Below are positions 1 through 64,000 of a stretch of DNA of 64,000 nt, piece by piece. A program made the translations under genes and the position numbers. The stretch spans positions 2,417,001-2,481,000 of the forward strand of contig NZ_CP161920.1 in the NCBI RefSeq assembly GCF_040819555.1, written 5' to 3'. Numbering within the stretch: position 1 is the first letter of the stretch; every line of letters starts with the position of its first letter. Source of the stretch: Nitratireductor sp. GISD-1A_MAKvit. GTDB lineage: Bacteria; Pseudomonadota; Alphaproteobacteria; Rhizobiales; Rhizobiaceae. Under the pieces are notes generated by a model. It had not been told where the DNA came from. It did no database searches and was given only the letters and a program-made list of their open reading frames with translations.

Positions 1-600
1 GTCTGGATTGGCCTGTTTGAGACGATAGACACGATCATAGTCGAGGGGCGGGATTTCCCGGTTTTCCTTAGGGCTCAACCCCTGCAGCCAGGCTTTGCGG
101 GCATGGACCCACAGCGCGTCGGCTCCTGCCGACCAGGCCGCGTCCGCCAGCGCATCAAGGGCTGGTTCAATGTCCTGTTCGTCCACACCGATCCGGCATT
201 TCACCGTGACCGGCACCGAAACACGCGCCTTCATGGCTGCGACGCCGGCGGCAACCACATCCGGCGTCTTCATCAGACAGGCGCCAAAAGTTCCCGACTG
301 GACCCGGTCCGAGGGGCAGCCAACATTGAGATTGATCTCATCATAACCGAAGCCGGCGCCAATCTCGGCAGCCCGCGCCAGTTTTTCCGGATCCGAGCCC
401 CCAAGCTGAAGGGCCACCGGATGTTCGCTTTGATCAAAGCCGAGCAAGCGCTCGCGATCGCCGTGAATGGCCGCATCGGCAACGATCATCTCGGTATAGA
501 GAAGCGCCCTGCCCGTGAGCTGACGGTGGAAATAGCGGCAGTGCCGGTCCGTCCAGTCGATCATCGGGGCGACGGCGAATTTGTGGTCGTAAGGTGCCAT
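1..600 (-). CDS. dusA: tRNA-dihydrouridine(20/20a) synthase DusA, 3' part beyond window
   Basis: FMN-dependent reductase that makes dihydrouridine in the tRNA D-loop. About 200 N-terminal residues are present, read from ATG at 600. The protein opens with [13 protein letters not shown], the DusA start of the TIM barrel. It then has LQLGGSDP and [14 protein letters not shown], where the Cys is the catalytic proton donor of the family, and VKCRIGVD. The visible end, [14 protein letters not shown], is characteristic of DusA rather than DusB or DusC. The C-terminal helical RNA-binding part lies off the window. It appears to be a single gene, separated from the next by about 90 bases in which I see nothing. 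The assignment is firm. Confidence 0.93.
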
Positions 601-689
601 GGGTCCGGTTTGGGAAAAAACGTTCTCGTTTGCAAGATCACTGTTAAAATGTGTCGTTGTCGGATCACCGTGCACCCGCACGGGAGCGC

Positions 690-1916
690 TCATTGGCTGG
701 CCGCCATCGCGGCCTTCAGCGCCGCCGGTCCTTCCAGAACCGTCTCCACGGGCGGAGAAAACCCCGCCGCCAGCATCCGTCGCGCCATCATGTGTTCGCC
801 CGGGCGATTGACGGTCTCCACGGCGACAAGCCGCTCGCCGGAATAGAGATATACGCCAAATGCGGCGCTGTGGGGATCGCCTGCAATCACCTCGCGATCC
901 GCGTCAAGCGAAAGGCCTGCCATCTGCAGCTTGCGCTCGCCCTGATCGGACCAGAACCATGGAACCGCGTCGTAAAATGCCTCTTTTCCAAGCATTGCCT
1001 TTGCCGCGATGCGCGCTTGGTCCGTGGCGTTCTGGACCGATTCAAGGCGCAGCACACGCTCCGGGGAAAGGTATCTGAAGGAGACACAGTCTCCGATCGC
1101 ATAAATGTCTTCAAGGCTTGTGCGGCAGGAAGCATCCACATGGATACCGTTGTCGCAGACAAGGCCCGCTTTTTCGGCCAGTTCGGTCTCTGGCAACGCG
1201 CCAATGCCCACCAGCACCAGATCGGCATCAAGCTCCTGACCGTCCGAAGTGAGCACGCTCCGGAGTTTGCCTTCCTCGCTCCTGAGTTCGGCAACCCCGC
1301 AACCCGTCGATATTCCAACGCCCAGGCTCTCGTGATAGGCGTGCAGATGTCTGGCAATGGTGGGGCTCACGGCCCGCCCCAATATGCGCTCTGCCGCTTC
1401 CACCACGTCAACGCGCCTGCCAGCCATGGCAGCCGTCGCCGCCACTTCGAGGCCGATGAAACCACCACCAATCACGACCAGTTTCTGCGCTGTGGCCAGT
1501 GCATCGCGCAGCCGGGCGGCATCGGCGCAATCGCGCAGGTAAAAAACACCGGCAAGGTCCGCTCCGGGCACCGCCAGCCGGCGCGGCTTTGCTCCGGTGG
1601 CAAGCAGGAGCTTGCTCCAGTGGAGCTGGCTGCCATCGTCCAGCGTCAGCGTGTGGGGGCGTGGTTTCACGCTGGTCACCCGCCGCCCCTTCAGGAGCTC
1701 GATTTTCTGCGTGTCGTAAAATGCCTGCGCGCGTAGCATCTGCGGTTGTGCATCGGCGGCTTTCAAAAACGCCTTGGAAAGCGGTGGCTTGTGATAGGGC
1801 AGTTCGGGATCGCCCGATATCAGCGTCAGCCGCCCCTCATACCCTTCTTCGCGAAGGCTTGCAGCGGCCTGGACACCGGCATGCCCCGCTCCGATAATGA
1901 TGATGTGTTCGTTCAG
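690..1916 (-). CDS. FAD-dependent NAD(P)H:ferredoxin/rubredoxin-type reductase (rhodocoxin reductase family)
   Basis: Flavoprotein of about 408 residues that passes electrons from NAD(P)H to a small iron-sulfur or haem partner. The FAD Rossmann motif [10 protein letters not shown] is right at the N-terminus, the NAD motif [14 protein letters not shown] is in the middle and the second FAD motif IYAIGDC is near the C-terminus, in the order of the ferredoxin reductase family. The start is a problem. There is no ATG, GTG or TTG upstream of the FAD motif in this frame before a stop. The best candidate is CTG at 1916 (reading L/M-NEH), with GGAG about 8 bases before it; the first TTG (1766) would delete the FAD motif. 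It follows the MFS transporter on the same strand, so it may belong to that sigma-54 transcription unit. No ferredoxin or oxygenase gene is adjacent, so the electron acceptor is unknown. Confidence 0.8.
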
Positions 1917-2097
1917 GGCCCCGGCTCCGGTCTGTCGTGTCTGAAAACTCTCGGCTTGGACATAGAGAGCGTTGGGCTGATGGGCAAGCCCGCCATCACA
2001 TCACTATCGGTTAGCGCGAACCGGTCCTTTCCGGCAGAACGGGAACTCTGCCCTCCGGCGGGGCTCATGCCGGAAGGCAGCGCTGCAACAACCCCGT

Positions 2098-2235
2098 CTA
2101 GAACAGGGCCGCGGTCTTCTGCAGCGTTATCCAGATCCCCCAGAGAATGGGAATACCGACGACAGCCCAGGCGGCAAGCGCCTTGCCATCGAACCCGCCC
2201 TTGCCGATTCCGAACGATCCGGTGGGGGCCGGCAT
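2098..2235 (-). other. MFS small-subunit segment (alternative separate 45-residue ORF)
   Basis: If the C run at 2224-2228 is real, the transporter's terminal helix is in a different frame and has its own ATG at 2235 (MPAPTGSFGIGKGG...). That would be a 45-residue one-helix protein (helix core AWAVVGIPILWGIW), like the separately encoded small subunits known for OFA transporters. If the run has one base too many, the same segment is simply the fused C-terminus. I favour fusion because the transporter frame would otherwise overrun the whole segment. The two readings make different proteins from the same bases. Confidence 0.5.
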
Positions 2236-3751
2236 CGGCGGCTGCCGATTTCGCCTGAAGTTTCGCGACTTCTTCATCCGACATGTACCATTTGTCGGAA
2301 AGAGGCTTGACCAGCATGTTGCAGATCAGCCCGAGAAGAAGCATTCCGGCCAGGATGTACATGGTGAAGTCGTAGACCTGCTCGCGCGGAATGCCTGCAT
2401 TGATCTGCGCTTCACGAATGTAGTTCACCACGACCGGACCAATGATGCCGGCCGTCGCCCATGCGGTCAGCAGCCTGCCGTGAATGGCGCCCACGAACTG
2501 GGTCCCGAAAATATCGGCCAGATAGGCCGGAACCGTTGAGAATCCGCCGCCATACATGGACAGGATGATCCCGAACATCAAAACGAAGAGCACCTGGCTG
2601 CCCATATGGGCGGCTGAGGGTGCCAGCGCATAGAGCACGATACCGATCAGAAAAAAGGCGTAATAGGTGTTCTTGCGCCCGATCTTGTCGGAAAGCGAGG
2701 CCCAGAAGAAACGCCCACCGATGTTGAACAGTGACAACAGGCCGGCGAAACCGGCGGCAATGGCGGCGATGGCCGACTTCTGGGATGCATCGAGCTCGTT
2801 GAACGAAAGGTCCGGCAGTCCGATCAGGCGGCCGCCGAAAATCTCCTGCAACATGGGCGAAGCCATGCCGATCACGCCAATGCCGGCCGAAACGTTGAGG
2901 GTGAGCACGGCCCAGATCAGCCAGAACTGTTTTGTCCTGTGTGCATCCCGCAAATGGACATGACGCGAGGTTATCATGGATTTGGCGCTTTTGGCCGGTG
3001 GTGTCCAGCCTTCCGGCCGCCAGCCTGCCGGGGGAATACGATATCCAAAGGCACCGCCCATCATGAAGATGAAGTAGATCGCCGCCATGACCAGAAATGT
3101 CTGCCAGACCCCCACCGAATCCGCCGTCTTGAACATGGTCATCAACATGTCCGCCAGAGGCGCGCCGATCATGGCGCCGCCGCCAAAGCCCATAATCGCC
3201 ATCCCTGTGGCCATGCCGCGGCGATCGGGGAACCATTTGATCAGCGTCGAGACGGGCGAAATATAGCCAAGGCCGAGACCGATGCCGCCGATCACGCCCG
3301 CCCCTAGCCACATCAGCCAGAGCTGGTGCATCATCACGCCGAGCGCGGCAATGGCGATGCCGCCACACCAACAGATCGCCGCGACGACACCCGCCTTGCG
3401 CGGTCCTGCCCGCTCAAGCCAACCGCCCCACATGGCCGCGGCCGAACCAAGCAACACGAAAAACAGCGTATAGATCCACCCGAGATCCGAAACACGCCAG
3501 TCGCACTGCGTGGTAAACAGCGCGCCGACGAGCGTCATGTCTTCGCACACCACGCTTTGCGAGATGCCGATGGCCTGCGTCAATGGCAGCCAGAACACGC
3601 TGAAACCATAGGCCATACCAATGCACAGATGGATGGCCAGAGCTGCCGGCGGTACGAGCCAGCGGTTAAAGCCCGGCCGGGCGATGATCCTCTCCCTGTC
3701 GAGAATTCCTCCGGCGGGCGCGCCAGTCAATGCTTCACTTGCTGCGGACAT
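2098..3751 (-). CDS. OFA-family MFS transporter (oxalate/formate antiporter-like), frameshifted near its C-terminus
   Basis: Twelve-helix inner-membrane carrier of the oxalate:formate antiporter family. ATG at 3751 has a strong GGAGGAGA Shine-Dalgarno. About 505 residues read without interruption, including the long periplasmic insert with two Cys (VCED, TQCD) and the inter-domain cytoplasmic loop. After DAGP the frame runs on for about 100 unlikely residues. Removing one C from the five-C run (2224-2228) restores DAGPTGSFGIGKGGF followed by a terminal hydrophobic helix ending KTAALF and TAG at 2098, about 550 residues in all. That tail matches the small subunit found fused to or next to OFA transporters. 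The gene lies downstream of a consensus sigma-54 promoter and next to an NtrC-type pair. The substrate is probably a small carboxylate, but this is not shown. Confidence 0.82.
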
Positions 3752-3910
3752 AAGTCTCCTCCTGCCACCGAAACGATCCGGTAGCCGTCCTGCTGGTTAC
3801 ATGTTCGAAATCTCCCGCCCGCAAGTGCCCCTGCCTGACGCATCGGGCACGCTCCCCGGGACGGGATCTTGTGATTGAAATCGTCCTCCTCTTGCAATCA
3901 CCTTAATGAA

Positions 3911-3926
3911 TGCAATGACCGTGCCA
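3911..3926 (-). promoter_or_regulatory. Sigma-54 promoter for the OFA transporter
   Basis: On the minus strand the site reads TGGCACG-GTCA-TTGCA, an exact match to the -24/-12 consensus (TGGCACG-N4-TTGCA) with correct spacing. Transcription would start near 3900, about 150 bases before the transporter ATG at 3751. It sits between the transporter and a gene pair encoding a sigma-54-activating response regulator and its kinase, so both sequence and context agree. Confidence 0.85.
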
Positions 3927-3977
3927 GCCGGCACGCGGTAACGATTTCAGATGCTTATCGATTGAAAGCCTGCTTCT

Positions 3978-3994
3978 ATGGACAAAATGTCCAT
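3978..3994. promoter_or_regulatory. Palindromic upstream activator site 1
   Basis: ATGGACA-AAA-TGTCCAT is a perfect 7-base inverted repeat centred about 86 bases upstream of the predicted sigma-54 start. This is the usual position for an enhancer site of an NtrC-family activator. The likely ligand is the response regulator encoded at 6046-7446. Confidence 0.7.
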
Positions 3995-4001
3995 AGTCAT
4001 C

Positions 4002-4014
4002 GGACAATTTGTCC
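4002..4014. promoter_or_regulatory. Palindromic upstream activator site 2
   Basis: GGACAATTTGTCC shares the GGACA/TGTCC arms with site 1. It is centred 22 bases further upstream, about two helical turns, so two activator dimers would lie on one DNA face. It begins 20 bases beyond the end of the sensor kinase gene. Confidence 0.7.
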
Positions 4015-4034
4015 ATTCCGGTCGAAAAGCCGGC

Positions 4035-6053
4035 TCAGCTCGCCTCGGGCAGCCAGATCGTGAAGCGTGTGCCTTTGCCAGCTTCACTTTCGGCGGTGAT
4101 CTTTCCGCCCTGGCGCGAAACCAGTGTCTGGCTGATCGAAAGGCCGAGCCCCGTCCCTTCCTGCCGCTTGGTCGTGAAGAAGGGATCGAACACGCGGGCA
4201 AGCATTTCGGGCGTCATGCCAACGCCCGTATCGGCCACCTCGATGACGACCCCGGCCTGACCGTCCAGGTCGCGGTCATGGCTGCGCAGCGAAAGCGTGC
4301 CGCCATCCGACATGGCATGGATCGCGTTCACGATCAGGTTGACCAGAACCTGCTGCAGCTCCGTCCGGTTCATCAGGACCAGCCGGCTGGCACCATCTTC
4401 GCGCTCTACGGATATCTCGCTCTTGTTGAGCAGATGCTGGACCAGCGGCAGCGTGTCGGAGATGACATCGCCAGGCGCATGGCGCGCCAGAAAGCCCGCA
4501 TATTCCTCCGGCCGGGCAAACTGGAGGAGCTTGGTGACAATCTGGCTGATGCGGTGAATCTGTTCATCAAGCAGGCGAAACTCGGTGCGCGCCTCCTCCG
4601 CCCGCTCTCCCATAACCTGCCGGACAACTTCGAGATTGCCCTGCATCACCGCGATTGGATTGTTGATCTCGTGTGCCACACCCGCCGTGATCTCACCGAT
4701 CGCTGCCAGTTTCTCCGATACGATCAACTGTCGTGTTGTGGCCTCGAGCTGCCGGTTAGCGAGACGCAGCTCGCGCGTCCGCTCCTCAACGCGCGCGTTC
4801 AGTTCCTCGTTCCACGCCCGCAACTGCCGATCGCGCTCCTGCAACTGCTCCAGAAGCAGGTCCAGATGCTGCGCAACACGGCCGATTTCATCATCCACGC
4901 CGCGAATTCCGGTTCGCGCTCCAAGATCCCCTCCCTCGACCTCGGAAATCGTTCCGGCCATGCGTTCCAGCGGTTTGAAGATTGATCGGGCCCAGCGCAG
5001 AAACAGCGGCACACTCAGCGCGGTGATCGCCAGGAAGGCGCCCGCAATGGTCACAAGCGTGGTGTATTTCGCTTCGGTGAAGGGCGCTTCCAGAAACCCG
5101 ACATACAGCATCCCGACACGTTCGCCATAAGTGTCGGTAATCGGTTCGTAGGCCGAGATGTACCAGTCGTTGACGACGAAAGCGCTATCCAGCCAGACGC
5201 GCCCCTGCCCCAGAACGGCGGAGCGGACGATGCTCGACACGCGGGTTCCCAGCGCACGGCGCCCCTCGAAGAGCCGTACATTCGTGCTGATGCGCACATC
5301 GTCCAGAAACAGCGTAGCGGTTCCCTGACTGCCCTCCGGCAGGCTTGCCTCCCGATAAACAAGGTCGTTGATCGTATCGATGAAAACCAGATTTCGGTTC
5401 AGCAGGTTTCCGCCAACCAGCGCGGCAGGCCTTCCATCGGCAAGGGTTACCGGCGTTGCGGAATGAACGATCATACCGCGGGTTTCGTCGGCCCGGTCGG
5501 TGGGAACGGCATTGGCCGTGGGAACAAGTTCGACCCGCGCGCGCTCAGCCATTGCCGGCGCGAACGCGGCGAGTTCGCTCGCCGAAAAAATGTCTATTCC
5601 GGTGGCCGGGGCCCCCGACATCGCTTTCTGGATGATGGGCCAGTCACGGCGCGGTCTGCCGGTGAGGTTCGGTGCCGAGGCCAGAATCGCCCCATCCCGT
5701 GGAACAAGGAAGAGAAAATCCAGCTCCAGCGCCCGGCGGTGGCTCTCCAGCAGATCGGCCAACCCGGTTCCGTCGGCATTGAGCGTGTCGCGAAAGCGTG
5801 CGGATGCGCCCAGCGCCGCAATCCGCTCACCGGTGTTTTCCAGCAGCCTGGCAAAATACTGGTGTGCGATGGTCAGATCGCCATTGACCTTGGAGATGAG
5901 CGCGGCATCGAACTTCGTGTTCCAACGATAGACCGCCACACCCAGAAGCAGTGGAAGAATCACGAGCGTCGGCAACAGGGCAATCACCAGCAGGCGAAAG
6001 CGGACCGAGCGTCCCTGCCCCCCGAGCCTGCCCGTTTCTAATCGATCAGACAT
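4035..6053 (-). CDS. Cache/HAMP sensor histidine kinase of NtrB/DctB type
   Basis: Membrane sensor of 672 residues. An N-terminal helix (residues about 17-42, VIALLPTLVILPLLLGVAVY) is followed by a large periplasmic Cache-type sensing domain, a second helix (TIAGAFLAITALSVPLFL), HAMP, and a coiled coil rich in RTRELR repeats. HisKA has GVAHEINNPIAV (phospho-acceptor His). HATPase has N, ADTGVGM, DPFFTTK and GTGLGLSIS boxes. The ATG at 6053 overlaps the end of the upstream response regulator by 8 bases, showing a two-gene operon; longer N-terminal extensions are out-of-context readthrough. The double Cache sensor implies a small extracellular carboxylate or amino acid ligand, consistent with control of the neighbouring OFA transporter. 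Confidence 0.9.
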   Translation of the reverse strand: MSDRLETGRLGGQGRSVRFRLLVIALLPTLVILPLLLGVAVYRWNTKFDAALISKVNGDLTIAHQYFARLLENTGERIAALGASARFRDTLNADGTGLADLLESHRRALELDFLFLVPRDGAILASAPNLTGRPRRDWPIIQKAMSGAPATGIDIFSASELAAFAPAMAERARVELVPTANAVPTDRADETRGMIVHSATPVTLADGRPAALVGGNLLNRNLVFIDTINDLVYREASLPEGSQGTATLFLDDVRISTNVRLFEGRRALGTRVSSIVRSAVLGQGRVWLDSAFVVNDWYISAYEPITDTYGERVGMLYVGFLEAPFTEAKYTTLVTIAGAFLAITALSVPLFLRWARSIFKPLERMAGTISEVEGGDLGARTGIRGVDDEIGRVAQHLDLLLEQLQERDRQLRAWNEELNARVEERTRELRLANRQLEATTRQLIVSEKLAAIGEITAGVAHEINNPIAVMQGNLEVVRQVMGERAEEARTEFRLLDEQIHRISQIVTKLLQFARPEEYAGFLARHAPGDVISDTLPLVQHLLNKSEISVEREDGASRLVLMNRTELQQVLVNLIVNAIHAMSDGGTLSLRSHDRDLDGQAGVVIEVADTGVGMTPEMLARVFDPFFTTKRQEGTGLGLSISQTLVSRQGGKITAESEAGKGTRFTIWLPEAS

Positions 6054-7446
6054 TCCAGGCCGCGCATTTGCGGTCGATGGTCTTGCGGGAAATGCCGAGC
6101 TGGCGCGCGGCTGCCTCGCGATCTCCGCCCATTTTGTTGAGGACCGACAGAATGTGCCGGCGCTCAATGTCGGCAAGGCTTTCCCCGCCGCCCCCTTTTC
6201 CTGGCATACCGGGGCTGCCACCGCCGAAATCGTCGGGGAAGCGACCGAGAATGAGCGTGCGTTCGATGAGGTTGCGCAACTCGCGCACATTGCCCGGCCA
6301 GTCATATGCGGCGAGCGCAGCGCGCGCTTCCTGTCCGATCGGCACTCTTGGCATGCCAAGCTGTAGCGAAAGCTTGGACATGAACAGATCGGCCAGTTCC
6401 TGCACGTCGTCGCCACGATCCCTGAGCGGTGGCAGGTGGATCTGCATCACGTTGATCCGGAAAAAGAGGTCGGAGCGAAATTCTCCGGTCTCAACCATTC
6501 TGTTGAGATCGGCATTGGTCGCGAAGACGAAACGCAGGTCGACCGGAATTTCGCGCTCCGAGCCCACCGGTCTGATCCGTCGGTCTTCGAGAACCCGCAA
6601 CAGCTTGCTTTGCGTGGCAAGGGGCAACTCACCGATCTCATCGAGAAACAGTGTCCCTCCCTGGGCGTGCATGAACAGTCCCTCGCGAGCCGATTCTGCT
6701 CCCGTAAACGCTCCCTTGAGATGGCCAAACAGTTCGGTCTCGATCATGTCGGGCGGAATCGCCGCGCAATTGACCGGAACGAAGGGCTTTTCTGCCCGCT
6801 CCGAAAGGGAGTGGAGGGAGCGCGCCGCGACTTCCTTGCCCGTACCCGACTGGCCCGTCAGAAGCACCGATGTCGGCAGCGGCGCAACGCGTGCAATCGT
6901 CTCTCGCACATCGCTGATTGCCCCCGACCCGCCGATCAGCTTGTCACGCAGGAGCACATGTTCGGAGGTGGATCGGAGTTCATAGCGCAGAACGTAGTTC
7001 TCGCGCTGAAGCCGCATCTGATCGAGGCACCGTGCCACGGCGTTCAATAGCTGGTTTGAACGGAACGGTTTCAGGATGAAATCCACCGCCCCGGCTCTCA
7101 GCGCCTGTATCGCCGTCTCCAGATCCGCATAGGCGGTCATCAGTATGGCATTAGAGAAAAAGCCAATCGCGCGCTGTTCGGCCAGCCAGTCGACCCCGTT
7201 CTTGCCGGGCATGATGTTGTCGAGGATCACCACGTCATAATGATTGGCATCGAGCTTGCGCGAGGCTTCCTGCGTGTCGGCGGCTTCGTCGAAACGTTTG
7301 CAGCGCGGCCCAAGCGTGCGCATGAGAAAATTGCGCATTCCCGGTTCGTCATCAATGACGAGGATCGATGCCTGGGCCAGCCAGGGCCCGAACTCCGGAT
7401 CCGCCGTCATGTCGCGCCGCGCTGTTGCCGCCTGTCCGCCTGCCAT
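6046..7446 (-). CDS. NtrC-family sigma-54-dependent response regulator
   Basis: Response regulator of 466 residues that activates sigma-54 RNA polymerase. The receiver domain has the acidic pair DDE, the phospho-Asp in VVILDNIMPGKNG and the conserved Lys in ILKPF. The AAA+ domain has Walker A GQSGTGKE, the sigma-54 contact loop GAFTGA, Walker B GGTLFLDEIGE and the sensor region DLFFRINV. A C-terminal Fis-type HTH follows (GGDREAAARQLGISRKTIDRK). ATG at 7446 has GGGGGAGGT 9 bases upstream and is chosen over earlier in-frame starts. It is translationally coupled to the sensor kinase. The palindromes at 3978-4014 are its probable targets. Confidence 0.92.
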   Translation of the reverse strand: MAGGQAATARRDMTADPEFGPWLAQASILVIDDEPGMRNFLMRTLGPRCKRFDEAADTQEASRKLDANHYDVVILDNIMPGKNGVDWLAEQRAIGFFSNAILMTAYADLETAIQALRAGAVDFILKPFRSNQLLNAVARCLDQMRLQRENYVLRYELRSTSEHVLLRDKLIGGSGAISDVRETIARVAPLPTSVLLTGQSGTGKEVAARSLHSLSERAEKPFVPVNCAAIPPDMIETELFGHLKGAFTGAESAREGLFMHAQGGTLFLDEIGELPLATQSKLLRVLEDRRIRPVGSEREIPVDLRFVFATNADLNRMVETGEFRSDLFFRINVMQIHLPPLRDRGDDVQELADLFMSKLSLQLGMPRVPIGQEARAALAAYDWPGNVRELRNLIERTLILGRFPDDFGGGSPGMPGKGGGGESLADIERRHILSVLNKMGGDREAAARQLGISRKTIDRKCAAWNV

Positions 7447-7515
7447 GTCTTCTGCACCTCCCCCGTGTCGCGGCATGATTAGACAAGGCGGAAGGGAAAG
7501 CAAATAGCCGACTGG

Positions 7516-8599
7516 CTACTGTGCTCCGCCGGCACGAAACGAGTTCTGCCATTGTTCGAGAAATGCCCTGCGCTTGGCCCTGTCCAGCCCGACCAGCAGC
7601 GCGGGAGAAAGCTCGATCGGACGGAATGCGGCCTCTTCGGCCGATGGGGCCGGCACCGGTATCGATGGCGTTCAGTCTCTCCGGCCCGCTGATCGACGAC
7701 ATCAGGTGCGATGGTCCCGAAAGGAGCTCCTGCCCCGATTTGCTCAATGCAAAGGCGATGAGCGCATTTGCTGCCCGCTTGTTGCGGGCGTGGCGTGAGA
7801 CGAATGCTGCACGCGGAAGCGCGAGCGTGTAATCGGAGGGGAACACGATACCGATCCTCGGATCGTCCTTCTGGCGCGCAAGCGCGTAGGATCCAAGCAC
7901 ATTGTAACCCAGCACCAGCTCGCCATTGCGAACCCCGTCGATCACCTCGGAGCTGCAGCAATAAAGCCGTGCGCGGTTCTGACCGAGGCTTTCCAGCAAC
8001 CGCCCCCAGGTTGAAGCCTGTGCGGCATCCTCGAACGCGAAAATGTAGCCCACGCCCGAGCTTTCGATATCGTAGGTGCCGATACGTCCGCGAAAACGCT
8101 CCGTCTGGCGCAGGAGATCGACCAGTTCGAAGCGGTTTCGCGGCACTTCATCCGGGTCGAGCCCCTGCCGGTCGTAAACGATGACGGCGGGTTCGAAGGT
8201 GAGTCCGACCAGCTCGTTGCGCCAGGAAGCCCAGTCGTGCAGTGCCGCAGGCAGGGCAAACTGAAAGGGCTCCGAACACCCGTCATTCACCAGCCGCACC
8301 TGCTCGGGAAGCGCCGAGGAAATCACCGTATCGGCGAAAAACCGCTCTTCCTGACATGCCTCGTTCGTGGCTGCGTAGAGGTCGAGACTTGTCATCTGAC
8401 GGTAAATGATCGTGGTGGCGGGATTTGCCGTCTGGAACGCCCTGATCAGCGGCTCGATATGCACGAGGTCCGTCACACTGCCTATGACAAGCTGCTCGAT
8501 CTCTCCGGCGGGTGCTTCGAAAACCGTGTCGGTGTTCTGCGCCATGGAGGGCGACACGAGGGCCAGAACGGCAACCAGAATGGCCGCAAAGCTTCTCAT
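7516..8599 (-). CDS. Periplasmic solute-binding protein coupled to TctE-type kinase (frameshifted near C-terminus)
   Basis: Secreted binding protein of about 360 residues, with a signal peptide ending SPSMAQN and a type 2 periplasmic-binding fold like ferric/spermidine-type proteins (QLVIGSVTDLVHIEPLIRAFQ, GVGYIFAFEDA, LGYNVLGSYAL, RNKRAANALIAFALS). Its ATG overlaps the kinase stop by 4 bases (8596-8599). No permease or ATPase accompanies it, so it more likely presents a ligand to the kinase than feeds a transporter. The frame breaks in a G4 run (7646-7649). Removing one base restores AEEAAFRPIELSPALLVGLD and a natural end at TAG 7516. Its role as a co-sensor is inferred from linkage alone. 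Confidence 0.8.
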
Positions 8600-10005
8600 T
8601 TGCGGTCTCCTGCCTCATCGGCCAACGGCAGGACAAGACTGATCGAAAACATGCCATCGCCTCCTTCAAGTGCAATGCGGCCGTGATGAAATTCGGCCAC
8701 TTCGCGAACTATCGCCAGGCCCAGCCCCGCACTTTCGGGCTTGTTGGGATTGATCGCGAACCGACGACCGATCTCTGCCGGGTCACTCGCCACAACGCCC
8801 TCCCCATGGTCGGAAACGACGATCTGCGCCCGACCGGCGGCACCTGAAACGGCCACGCCCACCGGTGGCTTGCCATGTGCAAGGGCATTGTTGAGCAGGT
8901 TTTTCACCGCCTCGCGCAGGCTGAATGCATCGCCGCGCACCATGACCGGTTCTTCCGGAAGATCCAGCCGGATGCGCGATTTTCGTCCCCCTGCCAACTG
9001 GCCGAATTCGCGTTCCGCATCAACGGCAATGCGGCGCAGGTCCAGTGGCTCAAGTGGGGCCGTATCGGCACGGTGGGTGACGAGGGCGTGGCTCAAAAGC
9101 TGGTCCGTCAGACGGTTGAGTCCGATGGCGCGGCTGCGTATGCGCCGGTGCAGCGTCTTGAGGCGCTGCGGATCGTCTTCATCGAGCGCGAGTTCGCTAT
9201 GCGCCCTTAGCGCCGTGATCGAGGTCCGGATCTGGTGTGCAGAATCCGCCACATAGTCCTGCATGGCGCGTACACGCCGGTCGAGCCGGCCCATGAACCG
9301 GTTGATGGCCGCCACAAGTGCCGACACCTCATCGGGCGCATGCATGGAAAATGGAGAAAGATCGAGCGGATCGCGCTCCAGAATTGCGGTCTGAATGCGC
9401 TCCAGCGGGCGCATGGCGTAGCGCATCGCAATCAGGGCCAGAATAAGGATTGCAAGGCCCGCGCCCGCGATCACGGCAACGGCCTGTGTCGCCATGCTGC
9501 GCGCCAGTTGCTCGCGGCTGTCGGTCGTGTGCGCCACGATGATGTGTATGTCGCCGCTGACTGCTCGCTCGGCCAGTCTGCGCAGCATGGCAAGTGCCCG
9601 CACCCGTTCGCCCCGGAACTCAACCTCATAGGTATGGCCAGCCTCCGGGATCGTGTCTGCCTTCGGCAACGGGAAGTCCTCATATCCGGTGAGTGTCGTC
9701 CCATCGGGCTGTGCGACGCGGTAGAACACGCGCTCATCCTTCGCAAGCGACAGAAGCTCAAATGCCGATACGGGAATGTCGACGCGAACCTCGCCTTCAA
9801 TGACGAAAATGCGCTCCGCGATCTGAAGTGCCGCCCCCTGAAGCAGGCGGTCGAACGCTTCGTTGGCCGCCTGCCGGCCATAACCATAGGCTGCGTAGAT
9901 GGTGGCGGCCACAGCCAGGGTGAGCACCAGGGTAAGCGATATCGTCAGGCGATAGGCGATCGAGAGACTGCGGCCGCGCAGGGCCTGGCGGGCGGGAGCT
10001 GCCAT
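8596..10005 (-). CDS. tctE: Sensor histidine kinase, TctE type
   Basis: Inner-membrane kinase of 469 residues for the tricarboxylate transporter system. A first helix (ISLTLVLTLAVAATIY), a periplasmic 2CSK-type domain and a second helix (AVAVIAGAGLAILILALI) are followed by HAMP. The H-box is VADSAHQIRTSITAL, with NLLNNALAHG, DHGEGV and GLGLAIVREVA as ATP-binding boxes. The stop overlaps the start of the solute-binding protein gene and the ATG abuts tctD. In related systems TctDE induces tctCBA in response to citrate or other tricarboxylates; the exact ligand here is unknown. Confidence 0.88.
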   Translation of the reverse strand: MAAPARQALRGRSLSIAYRLTISLTLVLTLAVAATIYAAYGYGRQAANEAFDRLLQGAALQIAERIFVIEGEVRVDIPVSAFELLSLAKDERVFYRVAQPDGTTLTGYEDFPLPKADTIPEAGHTYEVEFRGERVRALAMLRRLAERAVSGDIHIIVAHTTDSREQLARSMATQAVAVIAGAGLAILILALIAMRYAMRPLERIQTAILERDPLDLSPFSMHAPDEVSALVAAINRFMGRLDRRVRAMQDYVADSAHQIRTSITALRAHSELALDEDDPQRLKTLHRRIRSRAIGLNRLTDQLLSHALVTHRADTAPLEPLDLRRIAVDAEREFGQLAGGRKSRIRLDLPEEPVMVRGDAFSLREAVKNLLNNALAHGKPPVGVAVSGAAGRAQIVVSDHGEGVVASDPAEIGRRFAINPNKPESAGLGLAIVREVAEFHHGRIALEGGDGMFSISLVLPLADEAGDRK

Positions 10006-10682
10006 CAGGCCTCCGGCTCCGTCGTGACGGCCTGGTATCCAAGGCCGCGCAGTGTCCGGATCTCAAGGCCAGAACCCTCGATCTTGCGTCTCAGGCGTCC
10101 GACGTAAAGTTCAACCGCATTGGGATTGCGCTGTTCGTCATGACCGAACAGCCGTGTCAGAAGATCCTCTTTTTCCAGCACCCGGTCGCGATTGGTCAGA
10201 AAGATTTCCAGAAGCGTCTGTTCGCGCCGCGTCAGTTCACAGGGCTCTCCATCGATCAGCACGCGCCGGGCGGCCATGTCGAAGGTGAGCCTGCCGACCG
10301 ACAATGTGCGGTCGGCATCGCCACTGCGCCTGCGAATGATGGCGCGCATGCGTGCCTCCAGTTCGCCCAGATCGAACGGCTTGATCATGTAGTCGTCAGC
10401 CCCCAGGTCCAGCGCGTCGATCTTGTCGTTAACCGCAAGTCGGGCGGTCAGGACCAGAACCGGCACGCGGTTTCCGGCCGCGCGAAGCTGCTTCAAAAAC
10501 GCTATGCCCGAACCATCCGGCAGGTTGATGTCCAGGACGATCAGGTCGTGTTGCGCCATGGCAACGAAATGCTCTGCATCCTCCAGTGTTTCGGCGCGAT
10601 CGCTCACATGACCGGCCTTTTCCAGCCGCCGTTCAATGGCTTCCGCGACATCGCGCGTATCTTCGACAATGAGGAAATGCAT
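10005..10682 (-). CDS. tctD: OmpR-family response regulator, TctD type
   Basis: Response regulator of 225 residues. The receiver has VEDTRD, the phospho-Asp in LIVLDINLPDGSG, LTAR and the MIKPFD Lys. The C-terminal winged helix carries LTRREQTLLEIFL and NAVELYVGRLRRKI...RTLRGLGY. ATG at 10682 directly precedes HFLIVEDT; an in-frame TTG four codons upstream is possible. It is divergent from tctC across a 168-base gap and is the expected activator of tctCBA. Confidence 0.9.
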   Translation of the reverse strand: MHFLIVEDTRDVAEAIERRLEKAGHVSDRAETLEDAEHFVAMAQHDLIVLDINLPDGSGIAFLKQLRAAGNRVPVLVLTARLAVNDKIDALDLGADDYMIKPFDLGELEARMRAIIRRRSGDADRTLSVGRLTFDMAARRVLIDGEPCELTRREQTLLEIFLTNRDRVLEKEDLLTRLFGHDEQRNPNAVELYVGRLRRKIEGSGLEIRTLRGLGYQAVTTEPEA

Positions 10683-10850
10683 TTTTCCGGACAATGACAG
10701 CTTGTTGACAGGGTCACCCTATAGGCTCTCCCGCGTCATGAGAACAATCTCCTGACATACCGTTTCGTCCGCAGGGAGGACGGCGGTGGTGAAAAGTATG
10801 AGAAAGGTCCTGCCATTTCATGGCCGAACCGCTCAGGAGGAGGAATATCG

Positions 10851-11825
10851 ATGAAAAACTTGCTCGGCCTCGCGGCCGCTTTCACGCTCGCATCCAGCCT
10901 TTCGGCCTTTGCGTTCGAGCCCAACAATACCGAATGCATTGCGCCCGCAAATCCCGGTGGAGGCTGGGACTTCACCTGCCGTCAGGTGGGCAAGACGATG
11001 CAGGACCTTGAGCTGGTGCCCGGTACGATGCAGGTCACCAACATCGCCGGTGGCGGTGGTGGCGTCGCCTTTGCCGAAGTGGTGGGAAAGCGCAATTCGG
11101 AAAACAACCTTATCGTGGCAGCGTCTTCGGCAACCGCCACGCGCCTTGCACAGGGTGCCTTCCCCGGCAACACCATGGACCAGGTGCGCTGGGTCGGCGC
11201 TGTGGGAGCAGATTACGGGGTCATCGCGGTTGCCAAGGATTCCCCCATCAACACGCTTCCTGAACTGATGGAGAAGATCAAGACCGACCCGGGCTCCGTG
11301 TCGGTGGCCGGCGGATCGGCCGTGGGCGGCTGGGATCACCTCAAGGTGCTGATCGCCGCTTCCGAGGCAGGCATCGAGGATGTGCGCCAGGTTAAATATG
11401 TGGCGTTTGATGGTGGTGGCGAAGCCGTAACGCAGCTTCTTGCCGGCTCCGTACAGGCCTTTACAGGTGATGCTTCGGAGGCCAAGGGGTTTGTCGATTC
11501 CGGTGACATCAAGGTCATCGCGGTGATGGCTCCCGAGCGTCTTGAAGGTGATTTTGCCTCGTTCCCGACGGCCAAGGAACAGGGGATAGACGTGATCGGC
11601 GCCAACTGGCGTGGTTTCTATGCTCCCGGCGACATGTCGGATGAAGCCTACGCCTACTGGGTCGATGCCGTCAGCAAGGTCTACGCTTCCGACGAATGGA
11701 AGGAAGTGATGGCCCAGAACGGCCTTGCGCCGCTCGATCTTCAGGGTGACGAATTTCAGGCCTTCGTGAAGGAGTCCATCGATTCCATCACCGATCTGTC
11801 GAAAAAGATCGGAATTCTGAAGTAA
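10851..11825 (+). CDS. tctC: Tripartite tricarboxylate transporter substrate-binding protein TctC
   Basis: Periplasmic receptor of 324 residues with signal peptide (cleavage after SAFAF) and the family signature ECIAPANPGGGWDFTCRQVG near the mature N-terminus. AGGGGGVAFAEVV and the GGSAVGGWDHL substrate loop follow. A strong AGGAGGAGG ribosome-binding site fits its need for excess over the membrane subunits. It is the first gene of tctCBA and divergent from tctD. Binds a tricarboxylate or related acid; the particular substrate cannot be told from sequence. Confidence 0.92.
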   Translation: MKNLLGLAAAFTLASSLSAFAFEPNNTECIAPANPGGGWDFTCRQVGKTMQDLELVPGTMQVTNIAGGGGGVAFAEVVGKRNSENNLIVAASSATATRLAQGAFPGNTMDQVRWVGAVGADYGVIAVAKDSPINTLPELMEKIKTDPGSVSVAGGSAVGGWDHLKVLIAASEAGIEDVRQVKYVAFDGGGEAVTQLLAGSVQAFTGDASEAKGFVDSGDIKVIAVMAPERLEGDFASFPTAKEQGIDVIGANWRGFYAPGDMSDEAYAYWVDAVSKVYASDEWKEVMAQNGLAPLDLQGDEFQAFVKESIDSITDLSKKIGILK

Positions 11826-11842
11826 TCCGCATGTGATCATTT

Positions 11843-11874
11843 CCGGGCCTGCCGGCATCATCCTGCAGGCCCGG
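11843..11874 (+). terminator. Intercistronic hairpin between tctC and tctB
   Basis: A perfect 10-base stem (CCGGGCCTGC / GCAGGCCCGG) around a 12-base loop, without a following T tract. It probably works as an mRNA-stabilising or attenuating hairpin that raises TctC above TctA and TctB rather than as a full terminator. Confidence 0.65.
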
Positions 11875-11909
11875 ATTGCATCAGGAACAATCAGGGGAGC
11901 GCGTCCGAC

Positions 11910-12341
11910 ATGAGCGACCGTATCTTCGGGGCTTTCGGCTTCCTTCTTGCCGCCTTCTACATCTGGCAGGCAACACAGATCGAGCTGAGCTTCATTTCCG
12001 ACCCGTTCGGGCCAAAAGCCTTTCCATTCATGATCGGCACCGTGCTGGCGATCTCCAGCGCGGTGATCGTCCTCAAACCGGACACCGAGCCCGAATGGCC
12101 GACTTTCGCACGCCTGTTCGAGATCGGCATGGCGACCGCCGTCATGGTGGCCTATGCGCTGTTTCTCAAGGAATACGGCTTTGTCGCCTGCACGGCGATA
12201 GCAGCGAGCTATCTCTCCTGGCGCCTTGGTTCCGGCCCGGTTTCGGCCCTCATCGCCGGCCTTCTCATCGCCGTCGGAATCTACGTCATTTTCCATCTTG
12301 TCCTGGGACTGTCGCTGGCGCGCGGCCCCTGGGGCTTCTGA
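11910..12341 (+). CDS. tctB: Tripartite tricarboxylate transporter small membrane subunit TctB
   Basis: Membrane protein of 143 residues with four hydrophobic segments: the first at FGFLLAAFYIWQ, then a conserved DPFGPKAFPF loop, then AMATAVMVAYALFL and the last two closing the protein. Order and length are typical of TctB. It lies between tctC and tctA, 15 bases before tctA. It has no enzyme activity and is needed for assembly of the transporter. Confidence 0.88.
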   Translation: MSDRIFGAFGFLLAAFYIWQATQIELSFISDPFGPKAFPFMIGTVLAISSAVIVLKPDTEPEWPTFARLFEIGMATAVMVAYALFLKEYGFVACTAIAASYLSWRLGSGPVSALIAGLLIAVGIYVIFHLVLGLSLARGPWGF

Positions 12342-12356
12342 GGCGGGAGGCCCTTC

Positions 12357-13893
12357 ATGGACACATTAGCATCACTCGCAGACGGTTTTGCCGTCGCGCT
12401 TACCTGGCAAAACCTCATGCTTGCGCTGATTGGCTGCTTTCTCGGCACCATCATCGGCGCCCTGCCGGGCCTCGGCCCTTCAAACGGCGTTGCTATCCTC
12501 ATTCCGCTCGCCTTCACGCTCGGCCTTCCGGCCACGCCGGCGCTCATTTTGCTCACCAGCGTCTATTACGGCGCCATGTATGGCGGGCGCATCTCGTCGA
12601 TCCTGCTCAACATTCCAGGCGACGAACCGGCGCTGATGACGACGCTCGACGGCCATCCCATGGCCAAGGCCGGCAGGGCCGGTGAAGCGCTGGCGATTTC
12701 CGGCCTTGCCTCCTTTGTCGGCGCGTTCTTTGCCACATGGGGGCTGGTCTTTCTGGCACCACAGCTCGTCAAGGTCGCGCTCCTCTTCGGCCCGGCGGAA
12801 TATTTCGCGCTCTTCGTGCTCGCTTTCGCCACGCTTGGCGGCATTGCAAGCCGCAATCAGGCCAAGGCCGCAGTCGCTGCCGTCATCGGTCTCGGCATCG
12901 CCACCATCGGTGTCGACGGTCAGACCGGCGTTCCGCGCTTTTCCTTCGGCGAGGTGCATTTATACGACGGGATCGACTTCCTCGTCGCCATTGTCGGCCT
13001 TTTCGCGCTCTCGGAAGTCTTCATCTTTCTTGAGCACCGCGCCGGCAGCGGCGCCGATGACAAGGTGGTGAAGGTGGGCCGCATCGTGCCGCCATGGAAA
13101 ACCGTGCGCGAGACCATTCCCGCCATGGGGCGCTCGACCATCTTCGGCTTCATCGCCGGCGTCCTGCCGGGGGCCGGTGCCTCGCTCGGCTCCTTCATTT
13201 CCTACACGTTCGAAAAGCGCATCTCCGACCGCAAGGGAACGTTTGGAAAAGGCGACCCGCGCGGCGTCGCCGCCCCCGAGGCTGGCAACAATTCGGCCGC
13301 TGGTGGTGCTCTGGTGCCCATGCTGGCGCTCGGCGTCCCCGGCTCCGGCACCACCGCCGTCCTGCTTGCCATGCTGCTTGCGCTCAACATCACGCCCGGC
13401 CCCCCTGCTCTTCCAGCAGAATCCGGATGTGGTCTGGGGGCTGATAGCTGCCCTCTTCATCGGCAACATCATGCTTCTGGCAATGAACCTGCCGCTGGTC
13501 TCGCTCTTCGTGCGGGTGCTTCTTATCCCGACACGCTATCTGATGCCCGCCGTGGCGATGATCTCCTTCGTCGGCATTTACGGCATATCCGGCTCGACCT
13601 TCGATCTGGTGGTGATGGTCATCTTCGGTGTCATGGGCTGGGTGCTCCGCAAGCTCGACGTGCCGCTGGTGCCGATCATTCTCGGTGTGTTGCTTGGCGA
13701 TCAGATGGAAAAGAACCTGCGCCGCGCCATGACCATCCATGACGGCGACTGGACGATGCTCTTCAACTCCTGGCTGGCGATCGGTCTGTGGACCTTTGCC
13801 ATTGTCGGCTTTGTCCTGCCGCTGATCGTGGGGCGCTACTTCCGCCCGAAGATTGCCGACGAGGCCATCGCCGAGGGCTCCGACCCAGACTGA
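12357..13893 (+). CDS. tctA: Tripartite tricarboxylate transporter large permease TctA (frameshifted)
   Basis: Main permease, about 511 residues once corrected. The N-terminal half has the family motif GALPGLGPSNGVAILIPL and SILLNIPGDEPA. The middle has GVLPGAGASLGSFISY and APEAGNNSAAGGALVPMLALGVPGSGTTAVLL. The frame breaks in a six-C run (13400-13405), after LNITPGP. With one C removed it continues LLFQQNPDVVWGLIAALFIGN and runs to TGA at 13893. Both halves are intact and homologous, so I read one functional gene with a base-count error. Secondary active uptake, driven by the ion gradient. Confidence 0.85.
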
Positions 13894-13906
13894 GCTGAAG
13901 TGTCTT

Positions 13907-14794
13907 TCAGCTTCCCGAGGCGGCGTGGCTCCTGAGCCGCGCCGTTCTCAATGTAAGGAACCCTGTGGCAAGCACGATGATCAAGGCACCGATCACCGTG
14001 TTGAGACTGGGGATCTCACCAAAGAAGACATAGCCGACAAGCCCCGACAGGATGAGGCTCGAATAACCGAGCGGTCCCAGAAACCCGGCATCGCCCAGCC
14101 AGTGGGCGCGCAGGAAACAGAATTGCGCGGCCTGCGAAAACAACCCCACCGCCAGAAGAAACGGCCAATGCCCAGCCGCAACCGGCTGCCAGCCAGAGAG
14201 CGCCGGAAAAGCGGTGATGAGCGCCAGCCCACCGGTGTAAAACAGCATCATGACGACCGGCGGCGTGCCCTTGAGCTGCCGCGTGACAATGATTGCACCC
14301 GTACCGGCCAGAACAGCGGCGAGTGCGGCCAGAAGCGCCGGTGTCCAGGGCACGTTGGCCGGACTTGCGGCTATGAACGCCCCCACCAGTCCCAGCGCAG
14401 CCGCCAGCCAGCGCGAGCCGGAAACCGCTTCACGCAGGATCACCGCCGAAAGCGCCACCAGAACCACGGGCCGGGTGAAATTCATCGTCATGTAGAGCGC
14501 CAGCGGCAGATGCGCGACCGCGTAGAAGCCGCCTGTCAGCGCCACAGCCGACAGGAAAACCCGTAACAGATGCAGCGGCACATGGTCGATCCGAGTAAGG
14601 ACGGATCGCTGGTGCGCCAGCCATGGCAGGATCACGCAGAAACCGACCAATGCGCGGAGAAAAACGAGCTGCCAGGGTGGATAGCCGGCCCCCAGCGCCT
14701 TGACGATGGATATGGCCCAGATGTTGAGGCCCATATCCGCCAGAAGCCAGGCCCCGGCGCGCAGATTGTCCTTCGGAGTTGCTCCAGCACTCAC
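13907..14794 (-). CDS. EamA/DMT-superfamily transporter
   Basis: Inner-membrane protein of 295 residues with ten predicted helices in two EamA repeats (LVFLRALVGFCVILPW in the first, PLGYSSLILSGLVGYVFFGEIP in the second). It begins at GTG 14794, overlapping the stop of the deacetylase gene by 4 bases (GTGA), so the two are co-translated. DMT proteins export or import small metabolites such as amino acids, purines or sugars. In this operon it may export a by-product or take up a precursor of the deacetylase pathway. Substrate unknown. Confidence 0.82.
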   Translation of the reverse strand: MSAGATPKDNLRAGAWLLADMGLNIWAISIVKALGAGYPPWQLVFLRALVGFCVILPWLAHQRSVLTRIDHVPLHLLRVFLSAVALTGGFYAVAHLPLALYMTMNFTRPVVLVALSAVILREAVSGSRWLAAALGLVGAFIAASPANVPWTPALLAALAAVLAGTGAIIVTRQLKGTPPVVMMLFYTGGLALITAFPALSGWQPVAAGHWPFLLAVGLFSQAAQFCFLRAHWLGDAGFLGPLGYSSLILSGLVGYVFFGEIPSLNTVIGALIIVLATGFLTLRTARLRSHAASGS

Positions 14795-17145
14795 GGCCTT
14801 GCCACGAGGTTCGCCATCAGGCGGAACGCACCCGGCACAAGCTTCTCCATCTGATGGTGCAGGATGAGTGCCACATGGGTGTGCCGCCCCTTGCCGATGC
14901 GGGCAGAAAGGAGCGAGCCCTCATGCGGTACCTCATCGGGATCGGCCATCGAAAGAAGCGGTTCATAGACCTCGTCCCAGCTCCTGGCGAAGTAAAGGCC
15001 CCGCTCCTTGTGCCAGCCCTTCCAGTCCTCGGCGACAATGCGGTTGGGCGTGTTCAGCAACGCATGATCAGGCAGGAGATGGGTCACCTCGGCATTCTCA
15101 TCGGTCACCCGCCAGCGCAGCGATGGCTTGCCGATTTCGAGCCGGCGCACCGGCACGGTCTCCGGATCCCAGTCATCCCACGGGCGGTGATAGAGCGTGA
15201 CAAGATTGCCACCCGCCTCCACCCAGCGATGCAGCACCGGCATGGCATTTTTGAGCGCCGGTCGTGCACGCATGGCGAATATACCCACCACAATCGTGTC
15301 GAGATTCTTCAACCCTTCTTGCGTGATCTCGCTGTCCGCCAACTCGGTCACATCGAGGCCGAGAGCCCTGAGCCAGTGACCCACGCGGTCGTTGCCACCA
15401 CCGACATAGCCCACCCGCACATCCGGCAGTGCCACATCCAGAACCCGCACGGAAAGCTGCGCCGGAAACGCGCGCGCGCGTTCGCCGGTATGTGGATAAC
15501 TGATCCGCTTGACAGTTTCGGCGGGCGTCCCGTCGATCTGAAGGGAAACATCGTAGAGGCCCGACGCAATGTCTTTCGGCGCTTCCACGAGAAAACCGCC
15601 CGCAACGGACTTTGCGGACCAACCGGAAGGCAATTCCAGCCCCACTTTCCCCGAATGCGGATAAAGCTCGCAAACGCGCAGATCGATCTGGCGGGTGGCT
15701 GCCGCTGTGTTGATCAGAGCACGGTCGGGAGAGAGTGCTGCCGAGCGTGCAGGAAGCACGACCGGCGCCCGTTCCAGCGGCAAAAGCGTCTCCGACGAGA
15801 CTTCATCGACGGTCACGCCGACACGGATGGCCGGAAGGCGCGCAACACCGGGACGGTATGTGGCCGGATAACAGTCCGTGCTTTCGGCGTCGACCGGCAC
15901 GTGAACGGCACCATCCGCAAAGCGCCAGCCTTCCGGCAGAACCGGCGACACCTCCGCAACGGGACCGGAGCTTTCAATGGTCAGCGCGACATGATCGCCG
16001 GGCCGCAGGACATCGCGTTCGAGCCAGGCGCGCACCTCCACGCCACTGGCAATCCGCATGATGTGAGAAAGCTGCATTTCCTTTGCCGCGAGGCGGTGGT
16101 GAACCTCGTCTCGTGCCCTGTCGGGGCAGGCATCGCGGGCAGCACGCACCGCCTTGAGGGCCAAGGCCGCCTGCTGCGCCACCGCTTCGATATCCGGAAA
16201 CGCGGCCAGTGCTGCATCGCAGGCCGTCTGCGCCGCTTTCAGGTCGTCGGCAATTTCAGGCGCACCGGCAAAAGAAGCCAGATCGGCCAGTGTGGCCGGA
16301 AGCCCGTCCGTGATCCGGTCATCGGGACCATTCACCTCGGATCGTACCAGATGCAGTGGCCAGTCGCGCTCCTGCCCGTGAGGCACCCAGCGGCCCATGC
16401 CCTGCGTCAGATGGAAGGCGCGCGACTGCTCGCCGATCTGCGCCCAGCTCCACCCGGTTACCGGGTCTTCGCCCGCACCCTTGACCGTCAGCGTGGCTTT
16501 GGGTGGCGGCAGATCGTCATCGTAATTGTCGCCTGCGCCCGACCATGCCGGCAGGTAGAGCTTCTTCACCCGCCAGACCGGAAGATCCACGCCCGGAAAT
16601 TCCGGGTCGGCGGCAGCGCAAACCACGTCATGGGCAAGCTCGGTCATCGCCCGGTGATGCCCATGCTGCCCCGGCACGTCCAGGAATGTGGGGCAGATGA
16701 TGTCCGGTCGCTCGGTGCGGATGATCTCGACAAAGCGCTTGAGCGTGCGCTCGCGACCCCATTTTTCAAGCGTTTCGGTGCCGCGTTTTGAAAAGCCGAA
16801 ATCGAAGATCGTGTCGTCGGGTGTTTCCGATAGCCAGTAGAGATTGAGGTTCAGCACATCGGCCGCGCGCTCCATTTCCGCCGTGCGCACCACCCCCAGG
16901 TCATGCGTTAGCTCGGAGCCGATGGCATTCTGTCCGCCCTCGCCGCGATTTGCGCAGGCAAAGGAGAGCGAAATGCCATCGCGCAGGGCCAGTGCCGCCA
17001 GCATTTGCGATGTCTCGTCGTCGGGGTGTGCGCCCGTGTTCATGAAGGAGACGCAGGATTTCAGCGGTGCCAGGGCCTGCCACAGTTTGACAATGCGCGG
17101 ATTGCGCAGCTGTGCGGCTATACGCTCCTGATCGGAAACGGGCAT
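14791..17145 (-). CDS. Large PIG-L family deacetylase with C-terminal GATase-like region
   Basis: Protein of 784 residues. The N-terminal 270 residues are a PIG-L (LmbE) zinc N-deacetylase: GAHPDDET at residues about 39-46 gives the metal-binding His and Asp, and GQHGHHRAM supplies the third ligand. A long middle region with beta-sandwich character (WLERDVLRPGDHVALTIESSGPVAEV) follows. The last 250 residues contain VRVGYVGGGNDRV, a WVEAGGNLVTLY stretch and an IGKGRHTHVALILHHQ end, resembling a glutamine-amidotransferase-like fold without an obvious catalytic Cys. ATG at 17145 has GGGAGG upstream. PIG-L enzymes remove acetyl or other acyl groups from amino sugars. The operon with a ROK repressor and a sugar transporter fits an amino-sugar conjugate. 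The exact substrate is unknown. No signal peptide, so cytosolic. Confidence 0.8.
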   Translation of the reverse strand: MPVSDQERIAAQLRNPRIVKLWQALAPLKSCVSFMNTGAHPDDETSQMLAALALRDGISLSFACANRGEGGQNAIGSELTHDLGVVRTAEMERAADVLNLNLYWLSETPDDTIFDFGFSKRGTETLEKWGRERTLKRFVEIIRTERPDIICPTFLDVPGQHGHHRAMTELAHDVVCAAADPEFPGVDLPVWRVKKLYLPAWSGAGDNYDDDLPPPKATLTVKGAGEDPVTGWSWAQIGEQSRAFHLTQGMGRWVPHGQERDWPLHLVRSEVNGPDDRITDGLPATLADLASFAGAPEIADDLKAAQTACDAALAAFPDIEAVAQQAALALKAVRAARDACPDRARDEVHHRLAAKEMQLSHIMRIASGVEVRAWLERDVLRPGDHVALTIESSGPVAEVSPVLPEGWRFADGAVHVPVDAESTDCYPATYRPGVARLPAIRVGVTVDEVSSETLLPLERAPVVLPARSAALSPDRALINTAAATRQIDLRVCELYPHSGKVGLELPSGWSAKSVAGGFLVEAPKDIASGLYDVSLQIDGTPAETVKRISYPHTGERARAFPAQLSVRVLDVALPDVRVGYVGGGNDRVGHWLRALGLDVTELADSEITQEGLKNLDTIVVGIFAMRARPALKNAMPVLHRWVEAGGNLVTLYHRPWDDWDPETVPVRRLEIGKPSLRWRVTDENAEVTHLLPDHALLNTPNRIVAEDWKGWHKERGLYFARSWDEVYEPLLSMADPDEVPHEGSLLSARIGKGRHTHVALILHHQMEKLVPGAFRLMANLVARP

Positions 17146-17164
17146 TTCTGAACCTCCCAGAGAA

Positions 17165-18364
17165 TCAAGTTTTCGCGGCAATGCGCGGTGTGATGGTGTC
17201 GTGGATGACGAGTGCTGCCCCGCCTAGAGCGGCGGTGAGACGCCCGCAGGCGCCGCGCTGGACACGTGGTGTGGCGCGCCGGTCGCTGGCAGCCACCGAC
17301 CCGGCCGGCAGGTAGAGCGCGGAAATCAGATGATCGAGCACCGCATCGGGCATGGCACCGCCCAAAATCACGGTTTCGGGATCGAACAGGTTTTCGATCA
17401 GTCCGATCGCCTGTGAAAGCGGTCCGGCAGCCTCGTTGATCCACGCCATCAAATGCGGGTCGTTCGCCTCATAAAGCCGCTCGATATCAGAAACGCTCGC
17501 AATGGCGATGCCGGCCTTTGCCAGCTGCTCCCGCGCCGCGATCCGGCTGGCATAGGTTTCAAGGCATCCCCGGTTCCCACAGGCACATTGACGACCGTCG
17601 GGCGTGACGATCACATGGCCGATCTCGCCTGCATTGCCGAACGCACCGCGCCGCACCTCGCCATCCTCGACCACGCCGAGCCCCAGGCCCGCTCCGAAAT
17701 AGAGAAAGCAGAAGGTGCGAAGTCCGCCAGCGATGCCGCGCACGCGCTCGGCCACCGCTGCCGCCGTGGCGTCATTCTCCACCACCACGGCCATGTCGAG
17801 CGCTTCCTCGAAAAGCGCTGCCGCATCCACATCGCTCCAGCCATGCAGCGCGGACTGTCCCGCACCCGATATGCCCACATTGCCGAATGGCCCCGGCATC
17901 ACGACACCGGCGCCAAGCAGCCGCTGGCCAGAGCCGCAGCTTGCCTTGAGTGCCTCGCTCAGGATCGACTGGGCGATCGACAGGACGGTTTTCGGATCGT
18001 TGTGCGGCAGCGCGACGCGTGTGGTGTAGAGCGTTTCACCGGCAAGATTGACCAGCGCGCCGAACATGGCGTCGGGCCGCACCTCGATGCCCAGTGCGGC
18101 CGCGCCATCACCGTTGAGACGGTATTGAAGGACCGGCAGCCCCCTGCCCGACGAATGTCGGCCGGCTTCCGCCAGAAATCCATCCTCCTCCAGCTCCGCG
18201 ATGATGTTGCTGACCGCCTGCGTGGAAAGCCCGGAGAACCGAGCAAGCTCCGCGCGGCCGATCGGCTGGTGCTCACGCACAAGCCCCAGCACCACCTGCC
18301 GGTTATGCAGACGCGTGCGCTCGGCATTGGAACCGACGATGCGACGGGGATTGTTGATCTTCAT
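17165..18364 (-). CDS. ROK-family (NagC/XylR) transcriptional repressor
   Basis: Regulator of 399 residues: an N-terminal winged HTH (GRAELARFSGLSTQAVSNIIAELEEDGFL), then a ROK sugar-binding domain with VVENDATAAAVAER, the GAGLGLGVVEDGEVRRGAFGNAGEIGH segment and the zinc site CACGNRGCLETY. It precedes the PIG-L deacetylase on the minus strand by 19 bases and is divergent from the ABC transporter operon across a 147-base gap that contains AT-rich inverted repeats. It probably represses both arms until a sugar or sugar phosphate from the pathway binds. Confidence 0.9.
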   Translation of the reverse strand: MKINNPRRIVGSNAERTRLHNRQVVLGLVREHQPIGRAELARFSGLSTQAVSNIIAELEEDGFLAEAGRHSSGRGLPVLQYRLNGDGAAALGIEVRPDAMFGALVNLAGETLYTTRVALPHNDPKTVLSIAQSILSEALKASCGSGQRLLGAGVVMPGPFGNVGISGAGQSALHGWSDVDAAALFEEALDMAVVVENDATAAAVAERVRGIAGGLRTFCFLYFGAGLGLGVVEDGEVRRGAFGNAGEIGHVIVTPDGRQCACGNRGCLETYASRIAAREQLAKAGIAIASVSDIERLYEANDPHLMAWINEAAGPLSQAIGLIENLFDPETVILGGAMPDAVLDHLISALYLPAGSVAASDRRATPRVQRGACGRLTAALGGAALVIHDTITPRIAAKT

Positions 18365-18376
18365 ATCTGCTTATTA

Positions 18377-18393
18377 ATTCAACTAACTTGAAT
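18377..18393. promoter_or_regulatory. Candidate ROK operator between repressor and sugar transporter
   Basis: ATTCAA-CTAAC-TTGAAT is a perfect 6-base inverted repeat in an AT-rich patch that stands out from the surrounding GC-rich DNA. A related half-site pair (ATTCAAC...GAGTTAAT) follows at 18394-18413. The position, just upstream of the repressor start, fits autoregulation and control of the divergent operon. Confidence 0.6.
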
Positions 18394-18511
18394 ATTCAAC
18401 TTGATTGAGTTAATCGTCGATGAATGGACATTCCGCCTCATCGAGACGGATGAACAGAGGGTGACAGGCTGGCCGGCAGATTTCGGGCAGCGTTCAAAGG
18501 GAGCAAGCAGG

Positions 18512-19771
18512 ATGAAACTCAACAGACTACGGACCTTCATGCTGGGTGCCGCAACGGCAGCCATGACCATGGCCGCAGGCAGCGCATCAGCGGTCGAGAT
18601 CGAGTACTGGCAGTATTTCTTCGAAGCCCGCGTCAATGCGATGGACAAGCTGATCGAGAATTTCGAGGCAGCCAATCCCGACATCACCGTCAAGATGACG
18701 CATTTCCCCTATGACAGCTATCGCACCAAGGTTGCCGCGGCCATTCCCGCCGGACAGGGCCCCGACGTCGTCCAGCTCTTCTATGGCTGGCTCAACGACT
18801 ATGTGGAAGCCGAGCTGATTCAGCCCCTGCCGGCCGAAACGTTCCCGCCGGAAAAGATCGAGGAAGAGTTCTTCCCCATGGTCAAGGCCATGCGGATGGG
18901 CGACAGCTACTGGGCCCTGCCAACCGCAGTGCGCTCGCTGGCGCTCTTCTACAATAAGCGCATGTTCGATGAAGCCGGCATCGAGAACCCGCCGGCCAAT
19001 CTCGACGAGCTTGTCGAAACCGCGAAGAAACTCACCAAGAAGGACGGTGCGGGCAATCTGACCGCCGTCGGCCTGACCACCGGCATGACCGCGCAGGACC
19101 ATCACTGGATCCGCGAAGTGCTGATCCGCCAGTTCGGCGGCGAGCCCTATCTGGATAACTACAAGACCGTCAACTACAACAATGAGGCCGGGCTGAAAGC
19201 CTTTGGTTTCTATAATGATCTGCAGGCCAAGCATGGCGTGACCAAGGCTGCCTTCATGGACGAGCCGCAGGCCGCCTTCAAGGCAGGCCGCGCCGGCATG
19301 CACATTGACGGTTCCTTCCGCATCGGCGCGCTGGAAAGCGTGCGCGGTCTCAAATGGGGCGTGGCCGAGCTTCCCGCCGGGCCCGATGGCACCAAATCGA
19401 ACTATTCCTCCTACTGGGTGAACGCAATCACCTCCAAGGCGGAAGGCGAGAAGTTCGATGCCGCCGTCAAGTTCATGGAGTACCTCACCTCCGACGAGGC
19501 CATGCAGATCTGGCTTGAGACCGTCGGCGAACTGCCAGCCAAGCCGTCTGCCGCCATGACCGACGAAAACGTCAACCACCCGGTCTATGGCCCCTTCATC
19601 AAGGGTCTGGAATACGCAAAGACCACCGTTTTCGCCAATGAAAGCGCCCAGCGTCAGGCCATGGTGGACATGATGCAGCGCATCGAACTGCAGGGTCAGG
19701 CGCTTGAAGAGAGCGTCTCGCAGGCCGCCGAGGAAGAGCAGAAAGTCCTCGACGAATACTACAAGAAATAA
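18512..19771 (+). CDS. CUT1-type sugar ABC transporter substrate-binding protein
   Basis: Periplasmic protein of 419 residues: signal peptide ending ASAVE, then EIEYWQYFFEARVNAMDKLIENFEAANPDI, PAGQGPDVVQLFYGW, LPTAVRSLALFYNK and the Trp/Tyr-rich carbohydrate cleft typical of family 1 binding proteins. ATG at 18512 with GGGAG upstream is preferred to an upstream in-frame start. First gene of a five- or six-gene operon. The family binds oligosaccharides, glycerol-3-phosphate esters or amino-sugar conjugates; the ligand here is unknown. Confidence 0.88.
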   Translation: MKLNRLRTFMLGAATAAMTMAAGSASAVEIEYWQYFFEARVNAMDKLIENFEAANPDITVKMTHFPYDSYRTKVAAAIPAGQGPDVVQLFYGWLNDYVEAELIQPLPAETFPPEKIEEEFFPMVKAMRMGDSYWALPTAVRSLALFYNKRMFDEAGIENPPANLDELVETAKKLTKKDGAGNLTAVGLTTGMTAQDHHWIREVLIRQFGGEPYLDNYKTVNYNNEAGLKAFGFYNDLQAKHGVTKAAFMDEPQAAFKAGRAGMHIDGSFRIGALESVRGLKWGVAELPAGPDGTKSNYSSYWVNAITSKAEGEKFDAAVKFMEYLTSDEAMQIWLETVGELPAKPSAAMTDENVNHPVYGPFIKGLEYAKTTVFANESAQRQAMVDMMQRIELQGQALEESVSQAAEEEQKVLDEYYKK

Positions 19772-19779
19772 GGCCTTTC

Positions 19780-19803
19780 GGGCGTCCGGCCAGCCGGGCG
19801 CCC
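19780..19803 (+). terminator. Intercistronic hairpin after the sugar-binding protein gene
   Basis: GGGCGTCCGGC pairs with GCCGGGCGCCC (11 bases, one G-U pair) with a very short loop and no T tract. As after tctC, it lies between binding-protein and permease genes, where such hairpins raise the binding protein's mRNA level. Confidence 0.55.
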
Positions 19804-19824
19804 AACGAAATTCGGGACGGGGCC

Positions 19825-20719
19825 ATGCGCTTTTACAACAATCTCACCATCTCGCAGAAGCAGATCGTCTGGGCCTGGATCTTCCTTGCCCTGCCGGTTC
19901 TCTTCTACGTTGTCATCCGCTTTTATCCGACAGCCAATGCCTTCGTTCTGTCCTTTCAGGAATGGAACCTTCTTGGCGACCGGAAATATGTGGGCCTTGA
20001 AAATTACGCCAAACTGTTCAGCGATCCAGTCTTCTGGAAAGTGTTCAAGAACACCTTCCTGTATCTGATCCTGGGCACGCCGGTCAGCCTCGTCCTGTCC
20101 TTCATCATCGCCTATCATCTCGACAAGGTGCGGTTCATGCACGGCACCATCCGTGCGCTCTATTTCCTGCCCTTCATGACGAGTGCTGTCGCCATGGCCT
20201 GGGTGTGGCGCTGGTTCTACCAGCCGGTCCCCATCGGCGTGTTCAACAATTTTCTGGCAAGTTTCGGCATCGGCCAGATCGAGTTTCTGAGCTCGACCAC
20301 CAATGCCCTGCCCTCGGTTCTGGCCTGCGCAGTCTGGGCCGGCCTCGGCTTTCAGGTCATCATCTTCATGGCGGGGCCTGCGCGCCATTCCGCAGAGCTA
20401 TTACGAGGCCGCGCGCATCGATGGCGTGTCCACATGGACGGTTCTCACCGAGATCACCATCCCGCTTCTGAAGCCCACCATCGTGTTTCTGGTGGTCTTT
20501 TCCTCGATCGGTTTCCTGCGGATCTTTGATCAGGTTTTCAACATGACCACCAACAATCCGGGCGGTCCGCTGAACTCCACCAAGCCGCTTGTGCTTCTGA
20601 TCTACGACACCGCCTTCAACGGCTTCAACATGGGCTACGCGGCAGCGCAGACCGTCGTGCTTTTCACCATTCTGCTGGTCGTCAGCCTGATCCAGCTTCG
20701 ACTTTTGAAGGATAGCTGA
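19825..20719 (+). CDS. Sugar ABC transporter permease 1 (MalF/UgpA type, frameshifted)
   Basis: Inner-membrane permease of about 297 residues with six helices, beginning at ISQKQIVWAWIFLALPVLFYV. The frame breaks in a G4 run at 20373-20376. With three G it reads [37 protein letters not shown], the EAA loop that docks on the ATPase, and continues to TGA at 20719. Without correction the EAA motif is lost, so the break matters for function if real. It is followed two bases later by the second permease. Confidence 0.85.
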
Positions 20720-20720
20720 C

Positions 20721-21602
20721 ATGGCCAGTCAGGACATCGCCGTAAAGCCTTCCACCGACGCGCTTTTCTCCGGATCCTCGCGCAACTCCCGGCGCAATAT
20801 GGGACAGTTCATCCGCTGGGCGCTCCTGTTCGGCGGCGGCATTCTCATGATCATGCCCATCGTGTTCATGGTCTCGACCTCGCTGAAATTCCCCTTCGAG
20901 GTCTACAATCTGAACCTGATCCCCGAAGAGCCGACCATCGAGAACTACACCTATGTGCTCGAAGACGGACGCTTCTATCGCTGGTTCGTCAACTCGCTGG
21001 TGATCTCCATCGTCACCACCGCATCCGCCGTCTTTTTCGACGCGCTGGTGGGGTATGCGCTGTGCAAGTTCAAATTCCCCGGCCGCTATCTGGTCTTCAT
21101 CGCCATTCTCTCGACATTGATGATCCCGACCGAGATGCTGGTCATCCCGTGGTATCTCATGAGCAAGAGCTTTGGCTGGCTCGACACCTATTGGGGCATC
21201 ATGTTCCCCGGTGTCATGACCGCCTTCGGCACCTTCCTCATGAAGCAGTTCTTCGAAACTGTTCCCGACGATTTCCTGGAAGCTGCACGCATCGACGGGC
21301 TGAACGAGTTCCAGATCTGGTGGCAGGTGGCCATGCCGCTCGTGCGCCCGGCGCTCGCCGCCCTCGCGATCTTCGTCTTTCTCGGCAACTGGACCGCCTT
21401 CATCTGGCCGCTGATCGTCACCAATTCGGTGGAGATGTACACGCTGCCTGTGGGGCTCTCGAGCTTCGGCGACGAGGTGGACGTGGCCTGGGAACTGATC
21501 ATGACGGGTGCGGCCATTTCCACACTGCCCACACTGGTCGTCTTCCTCATCTTCCAGCGCTTCATCATCCGCGGCGTTGTCATGGCCGGCCTCAAGGGAT
21601 AA
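20721..21602 (+). CDS. Sugar ABC transporter permease 2 (MalG/UgpE type)
   Basis: Permease of 293 residues with six helices and an intact EAA loop (FLEAARIDGLNEFQIWWQVAMPLVRPALA). The N-terminal tail is long and polar, then FIRWALLFGGGILMIMPIVFM. Pairs with the preceding permease. The next gene starts 7 bases after its stop. Confidence 0.9.
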   Translation: MASQDIAVKPSTDALFSGSSRNSRRNMGQFIRWALLFGGGILMIMPIVFMVSTSLKFPFEVYNLNLIPEEPTIENYTYVLEDGRFYRWFVNSLVISIVTTASAVFFDALVGYALCKFKFPGRYLVFIAILSTLMIPTEMLVIPWYLMSKSFGWLDTYWGIMFPGVMTAFGTFLMKQFFETVPDDFLEAARIDGLNEFQIWWQVAMPLVRPALAALAIFVFLGNWTAFIWPLIVTNSVEMYTLPVGLSSFGDEVDVAWELIMTGAAISTLPTLVVFLIFQRFIIRGVVMAGLKG

Positions 21603-21609
21603 GCGCATA

Positions 21610-23097
21610 ATGAGTCTGAACGAGAAATTCCCCCATCCCGTCTACAAGGACACGGTGCTGGCACCGCTCTTTGAAGGCGTGAAGGCCAATTATGTGGGTG
21701 CGTTCCGCGCCATCAACCGGGCGCATCTGGTGATGCTGACGGAAACCGACATCCTTGCCCGCGAGGATGCGAAACGCATCGCAGCCGCCCTCGTCGACAT
21801 TGACGAAACTGTCGATGTCGACGCCCTCACCTATACCGGCGAGGTGGAAGACTATTTCTTCCTCGTCGAGGCGGAGCTCAAAAAGCGGCTTGGGCCGGAT
21901 CTTGCCGGCATGCTGCACACGGCCCGCTCGCGCAACGACATGGACCACACGGTCTTCAAGCTCACCTTGAAGCACCATGCCGACACGCTGATCGGCAAGG
22001 CGCATTCGTTGGCCTCAGCCCTCATCGCCAAGGCCGAAGCCGAACGCGACACGCTGATCGTTGCCTACACGCACGGCCAGCCGGCCCAGCCCTCCACCTT
22101 CGGCCACTATCTGTCGGCGGCCGTCGAGGTGCTTCTGCGCGACATCGAGCGCCTGCAGGCCGCCCGCGCCAATATCGATCATTGCCCAATGGGGGCTGCC
22201 GCCATCACCACCAGCGGCTTCCCCATCGACCGCGCCCGCATGGCCGATCTTCTGGGCTTTTCCGAGCCGCTGCGCAATTCCTATGGCTGCATTGCATCCG
22301 TTGACTATGTCACCGGCCTCTACAGCGCGATGAAGCTCACTTTCCTGCATCTCGGGCGCCTGATCCAGGACATGCAGTTCTGGTCGGCCTTCGAGGTGGG
22401 ACAGCTTCATGTGCCCGGCAGTCTCGTGCAGATTTCATCCATCATGCCGCAGAAGCGCAATCCCGTGCCCATCGAGCATCTGCGCCATCTTGCGTCGATG
22501 ACCTGCGGGCGCGCGGACGCGGTCGTCAACACGATGCACAACACGCCCTTCACCGACATGAACGACAGCGAGGGCGAGGTTCAGGTGGCCGGATATGCGG
22601 CTTTCCAGAGCGGCGCACGCGTCCTCGATCTTCTGGCAGCGCTCGTCAGCGCCGTCTCCATCGATGGTGACCGCGTGGCGAAAAATATCGATGCCGCCTG
22701 CATCACGGTGACCGAACTCGCCGACACGCTGGTGCGCCGCGAGGGGCTCTCTTTCCGGCAGGCACACGAAATCGCAGCCACCACGGCCCGCGCCGTCATT
22801 GCCGCCGGCAAACCGCTTGGCGAAGGTCATGACGCCTTCTCTAAGGCCTTCCGGGAACTGACCGGGCGCGACAGCACGCTCGACCCCGCAGCCTATGGCG
22901 AGGCCGTCAGCGCACGCCATTTCGTTGCGGTGCGCGAGCGTTTCGGCGGTCCGGGACCCGAAGCCATGAACGAGGCGCTTCAAACCTATCGCGCCACCCT
23001 CACCCGCCTTTCAGAACAACAGGCAGCGGACCTTGCCCGCGCCGAAAAAGCCGGAGCCGCGCTCGACGCCGCTTTCGGCGCTCTCTTGCAGGAGTAG
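21610..23097 (+). CDS. ArgH-like lyase of the fumarase/aspartase superfamily
   Basis: Enzyme of 495 residues. It has the superfamily regions TARSRND (residues 104-110), YTHGQPAQPSTF (from 153) and the flexible signature loop ISSIMPQKRNP (275-285), whose second Ser is the catalytic base. ArgH usually has G-SS in this loop; here Ile takes the place of Gly. The protein sits inside a sugar-type ABC operon between permease and ATPase genes, far from arginine biosynthesis genes, so a catabolic C-N (or C-O) lyase releasing fumarate from a dicarboxyethyl-substituted compound is more likely than argininosuccinate lyase. EDDS lyase of Chelativorans is a precedent for an ArgH homologue in catabolism. 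Substrate unknown. Confidence 0.75.
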   Translation: MSLNEKFPHPVYKDTVLAPLFEGVKANYVGAFRAINRAHLVMLTETDILAREDAKRIAAALVDIDETVDVDALTYTGEVEDYFFLVEAELKKRLGPDLAGMLHTARSRNDMDHTVFKLTLKHHADTLIGKAHSLASALIAKAEAERDTLIVAYTHGQPAQPSTFGHYLSAAVEVLLRDIERLQAARANIDHCPMGAAAITTSGFPIDRARMADLLGFSEPLRNSYGCIASVDYVTGLYSAMKLTFLHLGRLIQDMQFWSAFEVGQLHVPGSLVQISSIMPQKRNPVPIEHLRHLASMTCGRADAVVNTMHNTPFTDMNDSEGEVQVAGYAAFQSGARVLDLLAALVSAVSIDGDRVAKNIDAACITVTELADTLVRREGLSFRQAHEIAATTARAVIAAGKPLGEGHDAFSKAFRELTGRDSTLDPAAYGEAVSARHFVAVRERFGGPGPEAMNEALQTYRATLTRLSEQQAADLARAEKAGAALDAAFGALLQE

Positions 23098-23101
23098 ACC
23101 C

Positions 23102-24160
23102 TTGGCCACCTTGTCCCTACGCAATCTCGTCAAATCCTACGGCAAGGTCGAGGTGCTTCACGGCATCAATCTCGACGTGGCCGATGGTGAATTCGTCGTC
23201 TTTGTCGGCCCGTCCGGCTGCGGCAAATCCACGACACTGCGCATGATCGCCGGCCTTGAGGAGATCAGCGGAGGCGAAATCCACATCGGCGAGCGCCTCG
23301 TCAACAATCTGGAGCCCAAGGAGCGCGACATCGCCATGGTGTTCCAGAACTATGCGATCTATCCGCATATGTCGGTGCGCAAGAACATTGGCTTTGGCCT
23401 GCGCACGTCCAGGCTTTCAAAAGAAGCCAAGGACAAGCGCATCGACGAGGTGGCCGCCATTCTCGGCATGACCGATCTTCTGGAGCGCCGGCCAAACCAG
23501 CTCTCGGGCGGGCAGCGGCAGCGCGTCGCCATCGGCCGTGCCATGGTGCGCGATCCCGCCGTCTTCCTGTTCGACGAGCCGCTCTCCAATCTCGATGCCC
23601 AACTGCGCACCCAGATGCGCCTTGAAATCAAGAAGCTGCACCAACGCGTTGGAAACACGATCATTTTCGTGACGCACGACCAGGTCGAAGCCATGACCAT
23701 GGCCGACCGGATCGTCATCATGAAGGATGGCTATATCCAGCAGGTCGGCACGCCGCTTGAGGTCTACCACAAGCCGGCAAACACCTTCGTCGCCCAGTTC
23801 ATCGGCGCCCCATCCATGAACATGCTGCCGGGCAACTGGGCCGGAAAGGGCGTGAAACTCGGCGACGGGCTCGGCATCGATCTGCCCGAACGCAGCGCCT
23901 CGGAAGGGGCGGACGTGATCCTCGGCATCCGTCCCGACGACCTTGTCGTGACCGGTGGCAAGGGGCTTTTCTCCGGCACCGTCAACATTGTCGAACCGCT
24001 CGGCGCGGACACGCTGGTCTATGTCGGCGTCAACGGTCATGAAGTGATCGCAAAGGCTTCCGGCCGCAAGCCACCAAAGGCCGGCGAACCGGTGAAACTC
24101 ACGGCGAAGTCCGGCGAAATGCACCTGTTTGACGCGAAATCCGGGGAGGCGCTGCCGTGA
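23102..24160 (+). CDS. Sugar ABC transporter ATP-binding protein (UgpC/MalK type)
   Basis: ATPase of 352 residues: Walker A FVGPSGCGKSTTLRMIAGLEE, Q-loop MVFQNYAIYPHM, signature LSGGQRQRVAIGRAMV, Walker B VFLFDEPLSNLDAQLR and H-loop VTHDQ. Two C-terminal OB-type domains follow, as in sugar importers. The start is TTG at 23102, giving ATLSLRNLVKSYG, the usual beginning; upstream readthrough into the lyase frame is not supported. It energises the two permeases above. Confidence 0.92.
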   Translation: MATLSLRNLVKSYGKVEVLHGINLDVADGEFVVFVGPSGCGKSTTLRMIAGLEEISGGEIHIGERLVNNLEPKERDIAMVFQNYAIYPHMSVRKNIGFGLRTSRLSKEAKDKRIDEVAAILGMTDLLERRPNQLSGGQRQRVAIGRAMVRDPAVFLFDEPLSNLDAQLRTQMRLEIKKLHQRVGNTIIFVTHDQVEAMTMADRIVIMKDGYIQQVGTPLEVYHKPANTFVAQFIGAPSMNMLPGNWAGKGVKLGDGLGIDLPERSASEGADVILGIRPDDLVVTGGKGLFSGTVNIVEPLGADTLVYVGVNGHEVIAKASGRKPPKAGEPVKLTAKSGEMHLFDAKSGEALP

Positions 24161-25056
24161 TGCAAGCCAACCGGTCAGGCCGCGTCCTGAGCGTGGGCCG
24201 GCTTTACTGCGATCTCATCTTCACGGAACTCCCGAAGATGCCAACGCTGGGAGAGGAAGTCTTCGCGGGCGGCCTGTCCATAAAGCCCGGCGGCGGCGCG
24301 TTCATTACCGCTGCCTATGTGGCGGCCCTCGGTCGTCCGGTCTCGCTGGCATCGGCATTGCCCTCCGGGCCATTCGCCGCAGCACTGATGAAAGAGCTTG
24401 AGGCAAGCGGCATCGATCTTTCGGCTTCGCAGCCCATGCCCGACACGCTCGATCCGCAGATCACCGTGGCCATGACATCGGGCACGGAACGCGCCTTCCT
24501 CACCCGGCGCGCCGGGCCCGCCGTGCCGGAGACATTTGCACGAGCCATCGCCAGCGGCGGTTTTGCCCATCTCCATATCGGCGAGCTCGCCACGCTGGTG
24601 GAAGCGCCCTTCCTCATCGAGCAGGCGCGCGGTGCCGGGCTATCCATCTCGCTCGACTGTTCCTGGGACGATGCGGTTCTGGCCCGAGACGATCTCGCCT
24701 CGCTGATCGGCGCCGTGGACATATTCCTGCCCAACGAGACGGAGGCGCAGCGGCTTGCCATTTCCCCCGGCAAGAATCCGCCCGCCCCACTCACTGTCGT
24801 CAAGCGCGGGCCGGAGGGTTCCATCGCCATCAGCGCGGACAACACGGTCTCGATGCCGACGCAGCCCGTAAATGTAATCGATTCCACGGGCGCCGGAGAC
24901 GCGTTCAATGCCGGCTTCATAGATGCGTGGCTTTCCGGCAAACCGCTCGAAGATTGCCTTGAAGCGGGCAATCGCTGCGGGGCGGAAGCCGTCATGCGGG
25001 TCGGCGGGGCAACCGATCTGCCCGATCTGAGCGCGCTGGCGCGGGAAATGTCTTAA
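24157..25056 (+). CDS. PfkB-family carbohydrate kinase
   Basis: Ribokinase-family kinase of 299 residues. The N-terminal LSVGRLYCDLIFTELP and GGLSIKPGGGAFITAAYVAALG segment is the PfkB substrate region, and DSTGAGDAFNAGFIDAW is the C-terminal signature with catalytic Asp. The ATG overlaps the ATPase stop by 4 bases. As the last gene of the transporter operon it should phosphorylate the sugar released from the imported compound. Ends overlapping the convergent gntR gene by 4 bases. Confidence 0.85.
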   Translation: MMQANRSGRVLSVGRLYCDLIFTELPKMPTLGEEVFAGGLSIKPGGGAFITAAYVAALGRPVSLASALPSGPFAAALMKELEASGIDLSASQPMPDTLDPQITVAMTSGTERAFLTRRAGPAVPETFARAIASGGFAHLHIGELATLVEAPFLIEQARGAGLSISLDCSWDDAVLARDDLASLIGAVDIFLPNETEAQRLAISPGKNPPAPLTVVKRGPEGSIAISADNTVSMPTQPVNVIDSTGAGDAFNAGFIDAWLSGKPLEDCLEAGNRCGAEAVMRVGGATDLPDLSALAREMS

Positions 25057-25745
25057 GGAGAGCCGGTCTCCACCTCGTCGCCGGCCCGGGCCTTCAGCCG
25101 GGCAAAGCTCATCGCCACATGGGCGCGGCGGATCTGCCCGACGCTTTCGAGCGCCCCGCAGGCAACCGCAGCGGCAATGTCGGAGACCTCGCGCAGGAGA
25201 AAACCAATCTCGCTGGCCAGCGTTTCTTCCGTGCCGTCCTCGCCGGCAGCGCGTTTCAGCCAGATCCTCGTCGTCTGGTAGTAAAGTCGTTCGGAGAACT
25301 CCTGCAGCGGCTCGTTCTCCGTCAACGTCATCAGGAGATGGAAGAAATCCATGTTGAGCTGCGCAAACGCGCGCTGGCTCGGCGTTTTGACCAGAGCCTC
25401 GCAGCGCGATTTCATCGTGGCAAAGGCGTGCCTCGCGTCCTCATCGGGCTCTGCCGGTGAAACCTTGCCAAGCAGTTCGGAAAGTTCCACTCGCAGGCGA
25501 TAGACCTGTTCCAGCGAGGCAATGTCGATATCCGTGACGATGGTGCCCACGCCATGGACCGAGCGCAGATAGCCTTCGTCTTCGAGCCGGGCCAGAACCC
25601 GGCGGATCGGCGTGCGGCTTGTATCGAATTCCTCGGCGAGGTCTTCTTCGCGCAGCCGCATGCCCGGCGGATAGTCGAGCAGGCAGATGCGCTCGCGCAA
25701 AAGCGTGTAGATCCGCTCAAACCGCGCGCGAGCCTCGCCTGTCAT
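25053..25745 (-). CDS. FCD-domain GntR-family regulator
   Basis: Regulator of 230 residues: a winged HTH (LREEDLAEEFDTSRTPIRRVLARLEDEGYLRSVHGVGTIV) and an all-helical FCD ligand domain (ASLEQVYRLRVELSELLG ... FHLLMTLTENEPLQEFSERLYYQ). It is the third gene of the doeA/deacetylase arm. FCD regulators bind TnGT-ACnA-type palindromes, and two TTGTGTACAA sites lie in the doeA/eutB promoter region. Ectoine clusters usually use EnuR, a MocR-type GntR protein with an aminotransferase-like domain; this protein lacks that domain. Confidence 0.85.
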   Translation of the reverse strand: MTGEARARFERIYTLLRERICLLDYPPGMRLREEDLAEEFDTSRTPIRRVLARLEDEGYLRSVHGVGTIVTDIDIASLEQVYRLRVELSELLGKVSPAEPDEDARHAFATMKSRCEALVKTPSQRAFAQLNMDFFHLLMTLTENEPLQEFSERLYYQTTRIWLKRAAGEDGTEETLASEIGFLLREVSDIAAAVACGALESVGQIRRAHVAMSFARLKARAGDEVETGSP

Positions 25746-25764
25746 CGTTCTCGCTCCATCGCCC

Positions 25765-26928
25765 TCAGCTCACCTTCCTGCCCAGCCGTTCCAGCATGCC
25801 GAGACATTCATCGAGCTGTTCCAGCGAGACGAACTCGTCTGCCTTGTGCGCTTGCTCTATCGAGCCCGGCCCACAGATCACGGAGGAAATACCCGCTTTC
25901 TGGAAAAGCCCTGCCTCCGTGCCGAACGCCACCACTTCCGCCTCGGTAAGGCCGGTAAGCTCGGAGACGATCTGGCGCGCCTCCGATTCGGTTACCGGCT
26001 CCAGCCCGTCCACCTCACCGATCACATGGGTCACAATGTCGGCCCCCTCGAACACCGCTCGCATGGCCGGTTTCAGCTCGGCTTCGACAAAAGTGCGAAT
26101 GCGGTCTTTCACAAAATCCGCATCCTCATTGCGCACCGGGCGCATTTCCCATTCCACCGAACAATGGTCGGCGATCACATTGCGCGCCGCACCGCCCGAG
26201 ATCGTGCCCACCTGAAGCGTCGTCCAGGGCGGGTCGAACCGGTTGCCCTTGGGCGCGCGCGTCTTCAGCTCCTCGGCCAGCGCCATGAGTCGCGAAATAT
26301 AGCGCACGGCATATTCAACCGCGTTGACGCCGCGTTCAGGCGAAGAGGCATGGCCGGCAAGCCCGCGAAACTCGGTCGTGTATTCGAAACAGCCCTTGTG
26401 GCCTTCGATGATGCGCATCATGGTCGGCTCGCCGATAATGGCGACGGAGGGCCGGACCTCGGCCCGCTCCAGTTCCTCCACCAGCGCGCGCGCGCCAAAA
26501 CACCCCACCTCCTCGTCATAGGTGAACGCGAAATGCAGTGGCCTTTTGAGGTCCAGCTCGGCAAAGTTCGGCGCCATGGCAAGGGTGCAGGCGATGAAGC
26601 CTTTCATGTCACAGGTGCCACGGCCATAAAGCCTGCCATCCGCCTCACGCATGGCAAAGGGATCGCCTGTCCACTCCTGCCCCTCGACCGGCACCACATC
26701 GGAATGGCCCGAAAGCACGATGCCGCCATCTCCTTCGGGTCCGAGCGTGGCAAACAGGTTTGCCTTGTGCCCGCTCTCGTCGAGCGTCATCGATAGCCTG
26801 GCACCGAGCGCGCTCAAAAGCTCGCTCGCATAGGCGATCATTTCCAGATTGCTGTCTGCCGAAATGGTAGGAAACCCCACCAGATCGGACAGAATGCGCG
26901 TCGTGTTATCAAGCGTTTCGGACCGCAT
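25765..26928 (-). CDS. M20 deacetylase, ArgE type; probable N-acetyl-diaminobutyrate deacetylase
   Basis: Zinc peptidase-family enzyme of 387 residues. It has VLSGHSDVVPV (first metal His and catalytic Asp), YGRGTCDMKGF, TYDEEVGCFGA (catalytic Glu) and the dimerisation part GLAGHASSPERGVNAVEYA. Closest in type to acetylornithine deacetylase. It lies 3 bases after doeA and before gntR, so it should deacetylate the DoeA product, N-alpha-acetyl-L-2,4-diaminobutyrate, which is one carbon shorter than N-acetylornithine. The usual DoeB/EutE (AstE-type) deacetylase is absent from the window. Function inferred from context. Confidence 0.8.
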   Translation of the reverse strand: MRSETLDNTTRILSDLVGFPTISADSNLEMIAYASELLSALGARLSMTLDESGHKANLFATLGPEGDGGIVLSGHSDVVPVEGQEWTGDPFAMREADGRLYGRGTCDMKGFIACTLAMAPNFAELDLKRPLHFAFTYDEEVGCFGARALVEELERAEVRPSVAIIGEPTMMRIIEGHKGCFEYTTEFRGLAGHASSPERGVNAVEYAVRYISRLMALAEELKTRAPKGNRFDPPWTTLQVGTISGGAARNVIADHCSVEWEMRPVRNEDADFVKDRIRTFVEAELKPAMRAVFEGADIVTHVIGEVDGLEPVTESEARQIVSELTGLTEAEVVAFGTEAGLFQKAGISSVICGPGSIEQAHKADEFVSLEQLDECLGMLERLGRKVS

Positions 26929-26931
26929 GGA

Positions 26932-28116
26932 TCAGGTCTTCACGATCAGTTCGCGCGGGCGGCGGCACAGCGCCTCGGCTGGCCCATCTTCGGTGATCAG
27001 AATGCTTTCGGTGATTTCCAGCCCCCAGTCGGCCATCCACAGGCCCGGCATGAAATGGAAGGTCATGCCCGCTTCCAGAATAGTTTCGTCCTCACGGCGC
27101 AGCGAAATGGTGCGCTCGCCCCAGTCGGGCGGATAGGAAATGCCGATCGGATAACCGCAGCGCCCGTCACGCGTGATGCCGGCCCGCTCCAGCGCGCCAT
27201 AAAGCGCATCGGCGATCTGGCCGGCACGATTGCCCGGACGCGCCATCTCCAGTCCTGCCTCGATGCCTTCCACCAGCGCCTTCTCCGCATCCAGCATGTG
27301 CTGCGGCGGCGTGCCGAGAAAGACGGTGCGGCAGAGCGGCGCGTGGTAGCGGCGGTAGCAGCCGGCGATCTCGAAGAAGGTCGCGTGCCCCTGCTCGAAG
27401 CGGCGCCCGTCCCAGGTCAGATGCGGCGCAGCCGCGTCGGAGCCGGTCGGCAGAAGCGGCACGATGGCCGGATATTCGCCCCAGTCGTCATCGACACCGC
27501 GAATGGCGTCGGCATAGATTTCCGCCACCAGATCGTTCTTCTTCAGGCCCGGTTCGATGCGTTCGACAATACCGTCGATCATCTTTTCCGAAATCCGCGC
27601 CGCGCGGCGCATGAAGACGATCTCTTCGTCGGATTTCACCGCCCGCTGCCAGTTCACCAGCGCCGTGGCATCCACAAAGGTCGCGTTGGGCAGTTCTTCC
27701 TTCAGGACAAGATAGGCCTTGGCGGAGAAATAGTAGTTTTCCAGCTCCACGCCGATCCGCTTGTTGCCAAAACCATGGGCGCGCAGGATTTCGGCCAGGT
27801 GCTGCATCGGATGCAGCGTGTTGGCCTGCACATAATGGTCGGGATAGCGCAGCACCCGGTCGTCATCCATGTAGACCGTGCGCACGGCGCCGTTTCCGTC
27901 CATGGAGCGGCCCCACCAGATCGGATCGGCATCCTTGAAGACGATCACACCCTGATGGACATAGAACGACCACCCGTCATAGCCCGTCAGCCAGGCCATG
28001 TTGGAGGGATCCTCCACGAACAGGACATCGATACCCTGCGCCTCCATGGCGTTGCGGGTCTTTTCCAGGCGTGCGGCATATTCCTGCGCGCTGAAGGGCA
28101 TTTCGGCTGCTGGCAT
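26932..28116 (-). CDS. doeA: Ectoine hydrolase DoeA (EutD)
   Basis: Cytosolic M24 (creatinase/Xaa-Pro dipeptidase-like) enzyme of 394 residues that opens the ectoine ring to N-acetyl-diaminobutyrate. MAWLTGYDGWSFYVHQGVIV near residue 40 and WWGRSMDGNGAVRTVYM are characteristic of this subfamily. The C-terminal M24 domain has HLTWDGRRFEQGHATFFEIAGCYRRYHAPLCRTVFLG. ATG at 28116 has GGAGGA upstream; longer N-terminal readings have no support. First gene of the minus-strand arm, divergent from eutB. The neighbours (EutB, EutC, DoeX, DoeC, DoeD) make the assignment firm. Confidence 0.92.
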   Translation of the reverse strand: MPAAEMPFSAQEYAARLEKTRNAMEAQGIDVLFVEDPSNMAWLTGYDGWSFYVHQGVIVFKDADPIWWGRSMDGNGAVRTVYMDDDRVLRYPDHYVQANTLHPMQHLAEILRAHGFGNKRIGVELENYYFSAKAYLVLKEELPNATFVDATALVNWQRAVKSDEEIVFMRRAARISEKMIDGIVERIEPGLKKNDLVAEIYADAIRGVDDDWGEYPAIVPLLPTGSDAAAPHLTWDGRRFEQGHATFFEIAGCYRRYHAPLCRTVFLGTPPQHMLDAEKALVEGIEAGLEMARPGNRAGQIADALYGALERAGITRDGRCGYPIGISYPPDWGERTISLRREDETILEAGMTFHFMPGLWMADWGLEITESILITEDGPAEALCRRPRELIVKT

Positions 28117-28190
28117 GGTTCCTCCAAAAAGCGAAAGACCGGACGCTTGTGCACCCGGCGAAACCGTACACCGGAAAGGCATTCGCAACC

Positions 28191-28200
28191 TTGTGTACAA
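28191..28200. promoter_or_regulatory. TTGTGTACAA site 1, candidate GntR operator
   Basis: TTGT-GT-ACAA lies 75 bases before the doeA start in the doeA/eutB intergenic region. It recurs exactly at 28285-28294. The arms fit FCD-type GntR operators, and the gene for such a regulator is in the doeA arm. Confidence 0.6.
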
Positions 28201-28241
28201 CTACCCCATCATCATATTTTTCAGCGCTGGAATCGCACGAA

Positions 28242-28260
28242 AACGACATTGGATGTCGTT
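28242..28260. promoter_or_regulatory. Perfect palindrome between the two GntR-type sites, candidate DoeX operator
   Basis: AACGACAT-TGG-ATGTCGTT is a perfect 8-base inverted repeat midway between the two TTGTGTACAA sites. Its size and dyad suit an Lrp/AsnC protein. DoeX, encoded at 30346-30846, is the obvious candidate. Confidence 0.6.
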
Positions 28261-28284
28261 GTTTCTATTCCTGCGAAAATGATG

Positions 28285-28294
28285 TTGTGTACAA
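28285..28294. promoter_or_regulatory. TTGTGTACAA site 2, candidate GntR operator
   Basis: Second identical decamer, 94 bases (about nine helical turns) from site 1 and 44 bases before the eutB start, a position overlapping a promoter or early transcript. The spacing on one DNA face would allow looping over the shared control region. Confidence 0.6.
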
Positions 28295-28337
28295 ATCCAA
28301 ACATCACGCTGCCTCGTAGACAATCCGGGAGTTTTTC

Positions 28338-29361
28338 ATGAGCCACAGGGCAACGCTTGCGCTGGCAGACATTCTGGCCGCCCGCCGTCGCATCAGAGCC
28401 ATTGCATCGCTCGACACGCCGCTCCCGCCCTCGCCCTTTCTCAGCCGGCTTGCCGGGGACGAGGTTCTTCTCAAGCTCGAAATCGGGCAGGCAAGCGGTG
28501 CTTTCAAGCTGCGCGGTGCCGCCAATGCGGTGCTTACCCTGCCGGACGACGCCACCGGCGTCACCTGCTGTTCCACCGGCAATCATGGCCGCGCCGTCGC
28601 CTATGCCGCCCGCGCGCGTGGCTTGCGCGCCGTCATATGCATGTCAAAGCTCGTGCCGGAGGCAAAGATCGCCGGCATCAGGGCGCTTGGCGCAGAGGCC
28701 CCGCATCATCGGCGAAAGCCAGGACGAGGCGCAGGTCGAAAGCCGCCGCCTCGCCGATGAAGAAGGGTTTTGCGAAATCTCGCCCTTCGACGATCTGGCC
28801 GTGATCGCCGGTCAGGGCACGATCGGGCTCGAACTTCTGGAACAGCGCCCGGATCTCGAAACCGTTCTCATCCCGCTGTCTGGCGGCGGCCTCGCCGGCG
28901 GTATCGCGTTCGCGCTGAAGACGATCAAACCTTCCATCCGCGTCATCGGCATCACCATGGACCGGGGTGCGGCCATGCACGCCTCGCTTGCCGCTGGAAT
29001 GCCGGTCGCTGTCACCGAGGTGGCGAGCCTCGCCGATTCGCTCGGCGGCGGGATCGGGCTCGAAAACCGCCATTCCTTCGCGCTCTGCCGCGACCATCTC
29101 GATGATGTCGTTCTCGTCACCGAAGAAGAAATCTATCGCGCCATGCAGGCGCATTATTTCGAAGACCGGCTGGTGTGCGAAGGGGCGAGTGCCGTCGGTG
29201 CCGCCGCGCTCATGGCGGGCAAGATCTCCGGAAGAATCGGCCCCACCGCCACGCTCATCACCGGGCGCAATGTCGACATGCAGGTCTTCACCGACATCGT
29301 CTGTGGCCGCGACGTTGCGCTCGGCGACACGATCATCAAGGGAGCATCCCATGCCGCATGA
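28338..29361 (+). CDS. eutB: Hydroxyectoine utilisation dehydratase EutB (frameshifted)
   Basis: PLP enzyme of the serine/threonine dehydratase family, about 340 residues. The N-terminal half has LADILAARRRIRAI and GQASGAFKLRGAANAVL, with the PLP Lys in SGAFKLRGA, and CCSTGNHGRAVAYAA, the phosphate-binding region. The frame breaks in a C4 run (28699-28702). With three C it reads ALGAEARIIGESQDEAQ and continues through LIPLSGGGLAGGIAFALK to TGA 29361. In ectoine clusters EutB acts with EutC on the hydroxyectoine branch. Its stop overlaps eutC. Confidence 0.88.
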
Positions 29362-30343
29362 CATTCTCGTTCTGACCGAAACCGATCTGCGCAAGGCGAT
29401 CCAGCTCGATCTCGAAGCCATCGACGTGGTGGAAGAAGCCTTCCGCGCACTCGCCTCGGGCTCCGTCATCATGCCGCCCATCCTCTCCATGGACATTCCG
29501 CAGGTTCACGGCGAGGTGGATGTGAAGACGGCCTATATTCCAGGCTTCGACGGGTTCGCCATCAAGGTCAGCCCCGGCTTTTTCGACAATCCGAAAATCG
29601 GCCTGCCGAGCCTCAACGGGCTGATGATCCTGTTTTCGGCAAAAACCGGGCTTGTGGAAGCACTTCTGCTCGACAACGGATTTCTCACCGATGTGCGCAC
29701 CGCCGCCGCCGGCGCGGTCGCCGCCCGCCACCTTGCGCCAGTGACGGTCGAAACCGCCGGCGTGATGGGAACCGGCGTTCAGGCCCGCCTGCAGATGATC
29801 GCCGCGCATCAGGTGCGCCCTTTCTCCCGCCTTCTCGTCTGGGGGCGCGACGCGGAAAAGGCAAAAGCCTGCGCCGCCGATCTGGCCAAAACCCTCGGCA
29901 TCGACGCAAATGCCGAGACGGACCCGGCCCGTCTCGTCGCCGAAAGCCAGCTTGTCGTCACCACCACGCCGGCGCGAGAACCTGTTCTCAAGGCCGAATG
30001 GCTGCACCCCCGCCTCCACATCACAGCCATGGGCTCCGATCAGGAAGGCAAGAACGAGATCGAGCCGACAGCCCTTGCCCGCGCCGATCTCTATGTCGCC
30101 GACCGCGTGAGCCAGTGCGAGAAACTCGGTGAACTGGCAGCCGCCATCTGCGCCGGCACCTGGAAGGGCGGCACGCCACCGGAACTCGGTGAAATTGTTT
30201 CCGGAGCCAGAACCGGCCGCACGAGCGACGACCAGATCACCATCTGCGATCTCACCGGAACAGGCGCGCAGGACACGGCCATCGCCACTTTTGCACGCGC
30301 CCGGGCCTTGACAGCGAAGGCCGGTAAGACGATCCAGAGCTGA
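29351..30343 (+). CDS. eutC: Ectoine utilisation protein EutC (ornithine cyclodeaminase/ketimine reductase family)
   Basis: NAD(P)-dependent enzyme of 330 residues of the OCD/mu-crystallin family. KVSPGFFDNPKIGLPSLNGLMILFSAKTG, DNGFLTDVRTAAAGAVAARHLAP and the Rossmann motif AGVMGTGVQARLQM are seen. It starts inside the end of eutB (11 bases shared) and stops 2 bases before doeX, so translation is coupled. Works with EutB on hydroxyectoine-derived intermediates; the exact reaction is not fully settled in the field. Confidence 0.88.
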   Translation: MPHDILVLTETDLRKAIQLDLEAIDVVEEAFRALASGSVIMPPILSMDIPQVHGEVDVKTAYIPGFDGFAIKVSPGFFDNPKIGLPSLNGLMILFSAKTGLVEALLLDNGFLTDVRTAAAGAVAARHLAPVTVETAGVMGTGVQARLQMIAAHQVRPFSRLLVWGRDAEKAKACAADLAKTLGIDANAETDPARLVAESQLVVTTTPAREPVLKAEWLHPRLHITAMGSDQEGKNEIEPTALARADLYVADRVSQCEKLGELAAAICAGTWKGGTPPELGEIVSGARTGRTSDDQITICDLTGTGAQDTAIATFARARALTAKAGKTIQS

Positions 30344-30345
30344 CC

Positions 30346-30846
30346 ATGCTCAAGCTCGACGATCGCGATCTCAAGATTCTCGGTATCCTTCAAAGGGAAG
30401 GCCGCATTTCCAAGGCGGCGCTGGCCGAACGCGTGAACCTCACGCCCGCCCCCTGCTGGGAACGGCTCAAACGCCTTGAGAAGGCGGGCATCATCACCGG
30501 TTACCGCGCCGAAGTGGCGCTGGCGAAGCTCGCACCCCACATCGCGGTCTTCATGGCGGCAGAGCTTGCCGGCCACCGCGCCGAGGACTTTCAGCGATTC
30601 GAGCGCAGCGTTCAGGACATCGATGAAATTATGGGCTGCTGGGCTGTGGGCGGCGGGTTCGACTATATCCTGCAGATCATCGCCCGCGACATCGACACCT
30701 ATCAGCGGCTGGTCGACCGGCTTCTGGAGATGAATGTGGGGCTCGCGCGCTATTTCACCTACATCGTCACCAAGCCGGTCAAGCAGCCGGGCCCGTTCCC
30801 GCTTGGCGTTCTGGTGAGCACCGACGAGGCCACGCAGAAGGAATAG
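30346..30846 (+). CDS. doeX: Lrp/AsnC-family regulator DoeX
   Basis: Regulator of 166 residues: N-terminal HTH (LDDRDLKILGILQREGRISKAALAERVNLTPAPCWERLKRLEKAGIITGY) and a C-terminal RAM ligand domain. The APCWERLKRLE recognition helix is typical for DoeX-type proteins in ectoine gene clusters. It lies 2 bases after eutC. Pathway intermediates such as N-acetyl-diaminobutyrate or diaminobutyrate are the expected inducers. The palindrome at 28242-28260 is a possible target. Confidence 0.88.
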   Translation: MLKLDDRDLKILGILQREGRISKAALAERVNLTPAPCWERLKRLEKAGIITGYRAEVALAKLAPHIAVFMAAELAGHRAEDFQRFERSVQDIDEIMGCWAVGGGFDYILQIIARDIDTYQRLVDRLLEMNVGLARYFTYIVTKPVKQPGPFPLGVLVSTDEATQKE

Positions 30847-30973
30847 CGGGCGCAGGCCACGAAGTTCAGAAGAAACATCGGCACACCCTGCCAGAATTGT
30901 CAGAAAATTTGGCGCCTCAGGCGGCATGATTCCAGTCGAACCGAACACTGGAAATCCGCTTGGGAGAAAGCCG

Positions 30974-32459
30974 ATGACCGCATTTGCCGCCCTACAGAAA
31001 ACCGCCCTTTCCGATCTCGCCGATCCGCGTCTTTTCCGCGAATACGCCTATGCGAACGGCCACTGGATCGCCGCCCCCGGCGACCCGGTCGTGGATGTCC
31101 ATAATCCCGCCGATGGCGCGCGGCTCGGCTGTGTTCCAGCACTCACCGCCGGGCAGGTCGATGACACCATAGAAGCAGCCCACAAGGCATTCTCCACATG
31201 GGCTGCCCTTCTCCCGCAGGAGCGCGCGCAGATCCTGATGCGCTGGTACGATCTGATCGTCGCGGCAAAAGAGGACCTTGCCCATCTCATGGTTCTGGAA
31301 CAGGGCAAGCCCCTGTCGGAAGCGCGCGGCGAGATCGATTACGCCGCCTCTTTCGTCTCCTTCTATGCGGAGGAGGCCAAACGCATTTCGGTCGAGAGCG
31401 TCGCCTCGCACCTGGCGGATGCCGACATGCAGGTTTCGCGCGAGCCGGTGGGCGTTGCGGCCCTCATCACACCGTGGAACTTCCCCTCCGCCATGCTCAC
31501 CCGCAAGGCGGCGGCGGCGCTTGCCGCCGGCTGCACGGTCGTGTCCCATCCCTCGTCGGAAACGCCCTTCTCAGCACTCGCCCTTGCAGAGCTTGCCGAA
31601 CGTGCCGGTGTGCCTGCCGGTGTCTTCAACGTGCTCACCGGCAAGGGCCGCCGAAGTGGTGGGCGCGATGACCGCCTCAAAGCATGTGCGCGCCCTTTCC
31701 TTCACCGGTTCCACAGAAATCGGTCGGCTCCTCTATGAGCAGTCCGCCCCCACCGTCAAACGCCTTGTCATGGAACTTGGCGGCCATGCACCCTTCATCG
31801 CCTTTGCCGATTGCGACCTCGATCACGCGGTCGAGAGCGCCATCTCGGCCAAGTTCGCCACCTCCGGGCAGGACTGCCTTGCCGCCAACCGCTTCTATAT
31901 CGAGCGCTCCATTTATGACGCGTTCGTCGCAGCCTTTGCCCGCAGGGTCGAGGAACTGACAATCGGCAACGGCCTCACCGATCCCGATATCGGTCCGCTC
32001 ATCCATGAGCGCGCGGTCGCCAAGCAGAAAGAACAGGTTGAAGATGCACTGGCAAAAGGCGCGCGTCTGGTAACGGGCGGAAACGTGTCGCGGCACGGCC
32101 CCACCTTCTTCGATCCCACGGTTCTGGCCGATGTGCCCGAAACCGCGCTCATATTCCGCCAGGAGACCTTTGGCCCGATTGCCGCCTTCACCCCCTTCGA
32201 CGACGAAGCGGACATGCTCGAAAAGGCGAACGATACCGAGACGGGCCTTGCCGCCTATCTGCACACGCAGGATCCCGGCCGCATCGCGCGCCTGTCGCGC
32301 GGTCTCGAATTCGGCATGGTGGCGGTCAACCGCACCAAGATCACCGGCGCGCCCATCCCCTTTGGCGGGGTCAAGCAGGCGGGCCTTGAGCGCGAGGGCT
32401 CCCGCCACGGGCTGGAAGCCTTCACCAACATCAAATATGTCTGCCGCAACATCGGTTGA
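30974..32459 (+). CDS. doeC: Aspartate-semialdehyde dehydrogenase of ectoine degradation, DoeC (frameshifted)
   Basis: Aldehyde dehydrogenase of about 494 residues, SSADH-like, that oxidises aspartate semialdehyde to aspartate at the end of the pathway. It has LITPWNFPSAMLTRKAAAAL, FTGSTEIGRLL, the catalytic Glu in MELGGHAPF and the catalytic Cys in SGQDCLAANRF. The frame breaks in a G3 run (31645-31647). With two G it reads LTGKAAEVVGAMTASKH. At the nucleotide-binding loop the usual K-P-A/S is H-P-S (VVSHPSSETP), an unusual change that may alter NAD/NADP use. ATG 30974 with GGGAGAAAG upstream. Followed by doeD. Confidence 0.86.
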
Positions 32460-32503
32460 TCGGCTTTGAAAGACACACAATTCAGGACGAACAGGAGAGC
32501 GAC

Positions 32504-33880
32504 ATGCTGTTGAAGAACGACCAACTCGACCAGTGGGACCGCGAGGCCTTCTTCCATCCCTCGACCCATCTGGCCCAGCATGCGCGCGGCGAAAGCGCAA
32601 ACCGCATCGTGACCGGCGGCAATGGTGTTTATATCGAGGACCGCGACGGCAAGAAGCTGCTTGACGCCTTTGCCGGACTCTATTGCGTCAATGTCGGTTA
32701 TGGCCGCACCGAGATCGCCGATGCGATTGCCGAGCAGGCAAAGGAACTTGCCTATTACCACGCCTATGTGGGCCATGGCACGGAAGCCTCGATCAAGCTC
32801 GCCAAGATGATTGTCGACCGTGCGCCGGAAAACATGTCCAAGGTCTATTTCGGCCTCGGCGGCTCCGATGCCAACGAAACCAACGTCAAGCTGATCTGGT
32901 ACTACAACAACATACTAGGCCGCCCCGAGAAGAAGAAGATCATCTCGCGCTGGCGCGGCTATCATGGCTCCGGCCTGATGACCGGCTCGCTGACCGGGCT
33001 TGAGCTCTTCCACAAGAAGTTCGACCTGCCGCTCGCCCAGGTGGTCCACACCGAAGCGCCCTATTACTATCGCCGCCCGGACCTCGCCATGAGCGAGGAG
33101 CAGTTCACCGCCCATTGCGTGGCCGAGCTTGAAGCGCTGATCGAGCGCGAGGGCGCGGACACAATCGCCGCCTTCATCGGCGAGCCTGTGCTTGGCACGG
33201 GCGGCATCGTGCCGCCGCCGGCTGGATACTGGGCCGCGATCCAGAAAGTCCTGCGCAAAAACGACATTCTTCTCGTCGCCGACGAGGTGGTGACCGGCTT
33301 TGGACGCCTCGGCTCCATGTTTGGCTCCATCCATTACGACATGGAACCCGACCTCATAACCATCGCCAAGGGCCTCACCTCGGCCTATGCGCCGCTTTCA
33401 GGCTCCATCGTCGGCAAGAAGATGTGGGAAGTGCTTGAGCGCGGCACGGATGAAAACGGCCCCATCGGCCATGGCTGGACCTATTCGGCCCACCCCATCG
33501 GCGCGGCAGCCGGCATCGCCAATCTGGAACTGGTCGACAAGCTCGGTCTCGTGAAGAATGCCGGCGAGACGGGCGCTTACTTCGTCAACGCGATGCGTGA
33601 CGCCATCGGCGCACACGCCCATGTCGGCGAAGTGCGCGGCGAAGGCATGCTGTGTGCAGTCGAGTTCGTGAAGGAGCGTGAAAACCGCACCTTCTTCGAC
33701 GCTTCCGAGAAGATCGGCCCGCAGATGGCCGCAGCCCTTCTCGAACAGGGTGTCATCGGCCGCGCCATGCCGCAGGGCGACATTCTGGGTTTCGCGCCTC
33801 CGCTCTGCCTGACGCGCGAAGAAGCAGACACGATTGTCGATGCGACCGCCAAGGCCGTGAAGTCCGTCTTCAAAGACTGA
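32504..33880 (+). CDS. doeD: L-2,4-diaminobutyrate transaminase DoeD
   Basis: Class III PLP aminotransferase of 458 residues: LLDAFAGLYCVNVGYGRTEIADAI, RWRGYHGSGLMTGSLTG, the Asp in LLVADEVVTGFGRLG and the Schiff-base Lys in ITIAKGLTSAYAP. Converts diaminobutyrate to aspartate semialdehyde, feeding DoeC. ATG at 32504 with AGGAGA upstream. The fit with the neighbours is strong, although the subfamily also covers taurine/omega-amino acid transaminases. Confidence 0.9.
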   Translation: MLLKNDQLDQWDREAFFHPSTHLAQHARGESANRIVTGGNGVYIEDRDGKKLLDAFAGLYCVNVGYGRTEIADAIAEQAKELAYYHAYVGHGTEASIKLAKMIVDRAPENMSKVYFGLGGSDANETNVKLIWYYNNILGRPEKKKIISRWRGYHGSGLMTGSLTGLELFHKKFDLPLAQVVHTEAPYYYRRPDLAMSEEQFTAHCVAELEALIEREGADTIAAFIGEPVLGTGGIVPPPAGYWAAIQKVLRKNDILLVADEVVTGFGRLGSMFGSIHYDMEPDLITIAKGLTSAYAPLSGSIVGKKMWEVLERGTDENGPIGHGWTYSAHPIGAAAGIANLELVDKLGLVKNAGETGAYFVNAMRDAIGAHAHVGEVRGEGMLCAVEFVKERENRTFFDASEKIGPQMAAALLEQGVIGRAMPQGDILGFAPPLCLTREEADTIVDATAKAVKSVFKD

Positions 33881-33895
33881 TCTCGAGGGTCAGGC

Positions 33896-33918
33896 GCTTC
33901 GGGGCCTTGCCCCGGAGC
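33896..33918 (+). terminator. Hairpin after doeD
   Basis: GCTTCGGGGC pairs with GCCCCGGAGC (10 bases, one G-U) around a 3-base loop. There is no T tract. It may reduce readthrough from the ectoine operon into the FAH-type gene 45 bases further on. Confidence 0.5.
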
Positions 33919-33962
33919 GTCAATTCGGCCATCTCTTCTCCGCAGTCACCTGGGAGAATTTC

Positions 33963-34659
33963 ATGGCCGATTTCGTTTTTTCGCCCGCCCCGCAGCCCTC
34001 CGTCGCCGTAGCCGGCACCGAGGCACGCTTTCCGGTGCGGCGCATCTTCTGCGTCGGGCGCAATTATGCCGCCCATGCCCGCGAAATGGGCCATGAGCCG
34101 GATCGCGAACCGCCATTCTTCTTCACAAAACCGGCAGATGCGGTGGTCGACACCGAAACCGTGGTTCCCTATCCCAGCCTCACGAAAAACCTTCACCACG
34201 AGATCGAGATGGTCGTGGCCATCGGCAAGGGCGGCAGCGACATCGATCCGGCTGATGCGCTCGACCATGTCTATGGCTATGCGGTTGGCCTCGACCTCAC
34301 GCGGCGTGATCTTCAGGGAGAAGCGAAGAAAAAGGGCCGCCCGTGGGACTGGGGCAAGGCGTTCGACCGTTCATCGCCCTGTGGCCCCATCGTGCCCGCC
34401 ACCGAGACAGGTCACCCTTCCGAAGGCCGTGTCTGGCTCGCCGTCAATGGCGAGATCCGTCAGGAAGGCAATCTCGGCGAACTGATCTGGCCGGTGGCCG
34501 ATGTGATTGCGCTGTGCAGCCAGGCCATGGAGCTGAAGGGCCGGCGACCTGATCTACACCGGAACGCCCGCCGGTGTCGGCGCGATCCAGCCGGGCGACC
34601 AGCTCGAAGGCGGCGTCGACGGCATCGGCGAGATCGCCATCACCATTGGCGAGGCATGA
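33963..34659 (+). CDS. Fumarylacetoacetate-hydrolase-family protein (fumarylpyruvate hydrolase-like, frameshifted)
   Basis: FAH-fold metal-dependent C-C hydrolase of about 231 residues. [21 protein letters not shown] opens the domain. [14 protein letters not shown] carries the acidic metal ligands and [14 protein letters not shown] follows. The frame breaks in a G3 run (34538-34540). With two G it reads [23 protein letters not shown] and stops at TGA 34659. It is paired, two bases apart, with a maleylpyruvate-isomerase-type GST, the order seen in gentisate degradation. No gentisate dioxygenase is in the window. Confidence 0.8.
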
Positions 34660-34660
34660 G

Positions 34661-35311
34661 ATGAACGACATCGTCCTGCACAATTATTTCCGTTCCTCCA
34701 CCTCCTTCAGGGTGCGCATCGCGCTTGCCATGAAGGGGATCGACTATCGCTATGCCGCGCACCATCTGCGCCATGGTGAACATCGCGGTGAGGCCTATCT
34801 CTCGGTCAACCCGCAGGGCCTCGTACCGGCACTCGTGTGGAGCGACGGCACAATGATCGCGCAGTCCATGGCGATCATGGAGTTTCTGGATGAGACGGTG
34901 CCCGAGCCCCCGCTCCTGCCCTCCGATCCGCCGGGCCGCGCGCGGGTGCGCATGCTCTCCCAGATGATCGCCTGCGAAATCCATCCGGTGAACAATCTGC
35001 GCATTCTAAACGCACTCAAGGAGCGTTACGGCGCCGACGATGCGGAAATCGGTTCCTGGTTCCGCCACTGGGTGAAAGCGACATTCGAACCGCTTGAAAA
35101 GATGCTCTCCGACAGCCCTGAGACCAACGTCTTCTGCCACGGCGACACACCCGGCATGGCAGACATCTGCCTCGTCGGGCAGGTCACCAACAACAGGCGC
35201 TTCGATGTCGACATAAAGCCCTACCCGACCATTCAGCGCATCAATGATGCCTGCATGGCGTTGGAAGCCTTCCAGAAGGCCGCTCCACCCAATCAACCCG
35301 ATGCTGAATAG
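34661..35311 (+). CDS. Glutathione S-transferase, maleylpyruvate/maleylacetoacetate isomerase type
   Basis: Zeta-class GST of 216 residues. The N-terminal LHNYFRSSTSFRVRIALAMKGIDY contains the SSxSxRVRIAL glutathione site of this class, followed by VNPQGLVPAL and IAQSMAIMEFLDE. The C-terminal helical domain is complete. With the preceding FAH-type hydrolase it would form a cis-trans isomerisation and hydrolysis pair for ring-cleavage products. Why these genes follow the ectoine operon is not clear. Confidence 0.82.
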   Translation: MNDIVLHNYFRSSTSFRVRIALAMKGIDYRYAAHHLRHGEHRGEAYLSVNPQGLVPALVWSDGTMIAQSMAIMEFLDETVPEPPLLPSDPPGRARVRMLSQMIACEIHPVNNLRILNALKERYGADDAEIGSWFRHWVKATFEPLEKMLSDSPETNVFCHGDTPGMADICLVGQVTNNRRFDVDIKPYPTIQRINDACMALEAFQKAAPPNQPDAE

Positions 35312-35329
35312 TTCGGCCGGAAGGCCGGC

Positions 35330-35794
35330 TCAGCCAGCCTTCTCCTCAATAATCAGCATGATGATGGTTTCGGCTGCGAGCGCCGGCGTGTCCTCGCCCT
35401 CGATTTCCACCTCGCCATGATGGCGCACGAGATATCGTCCCGGTGCCTTTTCCTCGACACTGTTGAGGCTCGTGCGCAGCCGCACGCGACTGCCTGCCTT
35501 GACCGGCGCCAGAAAGCGCAGCTTGTCGAGCCCGTAATTGATGACCGTGCCCAGATCCAGAGGCCAAGCGCCGCAGTCGTAGGACAGCGCCGATAGAAGC
35601 GACAGCGTGAGAAAGCCGTGCGCCACCGGCTTGCCGAAGGGGCTTTCGCGCTTGGTGCGCTCCCGGTCCACATGAATCCACTGGTGATCATGGGTGCAAT
35701 CGGCGAACCGGTCGATCATCGACTGGTCGACAACCACCCATTCGGAAACCCTGGTCCCGGTACCGATCTTCGTTTCCAGCACCTGCGCGTTCAT
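35330..35794 (-). CDS. MaoC-family (R)-hydratase-like protein
   Basis: Hot-dog fold protein of 154 residues with the hydratase motif DQSMIDRFADCTHDHQWIHVD (catalytic Asp and His) and the following GKPVAHGFLTLSLLSAL segment. Probably adds water to an enoyl-CoA. Convergent with the GST gene, 18 bases apart, and divergent from rirA. Pathway unknown. Confidence 0.84.
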   Translation of the reverse strand: MNAQVLETKIGTGTRVSEWVVVDQSMIDRFADCTHDHQWIHVDRERTKRESPFGKPVAHGFLTLSLLSALSYDCGAWPLDLGTVINYGLDKLRFLAPVKAGSRVRLRTSLNSVEEKAPGRYLVRHHGEVEIEGEDTPALAAETIIMLIIEEKAG

Positions 35795-35984
35795 GGGCTC
35801 GGCCTTTTCTCAGCTGCGACACACCTCAAACCGGTGTGGGACCGACGCTTCAACGCTTCGCCGGGCACCACTGGCGGGCCACATTTCATGCGGCGCGGCG
35901 AACTATTGTGCATCGCAACACGAATGGCAAGCCCACCATTCAACCGCCCGATTTGCTTCCGGGCAGCAGGATGTCCTATAAAGT

Positions 35985-35999
35985 TGACATGTTTTATCA
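35985..35999. promoter_or_regulatory. IRO box upstream of rirA
   Basis: TGA-CATGTTTTA-TCA matches the iron-responsive operator pattern TGA-N9-TCA bound by RirA. It lies about 76 bases before the rirA start and indicates autoregulation. Confidence 0.7.
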
Positions 36000-36016
36000 G
36001 ATTTTTGTCAATCAAC

Positions 36017-36033
36017 TCTGGAATTATTCTAAA
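36017..36033. promoter_or_regulatory. ICE-like element upstream of rirA
   Basis: TCTGGAA-TTA-TTCTAAA resembles the Irr-binding inverted repeat TTTAGAA...TTCTAAA: the right half is exact and the left matches in 5 of 7 bases. It sits between the IRO box and the rirA start. Confidence 0.4.
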
Positions 36034-36074
36034 CAATAAGCCATATTGCAGGAACGCTATGTGAAAGGACTGTT

Positions 36075-36536
36075 ATGCGCTTAACGCGACAAACCAATTA
36101 TGCGATTCGGATCCTGATGTATTGCGCCGCCAATGATGGCCGTTTGAGCCGCATATCGGACATCGCCGAAGCCTATTCGCTTTCCGACTTATTCCTGTTC
36201 AAGATCCTGCAGCCGCTGGTCGAACACGGCTTCGTTCAGACCGTCCGTGGGCGGCATGGCGGTGTTCGTCTGGCCAAGCCGGCCTCCGAAATCACCCTGT
36301 TTGATGTGGTGCGTGTCACCGAAGACAATTTCGCCATGGCGGAATGTTTCGAAAATGACGATGCCGACTGCCCTCTGGTCGAAAGCTGCGGCCTCAACGA
36401 AGCCCTGCGCAAGGCTTTGAACGCATTCTTCGAAGTCCTGGCGGATTATACGATCGGCGACCTCGCATCTGCCAAGCCGGATATGCGGCTGCGCCTTGGC
36501 CTCGATGAACTGCCGGAGCGGGTTGCGGCGCGCTAG
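36075..36536 (+). CDS. rirA: Rhizobial iron regulator RirA
   Basis: Rrf2-family iron-sulfur regulator of 153 residues. It has an N-terminal winged HTH (MRLTRQTNYAIRILMYCA, LSRISDIAEAYSLSDLFLFKILQPLVEHGFVQTVRGRHGG). The cluster ligands Cys91, Cys99 and Cys105 (AECFENDDADCPLVESCG) are at the positions known for RirA. With iron present it represses iron-uptake genes. It lies convergent with the haem-uptake operon, 4 bases from hmuV, and IRO boxes are found both before it and before the haem genes. Confidence 0.93.
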   Translation: MRLTRQTNYAIRILMYCAANDGRLSRISDIAEAYSLSDLFLFKILQPLVEHGFVQTVRGRHGGVRLAKPASEITLFDVVRVTEDNFAMAECFENDDADCPLVESCGLNEALRKALNAFFEVLADYTIGDLASAKPDMRLRLGLDELPERVAAR

Positions 36537-36540
36537 CGCG

Positions 36541-37335
36541 TCAGAGTTCGGCCATCTGCGGCAGCACGTATGGCCGCTGTCCCTTCGGCGGGGCGCCGAC
36601 CCTGATCCTGCATTCGAACACGTCGGAAACGAGCGCGTCGTTGAACACCTCATCTGGCGCGCCCCTGGCCACCAGCCGCCCGCGGTGCAGCATGGCAACC
36701 TGATGGGCGAACCGTGCCGTCAGGTTCAGATCATGCATGACGGCGAAAACGCCCCCCCCTGCGGCCGCAAACTCTGCGGCGATGCCCATGATGATGAGCT
36801 GGTGTTTGATGTCGAGACTGGAAACCGGCTCGTCGAGCAACAGATAGCGCGGCTCTCCGTCCAGCACCGGGCGCCAGACCTGGCAAAGCACGCGCGCCAG
36901 CTGAACGCGCTGTTGTTCGCCACCAGAAAGCTCCTGATAATAGCGACCGGCGAAACCATCCAGATCGACACGCGCAAGCGCCCTTTCCGGCAGGCGCGCC
37001 TGTTCGTCCGGGCTTGCACCGGAACGTCCGCCTAGAAGCCCGAGCTTTACGACCTCGCGCACCGTGTAGGGAAAGGAGAGCGCGCTCGCCTGCGGAAGTA
37101 CGGCCCGGTGCTGCGCCGCCTGCCACGGTTTCAAGGCTTTAAGCCGCCTCCCGTTGAGCGTCACGTCACCGCTGAACGCCACATCGCCGGAAATCGCCTT
37201 CAGAAAGGTCGTCTTCCCCGAACCGTTCGGCCCCACGATTGCCGTGACACTGCCCGGCTTGACCGCAAGGCCGAGGCCGTGAAGGATTTCCTTCCTGCCC
37301 AGGCGAACCGAAAGATCTTTCACCTCGATCGACAT
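36541..37335 (-). CDS. hmuV: Haem ABC transporter ATP-binding protein HmuV
   Basis: ATPase of 264 residues of the FecE/HmuV type: Walker A VGPNGSGKTTFLKAI, a QASALSFPYTVREVV Q-loop region, signature LSGGEQQRVQLARVL, Walker B YLLLDEPVSSLDIKH and MHDLNL. The insertion QVWRPVLDGEPR before Walker B is typical of HmuV. ATG overlaps the hmuU stop by one base. Last gene of hemP-hmuSTUV. Confidence 0.92.
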   Translation of the reverse strand: MSIEVKDLSVRLGRKEILHGLGLAVKPGSVTAIVGPNGSGKTTFLKAISGDVAFSGDVTLNGRRLKALKPWQAAQHRAVLPQASALSFPYTVREVVKLGLLGGRSGASPDEQARLPERALARVDLDGFAGRYYQELSGGEQQRVQLARVLCQVWRPVLDGEPRYLLLDEPVSSLDIKHQLIIMGIAAEFAAAGGGVFAVMHDLNLTARFAHQVAMLHRGRLVARGAPDEVFNDALVSDVFECRIRVGAPPKGQRPYVLPQMAEL

Positions 37336-38436
37336 TACAGGTCAAGCACTCCCCTCTGACGCAGCAGGATCCACAGAAAGAACGGCGCTCCGATGGTTGC
37401 CGTCACAATGCCGATCGGCAGTTCGGCAGGGGCAACCACCACACGGCTGATTGCGTCGGCCACGAGAAGGAGGCTGGCCCCCAAAAGAGCGGAAGCCGGC
37501 AGCAGGTAGCGGTGTTCCGGCCCGATTGTCAGACGCAGGAGATGCGGCACCACGATCCCCACAAAGCCGATCCCGCCAGCAACCGCAACGGAAGCGCCCG
37601 TGCCGGCGGCAACGGCAAGTATTGCGGAGTTCTTGACGCGCTGGACCCGAATTCCAAGGTGGTTGGCCGTTGCCTCGCCCAGCACCATGGCATCCAGTCC
37701 GCGCGCAAGAAACGGCGCCGCCAGAAGGGCGGTAACAATGACAGGCCCGGCAGCCCAGACCTTGGTCCAGGTGGCACCGGCAAGCGACCCCAGCCCCCAG
37801 AAGGTCAGATCCCGCAATTGCTGATCATCGGCAATGAAAACCAGCATGCCCGAAAGTGCCCCGGCCAGCGCGCCAAGGGCAATACCCGCCAGCAGCATCG
37901 TGGCAATCGAGGTCTGTCCACGGCGGGTTGCCACGCGATAAAGCAGCAATGTGGAAACAAGCCCGCCGAAAAACGCGGCCAGCGGAAGCCCGTAGATTCC
38001 GAAGATCGAGATCACCGGCGCAAGAAAGGATCCGCCAAGCACGATCACGACAATCGCGCCAAGCCCCGCACCGGATGCCACACCCACAATGCCCGGATCG
38101 GCGAGCGGGTTGCGAAAAAGCCCCTGCATCACCGCACCGGAGACGGCGAGCGATGCACCGATCAGACTTCCCAGAATAACCCTTGGCAGTCGAATATCGC
38201 CGATGACGATGCGGTCGCGATGCGACAGCGCATCGGCCCCCACCCCTCAGCCAGGTCGAAAGTGCGGTCAGGAGCGACGCGTCGGAAGCACCAGACCCCA
38301 GGCTAAGTATGAAAAGGGCCGCGTAAAGCAAGAGCAGGCCAAGAATGACCGCACGGGCGCGCGACGAGCGATCGCCATCCACATCCCGCCGGGGATACCA
38401 CCCGTGTGTCGGCGCTATGTCGTCACGTAAAGCCAT
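37335..38436 (-). CDS. hmuU: Haem ABC transporter permease HmuU (frameshifted)
   Basis: FecCD-type permease of about 366 residues and ten helices. ATG at 38436 is one base after the hmuT stop. The frame breaks in a five-C run (38237-38241 on the plus strand). With four it reads [60 protein letters not shown], the conserved FecCD opening. The rest, with IGFVGIVVPHLLRL and GIVTATIGAPFFLWILL, is intact. Moves haem from HmuT into the cytosol. Confidence 0.88.
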
Positions 38437-38437
38437 G

Positions 38438-39403
38438 TCAATCGGTAACTGCGGCAGGTTCGTGCAGGGCTTTTGCAAGATCCCGAACGGCTGCGGCCGT
38501 GCGCGGGCCAAACCCCAGAAGATAGGAGCCATCCATCTCGATCACTTTTCCGCTTTTCCCCGCAGGGGTGAGCGAAATGGCGGGATGCGAGAGAATTTCC
38601 TGTTTCCTGCCATGCCCACCGATGGATTGCTTCATCAGCAGCACCGCATCAGGCTCCAGACCGATGATGGCTTCATCGGACAATTCGCGAAAGCCTGAAA
38701 ACAGGGCCAGTGCGTTCACGCCGCCAGCCATGCGGATGATCCCGTCGGCCGAGGTGCCCGTGCCGGATGCGAGGATCCGCCCGTCCCGCACGCCCAGCAC
38801 GAAAAGAACCCGCATACCATCGGCCCTGCCCCGTGCTTCAAGCTGTGCCTCTGCCAGGTCGGCGCTGACCTTGCGCGCAAGTGCTTCCGCCTTGTCGTCC
38901 ACGCCAAGAGCGGCGCCCACAATGCGGATCTTTTTCACGATGGCCTCGCTGTCAAAGCCTTCCGGCACCAGAACCAGCGGAACATCGGCGGCTTCCAGAA
39001 CCTCCATGGTTTCGACAGGGCCGCTCCCCTGTGAGGCAAGTATCGCGGTCGGTGCGAGCGAGAGCACGCCTTCGGGAGAAAGGGCCCGCATATAGCCTAT
39101 ATCCGGCAGGTCTCTTGCCGCCGGCGGGTAGGTGCTGGTCCTGTCGCGCGCAATCAACCGGTCGCCTTCACCAAGTTCATGGACGATCTCGGTAATGGCC
39201 CCACCGATCGTTATCAGCCTGCTGGTGTCGGCAAATGGAGCAACCGCCTCCTGCGCGGAAACTGAAAACGGTACTACGATCAGACCCGCCGCGACGAAAG
39301 CGAGCCGGGCCATGTGCTGCATCCAGCGCCGCCCCGGGGTTTTGCCCGTTCTTTTTGTGAAAGCGAGGCTCCTTTCCGAAGGACACGTCGAGCCGGCCAT
39401 CAT
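38438..39403 (-). CDS. hmuT: Haem-binding periplasmic protein HmuT
   Basis: Periplasmic haem receptor of 321 residues; a signal peptide (LAFVAAGLIVVPFSVSAQ) follows a long N-terminal extension, so the start may be the ATG some 27-30 codons later. Class III binding-protein features: TIGGAITEIVHELGEGDRLIARDRTSTYP, with the Tyr of STYPP as a haem ligand candidate, ALSPEGVLSLAPTAILAS, and a C-terminal lobe. The listed start overlaps hmuS by 4 bases (ATGA). Confidence 0.88.
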   Translation of the reverse strand: MMAGSTCPSERSLAFTKRTGKTPGRRWMQHMARLAFVAAGLIVVPFSVSAQEAVAPFADTSRLITIGGAITEIVHELGEGDRLIARDRTSTYPPAARDLPDIGYMRALSPEGVLSLAPTAILASQGSGPVETMEVLEAADVPLVLVPEGFDSEAIVKKIRIVGAALGVDDKAEALARKVSADLAEAQLEARGRADGMRVLFVLGVRDGRILASGTGTSADGIIRMAGGVNALALFSGFRELSDEAIIGLEPDAVLLMKQSIGGHGRKQEILSHPAISLTPAGKSGKVIEMDGSYLLGFGPRTAAAVRDLAKALHEPAAVTD

Positions 39404-40458
39404 GCGACCTGTCCGCTGGCCTGCCGCGGCAGGTTTTCAACCATTGTTCGCCAGTCTGGCCGTTCGGCCTGCCCCTCAAGGCGTTCACCGAAGAACTGGG
39501 CGATCAGACGGCCGTCCGCGTCATAAGCCTCCATGGACGTCACATGGCCGTCCTTGGTCGGTTTGCGCACCGCCCACAATTCCTTCACATGATCCGTTCT
39601 CAGATGCAGATTGAAGCCTGGATCGAGAATGTTGATCCAGGGGCCCATCGGTTTCACGGTTTTGATTGCGCCGGTGTGGATCTGAATGCACCCACTGCTT
39701 CCGACAAAGCACATGATCGGGACCTCACCATTGACCGCCTGATGAAGCATTGTCGTCAATGCGTCTTCCTCCAGACGCCAGGCATAGTCTTCACCGATCA
39801 GATGCACGGCCTGATGCCGGGTCAGTTTGAGCTGCTTCAAGATGCCAAAGAGCTGATGAACATCGGTCATCGCGCTCCAGCGGTCACGCAGCACATTTGC
39901 CGCCGGCAACACATCGCCTGGCACCTCATCGACTATCTTGTCAGCCTGAACCTCGATCGGTGAAACCTGATCCTCGTGATGCAGATCTTCGATGAGCTTT
40001 TGATAGGCATAAAGGCTGGAAGCTGGACGCAGATGAACCTTGTGCACGGCATCGCCCGCTTTATCGAAGAACTGCAGGCTGCGCCTCACATCATCGCCAG
40101 CGCGCTTCTCCACCGCAAAACCGTATGCCCAACGGGCGGGAAAAATGCGCAGATCGATGTCCCGCCCGAGCACCAGCGCATGCTGCGCTCCGACGGTGAT
40201 TTTCTCGTAGACCCCGACTTTCTCATGCACCGCGCTTTCGTTGCGTGTGAGCGCCATGACTTCACCAACCGCTTCGAGCGCGGGGAGAATCCGGGAAACA
40301 TCCGGATCGATTCGTGTAACCCCCTGCCCCAGATGGGCAGCGAGCAGTTCTGCCTCTGAAATGCCGAGCGCCACCGCCAAGTCGCGCTCCCGCATTTTCG
40401 GATTTTCGCTCCGGGCACGCCTGATTTCAGCCGGACCGCGGACAGCCTGAATGTTCAT
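39400..40458 (-). CDS. hmuS: Haemin-degrading/trafficking factor HmuS
   Basis: Cytosolic protein of 352 residues of the HemS/ChuX family, with two similar halves (VMALTRNESAVHEKVGVYEKI and the corresponding ALTTMLHQAVNGEVPIMCFVGSSGCIQIHTG). Binds imported haem and in rhizobia is linked with haem breakdown or handover. Between hemP and hmuT; 9 bases after hemP. Confidence 0.9.
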   Translation of the reverse strand: MNIQAVRGPAEIRRARSENPKMRERDLAVALGISEAELLAAHLGQGVTRIDPDVSRILPALEAVGEVMALTRNESAVHEKVGVYEKITVGAQHALVLGRDIDLRIFPARWAYGFAVEKRAGDDVRRSLQFFDKAGDAVHKVHLRPASSLYAYQKLIEDLHHEDQVSPIEVQADKIVDEVPGDVLPAANVLRDRWSAMTDVHQLFGILKQLKLTRHQAVHLIGEDYAWRLEEDALTTMLHQAVNGEVPIMCFVGSSGCIQIHTGAIKTVKPMGPWINILDPGFNLHLRTDHVKELWAVRKPTKDGHVTSMEAYDADGRLIAQFFGERLEGQAERPDWRTMVENLPRQASGQVA

Positions 40459-40467
40459 CGTGACAAC

Positions 40468-40668
40468 CTACTTGTTGAGAATCAGCTTGCCCTGACGGGT
40501 GATCTTGAGACGGTAGTAGGCGCCATGGTGCTCAATACCGATTTCGCGTCGCCCACCAAAGAGATCGGCGCTGGAAATCGTGCGATCCGGCGTGACGCCA
40601 CCTTGCCTCACGGCCAAATGCTGAATGTCTGCCTGCCCACGTGGGTTGATCGACAAATAGGTCTTCAT
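40468..40668 (-). CDS. hemP: Haemin uptake protein HemP/HmuP
   Basis: Protein of 66 residues with the HemP core TISSADLFGGRREIGIEHHGAYYRLKITRQGKLILNK. In Bradyrhizobium, HmuP is required with Irr for expression of the haem receptor and operon. First gene of the minus-strand haem operon, divergent from the TonB-dependent receptor, with an IRO box between them. Confidence 0.9.
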   Translation of the reverse strand: MKTYLSINPRGQADIQHLAVRQGGVTPDRTISSADLFGGRREIGIEHHGAYYRLKITRQGKLILNK

Positions 40669-40741
40669 TGGAAAAAACCTCCGTTTTTAATTCGGACGCA
40701 ATGGCTCGCATCGCGGCGGTGAAATCTGCAATTCATTTTCT

Positions 40742-40756
40742 TGACTTTCATTATCA
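40742..40756. promoter_or_regulatory. IRO box between hemP and the haem receptor
   Basis: TGA-CTTTCATTA-TCA matches TGA-N9-TCA and resembles the box upstream of rirA. It lies 74 bases before hemP and 120 before the receptor gene, in an AT-rich patch, so RirA could repress both directions when iron is plentiful. Confidence 0.72.
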
Positions 40757-40875
40757 TATTTTATAGCCACCGCAATACCGGAGTTAATTTATCAAGATAT
40801 GTTTCTTAGCCGGTTTACCGTCGGCAAGCCAGCGCCAGTCGACATTTCCTGTTAGATTGCTGGAGAATCTGGGGC

Positions 40876-42942
40876 ATGCGGAATTCCAAACTAAGCGCAA
40901 AACTTTCTCTGCTTTGCGGAACGTCGATGGCGACGATGGTTATGGCCATGAATGCCATGGCAGAGGAAACAACCACGCTCATGGCGCGGGAAAACGGCAG
41001 CGTCACGCTGCTCGACCGAATCACTATTGTTAGTCGAACCGGCGAAAGCGCCGTTAATTCAATGGCTTCTGTCAGCCAGATCAGCGGCGAGGAGCTTGAG
41101 CGCCGCATGGCGACCAATGCGAACGACATCTTTTTCGGCGTGCCGGGAATCAAGGTCTATTCCGACGGTCGCCCGGCGGTGAGCAATTTCAACATTCGCG
41201 GACTTCAGGATGCCGGTCGCGTCTCCGTCATCGTGGATGGTGCCCGCCAGAATTTTCACAAGGCGGGGCATGAGGTTTCCCGCATGTTCTGGCTCGATCC
41301 GCAGCTCGTCCAGCAGGTGGATGTCATACGCGGCCCGAGTGCGAACACGTTTGGTTCGGGAGCGATTGGCGGTGTCGTCTATTTTGAGACGAAAAAGCCG
41401 GGTGATTTTCTGAAAGAAGACGAGAATTTCGCTGTCTCTCTGACCGGCCGGTACGAATCCAACGGCTCCGGCTGGACCACAAGCGCCATCGGCGCCTATC
41501 GCTTCAATGATGCCGCCTCCGTTCTGGCAAACATCGTGTGGCGCGACTACGGCGAGTACAAGGATGGCGACGGCTCGCGGGTCGAAAACTCCGGCTTCGA
41601 CGTGCTGAGCGGCCACGTCAAGGCAACCCTCAAACCGACCGAACACAGCGAACTGACACTGGGCTGGACCGGCTCCGAGGATCAATGGTCGTCGACCAAC
41701 ACGCGAGACTATCAGCTCGACAGCAACACCTTCACCGGCGAGTTCAAGATCTCCGATGCCGAGGAAAAGTGGCTGAACCTCAACATCAAGGCGGCGGTCA
41801 ACCAGATCGATCTGACCCAGACCGACAGGGGCCGCCGAGCGGGAACGTCCAGCTACGATCTTCGAACCAGCAGTTTCGACATCTGGAACACATCCTATTT
41901 CGATACCGGCCTGATTTCCCACGAGTTGACGGTGGGCGGCGACTGGGTTCACGACGATTTCGCCTCCACAGCACCGTTTGGAGGTGCCGACACCTACAAT
42001 CCAACCGGCACCCGAAGCGTCTGGGGTGCCTATGTGCAGGACAAGCTCACCTATGACTGGCTCGAGGTGGTCGCGGGGCTGCGCTACGATTCCTATGAAC
42101 TGGAAGCTTCCAGCAAGAGTTCGGGCGACCGGTTTTCGCCGCGCCTCAGTGTCGGCGTTTCCCCCTTCAGGGAAGGCGCTCTTTCCGGGTTGCAGGTCTA
42201 TGGCTCCTATTCGGAAGGCTATCGCGCGCCCAACACGTCCGAAGCCTTCATCACAGGGGGACACGCCTATCCCGGCTTCAGCTTCGCGTTCCTGCCCAAT
42301 CCCGACCTGAGACCTGAAACCGGCAAGACCTGGGAAGCCGGCATCAACTACACGGCCGACGGGCTCTTCAATTCCGAAGACACGCTGCGGCTCAAGGCTG
42401 CTTATTTCCACAACGACATCGACGACTACATAACCATTCCCACCATGCGCGCCATGCCTGGCAGTGAGTGCGCCAGTCTCGGGCACTCGATGTGCGCGCA
42501 GTACCAAAACGTCTACAACGCAAAAATTCAGGGCTTCGAACTTGAAGGCCGCTACGATGCCGGGCGCTATTTTGCCGGCCTGGGCATTTCCATCATCGAT
42601 GGCCACCAGGTCGACCGGAACGGGGTCCAGTCGGATCTCAAGACCATTCCTTCGGCCAGCGTCACGCTCGATGGCGGCATGCGTTTTCTCGAACGCCGCC
42701 TGACGCTCGGTGGCGAGGTCCAGTACAACAAGGCTCCAAGCGGAACCACCTTCGCCGAGGACTACACGCTGGTAAATCTCTACGCAAACTACCAGGCCAG
42801 CGAGAATCTGCGGTTTGATTTCCGCGTCGACAATCTGTTCGATAAGAAATACGTGCTGCCGATCGTCGACGTTTCGGACGGAATGCATGCCCAACCCGGC
42901 CTGACCGTGAAACTGGGCGCGACCATGCGCTTTGGAGGATAA
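40876..42942 (+). CDS. TonB-dependent haem/haemoglobin receptor
   Basis: Outer-membrane receptor of 688 residues of the HmuR/BhuR type. A signal peptide is followed by a plug (LLDRITIVSRTGESAVNSMASVSQISGEELERRM as TonB box and plug start, FNIRGLQDAGRVSVIVDGARQNF, DVIRGPSANTFGSGAIGGVVYFETK) and a 22-strand barrel. YGSYSEGYRAPNTSEAFITGG corresponds to the FRAP/NPNL region of haem receptors, with PNPDLRPETGKTWEAG after it. The C-terminus ends in an aromatic-containing strand (LGATMRFGG). First gene of an operon with its own TonB-ExbB-ExbD. Confidence 0.92.
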   Translation: MRNSKLSAKLSLLCGTSMATMVMAMNAMAEETTTLMARENGSVTLLDRITIVSRTGESAVNSMASVSQISGEELERRMATNANDIFFGVPGIKVYSDGRPAVSNFNIRGLQDAGRVSVIVDGARQNFHKAGHEVSRMFWLDPQLVQQVDVIRGPSANTFGSGAIGGVVYFETKKPGDFLKEDENFAVSLTGRYESNGSGWTTSAIGAYRFNDAASVLANIVWRDYGEYKDGDGSRVENSGFDVLSGHVKATLKPTEHSELTLGWTGSEDQWSSTNTRDYQLDSNTFTGEFKISDAEEKWLNLNIKAAVNQIDLTQTDRGRRAGTSSYDLRTSSFDIWNTSYFDTGLISHELTVGGDWVHDDFASTAPFGGADTYNPTGTRSVWGAYVQDKLTYDWLEVVAGLRYDSYELEASSKSSGDRFSPRLSVGVSPFREGALSGLQVYGSYSEGYRAPNTSEAFITGGHAYPGFSFAFLPNPDLRPETGKTWEAGINYTADGLFNSEDTLRLKAAYFHNDIDDYITIPTMRAMPGSECASLGHSMCAQYQNVYNAKIQGFELEGRYDAGRYFAGLGISIIDGHQVDRNGVQSDLKTIPSASVTLDGGMRFLERRLTLGGEVQYNKAPSGTTFAEDYTLVNLYANYQASENLRFDFRVDNLFDKKYVLPIVDVSDGMHAQPGLTVKLGATMRFGG

Positions 42943-42943
42943 G

Positions 42944-43405
42944 ATGCCGTCTCGATTATCAATCTGCCACCCGCTCTCCATCGCCAGCGCCTTTGCGCTG
43001 GCGATGGCTGGCACCCTGGCCACGCCTGTGCCCCTGTCGGCGCAGGAAGCTTCTTCCGGTGCGATCCGGCTGGAGCTCAACGCTTTGCAGAAAAGCGAGA
43101 AAGGCTGTCGCATTGCCTTCGTGGTCGAAAATGCACTTGGCCGCGACATCGATAAGGCGGCTTATGAGATCGCGCTTTTCAGCAAGGAAGGGCTCGTCGA
43201 GCGGCTTCTTGTGCTCGACTTTCAGGCATTGCCCAATGAAAAAACCAAGGTGCGCCGGTTCGATCTGGCCGATACGGACTGCGCCTCCATCGGGCGCGTT
43301 CTCATCAACGATGCTTCCGCGTGCGAGGGCGACGGGATAGAGCCGCAGGACTGTATTTCCCGGCTGGAGGCAACCAGCCGAGGCACGGTCACTTTCGGCA
43401 AATAG
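42944..43405 (+). CDS. Secreted four-Cys protein of unknown function, haem-receptor operon
   Basis: Protein of 153 residues, with a signal peptide ending PLSAQEAS and a compact domain of unknown function. Four Cys (KGCRIA, DTDCAS, SACEG, PQDCIS) could form two disulfides. I do not recognise the family with certainty. It starts one base after the receptor stop and ends 45 bases before exbB. Position suggests a periplasmic helper for haem capture or TonB function. Not a lipoprotein by its signal. Confidence 0.75.
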   Translation: MPSRLSICHPLSIASAFALAMAGTLATPVPLSAQEASSGAIRLELNALQKSEKGCRIAFVVENALGRDIDKAAYEIALFSKEGLVERLLVLDFQALPNEKTKVRRFDLADTDCASIGRVLINDASACEGDGIEPQDCISRLEATSRGTVTFGK

Positions 43406-43450
43406 GCTCCAGAACAACCACTGGCCAACAAAACCCACAGGAATGCCCAA

Positions 43451-44158
43451 ATGTTCGACGGCGTCATCTCTTCGATAGGTTCCTTTCTCAGGCTCGGCGG
43501 TCCGGTTGTGGCGATTCTCATCGCCCTGTCGGTCTTCGCGCTTGCGCTGATCCTTCTCAAATTCACGCAGTTCCAGCGCGAAAGGGTCGGCCGGCACGGG
43601 CGTTCGAACCGCGCTTTGCACGCATGGTTTCACCACAACCAGGCCGATGCGCGCTCCCTGCTTGCCAATGCGCGTTCACCTTTGGAGGAAACGCTGGCGA
43701 CCACAATGCGGCTTGCAGCGGCAAAAGCCGACAAGAGCGCAGTGGAAGACGAGGTCAGCCGTCTGGCGCTTGGTCGCCTTCACGATCTGCAGCGCGGCTT
43801 TCGCGCGCTTGATGCCATTGCCCAGGTTGCCCCGCTCCTCGGCCTGTTCGGCACGGTTCTCGGCATGATCGAAGCCTTCCAGAGGCTTCAGCAGGCGGGC
43901 AATTCAGTGGACCCGTCTCTGCTGGCCGGGGGCATCTGGGTGGCGCTCCTCACCACCGCGTGCGGCCTCGCAGTTGCGATGCCCGTTTCGCTGGTTCTCA
44001 CCTGGTTCGAGACACGCATCGAGAACGAGCGTGTGGCCATAGAAACGATGACGGCGACGGTCCTTTCCCATGGGTCCATCGAAAGGGCCGAGCAAAATGC
44101 AGCCTCGTCCGAAAATGCGGCGCCACGGCTCGTGACAGGGGAAACCTATGCACATTGA
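43451..44158 (+). CDS. exbB: MotA/TolQ/ExbB proton channel protein ExbB
   Basis: Membrane protein of 235 residues with three helices (GGPVVAILIALSVFALALILL, VAPLLGLFGTVLGMIEAF and LLTTACGLAVAMPVSLVL). The motif APLLGLFGTVLGMI is the family signature. Forms the stator with ExbD. Overlaps the next gene by 11 bases. Confidence 0.92.
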   Translation: MFDGVISSIGSFLRLGGPVVAILIALSVFALALILLKFTQFQRERVGRHGRSNRALHAWFHHNQADARSLLANARSPLEETLATTMRLAAAKADKSAVEDEVSRLALGRLHDLQRGFRALDAIAQVAPLLGLFGTVLGMIEAFQRLQQAGNSVDPSLLAGGIWVALLTTACGLAVAMPVSLVLTWFETRIENERVAIETMTATVLSHGSIERAEQNAASSENAAPRLVTGETYAH

Positions 44159-44538
44159 AATGGCAGCAGTCAGAAGGAGAAAGCCGCTCTCGCTCACATC
44201 GCTGATCGATGTGATCTTCCTCCTGCTGCTCTTTTTCATGCTTTCCTCGACCTTCACGCGCTTCGCAAGCGTCGAGATTTCCGGCGGGGCCGGCTTCCGC
44301 CTCCGCAGGCGGCAAGCCTCCCGACGTGCTCCTTCGTGTCGATGATCCGGCGGGCTGGCGTGTCAATGGTCAGATCCTGCCCGAAGACGCCGCCCTCGCC
44401 GAACTGGCCCGCCTTCGTGAGGCGGGTGCCGAAACGGCCGTGCTTCTGGTGCGCGGAAAGCTCACATCCCAACAGCTGGTCAGCGCGGTCGAGCGCATTC
44501 GCCGCAACAGCCAGCTCAACCTGTCCGTCGCGAGGTAA
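44148..44538 (+). CDS. exbD: ExbD-family biopolymer transport protein 1, with conserved Asp (frameshifted)
   Basis: ExbD protein of about 129 residues. One N-terminal helix holds the proton-carrying Asp21 in LIDVIFLLLLFFML. The frame breaks in a G4 run (44286-44289) just after the helix. With three G it continues GGPASASAGGKPPDVLLRVDDPAGWRVNGQ through the periplasmic domain to TAA at 44538. Followed 6 bases on by a second exbD. Confidence 0.84.
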
Positions 44539-44544
44539 TTCGCC

Positions 44545-44955
44545 ATGCTCCGCCTTGCCCGTCCAACACGGCCACGTCAGCGCGAAAGCACGATCGCGCT
44601 GATCAACATCGTGTTTTTGATGCTGATCTTCTTTCTTGTCGCCGGCACGCTCACACCGCCGCTCGACAATGATGTCAGCCTGATTTCCACGCTGGAGGCA
44701 AACCCTTCCGAGCCACCGAATGCGCTGTTCGTTACCGAAGATGGCGAGATGCGCCTGCGCGGCGAAGTCACCGATGCGCGGGCTTTCATGCTCTCGCGTG
44801 CTGAGACGCTGGGCCAGGATGCGGCACGCCAGCTCGAAATCAGGGTCGCAGCCGATCGCGATCTGCCGGCAGCCAGGCTCGTCGACATCGTCGGTGCCCT
44901 CAAGGCAGCCGGCGCCAGCCGGATCAGCATCATCACGGAACGTGCGGCAGAATGA
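44545..44955 (+). CDS. ExbD-family protein 2, Asp replaced by Asn
   Basis: ExbD-like protein of 136 residues. The helix LINIVFLMLIFFLVAGTL aligns with ExbD1, but the key Asp is Asn21. The periplasmic domain is complete. Its stop overlaps the tonB start by 4 bases. Without the acidic side chain it should not carry protons itself; it may be the partner of ExbD1 in a mixed dimer. The interpretation is inferred. Confidence 0.85.
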   Translation: MLRLARPTRPRQRESTIALINIVFLMLIFFLVAGTLTPPLDNDVSLISTLEANPSEPPNALFVTEDGEMRLRGEVTDARAFMLSRAETLGQDAARQLEIRVAADRDLPAARLVDIVGALKAAGASRISIITERAAE

Positions 44956-45884
44956 AAATGCGTCTCTGGAAGTGGAGTGCCGCTCTCGCCGTTTCATTAA
45001 GCCTGCATGCGGGCGCAACGGCCTATGTCATGCAGCGAACGTCAAGCGTGGAAATCGCCGGAGGCGGCAGCACCGAGATTGCGATTGCCGGCAATGCGTT
45101 TGCAGAAATGGTCGCGGCCGGTGAAGCGACCGACGAGATCCAGCCGGAAATCGAACCAGAGGCAGAGCCGCTTCAGCCGGAAACGGCGCATGAAGTGACG
45201 CCGCAAACGCCGGTTGAGTCGGCAGCACCCGTCCCCGTCGAAACCCTGCCCGAGAACACCACGCCTTCTGTCATTGAACCGGAGCAGCCAACAGTCGAAA
45301 CCGCACGGGTGGAGACGCCACAAACCGTGGAGCCGGTCGAGAACGCGCAGGTCGTCACCGCACTCGCCGAAGCACCGATACCGACACCACGCCCCGCCTA
45401 CACACCGCCGCCCAGGCCAAAGGTTCAAAAAACGAAGCAAAGCCGCAAGGCCAGGGCTTCGCCACCCAAAAAACGCAGCGCCGGCTCGCGTGGAAACGAC
45501 AGAAAGGACGCCCGCCGCGGTACGGCTTCCGGCAAGAAGAAGGCCAGCCAGGCCTCCAAGGGCAAAAAGGTGGCGCGAGCATCGAAGAGCGGAAATGCCC
45601 GCGTTTCCAACTATCCCGGCAAGGTGGTGTCCAAGCTCAGACGCTCGCTGCGCTATCCGCGCGCTGCAAAGCGCCAGCGGCTCAAAGGCGAGGTTCGCGT
45701 GCGTTTCACCGTCGCCCGCAACGGCTCGGTGAGCGGCATTCGCATCGTGCGCAGCTCCGGCTCGAAAATCCTCGACCAGGCCGCACTCGATACGGTTCGC
45801 CGCGCCGCCCCCTTCCCCCGGATCCCGAAGGAAGCCGGGCGCGCGAGCTGGGGGTTCACCGTGCCGCTGGCGTTCCGCCGCTGA
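44952..45884 (+). CDS. tonB: TonB energy transducer
   Basis: Protein of 310 residues. A single N-terminal helix (WSAALAVSLSLHAGATAYVM, with the conserved Ser/His) is followed by a long acidic, Pro/Glu-rich spacer and a basic Lys/Arg/Ser stretch. The C-terminal TonB domain has LRYPRAAKRQRLKGEVRVRFTVARNGSVSGIRIVRSSGSKILDQAALDTVRRAAPFPRIP. Completes the dedicated energy-transfer set for the haem receptor. Convergent with putA, 4 bases apart. Confidence 0.92.
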   Translation: MKMRLWKWSAALAVSLSLHAGATAYVMQRTSSVEIAGGGSTEIAIAGNAFAEMVAAGEATDEIQPEIEPEAEPLQPETAHEVTPQTPVESAAPVPVETLPENTTPSVIEPEQPTVETARVETPQTVEPVENAQVVTALAEAPIPTPRPAYTPPPRPKVQKTKQSRKARASPPKKRSAGSRGNDRKDARRGTASGKKKASQASKGKKVARASKSGNARVSNYPGKVVSKLRRSLRYPRAAKRQRLKGEVRVRFTVARNGSVSGIRIVRSSGSKILDQAALDTVRRAAPFPRIPKEAGRASWGFTVPLAFRR

Positions 45885-45888
45885 CGTC

Positions 45889-48800
45889 CTAAACCGAGGC
45901 CAGCAGGCTCGCATTGCCCCCGGCAGCTGTGGTGTCGACACAGATGGCCCGTTCATGAACGAAAGCCGCCGGATAGACTGGCTCCACGATCAGTGGAACG
46001 ATTGCACCGTCACGCCCGGCAAGCCTACGGCGCAGTTCGCCCAGCCATTCGCTGGCGCCGCAGGCCGCCACCAGATCCAGCGACAGGCTGCCAAGCGCCT
46101 TTGGATCCACCGTCCCGTCAACAGCTTCAAGCGGGAGCTCCTGCCCCAGAAGCGGCTTGAGGACAGACCGCGCCTGCGGATGCACCGCGAGCACCGAATT
46201 GCCGCTGGCAAGAGCCTGAACGGCCTGGGCCAGCAGCGTTTCCGCATCCGCGCCCAGGCAGAGTGCGCGACCGCGCGGCAGAAGCATGAGCGAATTGGCC
46301 TCGCCCGTCGGTCCGGGCAGATCGATGGGGCCCTGATCTAGCGCTGCAGCCGCTGCAACGGCGGGTCCGGCCTGGCCTCTCAGCAGTTTGCGCAACACCG
46401 GCAAACGGTCGGTTCGTGCCAGCCATTTCCCGTCAATTGCGGGCATCCTGCCTTCAAGGTCGCCTGCTGAATGCACCTGCCCCGTTGGGCGTTGCCCGCC
46501 CGCCATGCCACTACGGCGGAAACGGCGCAGATAGTGCGGGCCGCCGGCCTTGGGGCCGGTTCCCGAAAGCCCTTCGCCGCCGAAGGGCTGGGATCCCACA
46601 ACGGCACCGATCTGGTTGCGGTTGACGTAGATATTGCCCGCATGCACCTGGTCCACCACATGCTGCGCGCGCCCATCGATGCGCGTATGCAGACCGAAGG
46701 TCAGGCCATACCCCATTGAATTGACGTCCGCGATTACCCTGTCGATCTCGTCGGCCTCAAACGTCGCCACATGCAGGACCGGGCCGAAAATCTCGCGCTC
46801 AAGCTCCCTGATGCCTGCGACCTTGAAGGCAGCCGGCGCCACGTAGCGTCCATCCTCGGGCACATCGAGCGCCTCGATCAACCGCCCCTGCCCGGTCAGG
46901 TTCAGCGCATAATCGGCGATGTTTTCACGCGCTTCATCGTCGATCACCGGGCCAACATCGGTCGACACATCCCACGGATCCCCGATCCGCAGCGCCTGCA
47001 TCGCCCCTTTCAACATGTCCACCACGCGCTTTTCCACGTCCTTCTGGACATAGAGCATGCGCAGGGCCGAACAGCGCTGCCCCGCGCTCTGGAAGGAGGA
47101 AGCCACGATGTCGCGCACCGCCTGCTCGGGAAGTGCGGTGGAATCGACGATCATCGCGTTCAGCCCGCCCGTCTCTGCAATCAGCATGGCATCGGGGCCC
47201 GCATTCCCCGCCAGTTGCCTTTCAATGAGGCGGGCGACTTCCGTCGACCCGGTGAAACACACGCCGGCAATTCTCGGGTCCGCCGTCAGGGGCCCGCCTA
47301 TCGTGGGGCCATCGCCGGGAAGAAGATGAAGCACGTCTGCGGGGATTCCCGCCTCATGCATCATCGCGACCGCACGGGCCGCGATCAGCGGGGTCTGTTC
47401 CGCCGGCTTGGCGACAACGGCATTCCCCGTCACGAGGGCAGCCGCGATCTGGCCGGTGAAGATCGCCAGCGGAAAGTTCCATGGCGAGATACACACGATC
47501 ACGCCACGCGCCTGCGTGTCCCTTTCGCAAAACTCCGCCTGCCCGGCGTAATAGCGAAGGAAATCCACCGCCTCGCGCACTTCCGCGATCCCGTCTGCAA
47601 GCGATTTGCCGGCCTCACGGGTGGCAAGCGCGAAAAACTCCGCCGCGTGCGCCTCGTAGAGATCGGCAATGCGGCGCAGGATGTCCGCACGTTCGCTCAC
47701 GGGTCTTCCCGCCCAGCCGGCCTGTGCCCCAAGCGCAATGCCGATTGCCGCCTCTGCCTGTTCACGCGTAGCATCGCGCACCGTTCCAACGGTCTCCGTC
47801 AGTCGTGCCGGATTGGTCACTTTGCGTGGTTTTCCGTTCCCCTTTGCCGGCGTGACGGGGTGTGCTTCCCATTCATGCGGCGCGGCGAAGGCTGCACGGG
47901 ACGCGTCCAGTTCGGCCATGGTCACCGGGTCCGTCACATCCCAGCCTCTGGCATTCCTGCGTGCAGCCCCGAAAATATCTGAGGGACGGATGATGGCCGG
48001 GTTCACCGCCGTTTCTTTTTCCTCAAGCGCGGAAAACGGGTCGGCAGCGATTTCCTTCGCACTCACCTCTTCGTCCACGATCTGATGCACGAACGAGGAA
48101 TTCGCGCCGTTTTCCAGAAGCCGCCGCACCAGATAGGCCAGCAGGTCCTGATGTGCGCCAACAGGCGCGTAGATCCTGCAGCGCGTGTTCTCGCGCTTGC
48201 GCACGGTCTCGTGCAGCGCTTCTCCCATGCCGTGCAGACGCTGAAACTCGAACAGGGACTTGTCGGGTGCCATGGCAAGGATTGCCGCCGCGGTATGGGC
48301 GTTGTGCGTGGCAAACTGCGGATAGATCCGGTCCGTCATGTTCAGAAGCTTTCGCGCACAGGCGATGTAGCTCACATCGGTGTTGACCTTGCGTGTAAAC
48401 ACCGGGAAACCGTCAAGCCCGAGCACCTGCGCGCGTTTGATCTCAGTATCCCAGTAAGCGCCTTTCACCAGCCGCACCATGATGCGCCGGTCAAGTCGTT
48501 GCGCCAGTTCATAGAGCCAGTCGAGCACGAAGGGCGCACGCGGACCATAGGCCTGCACCACAACGCCGAAACCATCCCAGCCCGAAAGGTCCGGGCTGGA
48601 AAGCACCGCTTCGATCACATCCAGCGAAAGATCCAGCCGGTCGGCTTCTTCCGCATCGATATTGAGGCCCATTCGGGCATCTCGGGCGGCCATTGCCAGC
48701 GCGGTCAGGCGCTCGATCATCACCGGCAGCATGTGCTCCCTGTGGGTTGCCTCATAGCGCGGATGAAGCGCCGATAGCTTCACCGAGATACCCGGATTGG

Positions 48801-49503
48801 CACGGATGTCGTCGCGCTTTGCATGGCGCTTCAATGCGGCAATGGCATCCCCATAGGCCTTGTGGTAGCGCAGTGCGTCCTGCTCCGTGCGCGCGGCCTC
48901 GCCCAGCATGTCATAGGAATAGGTGTAGCCCTTTTCTTCCATCGACCTGCCGCGCCGGATTGCTTCCTCGATGGTGCGTCCAAGCACGAACTGCTCGCCC
49001 ATCTCGCGCATGGCGCGAGATACCGCGTGGCGGATCACGGGCTCGCCCATGCGCCGGACAAGCCCGCGCAGCGTCTTTTCGACCCCGTCTCCTTCGTCGT
49101 CGAGAACCCGCCCTGTCAGCATCAGCGCCCAGGTCGACGCATTGACGAAGATCGAGGCGGATTCGCCCGAATGCGTGGACCAGTCATGCGGTGCGATCTT
49201 GTCGCGGATCAGGTCGTCCATCGTTTCGGAATCCGGCACACGCAACAGCGCTTCTGCCAGGCACATCAGGGCAACGCCCTCCTGCGTTGACAGACCATAT
49301 TCTGAAAGGAAGGCTTCCATCAGATGCGTATCGCCCGATGCCCTGACGGCGCGCACCAGTTCGGCCGCGTCGGAAGAGATGCTGCGTCGATCGTCTGGGT
49401 TGAGATCCGCAAGCCTTGCAAGTCGCTGCAATGCCGCGCCCTCATCGGCCAGATAGTGGGCGCGCATCTCCTGTCGCAACTTTTCCTGCTTCTTGATTCG
49501 CAT
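45889..49503 (-). CDS. putA: Bifunctional proline dehydrogenase / delta-1-pyrroline-5-carboxylate dehydrogenase PutA
   Basis: Enzyme of 1204 residues that oxidises proline to glutamate. The FAD-binding proline dehydrogenase barrel has VRLVKGAYWDTEIKRAQVLGLDGFPVFTRKVNTD and LRYHKAYGDAIAAL. The P5C dehydrogenase half has ISPWNFPLAIFTGQIAAAL, FTGSTEVARLI, ETGGLNAMIVDSTAL and the catalytic Cys in QSAGQRCSALRML. A C-terminal substrate-channelling region is present. There is no N-terminal ribbon-helix-helix domain, so it cannot repress its own gene; the divergent putR does the regulation. ATG 49503 with GAGGT upstream. Confidence 0.94.
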   Translation of the reverse strand: MRIKKQEKLRQEMRAHYLADEGAALQRLARLADLNPDDRRSISSDAAELVRAVRASGDTHLMEAFLSEYGLSTQEGVALMCLAEALLRVPDSETMDDLIRDKIAPHDWSTHSGESASIFVNASTWALMLTGRVLDDEGDGVEKTLRGLVRRMGEPVIRHAVSRAMREMGEQFVLGRTIEEAIRRGRSMEEKGYTYSYDMLGEAARTEQDALRYHKAYGDAIAALKRHAKRDDIRANPGISVKLSALHPRYEATHREHMLPVMIERLTALAMAARDARMGLNIDAEEADRLDLSLDVIEAVLSSPDLSGWDGFGVVVQAYGPRAPFVLDWLYELAQRLDRRIMVRLVKGAYWDTEIKRAQVLGLDGFPVFTRKVNTDVSYIACARKLLNMTDRIYPQFATHNAHTAAAILAMAPDKSLFEFQRLHGMGEALHETVRKRENTRCRIYAPVGAHQDLLAYLVRRLLENGANSSFVHQIVDEEVSAKEIAADPFSALEEKETAVNPAIIRPSDIFGAARRNARGWDVTDPVTMAELDASRAAFAAPHEWEAHPVTPAKGNGKPRKVTNPARLTETVGTVRDATREQAEAAIGIALGAQAGWAGRPVSERADILRRIADLYEAHAAEFFALATREAGKSLADGIAEVREAVDFLRYYAGQAEFCERDTQARGVIVCISPWNFPLAIFTGQIAAALVTGNAVVAKPAEQTPLIAARAVAMMHEAGIPADVLHLLPGDGPTIGGPLTADPRIAGVCFTGSTEVARLIERQLAGNAGPDAMLIAETGGLNAMIVDSTALPEQAVRDIVASSFQSAGQRCSALRMLYVQKDVEKRVVDMLKGAMQALRIGDPWDVSTDVGPVIDDEARENIADYALNLTGQGRLIEALDVPEDGRYVAPAAFKVAGIRELEREIFGPVLHVATFEADEIDRVIADVNSMGYGLTFGLHTRIDGRAQHVVDQVHAGNIYVNRNQIGAVVGSQPFGGEGLSGTGPKAGGPHYLRRFRRSGMAGGQRPTGQVHSAGDLEGRMPAIDGKWLARTDRLPVLRKLLRGQAGPAVAAAAALDQGPIDLPGPTGEANSLMLLPRGRALCLGADAETLLAQAVQALASGNSVLAVHPQARSVLKPLLGQELPLEAVDGTVDPKALGSLSLDLVAACGASEWLGELRRRLAGRDGAIVPLIVEPVYPAAFVHERAICVDTTAAGGNASLLASV

Positions 49504-49664
49504 AACGACCTCGGAATTGAATAGGAGCCACGCGGTACGCCCGGCACCGCTTCTTGGCAAATCATAGCACACCGAAAATGCTCAATCGGGCTATTCTCTT
49601 GCGCAAGCTGGTGCATTTGGACTATTTTTGGCGAACAGAAATTCCATTATAAGATGAAATCGAC

Positions 49665-50117
49665 ATGCAGTCAGAACGAGTAGACCGGATAGACCGCAAC
49701 ATTCTGGACGCCCTGACCGGGGACGGGCGTCTGTCCATTGCGGAGCTGGCCCGCCGGGTGGGGCTTTCCAAGACGCCGGTGCAGGCCCGACTGCGCCGCC
49801 TCGAAAAGGAAGGCTACATTCGCGGCTACTCCGCCATCATCGATCGCGCGCGTATCGGTGAGGGTCATATCGCCTTCGTTCAGGTAGAGCTTGAAGACAC
49901 ACGCTCTTCAGCTCTTGCAGCCTTCAACAAGGCCGTTCTTGCCGTTCCGGAGATCGAGCAGTGCCACATGACGGCGGCGGGGTTCGATTATCTTCTCAAG
50001 GTCCGCACGCGCGACATCACGAGCTATCGCAAGGTGCTGGGAGAACGCATCTCCGCCCTCCCCCACGTGGCGCGCACCTCCACCTTCGTGACCATGGAAA
50101 CCGTCAAGGACCGCTAG
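49665..50117 (+). CDS. putR: Lrp/AsnC-family proline utilisation regulator PutR
   Basis: Regulator of 150 residues: HTH (DRIDRNILDALTGDGRLSIAELARRVGLSKTPVQARLRRLEKEGYIRGY) with the LSKTPVQARLRRLE helix typical of PutR, and a RAM domain (GHIAFVQVELEDTR, EIEQCHMTAAGFDYLLKVRTRDI). Divergent from putA across 161 bases; in alphaproteobacteria PutR activates putA in response to proline. Its end overlaps the convergent cytochrome c peroxidase gene by 14 bases. Confidence 0.93.
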   Translation: MQSERVDRIDRNILDALTGDGRLSIAELARRVGLSKTPVQARLRRLEKEGYIRGYSAIIDRARIGEGHIAFVQVELEDTRSSALAAFNKAVLAVPEIEQCHMTAAGFDYLLKVRTRDITSYRKVLGERISALPHVARTSTFVTMETVKDR

Positions 50118-51330
50118 CGGCATCCGCGTCGAGGGTTTTCAGAAACGCGATCAGCGCACGGCGCCCGCGCTCGGTGAAAACGACACCCCGGATTTCGCTG
50201 TTGCCGCCAGGCGCTTCGGGCGCACTGCTGTAATGCGTGACCACGTCATCCAGCGTGGCGATCTGGCCTGCATGCATATAGGGCGGGCGCGAGGCCACAC
50301 CGCGCAGAGAGGGGGTCTTGTAGGCACGTTCCATTGCCGTCACGTCGCGCCGCATGAAACGCAGTGCCGTGCAGGCATCCGGGCGCGCATCGCTGTATGG
50401 GCCAAGGCAGTTGAAAGGGTCGGCTTCCACCTGCGCCATCCCGCTCGCCCGTCCCCTGTCTTCCGCCACGCCGTCGGCCTGCGGCACGCCCGTGTTGTGA
50501 AAATGATCATCCGTGAAGCGCGGGCCATTGTGGCATTCGAGGCAATTGGCCTTGCCAATGAAAAGCCTCAGGCCCTCCAGCTCAAGATCCGTGAACGCTG
50601 CATCCCCGGTGGGCTCGTTGCCTTCCAGAAGCGCTTTTGCAAAACGGTCGAAGCGGGTTTCGTCTGGTGAAAGCCTTCGCTCGAAGGCGGCAATCGCCTT
50701 GCCGATATTCGCAAACACCCGGTTCACCGCGTCCCGATCTTGCGGCCGCATGTCGTACCAGGCCGCCCTCTCGGCTTCGTTGCCGAGCGGGCCGGCATTT
50801 TCCGGCAGGGCCCCAAACGCCGGCAATGGGCCGAAAATCCGCTCATAGACATCCCGATGTTCGGTCGCGACATAGCGCGCGATGGCAGCCCGGTTTCCGG
50901 CATGCTCGTGCGGATCCTCCAGCGGGGTCAGGGCCTGCGCCCAGAGACTGTCGCGGCGTCCGTCCCAGAATTGCCAGACATTCCACCCCACTCCGGCCAG
51001 CGGCATGGTTCGGCGGCTTGTCTGCCCTACACCGACACCGCGCGGCAGACCGTCCTGAAACTGCTTTTCGGGAACATGGCAGGTGGCGCAGGCCACATCC
51101 GCATTGCCGCTCAGCCCCGTATCGAAGAACAGGCGTTCACCCAGTGCAGCCGCTTCCGGATCGTCCGCAAAGCGGTTTCCCGGGGATGCCGGCAGCGCGC
51201 CCAATGCATCGATGGAAAGAGAAGCGATCTTTGCCTTTTCGTCATCGCTCAAAGGCGCCGGATCGCAGCCCTGGAGCGCAGGCAGAACCGCAAGCGCGCC
51301 AGCCAGCAGAAGAAGGCGCGCGGGTCTCAT
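50104..51330 (-). CDS. Dihaem cytochrome c peroxidase / MauG-family lipoprotein
   Basis: Protein of 408 residues with a lipobox (LQGC), so probably membrane-anchored on the periplasmic side. Two haem c sites: CATCH and CLECH. The segment LGERLFFDTGLSGNADVACATCHVPEKQFQDG and MHAGQIATLDDVVTHY are typical of the CcpA/MauG family. ATG 51330 follows the FixH-like gene by one base. Reduces peroxide or modifies a partner protein; which one is not clear. Confidence 0.86.
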   Translation of the reverse strand: MRPARLLLLAGALAVLPALQGCDPAPLSDDEKAKIASLSIDALGALPASPGNRFADDPEAAALGERLFFDTGLSGNADVACATCHVPEKQFQDGLPRGVGVGQTSRRTMPLAGVGWNVWQFWDGRRDSLWAQALTPLEDPHEHAGNRAAIARYVATEHRDVYERIFGPLPAFGALPENAGPLGNEAERAAWYDMRPQDRDAVNRVFANIGKAIAAFERRLSPDETRFDRFAKALLEGNEPTGDAAFTDLELEGLRLFIGKANCLECHNGPRFTDDHFHNTGVPQADGVAEDRGRASGMAQVEADPFNCLGPYSDARPDACTALRFMRRDVTAMERAYKTPSLRGVASRPPYMHAGQIATLDDVVTHYSSAPEAPGGNSEIRGVVFTERGRRALIAFLKTLDADAASGP

Positions 51331-51331
51331 G

Positions 51332-51787
51332 TCAAAGATCCAGATTGAAAACCGCTTCGTCCAGTCCGGGTTCGGCATCCAGCCCGATGCGGATTTCCCA
51401 GTGCCCGCCCATGTTGAAACGCATGCCCTCGACACGGTAGTGCCCTTCGCCAAGGTTTTCGGTCATCTGCGGGCTTGTGGGCAGGCCGTGGCCGTGAGCG
51501 GGCATTCCGCCATCGATGGAGATTCGTGCATCCGTTACCGGCTCGCCATCCGGCGTCGTGACAGTCAACACCCATTCATGGGTTTCGTTGACCGGAACCG
51601 GCTGGCTCTCGGTTTCGAACATGACCTGATAAAGCCCCTCGCCACTGACGGTGTTGTAGGCGATGTCGATCCCGTCGGGCGGCGGGGCGATGAGCCGGAA
51701 CGCGGCATAAAGGGCAATCACCCCAACCAGCAGCCCGATACCGATCAAGACGATTGGTTTTCCTTTGCCTTTGCGCTGTGTGGCCAT
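51332..51787 (-). CDS. FixH/YtkA-like membrane protein
   Basis: Protein of 151 residues: one N-terminal helix (PIVLIGIGLLVGVIALYAAF) and a periplasmic immunoglobulin-like YtkA domain (HEWVLTVTTPDGEPVTDARISIDGGMPAHGHGLPTSPQMTENLGEGHYRVEGMRFNMGGHWEIRI) with Met and His residues suited to copper. ATG 51787 with GGAGGGAGA upstream. Co-transcribed with the dihaem peroxidase; may help in copper or haem maturation. Confidence 0.8.
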   Translation of the reverse strand: MATQRKGKGKPIVLIGIGLLVGVIALYAAFRLIAPPPDGIDIAYNTVSGEGLYQVMFETESQPVPVNETHEWVLTVTTPDGEPVTDARISIDGGMPAHGHGLPTSPQMTENLGEGHYRVEGMRFNMGGHWEIRIGLDAEPGLDEAVFNLDL

Positions 51788-51876
51788 GGTCTCCCTCCGA
51801 CTCGCCCTGCCCCAATCTAGCCCGCTCCCGGGCATCGATGCCATAGCCGTGATCCGCCTCGAACGTCAAAGCACGG

Positions 51877-53334
51877 CTAAAGGCCGAGACCGCCGATGCA
51901 GACATATTTGGTGTCGAGATAATCCTCCACGCCCTGATGGCCGCCCTCCTTGCCAAGGCCCGATTCCTTCAGCCCGCCAAAAGGTGCTTCGACCGTGGTG
52001 ATGATCCCCTCATTGACGCCCACCAGGCCGTATTTCAGCCCTTCCATCACACGGAAGGCGCGGCCCAGATCGCCAGTGTAGAAGTAGCATGCAAGCCCGA
52101 AGGCCGTGTCGTTTGCAAGCCTGATCGCCTCCTCTTCCGTCTCGAAGCGGAAAACCGGGGCAACAGGCCCGAAAATCTCTTCTTCCATGAAGCGCATATC
52201 GGTCGTGGCATTCGCGATCACGGTCGGCTGGAAGAACGAACCACCCAGTTCGTGCCGGCCACCCCCGGCGGTCACCCTGGCGCCCTTGTCGGTCGCGTCG
52301 GCGATCAGCTCCTCCACCTTTTCCACGGCATTCATATCGATCAGCGGGCCCTGCTGGGTGCCTTCTTCAAGGCCGGGTCCCACGTTCAGTTTCCGGGCGG
52401 CGGCAGAAAGCTTCTCCACGAACCGGTCATGAATGCCGGCCTGCACGAAAAATCGGTTGGTGCAGACACAGGTCTGGCCCGAATTGCGGTACTTTGCAGC
52501 GATTGCGCCCTCCACGGCCCGGTCGATGTCCGCGTCGTCAAAAACCAGAAACGGCGCATTGCCGCCCAGTTCCATGGAAACCTTCTTCACCGTTCCCGCG
52601 GTCTTCTCGATCAGCGTCTTGCCCACTTCCGTGGAGCCGGTGAAGGTGATTTTTCTCACCAGCGGGTTTTCGCAAAGTTCGTCGCCGATTTCGGAGGCCG
52701 AACCGGTGACGATGTTGACCACACCGTCAGGAAAACCCGCCTCCTCGCACAAAACGCCCCAGGCAAGGCCCGAATAGGGCGTCTGCGAAGCCGGTTTGGC
52801 CACGGCGGTACAGCCGGTCGCCAGCGCCGGCCCAAGCTTGCGGGCGAGCATGGACGAGGGAAAGTTCCACGGCGTGATCGCGCCGATCACACCGACAGGT
52901 TCCTTGGTAACGAGAATGCGCCTGTCGGCCCAGGGCGAGGGAACGACTTCGCCGTAAACCCGGCGCCCCTCTTCCGCAAACCACAGGATATAGGCCGCCG
53001 ATATGCCCACCTCGCCGCGCGCCTCCGCCAGCGGTTTGCCCTGCTCCATCACCAGAAGTTCGGCCAGCGTGTCCTGATTGTCCATGATCGCGTCATGCAG
53101 CTTGCGCATGAGCTTTGCGCGATGGTCGGCGGAGGTTTTCTTCCAGGAATGGAATGCGGCCTCGGCCGCTTCGATGGCGCGGCGCGTTTCGGCCCGGCCC
53201 GAGCGCGGGACAGTGCCGATTGTCCGGCCGTCTGCCGGGTTGACCACATCGATGGTCTGGCCCGAATCCGCATTCACCCAGGCGCCCCCGATAAAATTGG
53301 CCTCGCGCTTGAAGTGACTGATCTTGTGAAGCAT
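51877..53334 (-). CDS. gabD: NAD(P)-dependent succinate-semialdehyde dehydrogenase
   Basis: Aldehyde dehydrogenase of 485 residues: ITPWNFPSSMLARKLGPALATGCTAVAKPASQTPYSGLA with the coenzyme Lys present, FTGSTEVGKTLIEK, MELGGNAPFLVFDDAD (Glu), NSGQTCVCTNRF (Cys, with the extra Cys two residues on of SSADH) and PFGGLKESGLGKEGG. ATG 53334 with AGGAGA upstream. Alone in its transcription unit. Converts succinate semialdehyde to succinate. Confidence 0.88.
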   Translation of the reverse strand: MLHKISHFKREANFIGGAWVNADSGQTIDVVNPADGRTIGTVPRSGRAETRRAIEAAEAAFHSWKKTSADHRAKLMRKLHDAIMDNQDTLAELLVMEQGKPLAEARGEVGISAAYILWFAEEGRRVYGEVVPSPWADRRILVTKEPVGVIGAITPWNFPSSMLARKLGPALATGCTAVAKPASQTPYSGLAWGVLCEEAGFPDGVVNIVTGSASEIGDELCENPLVRKITFTGSTEVGKTLIEKTAGTVKKVSMELGGNAPFLVFDDADIDRAVEGAIAAKYRNSGQTCVCTNRFFVQAGIHDRFVEKLSAAARKLNVGPGLEEGTQQGPLIDMNAVEKVEELIADATDKGARVTAGGGRHELGGSFFQPTVIANATTDMRFMEEEIFGPVAPVFRFETEEEAIRLANDTAFGLACYFYTGDLGRAFRVMEGLKYGLVGVNEGIITTVEAPFGGLKESGLGKEGGHQGVEDYLDTKYVCIGGLGL

Positions 53335-53401
53335 CCGTCTTCTCCTGTGTCTGCGCGGCACCGTATCGCCCCAGGCTGGTCCGGCTAGTGTCTGTCCCGC
53401 C

Positions 53402-54343
53402 TCATTGATAGATCCAGTGAAGCACCGAAAGCCAGAACGCCGTCGTGAACACCGCCAGTGCCGTGGCTATGGTCATCGCATTGGAGGCGAGCGCCTGCCC
53501 GGTGCCAAACCGTGAGGCAATCAGATACGGGTTCACACCCGAAGGAAGTGCCGCCGCGGCAACCGCAATCTGTGCGCTATAGACCGGAAGCCCGATCACC
53601 AGCGCACCAGCAAGGGCAACGGCAGGCATCAGGAAAAGTTTCAGCACGGCGATCACGACCGCCGGGCGCACGTCGCCCGAAATGCCGAATTTGCGCAGGC
53701 CGAGCCCCATGGCAAACAGCGCAACCGGTCCGGCAACATTGGCCAGCGCGTCGACGAACCGTGTGCCCAGCGATGGCATCTCAAGCCCGGTGAAGCGCCA
53801 TAGAAGTCCGGCGAGAATGCCGATGATCAGCGGGTTGGAGAAAAGCCGGGTCAAAAACTCCCTGACGATGGTCAAGGACGCACCTCCCTTCCGCCCGACA
53901 AGCGCGAACAGAAGGATCGACATGCCCATCATGATGGGCAGGTGAACCGATATGATCAGCGACAGGACCTCAAAGCCCCTGCGCCCGAACACACCGAGCA
54001 TGAACGGGATCCCAAGCAGAACGAGGTTGGAAAACCCTGTCGAAAGGCCGGCCACGACGCCGACCCGTGCATCCCGTCCGAAAAACCGCACGATGGTGAA
54101 GTGGCCCACCACCCAGGCCACCGCAACCGCGCTGAAATAGGTGCACCAGAGCGCCCAGGGAAGACTGTCGCCGAATTCGGCGCCCGCCATGGTGCGGAAC
54201 AGCAGCAGCGGGACCGCGATGGTTACTGCAAACTCGCTCAGCGCATCGCCCGTCTGCACTTTCAACAGGCCGCTCCACCCGGCAAGGTAGCCGAATGCGA
54301 CAAGTCCAAAAACGAAGGAGACGGTTTCGACGAGCGGCGACAT
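53402..54343 (-). CDS. AEC-family transporter
   Basis: Auxin-efflux-carrier-type protein of 313 residues with about ten helices. The N-terminal half has GYLAGWSGLLKVQTGDALSEFAVTIAVPLLLFRTMA, the C-terminal half has NVAGPVALFAMGLGLR and LIASRFGTGQALASNAMTIATALAVFTTAFWLSVL. Family members move organic anions such as malonate or malate. Substrate unknown. Divergent from the histidine phosphatase gene. Confidence 0.87.
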   Translation of the reverse strand: MSPLVETVSFVFGLVAFGYLAGWSGLLKVQTGDALSEFAVTIAVPLLLFRTMAGAEFGDSLPWALWCTYFSAVAVAWVVGHFTIVRFFGRDARVGVVAGLSTGFSNLVLLGIPFMLGVFGRRGFEVLSLIISVHLPIMMGMSILLFALVGRKGGASLTIVREFLTRLFSNPLIIGILAGLLWRFTGLEMPSLGTRFVDALANVAGPVALFAMGLGLRKFGISGDVRPAVVIAVLKLFLMPAVALAGALVIGLPVYSAQIAVAAAALPSGVNPYLIASRFGTGQALASNAMTIATALAVFTTAFWLSVLHWIYQ

Positions 54344-54476
54344 GATTCCTGTTTAGCCGCAATCGGTTGCCAAGGGAAACCATCCGGCGTTCAAATGCAC
54401 GCGCCGCCGCACAAGCCGGCTTTCAAGAATGCCCCCCGTGCCTATATGCTAGGAAGAATAGTTTGAGGATTGCCCC

Positions 54477-55034
54477 ATGTTTCGCCTGCTTTTCGCCATT
54501 GCCCTTCTGTTCACCGTCAGCGCCCCGCCAGCCAACGCCACGGAAGCCGGCTGGGCGCTGCTGCGCAATGGCGGTCAGGTCGTGCTCATGCGGCATGCGA
54601 TCGCGCCCGGCAGCGGCGATCCGGCCAATTTCGACATCGAGAAATGCGGCACCCAGCGCAATCTTTCCGAGCGCGGCCGCCTGCAGGCCCGTCGCATCGG
54701 CGCCCTCGTTCAGGCCCGCGCAGCCCCGGTCGAAAGGGTGCTCGCCAGCCGCTATTGCCGCACGCTCGACACCGCCACCCAGGCCTTTGGCTCCGGGCCG
54801 GTGGAAGCGTTTCCCGCGCTCGATCTGCCGTCTGACGAGAGCGCCATGGAAAAGCAGAAAGCGGTCATTCTGGACCGAATCAACGAATACACCGGTTCGG
54901 GAAACCTGTTCCTGATCACCCATCTTGAAGTGATCGAGGCTCTGATTGGCGCTCCGGCGCGAGAGGGTGAAGCCGTCATTCTGTCGCGCGGAGGCGATAC
55001 TCTTGCAGCAGCCGCACGCATCAAATTCAACTGA
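54477..55034 (+). CDS. Secreted histidine phosphatase (SixA/phosphoglycerate-mutase-like)
   Basis: Protein of 185 residues: signal peptide ending PPANATE, then the LMRHAIAP catalytic RHG-type motif, [15 protein letters not shown] and the second His in [15 protein letters not shown] 54477 near GAGGATT. A periplasmic acid phosphatase-like enzyme of the histidine phosphatase superfamily. It precedes the acpXL operon but is separated by 107 bases with its own likely promoter. Confidence 0.85.
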
Positions 55035-55141
55035 TCGCGGCATCAGCTGTGCCTATAACCCCTTTTCCTGCAGACAAAAACCGACTAGAGACCCCACGAT
55101 CATCCTATTGTAAGAGAATCTCCCCAGACCGAGGGCTGCAC

Positions 55142-55420
55142 GTGACGACATTCGACAAGGTTGCCGACATCATCGCTGAAACCAGCGAGATCGACCGCGA
55201 GAAAATCACCCCCGAAAGCCACACCATTGACGATCTTGGCATCGACAGCCTCGATTTCCTCGACATCGTCTTTGCCATCGACAAGGAATTCGGCATCAAG
55301 GTTCCGCTGGAAAAGTGGACTCAGGAAGTCAATGACGGCAAGGTTTCGACAGAAGAGTATTTTGTCATGAAGAACCTTTGCGCCAAGATCGACGACCTCG
55401 TGGCCGCCAAGGCTGGCTGA
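55142..55420 (+). CDS. acpXL: Very-long-chain acyl carrier protein AcpXL
   Basis: Acyl carrier protein of 92 residues that carries the growing 27-hydroxyoctacosanoyl chain for lipid [51 protein letters not shown] is nearly identical to rhizobial AcpXL, with the phosphopantetheine Ser in GIDSLDF. The GTG at 55142 ([13 protein letters not shown]) is the expected start. First gene of the operon ending in lpxXL. Confidence 0.94.
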
Positions 55421-55456
55421 GCTCTTTCCTGACAGTGCATCGTTGAAGGGAGCGGC

Positions 55457-56644
55457 ATGAGCCCGCGCGACGTAGTTATCACCGGCATGGGCATCGTCTC
55501 CTCGCTTGGCGAGGGAGCAGACGCCCACTGGCAGGCGCTGACGGCAAAGGTGCCCACGCCCGTGCTCGATCGGGAGCGGTTTGCGCCTTACAGCATCCAT
55601 CCCCTGCCCGAGATCGACTGGGGCCAGCAGATTCCGCGACGCGGCGATCAACGCCAGATGGAAACCTGGCAGCGCCTTGGCACCTATGCGGCGGGCCTCG
55701 CGCTCGACGATGCGGGCATGAAAGGCGACGAGGCGCTTTGCGCGTCCATGGACATGGTGATCGCCGCCGGAGGCGGTGAACGTGACGAGACGGTGGATGA
55801 AGCCATCCTGGCCGCCTCGCTCGAGCGCAACGATCATGACATCCTGCTCAACGAGAAGCTCACCACCGAGCTGCGCCCGACGCTGTTCCTGGCGCAGCTT
55901 TCCAATCTTCTCGCCGGCAACATCTCCATCGTTCACAAGGTGACCGGTTCGTCGCGCACCTTCATGGGCGAGGAAGGTGCCGGTGTTTCGGCCATCGAGA
56001 CGGCGGCCGCGCGCATTCGCTCCGGCCAGTCCTCGCATGTTCTGGTCGGTGCATCCTTCCAGACCGAACATTCCGACATGCTGCTTGCCTATGAGCTTGC
56101 CGGCTTTCTGCATCGCGAAGACTGGAAACCGGTCTGGCAGCGCGCGGAGTCCGAGGGCGGCGGTGTGGTCTCCGGTTCCGGCGCAGCTTTCCTGATCCTG
56201 GAATCGCGCGAACATGCCGAAAAGCGTGGACGCAAGGCCTATGCATCCATCGGCCCGGTCGTTTCGCGCCGCACCCGCCGCAAGAGTGAGCCGCTCGCCA
56301 CCGGAATAGCAGAGATGCTCGACCGGCTTCCGCTGCCGCAAACGCCCGTTCTCGCACTGTCAGGTGCTTCCGGCGCCGATGCTGCAACGGTGGCGGAACG
56401 CGAAGCACTTGCCCGTCACGACAACATCACGCTGCGCGGCTTTTCATCGCTCACGGGGCATTTGAAGGAAGCGCAGTTTCCCTTTGCGGTCGCGCTCGCA
56501 GCTCTCGCGCTGCATCATGGCAGCCCCTACCCGGCATTCGATGAGACAACCGAACCCGCATTCGATGGTAGCCCCGAGACCGTTCTTGCGACAGCCATAG
56601 GCTATCACTGCTACGAAGGCATGGGCCTCATCAAACGGGCCTGA
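55457..56644 (+). CDS. fabF2XL: Ketoacyl-ACP synthase-like protein FabF2XL, without catalytic Cys
   Basis: Ketosynthase-fold protein of 395 residues starting VVITGMGIVSSLGEG. At the position of the nucleophile-containing loop (usual form TACASG) it has VTGSSRTFMGEEGAG (about residues 162-176), so the catalytic Cys is missing. The first active-site His segment (usual form AHGTST) is LSGASGADA. The SSLTGHLKEAQFPF region retains its His. It looks like a chain-length-factor-type partner of the following, complete ketosynthase. It starts 36 bases after acpXL; fabZXL, usually between them, is absent. Confidence 0.87.
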   Translation: MSPRDVVITGMGIVSSLGEGADAHWQALTAKVPTPVLDRERFAPYSIHPLPEIDWGQQIPRRGDQRQMETWQRLGTYAAGLALDDAGMKGDEALCASMDMVIAAGGGERDETVDEAILAASLERNDHDILLNEKLTTELRPTLFLAQLSNLLAGNISIVHKVTGSSRTFMGEEGAGVSAIETAAARIRSGQSSHVLVGASFQTEHSDMLLAYELAGFLHREDWKPVWQRAESEGGGVVSGSGAAFLILESREHAEKRGRKAYASIGPVVSRRTRRKSEPLATGIAEMLDRLPLPQTPVLALSGASGADAATVAEREALARHDNITLRGFSSLTGHLKEAQFPFAVALAALALHHGSPYPAFDETTEPAFDGSPETVLATAIGYHCYEGMGLIKRA

Positions 56645-56680
56645 TGACCCGGCCCGGAGGAATTTAGAGAAAGCGATCCC

Positions 56681-57949
56681 GTGAAAACGACCGACAGCTT
56701 TGGAAGACCCGTTATCGCCGTTACCGGAATGGGCGTCGTGACCTCTCTCGGCCAGGGCCGTTCAGAGAACTGGGACGCGCTGATCAGCGGGCGTTCCGGC
56801 ATCCACCCCATCACGCGCTTTCCCACCGATCACCTGGCCACCACGATCTCCGGCATGGTCGATTTCCTGCCGTCGAGCACGAAGGGGGCAAGCGTCCACA
56901 CGCACCATCTCGCCGATCTCGTGGCGGCAGAAGCCATCGAACAGTCCGGTCTGCCTGACGCCGATTTCGGCGGACCGCTCTTTCTGGCAGCGCCTCCCGT
57001 CGAGCTCGACTGGCATCATCGTCTTGCGCTTTACGCCAGGGCCCGCAGCCACAATGGCAATCCTTCGCTCATCGAAGCGGCAAGGGAAGCCCGCGCCATG
57101 GAGCTTTTCGAGGAAAGCCAGTTCGGCACCATCGCCGACAGGCTTGCCGAGCGCTACGGAACGCGCGGCCTGCCGATCACCATGTCCACCGCCTGCGCCT
57201 CGGGCGCAACCGCAATTCAGCTCGGAACCGAAGCGATCCGCCGCGGCGAGTGCGACCGCGCTCTTGCCATCGGTGCGGATGGTTCGGCAACCGCCGAAGC
57301 GCTCATCCGCTTCTCGCTTCTATCCGCCCTGACCACCCAGAACGATGTCCCTGAAAAGGCTTCGCGTCCTTTCTCGAAAGATCGCAGCGGCTTCGTCCTG
57401 GCCGAGGGTGCCGGTGCGCTGGTGCTGGAATCGCTTGAAAGCGCCCTTGCGCGCGGAGCCGAAATTCTCGGCATCATGCGCGGCTGTGGCGAAAAGGCCG
57501 ATGATTTCCACCGCACCCGCTCAAAGCCCGACGGCTCGCCTGCCATTGGCGCCGTGCGCGCTGCCCTTGCGGATGCCGGCATGGCCGAAGACGAAATCGA
57601 ATATGTCAACGCTCACGGCACCTCAACGCCCGAAAACGACAAGATGGAGCATCTTTCGCTCTCCACCGTTTTCGGTGAGCGCATGAAGACAACGCCGATC
57701 TCCTCCAACAAGTCGATGATCGGTCACACGCTCTCCGCGGCAGGCGCCATCGAGGCCGTTTTCTCACTGATGACCATGCGTGAGGGCGTCATTCCGCCCA
57801 CCATCAACTATGACACGCCGGACCCGGCCATCGAGCTTGATGTGGTGCCTAATGTGAAGCGCGAGGCGCAGGTTTCGACCGTTCTGTCGAACTCGTTCGG
57901 CTTCGGCGGACAGAACACCTGCCTTGTCATGGCCCGCGAACCGGTCTAA
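56681..57949 (+). CDS. fabF1XL: Ketoacyl-ACP synthase FabF1XL, catalytically complete
   Basis: Condensing enzyme of 422 residues for very-long-chain fatty acid elongation on AcpXL. Nucleophile Cys172 in STACASGATAI, first His in NAHGTSTPEND, and second His in SNKSMIGHTLSAAGA are all present. Start GTG 56681 (MKTTDSFGRPVIAVTGMG). Probably dimerises with FabF2XL. Stop overlaps a palindrome. Confidence 0.92.
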   Translation: MKTTDSFGRPVIAVTGMGVVTSLGQGRSENWDALISGRSGIHPITRFPTDHLATTISGMVDFLPSSTKGASVHTHHLADLVAAEAIEQSGLPDADFGGPLFLAAPPVELDWHHRLALYARARSHNGNPSLIEAAREARAMELFEESQFGTIADRLAERYGTRGLPITMSTACASGATAIQLGTEAIRRGECDRALAIGADGSATAEALIRFSLLSALTTQNDVPEKASRPFSKDRSGFVLAEGAGALVLESLESALARGAEILGIMRGCGEKADDFHRTRSKPDGSPAIGAVRAALADAGMAEDEIEYVNAHGTSTPENDKMEHLSLSTVFGERMKTTPISSNKSMIGHTLSAAGAIEAVFSLMTMREGVIPPTINYDTPDPAIELDVVPNVKREAQVSTVLSNSFGFGGQNTCLVMAREPV

Positions 57950-57959
57950 TCGACCGGTT
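57939..57959 (+). terminator. Hairpin over the fabF1XL stop codon
   Basis: AACCGGTC pairs perfectly with GACCGGTT around a 5-base loop containing the stop codon region. No T tract, so it is more likely a processing or attenuation element inside the operon than a terminator. Confidence 0.45.
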
Positions 57960-57988
57960 CCAATTGCCCGAAACCATCGGAATTTATC

Positions 57989-59017
57989 ATGCGCGCACTT
58001 CAACTCGTCGCCGACCGCAAGCTTGAAACCGTCGATCTTGCGCCGCCGCCTGCTCCCGGACAGGGCGAGGTGACCCTGAAGATCCGTGCCGTCGCCCTCA
58101 ATCACATCGATGTATGGGGCTGGCGTGGCATGGCGTTTGCCAAGCGCAAGATGCCGCTCGTCGTCGGCGCGGAAGCCTCTGGCGTGGTCGAGACGGTTGG
58201 CCCCGGGGTCAGCAATCTGCTTCCCGGACAGCTCGTTTCCATCTATGGCGCGCGCACTTGTGGTCTGTGTCGTGCCTGTCGCGAAGGCCGCGACAATCTG
58301 TGCGAACATGTCTCCGGCGTGCACGGCTTCCACCTCGACGGTTTTGCGCAGGAAAAGATCAATCTGCCCGCCCGCCTCCTCGTCCCCGCCCCGCCCGGCG
58401 TTGACGAGATCGGTGCTGCCGTTGCGCCCGTCACCTTCGGCACCGTGGAGCACATGCTGTTCGACAATGCGAAGCTTGAGCCGGGCGAAACGATCCTCGT
58501 TCAGGCCGGCGGCTCCGGCATCGGCACAGCCGCCATCCAGCTTGCCAAGAGCATGGGCTGCACCGTCATCACCACGGTGGGCTCCGACGACAAAATGGAG
58601 AAGGCAAAGGCGCTCGGCGCCGATCATGTGATCAACTACCGCGAAGACCGTTTCGAGGGCGTCGTGCGCAAGATCACGAAGAAGCGCGGCGTGGATGTGG
58701 TGTTCGAGCATGTGGGTGCCGACACCTGGGCCGGCTCGCTTCTTTCCATGAAGCGTGGCGGACGCCTCGTCACCTGCGGCTCCACCTCCGGTGTTTCCAC
58801 CAGCATGAACCTGATGCAGCTTTTCCAGCAGCAGCTCAAGATCTTTGGTTCCTTCGGCTGCCGCATGGAAAACATGGCCGACGCCATGCAGAAGATGGCG
58901 CGCGGGCTGGCCTCCCCGGTGATCGACACCGAGGTAAGCTTTGCCGACATCGACAAGGCGCTCGCTCGCATGGAAGGCCGCGACGTGTTCGGCAAGATCA
59001 TCCTGCGCGTGGACTGA
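57989..59017 (+). CDS. adh2XL: Zinc-type alcohol dehydrogenase/quinone oxidoreductase of the acpXL operon (Adh2XL)
   Basis: MDR-family oxidoreductase of 342 residues: N-terminal GroES-like domain with a structural zinc site (ARTCGLCRACREGRDNLCEH: four Cys), and a Rossmann domain with AGGSGIGTAAIQLAKSMG. In the rhizobial acpXL operon this gene lies between fabF1XL and lpxXL as here. Its part in making the omega-1 hydroxylated chain is thought to be an enoyl or keto reduction. Confidence 0.9.
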   Translation: MRALQLVADRKLETVDLAPPPAPGQGEVTLKIRAVALNHIDVWGWRGMAFAKRKMPLVVGAEASGVVETVGPGVSNLLPGQLVSIYGARTCGLCRACREGRDNLCEHVSGVHGFHLDGFAQEKINLPARLLVPAPPGVDEIGAAVAPVTFGTVEHMLFDNAKLEPGETILVQAGGSGIGTAAIQLAKSMGCTVITTVGSDDKMEKAKALGADHVINYREDRFEGVVRKITKKRGVDVVFEHVGADTWAGSLLSMKRGGRLVTCGSTSGVSTSMNLMQLFQQQLKIFGSFGCRMENMADAMQKMARGLASPVIDTEVSFADIDKALARMEGRDVFGKIILRVD

Positions 59018-59026
59018 CCCGCGCCC

Positions 59027-59947
59027 ATGAAGCGCTTCCTCCACAAAACCGGCAAACGCCTCAAGACGCTCGAATACTGGCTCACCGCGCGCCTGGTGAT
59101 CGGCACTCTGGCGCTGCTGCGCAAGCTGCCGCCCGAAAAGGCGCTCGATCTGGCAGAAAAGGTCGCCCGCAAACTCGGGCCCAGGGTGGGCCGCCATCGC
59201 CTCGCCGTCGACAATCTGCGGCACGCCTATCCGGAAAAAAGCGAAGCTGAACTTGAAGCCATCGCCCTCGACATGTGGGGCAACATGGCACGGCTTGCCG
59301 TTGAATATGTGTTTCTCGACAAGCTGTTCGATTTCGATCCGGAAGCCGAAACGCCCGGCCGGGTCGAGGTGGATGGCATAGAGATCTTCAAGCGGCTGCG
59401 CGACGAACATGGCGTTCCGCACATTTTCTTCACCGGCCATCTCGGCAATTTCGAGTTTTTGCCCATTGCCGCCGCCCGCTTCGACCTTGCCACGACGTCG
59501 CTCTTTCGCCCGCCCAACAATCCCTATGTTGCCGATTACATCCTGAAAACCCGCAGCAGTGCCATGGGCGGGCTCGTGCCATCACAGGCGGGCGCCGCGC
59601 TTCAGCTTGCCCGAGTTCTGGACGAAGGTGGCAATATCGGCGTTCTGGTCGACCAGAAATTCCGCAAGGGCGTGAAGACGCGCTTCTTTGGCCGCGAATG
59701 CCGGACGAACCCGCTGCTCCCAAAACTGGCGCGGCAATATGGCTGCGATGTCTATCCGGCGCGCTGCAAGCGCCTTCCGGGCGGCCGCTATCGCCTTATT
59801 GTCGAAGACAGGATCACCCTGCCCCGGCATGAAGACGGCACGATCGACATCGAGGCAGCCGCACAGATGCTCAACGATGTGGTCGAGCGCTGGGTGCGCG
59901 AGGATCCCGGCCAGTGGATGTGGTTCCACAAGCGCTGGCAGATGTAG
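59027..59947 (+). CDS. lpxXL: Lipid A very-long-chain acyltransferase LpxXL
   Basis: Inner-membrane acyltransferase of 306 residues of the LpxL/HtrB family. The catalytic dyad is HLGNFE (H-x4-E) in FTGHLGNFEFLPIAA. An N-terminal hydrophobic segment (RLVIGTLALLRKL) is followed by WGNMARLAVEY and LVDQKFRKGVKTRFFGRECRTNPLLPKLA. Transfers the 27-hydroxyoctacosanoyl chain from AcpXL to lipid A. Last gene of the operon. Confidence 0.93.
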   Translation: MKRFLHKTGKRLKTLEYWLTARLVIGTLALLRKLPPEKALDLAEKVARKLGPRVGRHRLAVDNLRHAYPEKSEAELEAIALDMWGNMARLAVEYVFLDKLFDFDPEAETPGRVEVDGIEIFKRLRDEHGVPHIFFTGHLGNFEFLPIAAARFDLATTSLFRPPNNPYVADYILKTRSSAMGGLVPSQAGAALQLARVLDEGGNIGVLVDQKFRKGVKTRFFGRECRTNPLLPKLARQYGCDVYPARCKRLPGGRYRLIVEDRITLPRHEDGTIDIEAAAQMLNDVVERWVREDPGQWMWFHKRWQM

Positions 59948-59960
59948 CTTGCCCGGTTGA

Positions 59961-60392
59961 TCAATCCGTAACGACAATCCGCGTGTTGCCGGGCCCGATC
60001 TTTTTTACAAGCGCATAAAGCCGTTTCGCATTGGCCGTATGCAGCCGCACGCAGCCATGCGAGGCGGGCCGACCGAGCTTGGACACCGCATTGGTGCCGT
60101 GGATGGCATAGCCGCCATAGTAAAAGATCGAGTATGGCATTGGCGACATGTTGTACTTGCGCGAATGCCACATCTTGTGCATGCGCTTTGGCCGCCACCG
60201 GCCACGCGGCGTCACATAGCCACGTCGCGCCGTCGAAACGCGCCAGCGATGCAGCACACGGCCCCGATGCACGACTGTCATGGTCTGTTTGGAAACACTG
60301 ACTTTCGCCACAAGGCTTGCGGCAAATCCCTGGACCACGCCGCCTGAAAGGATCAGGCCTGCGATGGCTACAGCAAAGAAAATCCGTTTCAT
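59961..60392 (-). CDS. Small secreted L,D-transpeptidase (YkuD family)
   Basis: Protein of 143 residues with a signal peptide (ending GFAAS) and almost nothing beyond the YkuD catalytic domain: VSKQTMTVVHRGRVLHRWRVSTA, YAIHGT and ASHGCVRL with the active Cys. Makes 3-3 peptidoglycan cross-links or links proteins to the wall. ATG 60392 (MKRIFFAVAIAGLIL); a longer N-terminus is not supported. Convergent with lpxXL. Confidence 0.89.
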   Translation of the reverse strand: MKRIFFAVAIAGLILSGGVVQGFAASLVAKVSVSKQTMTVVHRGRVLHRWRVSTARRGYVTPRGRWRPKRMHKMWHSRKYNMSPMPYSIFYYGGYAIHGTNAVSKLGRPASHGCVRLHTANAKRLYALVKKIGPGNTRIVVTD

Positions 60393-60577
60393 GAGCGCCC
60401 CCGCTACATGTGACAATTCTACCCGTAGTCCTGAATTGTTTATCGTCAATTCATGACAAAACCCCAAATTTCCTTGGTAAATAGAACAATACTGTTATTC
60501 GCAGGGCAAGTTTGCGCACTTCACAATCGCGTGCACACGATCTTGCCAATTGCGATCCATGCGGCTCTATTGCCCTC

Positions 60578-61861
60578 ATGAACGAACAGCTTGCCCTGGC
60601 AGTGCGCCGCCGGACGGACGATCTCGTCGCACTCACTTCCGATCTGATCCGCTTTCCCACGGTGAACCCGCCGGGCGACGCCTACACGCCGTGCTGCGAA
60701 TACATCGCGCGGCGGCTCGAGGCGAAGGGTTTTGCCACGCAGTTTGTCCGCGGCGTCGATGCGCCAGGCGATTCTGACCGTTACCCCCGCACCAATGTCA
60801 TCGCCCGCCGTGAAGGCCGCAGCCCCGGCGCGACGGTGCATTTCAACTCCCATATCGATGTGGTGGAAGCCGGCGAAGGCTGGACGGTCGACCCCTATGC
60901 CGCCATCGTACGGGACGGCAAGGTTTTCGGGCGTGGCGCCTGCGACATGAAGGGCGGGCTCGCCGCCTCCATCATCGCCGCCGAAGCGTTTCTCGAAATC
61001 TATCCGGATTTTCCCGGTGCCATCGAAATTTCGGGAACGGCGGACGAGGAATCGGGCGGCTATGGCGGCGTTGCCTATCTGGCGCGGCAGGGCTTTTTCT
61101 CAAAACCCCGCGTCGATCATGTCATCATTCCCGAGCCGCTCAACAAGGACCGCATCTGCCTTGGCCATCGCGGCGTGTGGTGGGCGGAAATCGAAACGCG
61201 CGGTGCCATTGCCCATGGTGCGATGCCGTTCCTCGGCGATTCGGCCATCCGCCACATGGGCGCCCTGCTCCACGCTTTCGAGGAAGAGCTCTTTCCCGCG
61301 CTCGACGCCAAAGAGACACGCATGCCGGTCGTGCCCGAAGGCGCGCGCCGCTCCACCATGAACATCAACTCGGTGCATGGCGGCCAGACGGAGGATTTCT
61401 TCCCCGGGCTGCCTTCCCCCAATGTGGCCGACTCCTGCCGCATGGTGATCGACCGCCGCTTCCTGATCGAGGAAGACATTTCCGAAGTAAAAGGCGAAGT
61501 GATCTCGATCCTGGAACGCCTGAAACGCGAGCGTCCGAAATTCGACTATTCCATGCGCGACCTGATGGAAGTTCTGCCGCTGATGACCGAGGAGGACGCA
61601 CCCGTGCCGAGCGCCATTGCCGCCGGCATCCGCGAGGTGTTCGGCAAGGAGCCGGAATATGTCATCTCGCCCGGCACCTACGACCAGAAGCACATTTCGC
61701 GCATCGGCCACCTGCACGACTGCGTCGCCTATGGTCCCGGCATTCTCGATCTCGCCCACCAGCCCGATGAATGGGTCGGCATCGAGGACATGGTTCAGTC
61801 GGCAACCGTCATGGCAATGAGCCTCGATGTTCTGTTGCGTGGCGCCGCACCGCCGCGTTAG
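60578..61861 (+). CDS. M20-family deacylase/peptidase (ArgE/DapE-like)
   Basis: Zinc hydrolase of 427 residues: VHFNSHIDVVEAGEGW (metal His and Asp), GRGACDMKGGLAAS, GTADEESGGYGG (catalytic Glu) and the lid GVWWAEIETRGAIAHGAMP. ATG 60578 (MNEQLALAVRRRTDDL). It precedes peptide-type ABC genes by 80 bases, so it probably hydrolyses an N-acyl amino acid or dipeptide imported by that transporter. Distinct from the M20 enzyme at 25765. Confidence 0.86.
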   Translation: MNEQLALAVRRRTDDLVALTSDLIRFPTVNPPGDAYTPCCEYIARRLEAKGFATQFVRGVDAPGDSDRYPRTNVIARREGRSPGATVHFNSHIDVVEAGEGWTVDPYAAIVRDGKVFGRGACDMKGGLAASIIAAEAFLEIYPDFPGAIEISGTADEESGGYGGVAYLARQGFFSKPRVDHVIIPEPLNKDRICLGHRGVWWAEIETRGAIAHGAMPFLGDSAIRHMGALLHAFEEELFPALDAKETRMPVVPEGARRSTMNINSVHGGQTEDFFPGLPSPNVADSCRMVIDRRFLIEEDISEVKGEVISILERLKRERPKFDYSMRDLMEVLPLMTEEDAPVPSAIAAGIREVFGKEPEYVISPGTYDQKHISRIGHLHDCVAYGPGILDLAHQPDEWVGIEDMVQSATVMAMSLDVLLRGAAPPR

Positions 61862-61941
61862 ACCTCTTTCAAAGCATGATTTACAGCCGCACTGAATCAC
61901 GCTTCAATCCTTGAAAACAATACGGCCTGCGGGAGAGAGAC

Positions 61942-63423
61942 ATGAAGACGATCAAGTCCATTATCGGCGGCGCAACGCTGTTACTGGCTGCAGGGACCGC
62001 AGCCCTGGCGGCCCGCACCGATCTTGTCATCGGTGTCGTTCTGGAACCGCCGCATCTCGACCCGACCGCGAGTGCTGCTGCCGCAATCGATGAAATCCTC
62101 TATGCCAATCTTTTTCAAGGTCTGACCCGCATCGGCCGCAATGGCGAGGTGCTGCCGGCCCTTGCCGAAAGCTGGGAAGTCTCCGACGACGGCAAGACCT
62201 ATACATTCAGGCTGCGTTCCGGTGTCACCTTTCACGATGGCACCACGTTTGACGCCGAAGATGTCAAATTCACCCTCGACCGGGCCCGTGCGGAAGATTC
62301 GACCAACGCGCAAAAGCAGCTCTTTGCCGCCATCGACACGGTCGAGGTGATCGATCCGTCCACCATTCAGGTGACCTTGTCTTCTCCGCAGGGCTCCTTT
62401 CTCTACAATCTCGGCTGGGGCGATGCGGTCATCGTCGCGCCCGAATCCGCCGAAACCAACAGGGAAAACCCCATCGGCACAGGCCCCTTCAAGTTCGACA
62501 AATGGGCAAAAGGCTCTTCCGTCACGCTGGTGAAAAACCCCGACTACTGGGGCGAGCCCGTCGCGCTGGAAAAGGCCGAGTTCCGTGTCGTGCCCGATGC
62601 GGCAGCCGCCATCCCCGCCCTCTTATCGGGCGATGTCCAGGCCTTTCCGCAGATGCCCGCCGGCGACGCCCTCATCCAGATCGAGAGCGACCCGCGCTTT
62701 GTCGTTGCCATCGGCGCCACGGAGGGCGAAACGATCCTCTCCACCAACAATGGCAAGGAACCCTTCAACAACATCAAGGTGCGTCAGGCCATCGCACACG
62801 CGCTGAACCGCGAAGAACTGATCGCCGGCAATGGTTCGGGCTATGGCACGCCCATCGGCTCGCATTTCTCGCCCGCCAACGAGGCCTATGTCGACCTGAC
62901 CGGCACCTATCCCCACGACCCGGCAAAGGCGAAGGAACTGCTCGCGGAGGCTGGCTATCCCGACGGTTTCAAGGCAACGCTCAAGCTCCCGCCGCCGGCC
63001 TATGCGCGCGATGGCGGACAGGTCGTCGCCTCGCAGCTGCGCCAGGTCGGCATTGAACTGGAAATCATTCCGGTAGAATGGGCCCAGTGGCTGGAGCAGG
63101 TGTTCAAGAACAAGGATTACGACCTCACCATCGTCTCCCACACGGAGCCGAACGACATCAACATCTACGCCCGCGACGATTACTACTTCAACTACCAGAA
63201 CCCCGCCTTCAAGGAGGTCATGAACGCGCTTGAAGCAACCGCCGATCCGGCAAAGCGCATCGAGCTTTATCAGACCGCCCAGAAGATCATCGCCGAGGAC
63301 GCGGTCAACGGTTTCATGTTCCAGCTTCCAAAGATCGGCGTGTGGGACGCGAAACTCGAAGGCATGTGGGAAAATTCGCCCATTCAGGCCAATGACCTGA
63401 CAGACGTGAAATGGACTGACTGA
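61942..63423 (+). CDS. Peptide/opine-type ABC transporter substrate-binding protein (family 5)
   Basis: Periplasmic protein of 493 residues: signal peptide (ending AALAAR), then VIGVVLEPPHLDPTASAAAAIDEILYANLFQGLTRIGRNGEVLPALAESWEVSDDGKTYTFRLR, the hallmark of DppA-type proteins, and GTGPFKFDKWAKGSSVTLVKNPDYW. ATG 61942 with GGGAGAGAG upstream. Binds a di- or oligopeptide or N-acyl amino acid. Confidence 0.92.
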   Translation: MKTIKSIIGGATLLLAAGTAALAARTDLVIGVVLEPPHLDPTASAAAAIDEILYANLFQGLTRIGRNGEVLPALAESWEVSDDGKTYTFRLRSGVTFHDGTTFDAEDVKFTLDRARAEDSTNAQKQLFAAIDTVEVIDPSTIQVTLSSPQGSFLYNLGWGDAVIVAPESAETNRENPIGTGPFKFDKWAKGSSVTLVKNPDYWGEPVALEKAEFRVVPDAAAAIPALLSGDVQAFPQMPAGDALIQIESDPRFVVAIGATEGETILSTNNGKEPFNNIKVRQAIAHALNREELIAGNGSGYGTPIGSHFSPANEAYVDLTGTYPHDPAKAKELLAEAGYPDGFKATLKLPPPAYARDGGQVVASQLRQVGIELEIIPVEWAQWLEQVFKNKDYDLTIVSHTEPNDINIYARDDYYFNYQNPAFKEVMNALEATADPAKRIELYQTAQKIIAEDAVNGFMFQLPKIGVWDAKLEGMWENSPIQANDLTDVKWTD

Positions 63424-63438
63424 TCGCTGAAAGGAAGC

Positions 63439-63456
63439 GCACCGCGAAAGCGGTGC
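63439..63456 (+). terminator. Tetraloop hairpin between binding-protein and permease genes
   Basis: GCACCGC-GAAA-GCGGTGC, a perfect 7-base stem with a GNRA-type loop, flanked by GGAA/TTCC that may extend it. It is in the same position relative to the binding protein as the hairpins at 11843 and 19780 and would favour its mRNA. Confidence 0.6.
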
Positions 63457-63472
63457 CGTTTCCGGGTCGCCC

Positions 63473-64000
63473 ATGCTCGTCTATCTCGCAAAGCGCATCG
63501 CCATCGGCCTCGTCACGCTCATCGTGGCGTCTGCCGTGGTGTTTCTGGTTCTGGAGGTCGTTCCGGGCGACCCCGCCCTGTTGATGCTCGGCATGAACGC
63601 CGAACCCGAGGCGCTTTCTGCCCTGCGGCAGGAAATGGGCCTCAATCAGCCCGTTTTTGTCCGCTATTTCAGTTGGGTCTCGGGCATGGCGATCGGCGAT
63701 TTTGGCAATTCCTACACCTATTCGTCACCCGTGCTCGAACTGATCGGCGAGCGCATCATCGTCTCGCTGCCGCTCGCACTCATCTCGCTCTTCCTGTCCA
63801 CGGCAATCGCCCTGCCCGTCGGCATATTCGCCGCCTCCCGACGCGGAAAACCGGCCGACACGATCAGCATGGGCGCGGCGCAGATCGGCGTCGCCATTCC
63901 CAATTTCTGGTTTGCGCTGCTTCTGGTTTATGTCTTCGCCGTCTGGCTTCGCCTCGTGCCCGCTGGCGGGTTTCCGGGCTGGGACGCAGGCCTGTGGACC
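63473..64000 (+). CDS. Peptide ABC transporter permease DppB-type, 3' part beyond window
   Basis: First 176 codons from ATG 63473. MLVYLAKRIAIGLVTLIVASAVVFLVLEVVPGDPALLMLGMNAEPEALSALRQEMGLNQPVFVRYFSWVSGMAIGDFGNSY is the typical DppB opening with one helix, the GDPA loop and the periplasmic segment. It continues off the window. Confidence 0.92.
   Translation, partial: MLVYLAKRIAIGLVTLIVASAVVFLVLEVVPGDPALLMLGMNAEPEALSALRQEMGLNQPVFVRYFSWVSGMAIGDFGNSYTYSSPVLELIGERIIVSLPLALISLFLSTAIALPVGIFAASRRGKPADTISMGAAQIGVAIPNFWFALLLVYVFAVWLRLVPAGGFPGWDAGLWT

Follow-up and report, generated by a model that had tools for sequence, protein, structure and literature searches.

Background

Enzymes of the LmbE/PIG-L type carry the zinc motif HXDD+H, and the substrates of those known by 2014 are, according to the part of a review that deals with them, N-acyl-glucosamines (PMC4101496). 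PIG-L enzymes of this kind also take part in bacillithiol metabolism, where BshB and Bca/BshB2 act on N-acyl-glucosaminyl-malate and glucosaminyl-malate (GlcN-malate) is an intermediate; the relevant sections of the two sources treat biosynthesis and detoxification, and describe no lyase, importer, kinase or deaminase (PMC4360819, PMC4101496). GlcN-malate is presumed there to be recycled (PMC4101496). Producers of bacillithiol are described as widespread, and it has been argued to be the most widespread low-molecular-weight thiol of bacteria (PMC6282198). In the openly accessible literature we found no report of bacillithiol breakdown, of its uptake or of a GlcN-malate lyase, and the titles and abstracts contained no description of the gene cluster presented here. 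To our knowledge, glucosaminyl-malate, the backbone of bacillithiol, is the only known metabolite that combines glucosamine with a C4 acid.

Gene content of the locus

Between 13.9 and 25.1 kb of the window (the whole 64,000-nucleotide stretch of DNA that was analysed), genes for a DMT transporter, a large PIG-L enzyme and a ROK regulator diverge from genes for a CUT1 importer, an ArgH-superfamily lyase and a PfkB kinase. The open reading frames and profile matches agree in position and family with every gene named in the preliminary description.

The PIG-L amidohydrolase (14791..17145, minus strand; PF02585, 63 bits) has 784 aa when counted from the likely ATG; the complete ORF of 796 aa begins at a TTG at 17181. 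Its PIG-L domain is N-terminal, and the remaining ~600 aa have no Pfam match. H40, D42, D43 and H161/H163/H164 are invariant in 12 of 12 aligned sequences. The HXDD+H metal motif is thus present, with 118-121 residues between ligands 2 and 3 (family range 97-148). A profile search of the window enzyme with the BshB/Bca models TIGR04000 and TIGR04001 gave no match. On the 3' side of the PIG-L gene lies a DMT/EamA-family transporter (13907..14794, minus strand; TIGR00950, 48.5 bits, below the cut-off of 230.2). It is found beside PIG-L in 54 of the 118 observable loci, which makes it a member of the conserved set, and it possibly serves the efflux of a by-product.

The ROK/NagC-like regulator (17165..18364, minus strand) combines a PF00480 match of 153 bits with a MarR-type HTH. 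In the intergenic region between this gene and that of the solute-binding protein (SBP), we recovered the AT-rich palindromic region noted earlier, at 18371-18414 (no strand assigned). It is an array of TCAA/TTGA half-sites, TAATTCAA ... TTGAATATTCAA ... TTGAGTTA. Among 95 ROK-SBP intergenic regions from other loci, the window itself not being counted, 55 contain the word TAACTCAA/TTGAGTTA, where first-order Markov resamples give an expectation of ~0; the window has the word too. Exact 7+7 palindromes showed only a modest excess (at spacer 5, for instance, 11 of 95 loci versus 1.4 expected), and we therefore used the word enrichment to judge the operator. On this sequence basis, the array is predicted to be a probable ROK operator.

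The importer genes lie on the plus strand. The SBP (18512..19771; PF13416/PF01547, 136 bits) has the acarbose/maltose binding protein GacH as its best solved relative by sequence. It is followed by permease 1 (19825..20719), permease 2 (20721..21602; PF00528, 64 bits) and, behind the lyase gene, a UgpC/MalK-type ATPase with a TTG start (about 23102..24160; NF008653, 503 bits, above the cut-off of 432). All parts of a CUT1 importer (SBP_bac_1/8 protein, two BPD permeases, UgpC/MalK ATPase) are hence present, as had been claimed, but permease 1 is split between two frames in the assembly near 20.37 kb (ORFs 19825-20529 and 20303-20719). The split comes from a single additional base that the near-identical locus L007 does not have, and both parts match one place in the relatives. 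The remaining plus-strand genes encode the lyase (21610..23097; 495 aa; PF00206, 145 bits, and PF14698) and the PfkB-family sugar kinase (24157..25056; PF00294, 131 bits). ArgE, DoeA and GntR genes further downstream in the window have counterparts in 3 of 131 loci only and were not considered part of the system; in this survey the ArgH control query matches the cluster lyase itself and is uninformative.

Conservation of the cluster

All loci were drawn by their lyase, and lyase-free loci are outside the sample. The 80 genome-contig loci are the best 80 of 414 relatives, so this part of the sample leans to high identity. Of 17 plasmid regions chosen by eye from match lists, 13 were counted. 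The 131 distinct loci exclude L088 (SBP match only), three loci with more distant lyases in other contexts (L089, L094, L099), seven duplicates, L169-L171, and L167-L168 from Deinococcus ficus and wulumuqiensis, both of which have the cluster. A gene was scored as absent when tblastn gave no match of at least 65 bits.

With these criteria, the lyase has ABC genes beside it in 124 of 131 loci, mostly in Alphaproteobacteria but also in Deinococcus. Where the position could be observed, a ROK regulator was found in 99 of 122 loci, PIG-L in 98 of 118 (no match in 20) and a kinase in 87 of 117 (no match in 30); 78 of these kinases are PfkB and nine are ROK kinases in its place. Four loci lack tblastn matches to both ABC genes and PIG-L, and in the L146 lineage (with L145 assigned by eye) the binding protein is of the peptide type SBP_bac_5. 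The order importer, lyase, ATPase, kinase is conserved across genera, which rules out a chance assembly of the cluster; in alphaproteobacterial loci the lyase gene lies between permease and ATPase. A cluster-type lyase is encoded by 35 of 397 sampled Hyphomicrobiales genomes, including the one studied here. The annotated plasmid loci of the lyase family that we inspected name no bacillithiol or sulfur genes.

The lyase differs from argininosuccinate lyase

The lyase retains SRND, T154-H155 and SSxMPQKRNP, i.e. the superfamily signature loop with the catalytic Ser and the catalytic TH. S276, S277, M279, P280, K282, N284, P285 and H155 are invariant in 14 of 14 aligned sequences, and T154 is present in at least 90%. 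The ArgH loop LPLxYxxDxQED, which we take to have its role on the arginine side of the ArgH active site, occurs in none of the 131 readable cluster lyases, 121 of which have HNxPFxDxxD in its place (the reading of L147 was unusable, and L147 is also outside the FastTree lyase tree). Nine of 16 other superfamily members aligned do have the ArgH loop, namely the genome's own ArgH and 8 of 12 fetched sequences; L161-L164, L089, L094 and L099 do not. Deinococcus clusters pair a lyase bearing the same HNxPF-type loop with an MshB/Mca/BshB-like PIG-L. The D. deserti PIG-L scores 81 and 64 bits with TIGR04000 and TIGR04001 (cut-offs 195 and 183), and higher with the MshB model, at 145 bits, which is still below the cut-off of 224. 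In a tree, the cluster lyases form a clade apart from ArgH, the join of the Deinococcus and alphaproteobacterial sequences carrying a long-branch warning.

The cluster lyase passes the cut-off of the argininosuccinate lyase model TIGR00838 (297.8 versus 279.5 bits), and public records annotate it accordingly. The bona fide ArgH, encoded elsewhere in this genome, reaches 616.6 bits. Given this separate argH and the missing ArgH loop, we set aside arginine biosynthesis as an improbable main function; had it held, it would have counted against the earlier reading. Judged by sequence, the housekeeping role belongs to that protein and not to the cluster lyase.

The freed sugar and the proposed pathway

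In 17 of 131 loci a glucosamine-6-phosphate (GlcN-6-P) deaminase gene lies next to the cluster (13 NagB-II, 4 NagB; by source 7/80, 3/13 and 7/38), always at its edge and in 12 loci directly behind the kinase. No deaminase was found beside the cluster in the other 114 loci, nor in the window; this genome encodes a NagB-II away from the cluster (C2:447761). Presence of the deaminase requires at least 11 label changes on the FastTree lyase tree. All four NagB and 9 of the 13 NagB-II proteins were checked with profiles. Two NagB proteins (L093 and L101) exceed the TIGR00502 cut-off, the other two scoring 221-223 versus 237; for all nine NagB-II proteins NF046059 is the best family, yet with scores below its cut-off (228-316 versus 430). 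These adjoining deaminases make glucosamine the most likely freed sugar, and glucosaminyl-malate is therefore favoured over the sugar-aspartate conjugates that the preliminary description had offered alongside it. The ROK kinases that stand in for PfkB in 9 of 117 loci are a further pointer to the sugar.

The sequence of import, N-deacylation, fumarate-releasing C-X cleavage and sugar phosphorylation under ROK control that had been outlined before fits the gene content and the comparison; the substrate we still infer. We see an even chance that the cluster is a regulon devoted to the catabolism of an N-acylated glucosamine joined to a C4-dicarboxylate, most likely (N-acyl-)glucosaminyl-malate. 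The substrate might be bacillithiol, one of its S-conjugates, or the precursors GlcNAc-malate and GlcN-malate, set free by other bacteria. After uptake of the conjugate by the CUT1 importer, PIG-L would remove the acyl substituent on the nitrogen, either acetyl or, in a Mca/Bca-like reaction, cysteinyl. The lyase, proposed here as an (N-acyl-)glucosaminyl-malate lyase, would then cleave the presumed O-malyl linkage by a fumarase/ArgH-type elimination of the sugar from the malyl group, yielding fumarate and free glucosamine with no glycosidase; by homology, Ser277 would act as base and His155 as acid. As the proposed glucosamine 6-kinase, PfkB (elsewhere the ROK kinase) would form GlcN-6-P, which NagB-II or NagB would convert to fructose-6-phosphate and ammonia. 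The ROK repressor may sense a sugar intermediate and then leave the TTGAGTTA/TAACTCAA sites. The MshB/Mca/BshB-like PIG-L in the Deinococcus clusters speaks for this pathway. Speaking against it are the 114 loci, and the window, with no neighbouring deaminase, the NagB-II scores below the cut-off, the plasmid loci that name no bacillithiol or sulfur genes, the loci with no match to PIG-L, kinase or ABC genes, the SBP_bac_5 lineage, the ~600 aa of PIG-L that the pathway leaves unexplained, and the long-branch warning in the lyase tree.

A search for BshC (PF10079) gave no match in this genome and matches in 3 of 14 controls (B. subtilis, Thermus composti, Deinobacterium), which argues for scavenging rather than recycling of the cell's own bacillithiol. 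More tentatively, and at somewhat less than even chances, the cluster may provide complete bacillithiol scavenging in non-producers through a new enzyme, a glucosaminyl-malate lyase that eliminates fumarate from the aglycone and leaves the glycosidic bond unhydrolysed.

Alternative explanations

An unlikely alternative, though the best of those considered, is the catabolism of a Heyns- or Amadori-type sugar-aspartate such as N-(glucos-2-yl)-aspartate, with C-N cleavage by the lyase to fumarate and glucosamine as in ArgH or EDDS lyase. C-N cleavage is usual in the aspartase/fumarase superfamily, and the nearest solved relatives of the lyase include 6g3d/6rx8, listed as argininosuccinate lyase, which we take to be EDDS lyase. 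This reading also accounts for loci with lyase, kinase and deaminase that lack PIG-L (e.g. L091, L101, L128, L129). A Rhodobacter capsulatus ArgH paralogue in a fructose-asparagine-like locus might be added, but was not counted: it lacks the HNxPF loop and lies beside a fructoselysine-6-P-deglycase-like gene. A C4 acid on N2, however, would leave PIG-L, as an N-acyl-glucosamine amidase, no substrate, although it is present in 98 of 118 loci. Furthermore, the SIS genes are NagB-II-like and not FrlB-like; the proteins of L091 and L019 score 313 and 279 bits with NagB-II versus 27 and 35 with PRK11382 (fructoselysine-6-P deglycase).

Slightly less likely still is that the cluster degrades a fragment of an envelope polymer or unknown natural product in which an N-acetylated amino sugar bears the C4 acid as a malyl or succinyl ether on O3, O4 or O6. 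In favour of this, most of the solved proteins nearest to the SBP bind oligosaccharides, PIG-L comes closest by profile to diacetylchitobiose deacetylase, and its long C-terminal part hints at a larger ligand. On the other hand, we know of no natural malyl or succinyl ether of this kind, and inspection by eye of the ten families that recur in four or more of the 80 first loci revealed no glycosidase.

We consider it improbable that the genes form an ordinary uptake cluster for GlcNAc or chitobiose whose lyase serves some other, secondary purpose. A ROK/NagC-like regulator, CUT1 importer, kinase, GlcN-6-P deaminase and deacetylase would make up a deacetylase-first GlcNAc route, but the lyase is kept where PIG-L and kinase are unmatched (L100, L102; the loci being drawn by lyase), and lyase and PIG-L are paired where CUT1 is unmatched (L145-L147, flanks partly cut). 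Least probable of all is that the sugar genes are unrelated neighbours of a lyase of the amino-acid type, be it one that degrades argininosuccinate or another such as EDDS or S-(2-succino) lyase. This would suit the TIGR00838 score and the public annotation but not the way in which importer, lyase, ATPase and kinase genes follow each other across genera, the absence of the ArgH loop or the separate argH.

Comparison with described systems

If the glucosaminyl-malate pathway is true, it returns the bacillithiol backbone to central metabolism and breaks a glycoside without hydrolysis. The annotation of a family of alphaproteobacterial "argininosuccinate lyases" would also have to be corrected to enzymes other than ArgH.

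Frl/Fra pathways for sugar-amino acid conjugates (fructoselysine, fructose-asparagine) use a PfkB kinase and a SIS protein, which the cluster shares. Its SIS proteins, however, are of the NagB-II type, for which reason we disfavour an Amadori system of this kind, and lyase and PIG-L are present in addition. GlcNAc/GlcN catabolism (NagK, NagB/NagB-II, ROK NagC) resembles the cluster in its ROK regulator, sugar importer, kinase and GlcN-6-P deaminase, to which the cluster adds the lyase and the large PIG-L. EDDS lyase and S-(2-succino) lyase (2SL) are likewise fumarate-releasing enzymes in the catabolism of succinyl conjugates (for 2SL, as far as described in the relevant part of PMC9706529). 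Their substrates are N- or S-succinyl amino compounds, and they belong to other loci. Structure 6g3d, if our assignment to EDDS lyase is right, has Gln where the cluster lyase keeps His155. With ArgH, the cluster lyase has in common the fold family, the SSxMPQKxNP loop, the catalytic TH and Ser and the expected product fumarate, but LPLxYxxDxQED is replaced, mostly by HNxPFxDxxD, and the gene stands in an operon with sugar genes.

Gene content and conservation of the cluster

Two divergent gene groups start from a common intergenic stretch and together occupy 13.9-25.1 kb of the window. The minus strand encodes a ROK regulator (17165-18364), a PIG-L protein of 784 residues (14791-17145) and a DMT transporter (13907-14794), and the plus strand a CUT1 binding protein, two permeases, an ArgH-superfamily lyase, a UgpC-type ATPase and a PfkB kinase. 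Open reading frames and family profiles bore out the gene list and coordinates of the preliminary description, with one correction: compared with the near-identical Nitratireductor locus L007, the permease 1 gene has an additional base, either a sequencing error or a true lesion, that divides it between two frames. A gene at 12357-13893, named by eye as a TctA-like tricarboxylate transporter, also appears to be split (ORFs 12357-13742 and 13177-13893). That two genes less than 8 kb apart are broken in this way suggests errors in the assembly. On its other side, the cluster adjoins an ectoine-degradation locus (25765-28200) with the ectoine hydrolase DoeA (TIGR02993, 630 bits, above the cut-off) and an ArgE-like deacetylase; such a locus lies beside the cluster in only 3 of 131 loci.

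Related loci were collected with the lyase as query, and their counts thus say nothing about clusters that lack it. To the best 80 of 414 relatives in genome contigs were added 13 plasmid loci (of 17 fetched) and 45 from a genome search, minus 7 duplicates, giving 131 distinct loci, window not counted. In most of the best 80 of 414, where the contig is long enough, the order is PIG-L, ROK // binding protein, permease, permease, lyase, ATPase, PfkB. CUT1 genes lie near the lyase in 124/131 loci. Where the contig extends 7 kb or more upstream, PIG-L was found in 98/118 loci (83%) and the DMT gene in 54/118; where it extends 4.7 kb or more upstream, the ROK regulator in 99/122; and where it extends 4.5 kb or more downstream, a kinase in 87/117 (78 PfkB, 9 ROK). 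PIG-L or the kinase has no match in a minority of observable loci. The gene set is a unit.

The lyase family occurs in 12 of 385 sampled Alphaproteobacteria, the window's genome included. Among 397 genomes of Hyphomicrobiales, 113 have a match, with a clear gap between 35 (again including this genome) at 691.9 bits or more and the others at 360.1 or less. The lyases and loci nearest to the window are from Nitratireductor; further cluster loci come from Deinococcus and from Granulosicoccaceae and a SUP05-cluster MAG, the last two of which we take to be Gammaproteobacteria.

The pair TAACTCAA/TTGAGTTA is enriched between the ROK and binding-protein genes (55 of 95 intergenic stretches, the window not among them, with about 0 expected). 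The window's putative half-sites (18371-18414) immediately precede the ROK start codon and are some 100 bp away from the start of the binding-protein gene, which they also precede. Enrichment and position suggest that ROK may regulate its own gene and the divergent group.

Lyase and PIG-L protein

Because the cluster lyase passes the TIGR00838 cut-off (298 vs 279.5 bits), it is publicly annotated as ArgH. A housekeeping ArgH identity was rejected: the genome has a second ArgH of 617 bits in the same model, 33% identical to the cluster lyase, and the ArgH loop is missing from the latter. This loop, LPLxYxxDxQED, holds the arginine side in ArgH; it was found in none of the 131 readable cluster lyases, 121 of which have HNxPFxDxxD at this place. 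The other ten have Arg or Gln for His (6) or depart further (L040, L057, L058, L152). Among the 16 other superfamily members of the tree, nine carry the ArgH loop (the genome's own ArgH and 8 of 12 fetched), seven have neither loop and none has HNxPFxDxxD. The Deinococcus cluster lyases, only 33-34% identical, also have HNxPFxDxxD, and the tree places them together with the alphaproteobacterial lyases and separate from ArgH (support 97/90, with a warning of long branches). In the alignment, the superfamily machinery is kept in cluster lyases: SRND, T154-H155 and S276-S277 within SSxMPQKRNP. Since this machinery is kept and the ArgH loop replaced, the lyase is expected to release fumarate, with something else than arginine as the leaving group.

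The zinc motif HXDD+H, described with the ligand spacing of LmbE-type enzymes in PMC4101496, is invariant in 12/12 aligned PIG-L proteins. According to that 2014 review, the LmbE/PIG-L enzymes known by then use N-acyl-glucosamine as their substrate. By profile, the nearest solved relatives of the window protein are diacetylchitobiose deacetylases (E 2e-6); about 600 of its residues had no family match in the profile search, and NEW3 matched in 2 of 12 alphaproteobacterial relatives. For the small Deinococcus PIG-L, MshB is the best match, followed by Mca and BshB, each below its cut-off. D. actinosclerus has a second PIG-L of 742 aa with NEW3 and CBM9 between lyase and binding protein (L097, 9485-11713), and D. 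ficus and D. wulumuqiensis have the same small and large arrangement by annotation and length.

Deaminases and kinases associated with the cluster

ORF clustering of the first set (best 80 of 414) gave 10 non-core families, each in at least 4 loci. Families such as a Tex-like gene (5 loci) and TctA keep a steady position that tracks the common synteny of Pseudorhodobacter or Nitratireductor, and another family is, by eye, probably antisense frames. One family is a SIS protein encoded immediately after the kinase in loci from more than one genus; its profile scores place it with the NagB-II-type glucosamine-6-phosphate deaminases (279 bits vs 35 for fructoselysine-6-phosphate deglycase). A deaminase adjoins the cluster in 17/131 loci, NagB-II in 13 and classical NagB in 4; there is none beside it in the other 114 or in the window. 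By source these are 7/80 genome contigs (best 80 of 414), 3/13 plasmid loci and 7/38 others; by position, 12 follow the kinase on the same strand, 4 are on the opposite strand ahead of the binding protein and 1 is behind PIG-L. The NagB proteins of L093 and L101 exceed their curated cut-off, and those of L065 and L116 fall slightly short of it; nine of the 13 NagB-II proteins were tested and scored 228-316 against a cut-off of 430, GlmS models much lower.

On a FastTree lyase tree with 118 labelled rows, the deaminase label requires at least 11 changes (gains or losses), so the association is not one inherited accident. Control genes, taken from the window or from other parts of its genome, matched in few of the 131 loci: RlmN and LysE 0, MurQ-like 2, ectoine genes and GntR 3 (all Nitratireductor), TctA 9 (5 Nitratireductor). 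ArgH was void as a control, matching the cluster lyase itself.

A ROK-family kinase takes the usual PfkB place in 9/117 loci (4 profile-checked). Deaminases of two unrelated families, and kinases likewise of two, would converge on glucosamine-6-phosphate, and the freed sugar is most likely glucosamine; the lack of an adjoining deaminase in 114/131 loci and in the window speaks against this. The genome's own NagB-II, outside the cluster, scores 295 bits and is 43% identical to the protein of cluster locus L091. In L154 (5795-7778), its gene stands directly behind a SIS gene that by eye resembles MurNAc-6-P etherase, with a divergent GntR-like regulator, in what appears to be another amino-sugar locus.

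Proposed substrate and comparison with known systems

N-acylated glucosamine joined to a C4 dicarboxylate would satisfy every enzyme of the cluster. To our knowledge, glucosaminyl-malate is the only metabolite of this kind, and its L-malyl group has the configuration used by fumarase-type enzymes. Elimination by the lyase would liberate glucosamine along with fumarate, and no glycosidase would be needed. The same two products would be expected from an N-aspartyl (Heyns) sugar, but this offers no N-acyl group for PIG-L, found in 83% of the observable loci.

Glucosaminyl-malate is the backbone of bacillithiol, given as Cys-GlcN-malate in PMC4360819. BshC is absent from the window's genome, which argues for scavenging rather than use of the cell's own bacillithiol. 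According to PMC6282198, bacillithiol or its N-methyl form is present in, among others, Polaribacter MED152 of the Bacteroidetes. Against this reading, no bacillithiol or sulfur gene is named in those plasmid loci of the cluster family that carry annotation.

In three loci of one genus (L145-L147), PIG-L and lyase occur with no CUT1 match; L146 has two peptide-type SBP_bac_5 proteins instead, and L145 is alike by eye. These proteins would suit a cysteinyl conjugate but prove nothing. In L131, L132, L137 and L138, also of one genus, the same lyase family (56-60% identical) occurs without ABC or PIG-L genes, and an FMN-dependent dehydrogenase adjoins the lyase in L138. The lyase may serve another purpose there.

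On Rhodobacter capsulatus plasmid pRCB133 (L169, 34-2654; L170; L171), an ArgH paralogue that scores 344 bits in TIGR00838 and lacks the HNxPF loop stands next to a fructoselysine-6-P-deglycase-like SIS gene (81 bits, below the cut-off). They are accompanied by genes for asparaginase, an amino-acid ABC transporter, GntR and PfkB across the record start, and a ROK/CUT1/BadF-kinase cluster lies on the opposite strand. The arrangement resembles a fructose-asparagine locus that includes an ArgH-like lyase.

In the open literature searched, neither the cluster's gene combination nor the proposed lyase activity is described. Its families are all known, and the system is best read as a form of amino-sugar catabolism whose entry enzyme, the lyase in the activity proposed here, would be new.
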